From Lysobacter antibioticus (GTDB taxonomy: Bacteria > Pseudomonadota > Gammaproteobacteria > Xanthomonadales > Xanthomonadaceae), in NCBI RefSeq assembly GCF_001442535.1, contig NZ_CP013141.1, positions 5,583,374 to 5,601,650 of the forward strand: 18,277 bases of DNA, written 5' to 3'. Below, one piece after another: positions 1-18,277 of this stretch. The stretch's first letter is position 1. The number at the start of each line of letters is the position of its first letter. The notes beneath the pieces were generated by a model that was not told where the DNA came from, searched no databases, and saw only the letters and a list, made by a program, of their open reading frames with translations. Both the position numbers and the translations under genes were made by a program.

Positions 1-7
1 CGGTGAG

Positions 8-349
8 CTATGGGCCCTGCAACTGCGCAATGCTCGTGAATTCTGTTCGGTAGTGGAGGAAGCGATGCTTGCCCTGGTCAATCACGATCAGCACCAGGCG
101 CTTGCCTTTCCGCTGCTTGAACTTCCACTGGGCAACGCGAAAGCGAAATGCTTGACTGTCCAGCTGCATGACAGCTCCATCCAGACGAAGGCGTCGGACC
201 ATGTCTGCCAACGACTCCGTAGTGACCTCTAGACGGGACAGCGGCACATCTTCGCCGTTGCAATAGAAGTGAATGATCGCCTCGATAACATCCGCGTCCT
301 CACTTGAGACGTTAGCGACGGGAAACGGAACTACGTTACTTCCATCCAT
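8..349 (-). CDS. Hypothetical protein downstream of response regulator
   Basis: This 113-residue soluble protein is one I do not recognise. It has no signal peptide or membrane segment. The C-terminal half is rich in basic residues (RVAQWKFKQRKGKR, then a VLIVID strand), and the N-terminal half is acidic. It starts at ATG 349, 19 bp after the stop of the response regulator, and is probably cotranscribed with it. A purine-rich AAGAAG lies 5-6 bp before the ATG. It is complete, ending with TAG at 8-10. It could be an output or accessory partner of the regulator, but no sequence motif proves this. The coding call rests on the tight spacing and plausible composition. Confidence 0.6.
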   Translation of the reverse strand: MDGSNVVPFPVANVSSEDADVIEAIIHFYCNGEDVPLSRLEVTTESLADMVRRLRLDGAVMQLDSQAFRFRVAQWKFKQRKGKRLVLIVIDQGKHRFLHYRTEFTSIAQLQGP

Positions 350-368
350 GGGTTCTTCTTGACTCCTA

Positions 369-1004
369 TTAGTCGTCCAGCAGGTAGGTCAGTCCGCTGT
401 TAATCAGATAAGACGTAAGCCCCGCGCTTTCAGGCAGGTCCAGCTTCTGCAGGGCTCTCACCTTGTGTGAAGAGACGGTCTTGTTGGTAATACCTAGAGC
501 CTCCGCGACACTGGACACCGATTCGCCCTTACAGAGCATGATGATCACGCTTGCCTCTCGCGGCGTCAGATCTCGCCACGGGTGGCCCTGGTTCTTTTGG
601 ACGTCGACCTGAGGGTCCATATACTTGTTCCGTTGCGTAGCAGACTTGATCGCCTCTAGTAGCACCGACCTTGAGCTGCCCTTGCTTACGTAACTGAATG
701 CTCCTGCATCCAAGACGGCCTCCGCTAGCAGGGCGCTATCCGATCCCGAGTAGGCGACCACACGGATGTCAGCGGCGTGGTCCAACACAGCTCTTAGGAG
801 CGGCAACCGCTTCAGCTTGCCTGGCATAACGAGGTCGAGGATCACGACGACGGGGCCGTCGGCCACGCCATCGAGCACCTCAAAAAGCGCCTCGCTATCC
901 TTGGCCGATGAAATGGCCTCTTCCCGCACGTCCATCCGGTCCTGCAACAACTTGGTGACCATCAACACCGAAGAAAGATGGTCATCTGCAACGACATACT
1001 TCAT
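369..1004 (-). CDS. NarL/LuxR-type two-component response regulator
   Basis: This 211-residue protein has a receiver domain (about residues 1-120) followed by a LuxR/GerE helix-turn-helix (about 143-205). Visible receiver residues are the acidic pair D7-D8, phospho-acceptor D57 in ILDLVMPG, S86 in the YSGS segment and K108 in SYVSKG. The HTH carries LTPREASVIIMLCKG and a VSSVAEALGITNKTVSSHK recognition region, typical of NarL/FixJ-type regulators. A Shine-Dalgarno AAGGA lies about 7 bp before ATG 1004. No histidine kinase is present in the window, so the cognate sensor is either elsewhere or beyond the left edge. The family binds DNA as a phosphorylation-activated dimer. The target promoter is unknown; the adjacent 886-bp gap is a natural candidate for autoregulation. 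Confidence 0.92.
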   Translation of the reverse strand: MKYVVADDHLSSVLMVTKLLQDRMDVREEAISSAKDSEALFEVLDGVADGPVVVILDLVMPGKLKRLPLLRAVLDHAADIRVVAYSGSDSALLAEAVLDAGAFSYVSKGSSRSVLLEAIKSATQRNKYMDPQVDVQKNQGHPWRDLTPREASVIIMLCKGESVSSVAEALGITNKTVSSHKVRALQKLDLPESAGLTSYLINSGLTYLLDD

Positions 1005-1890
1005 GCACTTATCCTTAAGCTCGTTCTGCTTGGTGGCCTCCGGCCCCAGTCGCTATGTGCGTAGTCTTGCCCCAACGAAGGGGTGTTGTCATTACTGCCA
1101 AAATCTGAGATCGCCATCATCTAGAGAACTTGGAGGCGCGCCACCATGATCATGCGTTCCGATGGCGCCTTGCTCAGTAGCGCGGCAGAAGCCGCTCTAA
1201 ATGCGAGAAGCATCCGTGTCATGCGGAGTCGCTGACGCGCAGGCAGTAGGAATTTTCTGACAGCTAATCGAGGCTCAGACTTACGCGTTGATCAGAGTAG
1301 CGGCGTGGGGTGGGTGCTTGTAGGTGCTCATAAGGGCTCAATTGGATGATCTGCAACTCGCTGCTTTATGGATTGCAACGCTGGCGCGGCGACTCCGCTA
1401 AGTGGTTGATTTCGTGACGTTAACTCTCGTTGGCACCTCGTGCATTAACAGCGAGTGTCTGAGGCAGATCTACTTCGACCGCTCGATGGGTGGCGACGGG
1501 TCCTTCCGTTCTTCCAGCGAGCGAGTCGCTTGCCCTCGGGGCTGAAGTGCCGACAGAACGACGAGGTCGACGGACCAGCAGGACCACATGGCCCTGCTCC
1601 AACTTTGCGAAGTGCGATAGCTCCTAGGGTTGCCAAACTGGCGATAAGCGATGCCATGGACCTGCGGTCTGATCGCCATGACAAGTGTGCTTTGTCATCC
1701 CGTGCCCTATTCGCTCCGGCGGCCTGGAACTGCACTTGTTAGCCGTCGTAAACGTGGCAATCAGCGGACTAGTCCGATGCCCATCTCAGAAAATTCTGAG
1801 GCTTCGTTTCCGCAATTCGGCGATACTCGCGGTTTGCAGGGTCGAGACAGACCGTCTATCCATTCCAATTTGCTGAAGGAGCTTTCAAGG
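1005..1890. other. Gene-poor interval with no convincing gene
   Basis: This 886-bp interval lies between the divergent regulator gene and the effector module. Open frames on both strands exist around 1420-1740, but they overlap each other, lack good ribosome sites and have low-complexity or frame-shadow compositions, so I do not call them. The part nearest 1005 must hold the regulator's promoter. The part before 1891 should hold the promoter of the effector operon. A very small ORF with a good ribosome site at 1146-1235 is listed separately. I see no transposase, tRNA or clear terminator. Confidence 0.5.
1146..1235 (+). CDS. Possible 29-residue small ORF with strong ribosome site
   Basis: ATG 1146 is preceded by TGGAGG (1131-1136) at ideal spacing of 9 bp. 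It opens a 29-codon frame ending in TGA at 1233-1235. The peptide starts MIMRSDGALLSSAAEAAL and ends in an Arg-rich tail (RSIRVMRSR). No homology is evident to me. It stands divergent from the response regulator. The only support is the Shine-Dalgarno and the frame, so it may be chance. Confidence 0.2.
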   Translation: MIMRSDGALLSSAAEAALNARSIRVMRSR

Positions 1891-2430
1891 ATGACAACCC
1901 ACGGTACTTCCCCCGGAGCGCGACTGGTCGATATCCCCTGGCCTCTGACTTTCGATGCATTTTCGTTCGGTGTTCGCTGCTACAACACATTGGCTAGCAA
2001 CATCATCTTCATGAACCATCAGTTCGCAGTAGAACTCGATGGTCCATCCGGCCAGCCAAGCTCGCCTGAATGGAAAGATGGCTGGACAGCTGGCTTCATC
2101 GTCATGGCCGAAGAAATGCCCCCCGATCCGGTAGAACTTCGCTGGACATCACTGGACGGCGCAGAACATTACGCGGAAATAGACCTGATCGAAGACATCT
2201 TTCCTCAGCGGCTGGTTTTGCACAGCGTGCCCAAAGAGGATGTCAATGAAGATTGGGCGCGGTACGAGGGCGGAAAAACTAGGCCGCCCCAGATACTGAT
2301 GGAGGTCAACGACCGGACCGTCAATGTCTACATGAAGGCAATGGTACTCACCAATTCCCCCCCGAATCCTGATCGTCCCGACATTATCGGCTGCCGAGAC
2401 TTAATTCTGGCCTGGACGAAGACCTACTAA
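1891..2430 (+). CDS. Unknown protein upstream of Tle1-like effector (adaptor or immunity candidate)
   Basis: This 179-residue protein is not one I recognise by family. I chose ATG 1891 because AAGGAGC sits 8 bp upstream (1876-1882). The open frame extends back to 1651, but that extension reads like non-coding sequence. No signal peptide is visible and the protein appears cytosolic, with alternating aromatic/hydrophobic strands (for example WTAGFIVMAEEM, PRPDIIGCRDLILAW-like segments), suggesting a beta-rich fold. It ends 14 bp before the lipase effector and is almost certainly cotranscribed with it. Known neighbours of such effectors are immunity proteins, chaperones or adaptors. A cytosolic immunity protein would be odd for an enzyme acting on membranes from the periplasm, so an adaptor/chaperone role is at least as likely. 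Both roles are inference. Confidence 0.75.
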   Translation: MTTHGTSPGARLVDIPWPLTFDAFSFGVRCYNTLASNIIFMNHQFAVELDGPSGQPSSPEWKDGWTAGFIVMAEEMPPDPVELRWTSLDGAEHYAEIDLIEDIFPQRLVLHSVPKEDVNEDWARYEGGKTRPPQILMEVNDRTVNVYMKAMVLTNSPPNPDRPDIIGCRDLILAWTKTY

Positions 2431-2444
2431 GGAAGGGGTGCGGC

Positions 2445-5400
2445 ATGGAAGACCGAAAGAATAAGAAGAAGGTAGTCCAACTCGCAGAAGACGGACTGCC
2501 GAAAGCCGACGTTTCGCACTACACAGCCACGCCAGAGCATCTGACAAGCTACGACCGGGCTGCCGATGAACTCTACAGATTCAAGGTGCCGGCGTTGCTC
2601 GACACCAAGGACCGGCATTCGTACCTCTTGATCGGGCTGATGGATGGTACCGGCAACGATGTCGCTAAAGACCCACTGCATGCTACGAATGTTGCGAGGT
2701 TTGAGGCCCAGGCCGACAAGCTCAAGAAGTCTGGCGTCAGTGTCGATGTCGTGTACAAAGCCGGCCCCGGCACGCAAAAAAACATTGTTGCCGAAAACTT
2801 AGATGCGGCGACCGGACACACCAGCAAGTCAATCGCCGAGAGCATGTACCAGGATTTGGTGGATCGTGCGCAGGAAATTTATGAGCGTGATCCGGATGCG
2901 AAAATCGCAATCCATATCGAGGGATTCAGTCGCGGGGCCAGTCAGGTTCCGATACTGGCACGGATGATTCACGACCGTGGCATTCCCAATTTGTATCGAC
3001 CTGAGTACGTCTCAGACGCGCGTGGGAACATAACGGAAACCTATCCACACTTCCATCAGGCACCGGGGCATACTCCGATGTCGGTGGGCCTGTATGACCC
3101 GGTGCCGACCGGCGCGATGGAAAAGCTGGACCGGCGCTTGCCGCCTTCGGTGGTGTCCGGGTTCCAGATCAACGCCGCCGATGAGAAGCGCGGCAAGTTT
3201 CCAGTGGATCGCATCATTCCGGCTGGCCTGTCGGAGGATGGTCGCTTTCTTAGCGTCAGCGTGGCGGGCGCGCATTCCGACATCGGCGGCAGCTACCAGC
3301 GCAATGGTCTGGGTACGCGAAGCCAGAACCTGATGACGGACTATCACAACGCGCTATTCAGTGAGCCGCTGTTGCGGCGATTGCCCGAGACCTATGACCC
3401 GCGTCTCAACGTCATTCATCGCTCCGAAGAAGGCAGCATCTTCAGGTTCCTACCGAAAACCCAGCGCGACTTGCCGGCAGGCGAAGTCACTAAGCTGATG
3501 CCGGACGACGGCAGTCCGACGCCGAGTGATCCGGTCGCCGCTGCGGCCCGGCATCGGCCGGAACCGATGTCGGCGGCTGTGGTTGAAGTGGCTCAACGCG
3601 CCACGCCCGTGGTGCGCGCGCTGCCCCAGCAGTTTGCGGCGCTTCCGGCTGAAGAAGCGATGGCGGAATGGCACAAGAAGGTCGGCAACGTCGAACTCCA
3701 GCCGTATCAGCCGCCGATGCAGTTGAGCCCCGGCGCGAAGGTGATGGCGGCGGCCGGCGTCGCCGGCATCGCCGCGAGCGTGGTGGACGCCAAGGCCAGC
3801 GCCGACCGCGCCAGTACGCTGCTGTCTCAAGACAATCCGCTGGCCGCACAGTCGGAATTGACGCATTACGCCGCGCGCGGCACGGGCGGCTGGATAGGCG
3901 GCGCGTCGGCCGGCTTGGTCGCTACAGCGGCGGCGACCGGCCCCGGTGTTGTGGGCTTCATTGTCGTCGGCGGCGCGGCCGTGGCTGGCGCGCATGTGGG
4001 CGAGCATGTCGCCACGGTGTTAGACAGTTACAAGACCTACACGCATACCCTACAGGGCGTTGAATGGGCGTCCAACGGGCGGCAATGGGTTCGGAAAGAC
4101 TTGGGCGACATGATCGACGACGGCCAGAACGAGCCTATCAGGCAGGACTTTGCGGCCGATCCCGAAACAGCGGACCAGCTCAACTACGAGGCGAGCAAGG
4201 TCGCAACCGAAATGGCGATAGGGAAGCTGCGATCTCCGCAAAACCCGTACTCGCAGCCGGCGGCAGAGAATGACCCGGTGAGCATGCGCCGCGCCGATTG
4301 GGAGCGTAATTCGCAGTCGGGCGCGTGGGAGCGAAAGGTAGTCCAGGGCTTTGAGCAGCCCGGCGTGCCCATCGTCAGAATCGACCGGGCTAGCGCGGAG
4401 CGCGCGGCCGAACTGGATCAGGCATCGCAGCAGGTCATCCGCGAGAACATTGCCAACGGCCCGGCCCCGATGGCCGCTCGCTTTCAGATGGTGCATCGGA
4501 GCGAAGGCTGGGAACGGTTCGGCGTGGTGCCGCCTTCCATTGAATCGGCGCTCCGCGACGATTCGCTGACTGCATCGGATGGGAAGTTGTACCAGCGCAC
4601 GGCGGACGGGCAGTGGCAGCGCAACGGCGAGTCCGTCGTGGCCTCCGGCAACTTGCGTCAGGAGTTGGAAAGCACACGCGCGGCGCTGCAACCACAATTG
4701 GCACAGCACGAGCAGCAGGTCGCCGCGATTCCGAATCGACAGCCGCCGACCTTGGAGGACATTGAGCGGAAAGACTTGTTGACGACCTTGAACGTGCACG
4801 AGGTCCAAACCAAACCCGAGCAATTGGAGGCGATGCTGGAAGCGGTGAGGCGTACCCAGCAGGAGCAAGGTATCAATCCGCTAACGACCTCGCTTCATCT
4901 CGGACTAAGCGCAGATAAAAAATTCGACATTAATAGCCCGATTGAACATGTGGGCCGTGACGCAGACGGGGCGAACCGGGTTCAAGCCGTTACAAGCCCC
5001 TTGGAAGTTCAAATGGCGATGTTGGACTTGCGCTCGCCGCCGCCGACTACTCCGGAAGCACCGGAACTGCGAATCGCCAACTTGTCGCCGCAGCAACGCG
5101 ACGCCCTAGAGCAAGTCGTCCGCGAAGCGAATCGCTTAGGGCTGAAGCGGGATGATGTCCAGGACACTGCCCGCCAGGCTGTAGCGGGTGCGGCCGATCG
5201 GGAGCCCGCAATAGTCGTTGGGGCAATCGACGTCGATCGCCTGCAACCGGCGCCCAAGGTTGAGGCGTCATCGGATGCGCTATCACCCGCGCCAACCAAG
5301 CCCGCGATTGCTGAGATCGCAGTGGAAAAGCCGAAGGAGCCGCAGCGGGGCCAGAACCGTACAGAAGATGGGCATACACCCGCCGAATCTCTGGACGGCG

Positions 5401-6572
5401 CGCAGCGGACAGCCGCCGCGCCTTCGGTCGTCTCCCTGGCGACAGCGCCACCAGTTCGCGATGCACAGAACAGCCGTGCGTTGGCCGAACCGGAATCGCC
5501 ATCAGCACCGAATCAGGTCGAGCCCGCGCCGGTTACGGTGGCGCCGGCTGAGCCAGTTAAGCCGGACGTCCTGGTCGCTAAGCCGCCGGCGCAGCAGGTG
5601 CCCACACCACACCCCGCGCCTGCGCCGGACGTGCCGACTCCGACGCCTTCCCAACCCGCCCCTCAAGTCACACCGCCTGTGGCGGCAGAGGCCGCGTCCG
5701 CACCGGACGACGGCACCTTGCGGCGCGGCGACCGAGGTGATGACGTCGAGATGCTGCAGTTCCGTTTGCAGCGCGTCGGCTATCGCGGAACTGAGGAGAA
5801 TCCGATCCCAGAGCGGGGGCACTTCGACGCCGCGACTGAGCATGCTGTCCGTCAGCTGCAGCGCGACCATGGCCTGCCGGATACCGGGCGTGTCGACCCG
5901 GATACGGTCCAGGCACTCGCATTAGCTCAGCAGGCAAAGATTGAGACGCAGAAGGCCGGAAAGTCGGAAGTCGAAGCCCTTGCTACCGAGAAGGCTCCGA
6001 AGCCAGCGGAACCGGCCTCGGCGCGCGACGGTGGCGTCGTAGAGTCGGTCACGGCAGCGATGGCTGCGTCGCCGCCCGGCGTGCGTCCGAACGAAGCTGC
6101 CGCTTTCAGACCAGAGCCACCGGTTGCGCCTAACGATAGCCAGTCAACCGCACGCGAGCAGCGGTACGCGCAGAACGGTGATGCCGCCGGCAACGCTATT
6201 CCAGATCGGTCGACAGCGAGTCCGGACCTGTCCGGCCTGTCTCCTGCGGATAAGGCGATGTTCGCGAAGATTCGCGGAAAGGTATCGGTAGACGTGCCAG
6301 ACGAAACGGTCGCGGCGGTGATGCTAGCGGCCAAACGCAACGGTATCCCGGACGCGGAGAGCATCGGGCCAGTCGGCGTCGCCAACGGGAAGCTTTGGGT
6401 CGGGGCGCAGATCCCCGGCTACCATACCGGTGTCTCGGCCATCGACCCAGCCCCGCCGATGCAACACACCTTGCGTGAAACCCAATCGTTCAATCAGCAG
6501 CGCGAGCAGCAGCTGGCGCAGGAGGCATCGCAGCGCAATCCGGATGACCCGAGCCGTGGCCCCTCACGATAA
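2445..6572 (+). CDS. Tle1-like (DUF2235) lipase effector with PG-binding and XVIPCD domains (X-T4SS effector)
   Basis: This 1375-residue multidomain toxin starts at ATG 2445, with GGAAGGGG at 2431-2438. Residues about 55-340 form a DUF2235/Tle1-type alpha/beta hydrolase. They include an N-terminal DGTGN (67-71), nucleophile elbow GFSRG (160-164, Ser162), YDPVPTG (Asp218) and GAHSDIGG (His277), giving a plausible Ser-Asp-His triad. Such enzymes hydrolyse membrane phospholipids. Two Gly/Ala-rich hydrophobic stretches (about 430-447 and 482-515) could insert in a membrane. A long helical/charged middle and a Pro-rich linker (about 960-1085) lead to a peptidoglycan-binding type 1 domain (about 1090-1165; LRRGDRGDDVEMLQFRL and FDAATEHAVRQLQRDHGL). 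Residues about 1262-1375 resemble XVIPCD, the VirD4-docking signal of Xanthomonadales T4SS bacterial-killing effectors, including the Gln-rich tail. There is no signal peptide, which fits T4SS delivery. A T6SS role is less likely because no PAAR, Rhs or VgrG element is seen. Confidence 0.88.
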   Translation: MEDRKNKKKVVQLAEDGLPKADVSHYTATPEHLTSYDRAADELYRFKVPALLDTKDRHSYLLIGLMDGTGNDVAKDPLHATNVARFEAQADKLKKSGVSVDVVYKAGPGTQKNIVAENLDAATGHTSKSIAESMYQDLVDRAQEIYERDPDAKIAIHIEGFSRGASQVPILARMIHDRGIPNLYRPEYVSDARGNITETYPHFHQAPGHTPMSVGLYDPVPTGAMEKLDRRLPPSVVSGFQINAADEKRGKFPVDRIIPAGLSEDGRFLSVSVAGAHSDIGGSYQRNGLGTRSQNLMTDYHNALFSEPLLRRLPETYDPRLNVIHRSEEGSIFRFLPKTQRDLPAGEVTKLMPDDGSPTPSDPVAAAARHRPEPMSAAVVEVAQRATPVVRALPQQFAALPAEEAMAEWHKKVGNVELQPYQPPMQLSPGAKVMAAAGVAGIAASVVDAKASADRASTLLSQDNPLAAQSELTHYAARGTGGWIGGASAGLVATAAATGPGVVGFIVVGGAAVAGAHVGEHVATVLDSYKTYTHTLQGVEWASNGRQWVRKDLGDMIDDGQNEPIRQDFAADPETADQLNYEASKVATEMAIGKLRSPQNPYSQPAAENDPVSMRRADWERNSQSGAWERKVVQGFEQPGVPIVRIDRASAERAAELDQASQQVIRENIANGPAPMAARFQMVHRSEGWERFGVVPPSIESALRDDSLTASDGKLYQRTADGQWQRNGESVVASGNLRQELESTRAALQPQLAQHEQQVAAIPNRQPPTLEDIERKDLLTTLNVHEVQTKPEQLEAMLEAVRRTQQEQGINPLTTSLHLGLSADKKFDINSPIEHVGRDADGANRVQAVTSPLEVQMAMLDLRSPPPTTPEAPELRIANLSPQQRDALEQVVREANRLGLKRDDVQDTARQAVAGAADREPAIVVGAIDVDRLQPAPKVEASSDALSPAPTKPAIAEIAVEKPKEPQRGQNRTEDGHTPAESLDGAQRTAAAPSVVSLATAPPVRDAQNSRALAEPESPSAPNQVEPAPVTVAPAEPVKPDVLVAKPPAQQVPTPHPAPAPDVPTPTPSQPAPQVTPPVAAEAASAPDDGTLRRGDRGDDVEMLQFRLQRVGYRGTEENPIPERGHFDAATEHAVRQLQRDHGLPDTGRVDPDTVQALALAQQAKIETQKAGKSEVEALATEKAPKPAEPASARDGGVVESVTAAMAASPPGVRPNEAAAFRPEPPVAPNDSQSTAREQRYAQNGDAAGNAIPDRSTASPDLSGLSPADKAMFAKIRGKVSVDVPDETVAAVMLAAKRNGIPDAESIGPVGVANGKLWVGAQIPGYHTGVSAIDPAPPMQHTLRETQSFNQQREQQLAQEASQRNPDDPSRGPSR

Positions 6573-6761
6573 TCGGAAGAGCTACCGTGTTCTCCAGTTA
6601 ATCGCCCAGTTGTCGGAGCGTGAGTTCACAGTGAAGGATGGAATTGATTGGCGCAGTTGGTGACGCGCATATCTCGCTCGGAAAGCAGTCCCTGCCTGAC
6701 CGCGTATGACATCCCATCTGCAACGACATGAGAACCGGCTCGACAAAGGAAAATGTCAACG

Positions 6762-7709
6762 ATGAAAACGAAGCGCACTCGCCTTGCCGCCCTACCTTTT
6801 TTGATTGCTTGCTGTGTGCCAGTGCAAGCGGCCTCACCTGACAACGACTCTGACGCCAAACATGCCATCAAGCTTTTTCATGATCATTGTCTTGTGCTTC
6901 GATCGAAGCCAGACGAATTTGCCAAAGCGTTGGATAAGGTTGGCACTCGCCTGAAAGGAGATGAAGACAGGCAGTTTGGTATAGGGGAAATAGGTGACAG
7001 CTGGCGCACGTCAGACGGAAATTATGTTTTCTTCCGAAACAAATATTCGCGCTGCCGAATGTACATCCTCCCTCGCCAGATTACTGGCGTCCTGGGAGAG
7101 TTTGGTCGAATGGCGGATAACCCGCCGCACGGAATGACCAGCCGAGAAATTTTGCCTGACAAGCAACAAAAATTTGTCAGCTTTGTCTGGAGCGGAGACG
7201 GCGCCCTGATTCCAACGGATATGGTCATATATCCAAGCATGGACAAGGGTTCACATTGGACTCTCAGTGCAACCGATTACCGTGATGAGCCCGCCCCAAT
7301 CATTTGGGATCAGATCGGACCTGGCATCGATATATCCAAAATGCCACCCTCACGATCACGGAGCGCCAATATCGCGATATATCCGCTAGACGGCAACAAG
7401 GAGTTAACCAGCTGGATTGAAACGAATAAAATAAATCAGCAGGCCGATGGGTACGGAGATGTATGGACTTTTGACCCAAGAAAACCGGACAAAGGCTGGA
7501 GTCGCCTGGGCAAAGTCGTATCCAAGGATGGCAGCACCGAGGTTTACACTTTTCTGGCTGGCTACACCTTGACCAACTATTTGAACTACAAGGCAGCCAC
7601 CCAAGCAACCCAGTTGGCGTTGTCCAGATTCGGAAAGGGCGAGGAATCTCGTACCGATCCTGCCAGTGGCGCTCCCTTGCCGACGAGGAAAACGGGGCCT
7701 GGCGGATAA
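6762..7709 (+). CDS. Exported protein or lipoprotein, candidate immunity protein for the lipase effector
   Basis: This protein is about 315 residues long. I prefer ATG 6762 over ATG 6753 because AAAGGA (6745-6750) is only 2 bp from the first and 11 bp from the second. The N-terminus MKTKRTRLAALPFLIACC has positive residues followed by a hydrophobic core. LIAC fits a lipobox (lipidated Cys), while VQA/AS a few residues on offers an alternative signal peptidase I site. The mature part is soluble, mixed alpha/beta, with no catalytic motif that I recognise. It follows the effector by 189 bp on the same strand. Immunity proteins of X-T4SS effectors and of Tle-type lipases are typically periplasmic or lipoproteins, so immunity is the natural inference. 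The long gap allows its own promoter, as expected of an immunity gene. Confidence 0.72.
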   Translation: MKTKRTRLAALPFLIACCVPVQAASPDNDSDAKHAIKLFHDHCLVLRSKPDEFAKALDKVGTRLKGDEDRQFGIGEIGDSWRTSDGNYVFFRNKYSRCRMYILPRQITGVLGEFGRMADNPPHGMTSREILPDKQQKFVSFVWSGDGALIPTDMVIYPSMDKGSHWTLSATDYRDEPAPIIWDQIGPGIDISKMPPSRSRSANIAIYPLDGNKELTSWIETNKINQQADGYGDVWTFDPRKPDKGWSRLGKVVSKDGSTEVYTFLAGYTLTNYLNYKAATQATQLALSRFGKGEESRTDPASGAPLPTRKTGPGG

Positions 7710-7985
7710 GATCGCTTGGAGAAGTCGAATGCAACGCGGAACCACGGGACCGTACATGGTCTACCTTCTCGCCGATCAGCGCGCCGGCCCGTATGTGGTC
7801 GGCGTGGGCGGCCTACAGTGAGCCGTCCGCCATCATGTCCGCTATGTCGCCCATAGTGGTGTCGCTGGTGAGTTGACTAAGCTGATGCTAGACCTTCAGC
7901 CACGAGAGTTCACCCGGTCGGCCACCTCGGGTGGTGATCGCATGCTGGGGTCATCCGCTGCCCGCGAGCCAGTTGCGGATCTCGT
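7710..7985. other. Non-coding or decayed interval
   Basis: No intact gene is convincing here. A 30-codon plus-strand frame at 7729-7821 (reading YMVYLLADQRAGPYVVGVG) faintly resembles the first strands of GIY-YIG endonuclease domains (Y-V-Y-L-L-A ... Y-V-G-V). It stops just where the next conserved region should begin. In-frame translation after the stop continues to 7987 without recognisable GIY-YIG motifs. It may be a remnant of a GIY-YIG gene, or simply chance. Confidence 0.3.
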
Positions 7986-8279
7986 CTAACGTGGGGCCGA
8001 GGTTCCTGTGCGATCCCAGCTCAGGCCGCCAATCCTTGGTCCAAGGACAAGTTGCCATTCGGACTGCTTTGATCGATGCATGTCGGCCCAGGTGTCCCCA
8101 AAGGGTCCCTCCACACGGAGCAGCTTGCGGTGGACCAGGCGCGAAGGCTCCCCCCATTCATCGGCCTCTCGCTCCTCGATCAGGACGGCCACGGCTTCGC
8201 CATCCGCATAGAAGTCGGCCTTGCTGGTGCTCTTAAGTCGGCAGGGGTATCGGGAGATACAGGTCGGCATGGCCAACAT
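7986..8279 (-). CDS. Small hypothetical protein divergent from SRAP gene
   Basis: This 97-residue frame (or 94 residues if the fourth-codon ATG at 8270 is used) has protein-like composition, with alternating hydrophobic strands and charged loops (for example KADFYADGEAVAVLIEE and RLVHRKLLRVEGPFGDTW). It shares a 74-bp upstream region with the divergent SRAP gene. No strong ribosome site is visible at either start. The last dozen residues look unnatural (WDRTGTSAPR). A neighbouring minus-strand frame gives a more plausible tail (LGPTLDEIRNWL) towards 7951, so the 3' end may be frameshifted. Function is unknown. Confidence 0.42.
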   Translation of the reverse strand: MLAMPTCISRYPCRLKSTSKADFYADGEAVAVLIEEREADEWGEPSRLVHRKLLRVEGPFGDTWADMHRSKQSEWQLVLGPRIGGLSWDRTGTSAPR

Positions 8280-8353
8280 ATGGTAGCCGGACGCTGATCA
8301 CATTTTTAGGTCGCCGGGCGTAAGATCTGGTCAGATCCAGCCGGAGACCAGCC

Positions 8354-9364
8354 ATGTGCTATTCCGCAAAGGTCCGAGCCGAATACCGGGAGTATGTGAA
8401 GGAGTTCGGGGCCATCCTCTCGCTCGACCAGTACGTCGCCGAATTCTGGGAGCAGATGGGGGACGACTGGATCAAGAAGATGCCTTCGGCCTTGCGCGCC
8501 TGGTTCCGCGGTCCGGGGACCAAGGCCAAAGCACACATCGGCCAGTCCATCGAGGATTGGACTGCCAGGCAGATCCCGGAATACGAAGCCGAGCTGGCGA
8601 AGCAACTCGCCCGTCTGGAGGAGAACGAGCGGAAGCTGGCTAAGAAGGTCACCAAGACCGCTCAGGAGGAAGTCCGCAAAGCGACGGCGAAGATTGAGTC
8701 AACGGCAGCGATGCTGAAGTTGCTCACCAAACCGAATGCCGCGGCGGACACCGCCCGAATCTTCCCGCAGTCGATTGCGCCCATCATGGTGTGGGAGAAC
8801 GGCCGGCGCGTGGTCAAGATGATGCGCTTTCAGTGCCGAAAGGCTGGCGCGCCATCGAGCAGCGACTGGGTCATCGACCGGGTAACCAAGCAGAAGCGGA
8901 TGTCTGGCACGTACAACGCTCGGCGCGACAACCTGGAACGTTTCTGGCGAAAGCAATTCGGCTACAGCCACGGCATCGTAATTGCCGACACCTTCTTCGA
9001 GCACGTCTGGCGACACGACATGGAGGGCCGAGAGCTGCGTCCAGGCGAAAAGCGAGAAGACGTGATTCTCGAATTCGTACCGGACACCGACAAGACGATG
9101 CTGATCGCTTGCATCTGGTCGCACTGGGATGGTGCCAGTGCCGGCGAGCCTGACGAGCCAGACCTGCAGTCGTTTGCGTTCATCACGGATGACCCGCCCC
9201 CCGAAGTCGCCGCCGCGGGGCACGATAGGTGCGTTATTCCGATCAAGCCAGAAAACGTGGACGCCTGGTTGCAGCCAAACCCCGAGAACCTCGCCGCCAT
9301 GCATGCCATCCTTGACGATCGCGAACGTCCCTATTACGACCATCAGTTCGCCGCGGCAGCCTGA
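8354..9364 (+). CDS. SRAP-domain protein (YedK/HMCES family) with coiled-coil insertion
   Basis: This 336-residue protein belongs to the SOS-response-associated peptidase family. These enzymes form a thiazolidine crosslink with abasic sites in single-stranded DNA through Cys2 after removal of Met1. Visible conserved residues are Cys2 in MCYSAKV, Asn188 and Arg190 in GTYNARR, Glu216 in FFEHV and His290 in GHDRCVIPI, with DAWLQP following as in the family. The start has GGAG 7 bp upstream. Typical bacterial members are around 220 residues. Here roughly residues 40-135 are extra, and 70-130 is a Lys/Glu/Ala-rich predicted coiled coil. The insert separates Cys2 from the rest of the core. A role in protecting abasic or damaged DNA is established for the family; the job of the insert is unknown. 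Confidence 0.9.
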   Translation: MCYSAKVRAEYREYVKEFGAILSLDQYVAEFWEQMGDDWIKKMPSALRAWFRGPGTKAKAHIGQSIEDWTARQIPEYEAELAKQLARLEENERKLAKKVTKTAQEEVRKATAKIESTAAMLKLLTKPNAAADTARIFPQSIAPIMVWENGRRVVKMMRFQCRKAGAPSSSDWVIDRVTKQKRMSGTYNARRDNLERFWRKQFGYSHGIVIADTFFEHVWRHDMEGRELRPGEKREDVILEFVPDTDKTMLIACIWSHWDGASAGEPDEPDLQSFAFITDDPPPEVAAAGHDRCVIPIKPENVDAWLQPNPENLAAMHAILDDRERPYYDHQFAAAA

Positions 9365-9604
9365 TCAGGTCTGGCGTTCCGCCGGGTCCATTTTGCCTAG
9401 AGCGATCAGGAGCTCGTCGATCCGAGCGCATACATATTCGTGGGCATCACCATCGCTACCGGCTAGCTCGACAATTGGGTCCGCGTAGCAAGCGAATGCG
9501 GGCCAGAACTCGGCGTCGTCGGGGTGTTGGAGAGTGATCTCGACCGCATGCCGCTCAAGGGCTTTAAGGCTCCCGGTGAGGAGCGTGAGGGTTTCTGGCG
9601 TCAT
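9365..9604 (-). CDS. Small hypothetical protein convergent with SRAP gene
   Basis: This 79-residue acidic protein begins MTPETLTLLTGSLKALERH. ATG 9604 is preceded by TTGGAGAG, so I prefer it to the upstream in-frame ATG at 9661. The sequence is helical in pattern with DDAEFWPAFACYADPIVELAG in the middle and ends in AERQT. The stop codon abuts the stop of the SRAP gene with no gap, so the two genes converge end to end. It has no recognised domain. It overlaps the 3' end of the next minus-strand gene by 41 bp, suggesting translational coupling. Confidence 0.6.
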   Translation of the reverse strand: MTPETLTLLTGSLKALERHAVEITLQHPDDAEFWPAFACYADPIVELAGSDGDAHEYVCARIDELLIALGKMDPAERQT

Positions 9605-9932
9605 GGGTCTCTCCAAGGCAGCGTACGAAGGCGAGCGGGAACCTGTCTCGCAAGAAGTCATCGTTCTTAGCGGCCCATTTTTCGCACCAGCGCCGAGCCT
9701 GTGCCTCCGAGTCGGCGACCGCGTGCTTGCGCTGGTCCAACCGGCACCAGGCGTAGACCGTTACGAGCCACTGCCCGTTTCCGAGTGCAAGGATCTTGGC
9801 GACCACGTACACGTCGAGGTGCAGAATCCAGATCTCGTCGTCCGGGTTGGGGTCGCCCGGTTTCCAATGGTGGATGTTCCGGGGGCGCCAACGCTCCCAC
9901 CGATACCGTGATGGGGGTCGTGTCGTAGCCAT
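9564..9932 (-). CDS. Hypothetical Trp/Arg-rich small protein
   Basis: This 122-residue protein starts MATTRPPSRYRWERWRPRN. An upstream ATG at 9998 in the same frame would add 22 residues, but the extension is low in protein-like character. The body has beta-like segments (DEIWILHLDVYVVAKILALG, WLVTVYAWC) and a Trp-containing helical stretch (EAQARRWCEKWAAKNDDFL). It overlaps the 5' end of the 79-residue gene downstream by 41 bp. I recognise no family and see no clear ribosome site, so confidence is moderate. Association with an SRAP gene in an accessory region is the only context clue. Confidence 0.55.
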   Translation of the reverse strand: MATTRPPSRYRWERWRPRNIHHWKPGDPNPDDEIWILHLDVYVVAKILALGNGQWLVTVYAWCRLDQRKHAVADSEAQARRWCEKWAAKNDDFLRDRFPLAFVRCLGETHDARNPHAPHREP

Positions 9933-10247
9933 GAGCAGATTCTGCGCCGGCCGGTCTCTGTGGCTGCGACCGGTGATCGGAGACGATGAAGCGTTCATTT
10001 GGATTGCTCCCAGTCCGCCGGCCCCGGAACGGCAAGGAAGCCCGTAGTCCGCCTCTAGCTACGAGCCCCACCAGCCGACGTCGCCCTAGCCTGGCCCGCC
10101 CAAGGGGACGTCCGCCCGGTAGTTGCGAGCGTGGCACCGCGTGCGCGACGGGGCGACGTGAGGCCGCCTGACCGGAAGTGGTCTGCCGACCGAGAACCGG
10201 CTCGACCTCGGTCCAAGCCAGCGGGGACAGGAGGGGGCAAGGAGGGA

Positions 10248-10279
10248 AACTGGGGGATCAAGAGAGTAGGTCCCCAGTT
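10248..10279. repeat. Stem-loop, 8-bp arms
   Basis: AACTGGGG (10248-10255) and CCCCAGTT (10272-10279) are perfect inverted arms around a 16-nt loop. No T-tract follows directly, so an intrinsic terminator is not supported. Confidence 0.5.
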
Positions 10280-10370
10280 GCCGTGGGCGCGCCAAACTCC
10301 CAGCCTCAACTTTTTCTACGCCTCGTCGCAACGACGAAAAAGGCCTTATTTCCGAGGCTTTTGGCGGTAT

Positions 10371-10381
10371 CCATTGGTCGG
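10371..10381 (+). repeat. Repeat unit CCATTGGTCGG, copy 1
   Basis: The 11-mer CCATTGGTCGG is repeated exactly at 10446-10456. A 10-bp version lies inverted at 10547-10556. It stands five bases before a perfect DnaA box. It could be a short iteron-like protein binding site. Confidence 0.5.
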
Positions 10382-10385
10382 CGAG

Positions 10386-10394
10386 TTATCCACA
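10386..10394 (+). promoter_or_regulatory. DnaA box TTATCCACA
   Basis: TTATCCACA is the strict consensus of the high-affinity DnaA box. A single 9-mer can occur by chance, but it lies in a repeat-rich, gene-free stretch, five bases after a CCATTGGTCGG repeat. Confidence 0.45.
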
Positions 10395-10445
10395 GACAGG
10401 CAATTTGGCGATTTTTCCGCCTCTCTCCAGGCCTTTTTCTCCAAG

Positions 10446-10462
10446 CCATTGGTCGGCCGACC
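10446..10462 (+). repeat. Repeat CCATTGGTCGG copy 2 fused to 12-bp palindrome
   Basis: Copy 2 of CCATTGGTCGG (10446-10456) runs into GGTCGGCCGACC (10451-10462), a perfect 12-bp palindrome. This creates two opposed half-copies of the repeat core back to back. This is the architecture of a dimer binding site. Confidence 0.5.
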
Positions 10463-10505
10463 ATTGCTCGCCCCTTAAAATTCAGTCACTTACGAAGGCC
10501 GGTTC

Positions 10506-10521
10506 TTTTGACCTTTTGACC
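10506..10521 (+). repeat. Tandem TTTTGACC
   Basis: TTTTGACC occurs twice head to tail with no spacer (10506-10513 and 10514-10521). Confidence 0.5.
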
Positions 10522-10546
10522 CCAAGAAGACATCAAACCGCTTGAT

Positions 10547-10556
10547 CCGACCAATG
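10547..10556 (-). repeat. Repeat CATTGGTCGG copy 3, inverted
   Basis: CCGACCAATG is the exact reverse complement of the 10-bp core of the two upstream CATTGGTCGG copies. Confidence 0.45.
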
Positions 10557-10579
10557 ACGCCCGCTTGGGATGTGTGGAA

Positions 10580-10594
10580 GCATACGACGTATGC
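10580..10594. repeat. Short inverted repeat GCATAC-N3-GTATGC
   Basis: Perfect 6-bp arms surround GAC. This is a possible operator-type site about 220 bp upstream of the 10813 gene. Confidence 0.35.
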
Positions 10595-10812
10595 CTCCGA
10601 GATCAGCCCTATGGCTGCCCTATGCTGCCGTTTCAGACATCTCCACTACCTGTAGCGCTCGCTGAAGTCGTAGCACTCCATCTGTCACTGTTCATCAAGC
10701 CGCCAATTGATATTCGGTAAGGATTTGTAGTACTCACGGAAGCTTCTCCCTTGGGATCTGCCTAGGGCTACACTTGCAGCTCGGCTCCGCTGAGCCCCAG
10801 GAGCACACGCAC

Positions 10813-11316
10813 ATGGATCAGCAACCGAGTCACGCACCTTTCCGACTTTTTCGAATCAGCCCCGCGCCCTTTGGCAAACAGGCATTCGCGATCTGTGCTG
10901 CATTTCGGGATCATCGAAGCGATCTCAAATCTGAGTGCTTCGTCCTGATGCAAACGTCAGTGACGGATGGTCTTGCATTCGGCACTCGGTTCTCGTACTC
11001 AGATAAAACGGACGGACAATCGCCATTCGTAATTGATGAGGCGTTCGCGCTAGACGACGCTTTGCATCAAGCGGAGACGATGTACTCCGTACGGGCGCAA
11101 GAACTAGATCAAGTGTTTATGGAGAAGCTGGCCTGGGCGAGACCGAGTTTTTCGGAGATCGCTCAACACAGGCTTGTTGGCATTTGGGCTCACACTCCGC
11201 TTAGCGATTCGCTCCTGAGTATCGCTGACAAGTCAGGCTGCGAGCCGCTGAGCCAATTTATCTATTCGCTTCGTGCTCTCCCCAAATTCACGCAGACACA
11301 ACTGCTGCCATTCTAA
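10813..11316 (+). CDS. Hypothetical soluble protein
   Basis: This 167-residue protein is not one I recognise. ATG 10813 is favoured by AGGAG at 10799-10803. An in-frame ATG at 10774 lacks a comparable site. The protein has beta-strand-like segments (FRLFRISPAPFGKQAFAI, SECFVLMQTSVTDGLAFGTRF) and a helical C-terminal half (DALHQAETMYSVRAQELDQV). It has no signal peptide, membrane segment or catalytic motif. It lies isolated on the plus strand. Its size and surrounding non-coding spacers resemble a gene cassette, but no proper attC site is demonstrable at its 3' end. Confidence 0.65.
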   Translation: MDQQPSHAPFRLFRISPAPFGKQAFAICAAFRDHRSDLKSECFVLMQTSVTDGLAFGTRFSYSDKTDGQSPFVIDEAFALDDALHQAETMYSVRAQELDQVFMEKLAWARPSFSEIAQHRLVGIWAHTPLSDSLLSIADKSGCEPLSQFIYSLRALPKFTQTQLLPF

Positions 11317-11452
11317 CTGCAGAACTAATCGCCGCCAGAATATATCGGCCGCGATTCGCCGGGTCCAGAAACTTCTTCGGCGTTATGCAAAGCGAATCGG
11401 CCAAACAGTTGCAGTCCCCATAGCCCGCGGCTTCCAGCTAAATTTGTCCAAT

Positions 11453-11467
11453 CCGAAGCCGCTTCGC
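11453..11467 (+). repeat. CCGAAGCCGCTTCGC repeat, copy 1 (attC-like core)
   Basis: The 15-mer is repeated exactly at 11857-11871, so the two copies bracket the 98-residue gene. It resembles the hairpin tip of class 1 integron attC sites (CCGACGCCGCTTCGC). Forty bases downstream, AACTCAAGCGTCAACGC resembles the attC right end (AACTCAAGCGTTAGATGC), but with a mismatch in the core GTT. Confidence 0.35.
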
Positions 11468-11531
11468 CCGTAGGTGCATTAACATCTAGTCCGGATAACA
11501 TAACTCAAGCGTCAACGCGACGGAGATATCA

Positions 11532-11828
11532 ATGAAATACTTTGTCGATTTCCAGCGCATGCCAAAGGGGGCTCTTCGACCGCTCGATGAGGGCGAAGTC
11601 GTGCCACTTAAAATCAGCGCCGGCAGCGATCCGTCCCTACTCCCCAATGTGGGTGACTATGTGCTGATTGATAATTCAATGTATCGCGGTGAAGGACGAT
11701 CCAGCTTTACGGGAAAGGTGAGATCTCGCCTTTTTCGCTACATCTGTGCGAATGAGGAGAGCAACTGCGCAGTAACTATAGTCGTAGAAGATACCGACGA
11801 TGACTGGGAAAAGTTGGTCAAAGAATAG
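11532..11828 (+). CDS. Small hypothetical protein between attC-like repeats
   Basis: This 98-residue acidic protein starts at ATG 11532, with CGGAGAT placing GGAG about 8 bp upstream. It has a beta-rich pattern (MKYFVDFQRM, VGDYVLIDN, CAVTIVVED) and an acidic C-terminus (DTDDDWEKLVKE). An OB- or SH3-like small barrel is possible from the strand spacing, but this is a guess. It has no recognised family. It converges with the SLATT gene 295 bp away. Together with the flanking CCGAAGCCGCTTCGC copies, the unit has the size and layout of an integron-type cassette. Confidence 0.65.
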   Translation: MKYFVDFQRMPKGALRPLDEGEVVPLKISAGSDPSLLPNVGDYVLIDNSMYRGEGRSSFTGKVRSRLFRYICANEESNCAVTIVVEDTDDDWEKLVKE

Positions 11829-12123
11829 ACGAGTAAGGTTTAGTCTTTCATGCAAGCCGAAGCCGCTTCGCGGCTCGATGTGAGCGCTGCGGTTGACCGC
11901 GGAAACTGACGCGCCCACGGCTACTAAGTTCAAACCAGTCTCTTCACGCCAAGGAACGTCGAGGAACATTGGAGCGCAGCTTACAAGCTTGGTGCGTTCA
12001 CCGCTGGCTTGATCCGTTTCATCACGCCGACTCGTTAGGCGAACCCTTGGCAATTCCTGGCCTCGGCTGGCGTACTAAGCTGCGGTCCTTTCCGACTTTC
12101 TACAACACTGGCGCCGATCTGGT
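11829..12123. other. Convergent intergenic region
   Basis: These 295 bp lie between the convergent 98-residue gene and the SLATT gene. They contain the attC-like hairpin at 11857-11875. Frames reading through 11969-12196 on the plus strand and 12035-12259 on the minus strand overlap the SLATT gene and look like shadows. No other gene is supported. Confidence 0.45.
11857..11875 (+). repeat. CCGAAGCCGCTTCGC copy 2 with AGCCGC-TTC-GCGGCT hairpin
   Basis: The second exact copy of the 15-mer (11857-11871) contains a perfect 6-bp hairpin AGCCGC/GCGGCT with loop TTC (11861-11875). CAAGCCGA before it also matches the class 1 attC left side. The complementary right arm is not preserved, so this is at best a degenerate attC. 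It could equally serve as a transcription terminator stem for the upstream gene, though no T-tract follows. Confidence 0.4.
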
Positions 12124-12735
12124 TCACTGGCCAATCTTGATCGCCAAGAAAAGCTTGACGAATACGTACCCGACGAAGGCCATAGCGACAAAGTAGTGGG
12201 AGAAGATCATGGCGGTCACCAATCGGGCTTTGGTCCAGCGACCGACGTAAATCAGCCACTCGCTACGACTCTCGGGCTTCTCCGTGAGCAGCGTGAAGAG
12301 ATAGTCAATAGGCTTGTGGTTCGCGTACTTCTCGAGGATGTCATAATACTCCTTCGTCAGTTCAGCGTAATATTTAGCCGTCACGGGACCATTTATCCCG
12401 GCGAGCTTTCTAGCAAAGCGCCCAAGCTCGACGCCATTGCGGTGCATCGCCTCTGATCGCGAAACGAAGTTCTCTTGGCCGAGAAGTAGCGAGTAGACCA
12501 GGATGAGCACAGCAAGAACTGCTTGCGTGGCATTGAGATAGATCGCCTCGACACCAAAATGGATGTTGAACGCTTGCATCATCGGCACAAATACAAGCGC
12601 TGCCGATATGAGCGACACAGTCCATTGCGAAAACTTGTGGTGCCGCTCAAGGCGCTCGCTGGCTCGATACCTTGACCTGGTGGTGATCTTCGTCCGTCGC
12701 ACCAGTTCGTTAATGCGATTCTCAACATTTTCCAC
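12124..12735 (-). CDS. SLATT-family membrane protein (defence-associated)
   Basis: This 203-residue protein starts at a GTG (12735) preceded by the strong purine-rich site GGGAGGGAGG. Residues about 37-55 and 65-86 are the paired transmembrane helices of SLATT domains. They are followed by the conserved soluble helix region (RSEAMHRNGVELGRFARKL, 93-111). A third hydrophobic helix (about 175-198) ends the protein, which is beyond the minimal two-helix core. SLATT proteins are predicted pore-forming effectors of nucleotide-signalling conflict systems, acting in the inner membrane to kill or arrest infected cells. No nucleotidyltransferase, SLOG or reverse transcriptase gene accompanies it. Its nearest partner is the XRE gene 112 bp upstream on the same strand. 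Confidence 0.78.
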   Translation of the reverse strand: MENVENRINELVRRTKITTRSRYRASERLERHHKFSQWTVSLISAALVFVPMMQAFNIHFGVEAIYLNATQAVLAVLILVYSLLLGQENFVSRSEAMHRNGVELGRFARKLAGINGPVTAKYYAELTKEYYDILEKYANHKPIDYLFTLLTEKPESRSEWLIYVGRWTKARLVTAMIFSHYFVAMAFVGYVFVKLFLAIKIGQ

Positions 12736-12807
12736 GTTCCTCCCTCCCTGAGTCGCCGCGCTGCGCGTTGCGCGCCGGATAGCATACTGGCGCCGCCATT
12801 GCTCCAG

Positions 12808-12823
12808 GAGCACCACGGTGCTC
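12808..12823. repeat. Inverted repeat between XRE and SLATT genes
   Basis: GAGCACC and GGTGCTC form perfect 7-bp arms with a 2-bp centre (or a 6-bp stem with a 4-nt loop). It lies between the stop of the XRE gene and the start of the SLATT gene. It may be an attenuator, terminator or operator for SLATT. No T-tract is present. Confidence 0.35.
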
Positions 12824-12847
12824 GGATCGAGGGATGCGCGCGCCCAG

Positions 12848-13186
12848 CTAGGTCGCGTTCCGAACAAGTTCCTCGATTGCATCGATAAGCTTGGCCACCC
12901 TCGTCTCGCTGCCTGGCACCCCGGCGACCAACGCGTCAATCCTGGCGCCAAGCTCACTTGTCGGCGCTCGAACGGAAAAAGCGGACACCCCGAGAAATGT
13001 GCAAAGTTTGCGCACATTTGGAGAGAGCGTGATCATTTGCCCGCGCTCCATCTTCGAAATTTGCCCGGGGTCGACCCCCGTCTGCTCGGACACAAAAATA
13101 AGCGTTATCCCTGCCCTAGCACGAGCTTCACGCAAGCGCTTCCCTAGCCGCAAGGCGTCCGCTTGTGTGTTGAATCGCTCGGCCAT
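12848..13186 (-). CDS. XRE-family transcriptional repressor
   Basis: This 112-residue protein has a Cro/C1-type HTH at about residues 13-68. It includes GKRLREARARAGITL, FVSEQTGVDPGQISKMERGQ and KLCTFLGVSAF, with a short helical C-terminal tail (RVAKLIDAIEELV). I use ATG 13186; an in-frame ATG at 13207 would add 7 residues. Neither start has a good ribosome site. The palindrome ATGTGC-N9-GCACAT sits exactly between the two starts, and a second copy lies inside the gene. It is divergent from the DUF4031-MazG-UDG operon, 44 bp from that operon's first codon, and upstream of SLATT. It therefore probably represses both directions. Confidence 0.85.
   Translation of the reverse strand: MAERFNTQADALRLGKRLREARARAGITLIFVSEQTGVDPGQISKMERGQMITLSPNVRKLCTFLGVSAFSVRAPTSELGARIDALVAGVPGSETRVAKLIDAIEELVRNAT
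12995..13019. promoter_or_regulatory. Intragenic operator-like palindrome AAATGTGC-N9-GCACATTT
   Basis: Perfect 8-bp arms (12995-13002 and 13012-13019) flank a 9-bp spacer inside the XRE coding region. The core ATGTGC-N9-GCACAT is identical in arms and spacing to the palindrome at 13187-13207. The overlapping GCAAAGTTTGC (13001-13011) adds a nested palindrome. Confidence 0.6.
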
Positions 13187-13207
13187 ATGTGCTAAATATT
13201 TGCACAT
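13187..13207. promoter_or_regulatory. Operator-like palindrome ATGTGC-N9-GCACAT at the divergent promoter
   Basis: Perfect 6-bp arms (13187-13192, 13202-13207) surround a 9-bp AT-rich spacer. It lies between divergent starts (XRE at 13186, DUF4031 at 13231), where an autorepressor site would be expected. ATTTGCA-type half-sites continue to 13216. Confidence 0.65.
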
Positions 13208-13230
13208 TATTTGCAACTTTGCGAGCCCGG

Positions 13231-13521
13231 ATGGCCGTCTATGTGGACTCAGAAGGCATTCGCTGGCGGGGCAAAGATTGGTGCCACTTGGTGGCCGACT
13301 CGATGGAAGAACTTCACGATTTTGCGGCCCGGCTCGGATTGCAACGCCGCTGGTTTCAGAATAAGGGGCGCTATCCTCACTACGACGTAACAATGAGGGT
13401 TCGTGACCGCGCCTTGCTGATGGGGGCGATCGATGCTGACCGCGCCACGTTGATCGCCTGCTGTAAGCGCGTCCGAGCAGATATGCTGCAGCGGAACGCT
13501 CAAGCGATGATGCCCTGGTAA
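13231..13521 (+). CDS. DUF4031 domain protein
   Basis: This 96-residue protein covers the DUF4031 family from end to end. It starts MAVYVD, and then shows WRGKDWCHLVADS (Trp17, His19), a helix with DEL-like MEELHDFAARLG, a WFQNKG loop, PHYD (His50, Asp52) and RDRALLMGA. I chose ATG 13231 because homologues begin at MAVYVD; the upstream ATG at 13189 lies inside the operator. The biochemical function of DUF4031 is unknown; small stand-alone members are common in phages and mobile elements. The His/Asp pattern hints at a catalytic or metal-binding role, which is inference. It is the first gene of an operon, 24 bp before the MazG-like gene. Confidence 0.85.
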   Translation: MAVYVDSEGIRWRGKDWCHLVADSMEELHDFAARLGLQRRWFQNKGRYPHYDVTMRVRDRALLMGAIDADRATLIACCKRVRADMLQRNAQAMMPW

Positions 13522-13545
13522 CGCCTCTTGGCGAAGGACTGCTAG

Positions 13546-14754
13546 ATGATCCGCGCGCTACCCCAACCACAGCCGCTCTCGTTGCCCGAGTACGCACTTA
13601 AGGCTCGACAGACCAATCGATTTGAGAGCACGCCTGACGAGTTCGACAATCTCCGCTTCGGGTACTTCGGAGAGGCTGGGGGGCTGCTCGCCTCGGTAAA
13701 GAAGGCTGTCCGCGATCAGTTGACGGAACCACGGAGTGCTCTAGCCGCCGAAGAATTGGGCGATGCACTCTGGTATTTGGTTGGGACGGCGACCTTCCTG
13801 GAGATTTCGCCCAATGAGTTGGGCGAACACTGCATCCGTCGATTGCGCAAGCGCTTCGGAGAAAACGATCGACCCGTGTCCGAGCCCGTGAGTTTCCGCC
13901 AAATTGACGGGATCCTTGATACCCACAAAGAAGGCTGGGACCTGGACAGAGTCAGGCAGCTGGGCATTTTAGCTAATGCAGCCGGAAGTCTTGCCAGCAC
14001 ATCGTTAACTCAGTTTCGGGCGATGAGTCCACCAGCGCTGCGGGAACACTTTGGCACCCTATTTGCCGAGTGGGTTCTCACTTGTGGCTGCTTTGACCTG
14101 CGTGTCGAGAGCATTGCGCGGGACAACCTCGACAAAATTTCGAGTCGCTGGCCGGGCGACGACAGGATCTATACGGACTATTTCGACCCAGATGGTAAGT
14201 TCCCCGCTCACGAGCAGCTCCCAAGACAATTCGAGATTGAGTTCGTCGAACGCGATGGCTACGTAGTTCAACTGCTCAACGGCGTCTTCATCGGGGATCG
14301 CCTCACCGATAATAGCAACGAGGCAGACGATTACCGCTTTCACGATGTGTTCCATCTCGCCTACATTGCTTATCTTGGATGGTCGCCCGTAGTGAGGGGC
14401 CTGCTGAAGCGCAAGCGCAAGTCCGATGGAAAGATTGACCAGAACGAGGACGGTGCACGTGCCATGATCATTGAGGAAGGCATCGCCACTTGGATCTTCA
14501 ACCACGCCAAATATTTTGAATTCTACGATGGTGTGGAGGCCGGCAAGCTCGACTACGGACTCCTCAAGCAGATTCAAAATATGGTTGCTGGTTACGAGGT
14601 GGACCAATGTAGACTCTGGCAGTGGGAGCTCGCGATCTTGAAAGGATTTGAGGTGTTTCGTCTTCTGAGACTGCACCGTGGTGGAATAGTCTCAGTAGAC
14701 ATGGAAAGCCACGAGTTATCGTTTCGCCCATTTAGTACGTTAGCAGTACAATGA
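13546..14754 (+). CDS. Tandem MazG-like nucleotide pyrophosphohydrolase with unknown C-terminal domain
   Basis: This 402-residue protein starts at ATG 13546 with GAAGGA 7 bp upstream. Residues about 13-105 are an all-alpha NTP pyrophosphohydrolase (MazG) domain, with GEAGG (Glu43) and EELGDALWY (Glu69, Glu70, Asp73). These provide the acidic Mg-binding set, and the domain ends in RLRKRFGE. Residues about 130-205 repeat the pattern (GILANAAGSLAS, AEWVLTCGCFD, NLDKISSRWPGD) without the acidic motif, so this is a degenerate second copy. Residues about 225-396 form a domain I cannot name, with FHDVFHLAYIAYLGWSP (His266, Asp267, His270) and EDGARAMIIEEGI (Glu310-Glu311), which could form a metal site. 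MazG enzymes hydrolyse (d)NTPs to monophosphates. It overlaps the UDG gene by 4 bp (ATGA), implying coupled synthesis. Confidence 0.85.
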   Translation: MIRALPQPQPLSLPEYALKARQTNRFESTPDEFDNLRFGYFGEAGGLLASVKKAVRDQLTEPRSALAAEELGDALWYLVGTATFLEISPNELGEHCIRRLRKRFGENDRPVSEPVSFRQIDGILDTHKEGWDLDRVRQLGILANAAGSLASTSLTQFRAMSPPALREHFGTLFAEWVLTCGCFDLRVESIARDNLDKISSRWPGDDRIYTDYFDPDGKFPAHEQLPRQFEIEFVERDGYVVQLLNGVFIGDRLTDNSNEADDYRFHDVFHLAYIAYLGWSPVVRGLLKRKRKSDGKIDQNEDGARAMIIEEGIATWIFNHAKYFEFYDGVEAGKLDYGLLKQIQNMVAGYEVDQCRLWQWELAILKGFEVFRLLRLHRGGIVSVDMESHELSFRPFSTLAVQ

Positions 14755-15422
14755 CCCCGACCGCCTTCGTTAAAGCGCTTTCCTCCCTGAGCCTCAACAA
14801 CGTCTTCAACCCGTATGCGGACGTTTGTCCTGTGCATGATCGCGCGGATGCTGCTGAGTCCAGAAGGAGGAATCTGCGGACCTACTTGGCGGCAGCGTCA
14901 GAGATCGGCGTCGACACGATCTGGATGGGTAGGGATCTCGGCTACCGCGGCGGCCGCCGAACTGGCCTAGCCTTGACCGATGAATACCATCTTCCGGAAC
15001 TAGCGAGGCGCTATCCCGGTTGCCATTCTCGGCAAGCTACTCGCGGCCCAGCTGTTGCAGAACGTACGGCAGCCGAGATCTGGTCCGTCATCAGAGCGAT
15101 CGAAACGCCACCGCTCTTGTGGAACGTTTTCCCATTTCATCCTCACGAGCCTGACAATCCGTTCACCAATCGCCGATTCACAGCTCGCGAGCTTTACCAG
15201 GTCGATGAATTGAACAGCGCCCTGATTTCCTGGTTGAAGATCCGGCAGATTGTTGGGATCGGGCAGGATGCGGCGTCCTATGCACAGCGGTTTGGTGTAA
15301 CGGTGATCACTATTCGCCATCCGAGCTATGGCGGAGTCAAGGAATTCCGTGATGGTATGCAGCGCCTTTATAGACTGCCAGCCAACGCCTTGGACCGGAC
15401 CCGGCAGGCCGTTCTGCTCTGA
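14751..15422 (+). CDS. Uracil-DNA glycosylase superfamily protein
   Basis: This 223-residue protein overlaps the MazG-like gene by ATGA. It carries UDG-superfamily landmarks: motif region IWMGRDLGYRGGRRTGLALTD (57-77), then WNVFPFHPHEP (124-134, corresponding to the FPFHP strand of several UDG families) and RHPSYGG (189-195). The family usually has GEAPG or similar in the first motif. Here it reads GRDLGYRGG, so the water-activating residue and base specificity may differ. Enzymes of this superfamily excise uracil or other altered bases from DNA, leaving abasic sites. The N-terminal segment has a CPVHD motif and an Arg-rich stretch. Its genetic coupling to a nucleotide pyrophosphohydrolase suggests one pathway acting on abnormal pyrimidines. 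It could be housekeeping repair, but the defence-island context favours phage targeting. Confidence 0.82.
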   Translation: MTPTAFVKALSSLSLNNVFNPYADVCPVHDRADAAESRRRNLRTYLAAASEIGVDTIWMGRDLGYRGGRRTGLALTDEYHLPELARRYPGCHSRQATRGPAVAERTAAEIWSVIRAIETPPLLWNVFPFHPHEPDNPFTNRRFTARELYQVDELNSALISWLKIRQIVGIGQDAASYAQRFGVTVITIRHPSYGGVKEFRDGMQRLYRLPANALDRTRQAVLL

Positions 15423-15438
15423 CCCCTAGGGCTACGGT

Positions 15439-15459
15439 AACCGCTTTAACAATGCGGTT
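15439..15459. terminator. Hairpin between convergent operons
   Basis: AACCGC (15439-15444) and GCGGTT (15454-15459) form a perfect 6-bp stem with a 9-nt loop. It overlaps the stop of the minus-strand TS-like gene, 16 bp after the UDG stop. The position suits a bidirectional terminator, but neither side has a clear T-tract. Confidence 0.35.
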
Positions 15460-16227
15460 GCAGCGTCGGCACCCCGAACGAGCTCACGTCCAAGTGAGCC
15501 AACGTGCTTATACAGGTTAAGACCCCGGGAGCGTATCCGGACTCCTTGCTTACAAAGTGTAGTAGCTGACTCAGCCCGACCAAGTTGCCGAGGGCTCGCT
15601 GCGCATAGTGATGTGATCTATACACTGCGGTTAGATCGACGGCGCCCGCCGCGGGGGTGAGCTTGAAGCTCAGGTGACTGAGACAGGGGATGTTCGTCGC
15701 GCGCCCCCCGTCGATAGCGGGCTCGTAAATGGGAAGTTCGCATCCAACTTCTCCTTCAAGCAAGTCGTTGACATCGTGGATGCCGAGCTCATAGGCGGAC
15801 TTTAATTTCCGCTCAGTCTTGGTTTCTGAAGCTTGCTAACGATCGTTTCCAGAGGATTGTTGGTCTTTCTCGACTTAGGATGGGAACGATCCATCATGCG
15901 CATGGCGTACGTACCCCAAGTCCCTCGCTTCTTCCCTGACTTCATGGAGTCCAGGTAGCGCTTATAGAAGTCGGGGCGGCCGAACCGGAGGTACGGCCCT
16001 TGCGGAAAGATGGTTCCAGCAACGGTATATACGCCGATCCCGTCAGCGGTTTTCCGAAGTGTGGAGTCAATTTCGTTGATGATCTGCAGTTCGCCGGCGC
16101 CGAGCAGAGTCGGCGAGGTGATCTCCAGTACAAAGTTTCGTTCTGTCTTCTGAGGTGTCGCATTCAAGCTTCGCGCTGCGGCCAACCAGACAGGAACAAA
16201 TCGTTCATCACTGAATACCTTTGCCAC
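15446..16227 (-). pseudogene. Thymidylate-synthase-like protein, split by a -1 frameshift
   Basis: Two minus-strand frames together cover a TS-like protein of about 260 residues. The first (GTG 16227 to TAA 15802, 141 residues) contains the GTYAMRMMDRS and NNPLETIVSKL regions. The second frame (open from about 15835 to 15446) continues with KLKSAYELG, NIPCLSHLSF (the PC motif with the candidate catalytic Cys), VYRSHHYAQRALGNLVGLSQLL (the QRS..D...G.P.N region) and CISTLAHLD. The overlap at 15802-15835 is consistent with loss of one base. No canonical slippery heptamer is visible, so an inactivating mutation or read error is likelier than programmed shifting. GGAGGG overlaps the end of the C1 peptidase gene, whose stop is 2 bp before the GTG. 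TS methylates dUMP; relatives hydroxymethylate pyrimidine nucleotides. The substrate here is unknown. Confidence 0.72.
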
Positions 16228-16229
16228 GC

Positions 16230-16865
16230 TTACCCTCCAAAAGCACAGATTGCGTGCTCGCGAATATAGGTCTCAGGGAGCCAAGCCTGCCCGTGCGTTC
16301 CCCAACTGTCACCCCAGCTGTTGCGGATGCGGAAGTAAGGAGCACCGCTCTCGTCCCGACCAATCCCAACCACCGTGACAGCGTGAAGGACGGTGTTTGG
16401 CGCAGGCAACTGTTCGAATTCGATCAGTCCGTCCACTGGGTTGAAGAAGCTTTGAGTCAACCTCAGGCCAAGGCCAACAGGCCGATGATTGCTAAGCGTT
16501 TCAACAATCGATTCGGGATCATGCGGGAGCAAATCAAGCAACGTGCCGTAAAGGGCGAAACCAGCTGGGGGTGTCGCAACTGGCGCTGAGGGCTCCGCTG
16601 TCTGGTACGGGAAGTCTGCCTCGACAGGTTGTCCGGATGACGCCGCTTGCAGGGCAAGCCCTAAGCGGACACCGGCGCCCGGAGCCCAGTTAGGCGTCAA
16701 GTTGGCAGCGCCCTGGTAGACGTACTCAGGGCTTAGCACTTCGACCTGCGGAGCGAATCGAAGGTTTAGCTCCGAAAGCGCGAATGCAATGCAAGTTGGT
16801 CGCTCCCCTTGGTCTCGCGCAGGGTTGCCTGTCTGCGATAGGGAGATATCTTCCTTGATGATCAC
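16230..16865 (-). CDS. Papain-like C1 family cysteine peptidase
   Basis: This 211-residue protein has the full papain catalytic set. DQGERPTCIAFAL gives the oxyanion Gln19 and nucleophile Cys25; LHAVTVVGIG gives His161; RIRNSWGDSWGTHG gives Asn182 in the classical NSWG context. There is no signal peptide and no N-terminal inhibitory propeptide, so it is a cytosolic, pre-activated enzyme that needs an external inhibitor. Its ATG overlaps the stop of the M78/chagasin gene by 4 bp. Its own stop is 2 bp from the TS-like gene. Chagasin-type domains are established inhibitors of C1 peptidases, and one is fused to the upstream gene product. The natural reading is a toxin or effector peptidase held in check by its operon partner. 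The substrate is unknown. Confidence 0.88.
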   Translation of the reverse strand: MIIKEDISLSQTGNPARDQGERPTCIAFALSELNLRFAPQVEVLSPEYVYQGAANLTPNWAPGAGVRLGLALQAASSGQPVEADFPYQTAEPSAPVATPPAGFALYGTLLDLLPHDPESIVETLSNHRPVGLGLRLTQSFFNPVDGLIEFEQLPAPNTVLHAVTVVGIGRDESGAPYFRIRNSWGDSWGTHGQAWLPETYIREHAICAFGG

Positions 16866-17878
16866 GCGACTGGCACCTCGCTCAACAGCTGCTGCTTGGC
16901 AACACGGGTTAGACCAGGCCCAATTTGCTCAAACTTGGCTCTGGTTTCGAACGCGGCGTTGACTTCGCCATCCTTCAGCCACGGACGCCTCTCCTCCATG
17001 GCCAGGATCATGGGGGCGCCGTTCGCGGCTTGAGACGGGTCGTCGACAGTCAACACGAACTCAGCCGTAGTGACACCGAACACGAGTTGCTTTGGGTCGG
17101 TCACCTTCTCGGCGGGGCGCTGGGCTGGGCAGACCTGGAACCCTTCTGATGCGAGTTCACCTAATGACCAGAGATAGCCCGATGAGGCTTTGCTCTTCAA
17201 CCTAACCAGTATCTGATCGTCTGTGCGCGGCTCGAGGATGCTGGTGCGGTCCGTTTCATCCAACAGCCAAACCTCTTTGCGCGATTCGAAATGATGCCCC
17301 TCAAGCAGAGCGTGTTTGATTTCGATCGGTTGAATTCGTAGTAGGTCTTTGACCACGCCAGTCTCCAGAAGCTTCTGGCGGGCGAGTGACCATGCCGTAG
17401 CCGTGTAGCTAATTCCCAGCCGCAGGGAGAGCTGGTAAAGGACGGTTGGGTCCTTGAGCGACTGGACGCTCCAGCGTTTGCGGCGCATGACGTTGGCAAG
17501 CAGGCCGCGAGGGGTCAAGAGGTGATATGCGAACCAATCGGCCTCTTGTTCCTGGCGCTCCGACTTTGGCCCGAAGTCCATGGAATCGTCAGCCGTCGAG
17601 CCATGTCCCATGAAATAGTGCCCGAGTTCGTGGGCGCAGGTCAGGTGCACCAGTCCCGCCGACCGCTCGGAATTGATAAGGATCCCGGACACGTCATCTC
17701 GAATGAACGCTCCTAGAAGCTTGTCCATGGGGCGAAGAAGCACAGGAACGCCCTCTCCCCCAGCAATCAAGAAAGGGTCTACTCGCGTATACCCCTCCTG
17801 CTCGACACGGGCCTTGGCACCCGAGTCGTGATAGACCTCTCTGGCTCGATCGGCGGCGTTCCTGATGTGAGGGAGCAT
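16862..17878 (-). CDS. ImmA/IrrE (M78) metallopeptidase fused to a chagasin-like (I42) inhibitor domain
   Basis: This 338-residue protein starts at ATG 17878 with AGGAG 6 bp upstream. Residues about 20-175 are an ImmA/IrrE peptidase: CAHELGHYFMGH carries the zinc motif HELGH (83-87), and QEADWFAYHLL gives the third ligand Glu112. After a linker, residues about 205-320 look like a chagasin fold. KASSGYLW (230-237) matches the NPTTGYxW loop, a strand pair TTAEFVLTVDD/APMILAMEE follows, and ERRPW (297-300) matches the conserved RPW loop. M78 peptidases cleave XRE-type repressors in response to signals (ImmA-ImmR, IrrE-DdrO). Chagasins block papain-like peptidases. The fusion, between an XRE gene and a C1 peptidase gene, suggests one protein that controls both transcription and peptidase activity. 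Confidence 0.85.
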   Translation of the reverse strand: MLPHIRNAADRAREVYHDSGAKARVEQEGYTRVDPFLIAGGEGVPVLLRPMDKLLGAFIRDDVSGILINSERSAGLVHLTCAHELGHYFMGHGSTADDSMDFGPKSERQEQEADWFAYHLLTPRGLLANVMRRKRWSVQSLKDPTVLYQLSLRLGISYTATAWSLARQKLLETGVVKDLLRIQPIEIKHALLEGHHFESRKEVWLLDETDRTSILEPRTDDQILVRLKSKASSGYLWSLGELASEGFQVCPAQRPAEKVTDPKQLVFGVTTAEFVLTVDDPSQAANGAPMILAMEERRPWLKDGEVNAAFETRAKFEQIGPGLTRVAKQQLLSEVPVA

Positions 17879-17887
17879 TCCTTACTC

Positions 17888-18244
17888 CTATCGGCTGGTC
17901 TTCGTTGAATGCTTCAAAAACTCTGCGAATCGGGCCACTTCATCGAGATCGCTCTCTGACAACCCCTTAATTGCCCGCGCTAAGAAGGCCAACTGCTCAG
18001 GTCCTTGCGGGGGCGGCTCCTTCCCCGTCAACAGGTATTCCAGTGTCCTTCTATACAAGCGGGCTAGAACGCTCAGCTCGGTGGCCTCCACTTTGCGACT
18101 ACCCGACTCGATATGAGTCACCGCCGGGCGCGATAATCCTAATGCATTTGCGACTTCTTCTTGAGACAGGCCGACATATTCCCGCGATTGCCGCAGCCGC
18201 TCCGCCATCTCGGCCCTTTGAGCATCCTTGTCGTGGCTAGTCAT
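17888..18244 (-). CDS. XRE-family regulator, first gene of the M78/C1 peptidase operon
   Basis: This 118-residue protein has a Cro/C1-type HTH at about residues 13-68. It includes MAERLRQSREYVGLSQEEVANALGL-type helices, then SRPAVTHIESGSRKVEA and LSVLARLYRRTLEYLLTG. A C-terminal helical tail follows (LAFLARAIKGLSESDLDEVARFAEFLK). ATG 18244 has CGGAG about 8 bp upstream. The stop is 9 bp before the M78 gene and overlaps its ribosome site. In ImmR/ImmA and DdrO/IrrE pairs the M78 peptidase cleaves such a repressor, so this is the likely autoregulator and M78 substrate. The promoter lies at or beyond the right edge of the window. Confidence 0.9.
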   Translation of the reverse strand: MTSHDKDAQRAEMAERLRQSREYVGLSQEEVANALGLSRPAVTHIESGSRKVEATELSVLARLYRRTLEYLLTGKEPPPQGPEQLAFLARAIKGLSESDLDEVARFAEFLKHSTKTSR

Positions 18245-18277
18245 CGGTATGCTCCGCCGCCACGTATTTGAGAACTT

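Follow-up and report, generated by a model that had tools for sequence, protein, structure and literature searches.

M78 peptidases cleave XRE repressors upon a signal, and chagasins (inhibitor family I42) inhibit C1 peptidases. In papain-type C1A peptidases a propeptide is usual, not obligatory. For PprI, binding to and activation by ssDNA require Arg85, Arg207 and Arg267, the last two of which lie in a GAF-like domain (PMC10904395, in excerpt). The DefensePredictor study (PMC13092281, in excerpt) counts a thymidylate-synthase (TS) domain among the newly validated E. coli defence domains, names MazG, MazG-C and UDG in predicted systems, and cites Burroughs et al. 2015 for nucleotide-centric systems. 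Here we describe a locus of Lysobacter antibioticus in which an M78/XRE pair is linked to a chagasin-fold domain and a papain-like peptidase.

The stretch of DNA that was analysed, called the window, is 18,277 nucleotides long. A sequence-only reading had proposed genes for an XRE regulator, an M78-chagasin fusion and a C1 peptidase; all three are real and are listed here with their neighbours.

17888..18244, minus strand: XRE/CapH-like repressor, 118 aa, gene 2 of the operon (Pfam HTH_31, 1.5e-13; PADLOC capH, 1.2e-12)
16862..17878, minus strand: M78 (ImmA/IrrE/CapP-like) metallopeptidase with a C-terminal chagasin (I42)-fold domain, 338 aa (Pfam M78, 9.9e-13; PADLOC capP, 2.8e-16)
17318..17878, minus strand: M78 part of the fusion, residues 1-187, with HExxH at residues 83-87 (17618-17632)
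16928..17287, minus strand: chagasin/I42-fold domain of the fusion, residues 198-317, with the loops SGYLW (17168-17182) and RPW (16979-16987)
16230..16865, minus strand: papain-like C1 peptidase, 211 aa (Pfam C1, 1.4e-10; profile versus cathepsin H, 3.4e-24)
15446..16227, minus strand: TS-like gene, frameshifted in the window into the pieces 15802-16227 and 15446-15763
14751..15422, plus strand: UDG-like gene, convergent with the operon (homologues annotated as uracil-DNA glycosylase)
13546..14754, plus strand: MazG/MazG_C protein, 402 aa, overlapping the UDG-like gene by 4 nt (Pfam MazG_C, 3.3e-78)
12848..13207, minus strand: second XRE regulator (XRE2), divergent from MazG_C (Pfam HTH_19, 3.2e-9)

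In the window the GTG start of the C1 gene overlaps the M78 stop by 4 nt. The first gene of the operon, which encodes an acyl carrier protein (ACP)-like product, lies outside the window. The window coincides exactly with a single contig, flanked by 36-N linkers, of a concatenated pseudochromosome, and its last 6.1 kb match the end of another contig at 99.9%, in the sense expected for an unmerged overlap. A second genomic copy of the operon, arisen by duplication, was therefore rejected as probably false; the match is the end overlap of two contigs. The overlapping contig carries an intact TS-like gene (265 aa, L002:3152-3949), and since the frameshifts are absent from this copy, those in the window are probably sequence errors. 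The TS-like frame is also split in L026, and the gene is annotated as two in L165 and L173.

The fusion protein gave an AF2 model with a pLDDT of 86.4 and a pTM of 0.87, in which the C-terminal domain has, by structure comparison, the chagasin/I42 fold. The sequence-only reading had placed this fold at residues 205-320, and the predicted structure bears it out for residues 198-317. The window's own domain scores below the Pfam PF09394 gathering score (15.4 vs 27.2); the homologues in L164, L166 and L261 pass it. The earlier reading had also pointed to the loops SGYLW and RPW. There are three inhibitory loops in I42 proteins, which we take to be G-Y-x-W, GG and RPW. The corresponding positions, those aligned to the loops of 2wgn, 2cio and 3m86, were counted in an alignment of 53 rows with gaps scored as misses. 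The set of 53 loci comprises the two contigs of the window's own genome, 30 genome loci, 5 relatives, which may repeat species, and 16 plasmids, several of them near-identical. The first loop has Gly in 52/53, Tyr or Phe in 47/53 and Trp in 52/53, the second has Gly in 48/53, and the RPW loop has Pro in 43/53 and Trp in 49/53. The loops are thus retained and conserved across the set, and we consider it very likely that the I42 domain acts as an inhibitor. In the M78 part, HExxH is kept in 52-53/53 loci.

The C1 peptidase belongs to the papain C1A family by both its family profile and its catalytic residues. Gln19, Cys25, His161 and Asn182 are invariant in a 37-row alignment (37/37), and the catalytic residues are found in 52-53/53 loci, in agreement with the intact Gln-Cys-His-Asn set first noticed in the window. 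The open reading frame (ORF) starts about 24 residues before Cys25 and therefore leaves room for neither a leader nor a propeptide, again as had been proposed.

How strictly are the two proteins coupled? A scan of a species-genome collection with two peptide patterns, to which fusions with neither pattern would be unseen, returned 48 loci. Thirty of these (L003-L032; the M78 frame is broken in L032) hold near full-length M78 fusions and were counted, while the other 18 (L033-L050), with weak, partial M78 matches, were left out of the counts; no C1 match was found in any of the 18. All 30 genome loci have XRE directly before and C1 directly after the M78/I42 gene, and in 23/30 the C1 start and M78 stop share the 4-nt overlap. 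The fusion is also present on 16 plasmid records, and profiles find XRE, M78 and C1 in 16/16. In the reverse direction, an alphaproteobacterial C1 query matches 14 of 72,556 plasmids at 1e-15, and all 14 belong to the 16 fusion plasmids; at this threshold the query missed the C1 of the remaining two (Burkholderia glumae and Haloarcula). A search of 398 genomes of the phylum found the C1 subfamily (1e-25), apart from the window's own genome, in a single one, which also has the cassette. Among 274 genomes of the class, 14 besides the window's own match the C1 profile at 1e-10 in longer frames (288-1267 aa); the M78 fusion is in none of the 14, so these are other C1 peptidases. The co-conservation of the XRE-M78/I42-C1 triplet, proposed at the outset as a check, is strict in both directions, and the M78/I42-C1 pairing is real and strongly conserved.

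The triplet is part of something larger. The operon is ACP-like - XRE - M78/I42 - C1 - TS-like, with one conserved palindrome, and it usually faces a UDG-like/MazG_C operon. Of the sequence-only interpretation, the fold, the loops, the catalytic set and the co-occurrence stand, while the stand-alone three-gene module has given way to this ACP/TS-like/UDG/MazG_C cassette. By profile, all 30 genome loci have ACP-like, XRE and C1 genes, 29 have TS-like, 28 UDG-like and 27 MazG_C; L017 and L023 are cut by contig ends, and L028 has no TS-like, UDG-like or MazG_C match within its 17 kb. XRE is present in 53/53 loci, own contigs included. A homologue of XRE2 lies beside MazG_C in 27/27 genome loci with MazG; the two genes are divergent in 26 of these, the exception being L024, where MazG has the reverse orientation. 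Our XRE2 model did not find this gene in 13 plasmid loci with MazG.

The TS-like protein belongs to the TS superfamily by its fold, catalytic Cys and conserved Arg and Asn. The intact copy was modelled with AF2 at a pLDDT of 83.9, and the best Foldseek matches are the CMP hydroxymethylase MilA and thymidylate synthase (from 7e-9); the Pfam score is below the cut-off (11.9 vs 24.3). Cys182 (51/52), Arg204 (51/52) and Asn215 (52/52) are conserved, and presumably correspond to the TS active site. The UDG-like homologue of L164 matches Pfam UDG at 3.4e-8; the window's own UDG-like protein has no UDG match in Pfam and no PDB match. Haloarcula (L166), R. ruizarguesonis (L173) and the viral contig L261 have no UDG-MazG_C within the stretch examined; nearby they instead encode a protein that contains the helical domain of a 5-hmdU DNA kinase (2.2e-66 to 8.2e-112). 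In L261 a TS gene adjoins the gene for this protein.

The palindrome, of the type TGTACGA-N3-TCGTACA, lies upstream of the ACP-like gene. Scored over 10 fixed and 2 self-complementary positions with a threshold of 10/12, it is found in 33/47 loci compared with 1.1% of base-composition shuffles, a count that is inflated because the pattern was derived from some of the counted loci. The score is only 7 in L027 and L166. The window's genome has one exact site for the inner 15 bases, which ends about 30 bp before the ACP start if this start is L002:858. A palindrome at the MazG/XRE2 side was also considered and rejected, with 1/26 loci reaching the score, as in shuffles. Its presence at the ACP side and absence at MazG/XRE2 fits one autoregulated operon under XRE. 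XRE and M78 are encoded together and are homologous to CapH and CapP, and the conserved, operator-like palindrome would suit the regulatory role first proposed for XRE.

For the whole switch, we marginally favour a mobile, switch-controlled nucleotide-modification cassette with a leashed papain-type effector. XRE would repress the operon from the upstream palindrome. Translated from the same message as the cytosolic C1 peptidase, the I42 domain would plug the active-site cleft of that enzyme in the resting state and so do the job of the missing propeptide. Once triggered, M78 would cleave XRE as CapP cleaves CapH, derepressing the operon, and its activation, by a conformational change or self-cleavage, would free C1 to cleave cellular or invader proteins. 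The cassette most likely serves anti-phage or anti-plasmid defence, and the chances that C1 is a defence effector appear evenly balanced. A bolder version, in which this is an uncharacterised immune cassette whose M78 itself leashes the papain-like effector, with the chagasin domain in place of a sensor domain, so that the protein in control of transcription also reads C1 occupancy and the nucleotide/ACP state, and with one proteolytic event both derepressing the operon and unleashing the effector, we regard as rather doubtful.

A natural contrast comes from cassettes without C1. Searching plasmids with the TS-like protein gave 22 records, of which 16 are the cassettes already counted. Of the 6 others, five, from two Streptomyces, two cyanobacteria and R. 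rosettiformans, carry XRE-M78-TS-like and MazG_C by profiles, and have a gene annotated as nucleotide kinase, whose HMUDK domain was confirmed in L265; their palindromes score 10-11. The sixth, L269 (B. arboris), has a partial TS-like match only. The gene before XRE is annotated as an acyl carrier protein in 3/5 of these sister cassettes (L264 passes Pfam at 32.3); in the other 2/5 a small hypothetical gene precedes XRE. No C1 was found at E 0.1 within the stretch examined of the five, and their M78 proteins (289-298 aa) have no I42 match, whether the search used Pfam (E 0.1) or the I42 profile of the cassette itself. A profile-profile alignment of the sister M78 with the window's fusion protein covers residues 28-225 of the latter, reaching into the first C-terminal strands, and the homology ends just before the first inhibitory loop at residue 233. 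With filters off, the I42 profile scores at most 3 bits on the sister M78 proteins (best E 0.036 against five sequences), so a remote I42 relative that lacks the loops may be present in them. The I42 loops therefore occur together with C1 and are missing from the cassettes that have none. A Fisher test of this association (46 vs 5) gives 4e-7, a value that ignores descent, and because the five C1-less M78 proteins form one clade at midpoint rooting (support 0.946), the contrast may reflect a single gain or loss. We consider it strong evidence for C1/I42 coupling, perhaps from one evolutionary event. Most parsimoniously, a nucleotide-modification cassette gained or lost C1 and a working inhibitor domain together, and since both kinds of cassette exist in nature, the coupling can be tested directly.

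These sister cassettes bear on an alternative that we consider unlikely, namely a homeostatic leash, in which C1 serves the modification pathway by processing ACP, XRE or a modified product, with no cell killing. The I42 domain would dock C1 on M78 and report its amount, an excess of C1 causing M78 to cleave XRE and more inhibitor to be made. This would agree with an I42 domain in the place of PprI's GAF-like domain, with genes kept together alongside an ACP-like attachment Ser that is invariant (52/52), and with a C1 ORF without a leader. That said, the Streptomyces, cyanobacterial and R. rosettiformans cassettes do without both C1 and the I42 loops, and C1 is therefore not needed for the basic chemistry.

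Another alternative, already part of the sequence-only reading and in our view quite improbable, is a type II toxin-antitoxin-like pair, with C1 as toxin, M78/I42 as antitoxin, XRE as autoregulator and DNA-damage release through ssDNA-activated M78. The co-occurrence of inhibitor and peptidase, the CapH/CapP similarity and the conserved palindrome would all be expected of such a pair. However, ACP-like in 30/30 and TS-like in 29/30 genome loci accompany M78/I42-C1, which is therefore not a two-gene module. The release step is also weakened. At the position of PprI Arg85, set from the HExxH spacing given in the excerpt of PMC10904395, Arg is found in 0/52 M78 proteins (one of the 53 rows is gapped); the residues there are Leu, Ile, Met, Gln or Val, and the aligned CapP and IrrE have Arg. 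With this equivalent absent and I42 in place of the ssDNA-responsive GAF-like domain, it is unlikely that M78 senses ssDNA directly in the manner of PprI, although another ssDNA site is possible. Returning to the switch that we favour, it is probably set off by a nucleotide, DNA-base or ACP-linked signal and not by the PprI-type ssDNA route, and the TS-like, UDG-like, MazG_C and ACP proteins would make or monitor that signal.

The ACP-like protein scores 16.2 with Pfam (cut-off 20.8), and PP-binding is found at E 0.5 in 7/30 members. A PDB profile search gave 33 matches, mostly acyl carrier proteins and weak, the best at 0.0038. On the haloarchaeal plasmid a 4'-phosphopantetheinyl transferase gene lies directly before the ACP-like gene (5.6e-6, 26.8 bits, cut-off 25), which supports a working carrier protein. 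Could the papain fold then be an acyl- or aminoacyl-transferase that works with ACP in nucleobase hypermodification, the I42 domain being a scaffold and not an inhibitor? The ACP-like first gene with its invariant Ser, those mostly acyl-carrier PDB matches, the phosphopantetheinyl transferase genes beside some cassettes (L166, L171) and the 5-hmdU DNA kinase neighbours speak for it; yet TS-like and MazG_C are retained in the sister cassettes without C1, at least 3/5 of which also have an annotated acyl carrier protein, while the inhibitory loops are found only where C1 is present, and we regard this reading as very unlikely. An accidental neighbourhood with a relic I42 domain, which the sub-threshold Pfam score of the window's protein might suggest, is almost certainly wrong, as the genes stay together in 46/46 loci (30 genome, 16 plasmid), with conservation of the loops.

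The cassette is mobile, patchy and partly plasmid-borne. It is present in 3/20 genomes of the genus, 6/395 of the family and 1/274 of the class (the window's own genome included each time), ranges from Xanthomonadales to a haloarchaeon (Haloarcula, L166), and 11/16 cassette plasmids are predicted to be conjugative. A 48-kb viral contig, L261, carries the five-gene operon, and the viral contigs otherwise gave, among the matches listed, generic M78 proteins and distant papains. A phage origin was considered and rejected: a query of the window's type had no C1 match in 50,697 phage records, which gave one partial generic M78 match. In E. coli no DNA match was found to a 3.1-kb Pseudomonas cassette stretch, a search that would miss divergent copies.

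Shedu, caspase-family, AbiEii and RES-Xre genes are among the neighbours annotated in the records, and the window's XRE2 adjoins a SLATT_5 gene (133.5 bits, cut-off 60). PADLOC, applied to 135 flanking ORFs of the 30 genome loci, gave type I RM, SIR2, Gabija GajA and reverse transcriptases, with one ORF each, among 25 of 224 families listed. As each family listed matched 1/135 ORFs, this only suggests a defence-island setting. PADLOC has no match for the window's C1, TS-like, UDG-like or MazG_C proteins.

If the proposed switch is correct, a chagasin-type inhibitor would be genetically tied to its partner peptidase within the bacterial cell, and I42 proteins would gain a testable intracellular role. 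It would also show a way of rewiring an M78/XRE switch, in which an effector inhibitor takes the place of the C-terminal domain. A papain-type enzyme is linked here to nucleotide-modification enzymes, from Xanthomonadales to a haloarchaeon and on conjugative plasmids, and the cassette may be a new kind of switchable antiviral defence.

Among the open-access articles listed by our literature searches, no title or opening of an abstract describes an M78-chagasin/C1 operon, and the excerpts of PMC7824862, PMC10853773 and PMC7159879 hold nothing on it. The nucleotide-modification defence candidates of PMC13092281 come close to the cassette in their TS, MazG, MazG-C and UDG domains, but its excerpt has no chagasin, ImmA or C1 peptidase; Burroughs et al. 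2015 may describe parts of the cassette.

Of the described systems, CapH-CapP (7t5t; PMC13373217, in excerpt), which serves CBASS and other immune operons, resembles the cassette in having XRE and M78 near the operon head, in its profile and fold matches and in an upstream palindrome. Unlike CapH-CapP, the cassette has an I42 inhibitor fold as the C-terminal domain of its M78 protein, an ACP-like gene precedes the pair, and C1 and TS-like proteins are further products of the operon. Seven residues before the HExxH His, the aligned CapP and IrrE have an Arg in common that the cassette M78 does not conserve. PprI/IrrE-DdrO (PMC10904395, in excerpt) shares the M78 fold, HExxH and an XRE partner, whereas the cassette M78 lacks the GAF-like domain and the Arg85 needed for ssDNA activation. 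Chagasin and the other ICP proteins of I42 (2h7w, 3m86, 2wgn) share the fold and the three loops; in contrast, the cassette's domain is fused to a metallopeptidase, has no leader and has a C1 gene in the same operon. The cassette C1 is like papain and the cathepsins of C1A in family and in its catalytic Gln-Cys-His-Asn, and differs in having no leader or propeptide and a candidate inhibitor in the same operon. In summary, the I42/C1 unit is a new element among CapH/CapP-controlled, nucleotide-centric cassettes.

Immediately downstream of XRE2, the second XRE regulator (divergent from the MazG_C gene), lies a gene for a SLATT_5 membrane effector family protein. The two ORFs as listed overlap, and therefore the real start of the SLATT_5 gene is probably internal. 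Two further genes of the window deserve mention.

Window 12124-13017 (-): SLATT_5 protein (PF18160, 1.2e-42; PADLOC RTasSLATT, 2.1e-32)
Window 2445-6572 (+): protein of 1375 aa, its domains of the T6SS Tle1-like phospholipase and peptidoglycan-binding types
Window 8354-9364 (+): SRAP (SOS-response associated peptidase) protein (PF02586, 8.8e-15)

The SRAP domain spans residues 126-321, and thus the protein carries a long N-terminal extension. The window (1-18277) is exactly one contig, flanked by 36-N linkers within a concatenated pseudochromosome. Its final 6.1 kb form an overlap with one end of a second contig, and therefore seeming duplications in this assembly call for caution.

One cassette has a broken gene and another ends early; on four rhizobial plasmids (L165, L172, L173 and L167) caspase-family genes lie close by.

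L032 7962-8998, Diaphorobacter aerolatus: M78/I42 gene split over two frames
L028 9667-10255, Burkholderia sp. lig30: cassette ending after C1, then an HTH gene
L165 2176-4101: caspase-family gene(s)
L172 2194-4116: caspase-family gene(s)
L173 1618-2811: caspase-family gene(s)
L167 1-582: caspase-family gene(s)

In D. aerolatus the XRE, C1 and TS-like frames are intact. The short Burkholderia cassette, where a search beyond C1 in the 17-kb stretch found no TS-like, UDG-like or MazG_C gene, may be a natural deletion.

The cassette is also found in viral and archaeal settings. Besides the five-gene operon, a 48-kb IMG/VR contig with an integrase-like ORF at one end (L261, 2317-7725) encodes a thymidylate synthase, together with a protein that has a 5-hmdU DNA kinase (HMUDK) domain. 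With the cassette of a haloarchaeal plasmid (L166, 2110-5110) come a phosphopantetheinyl transferase, a gene product annotated as dTMP kinase and a protein with an HMUDK domain; an archaeon is an unexpected host for ACP-dependent chemistry.
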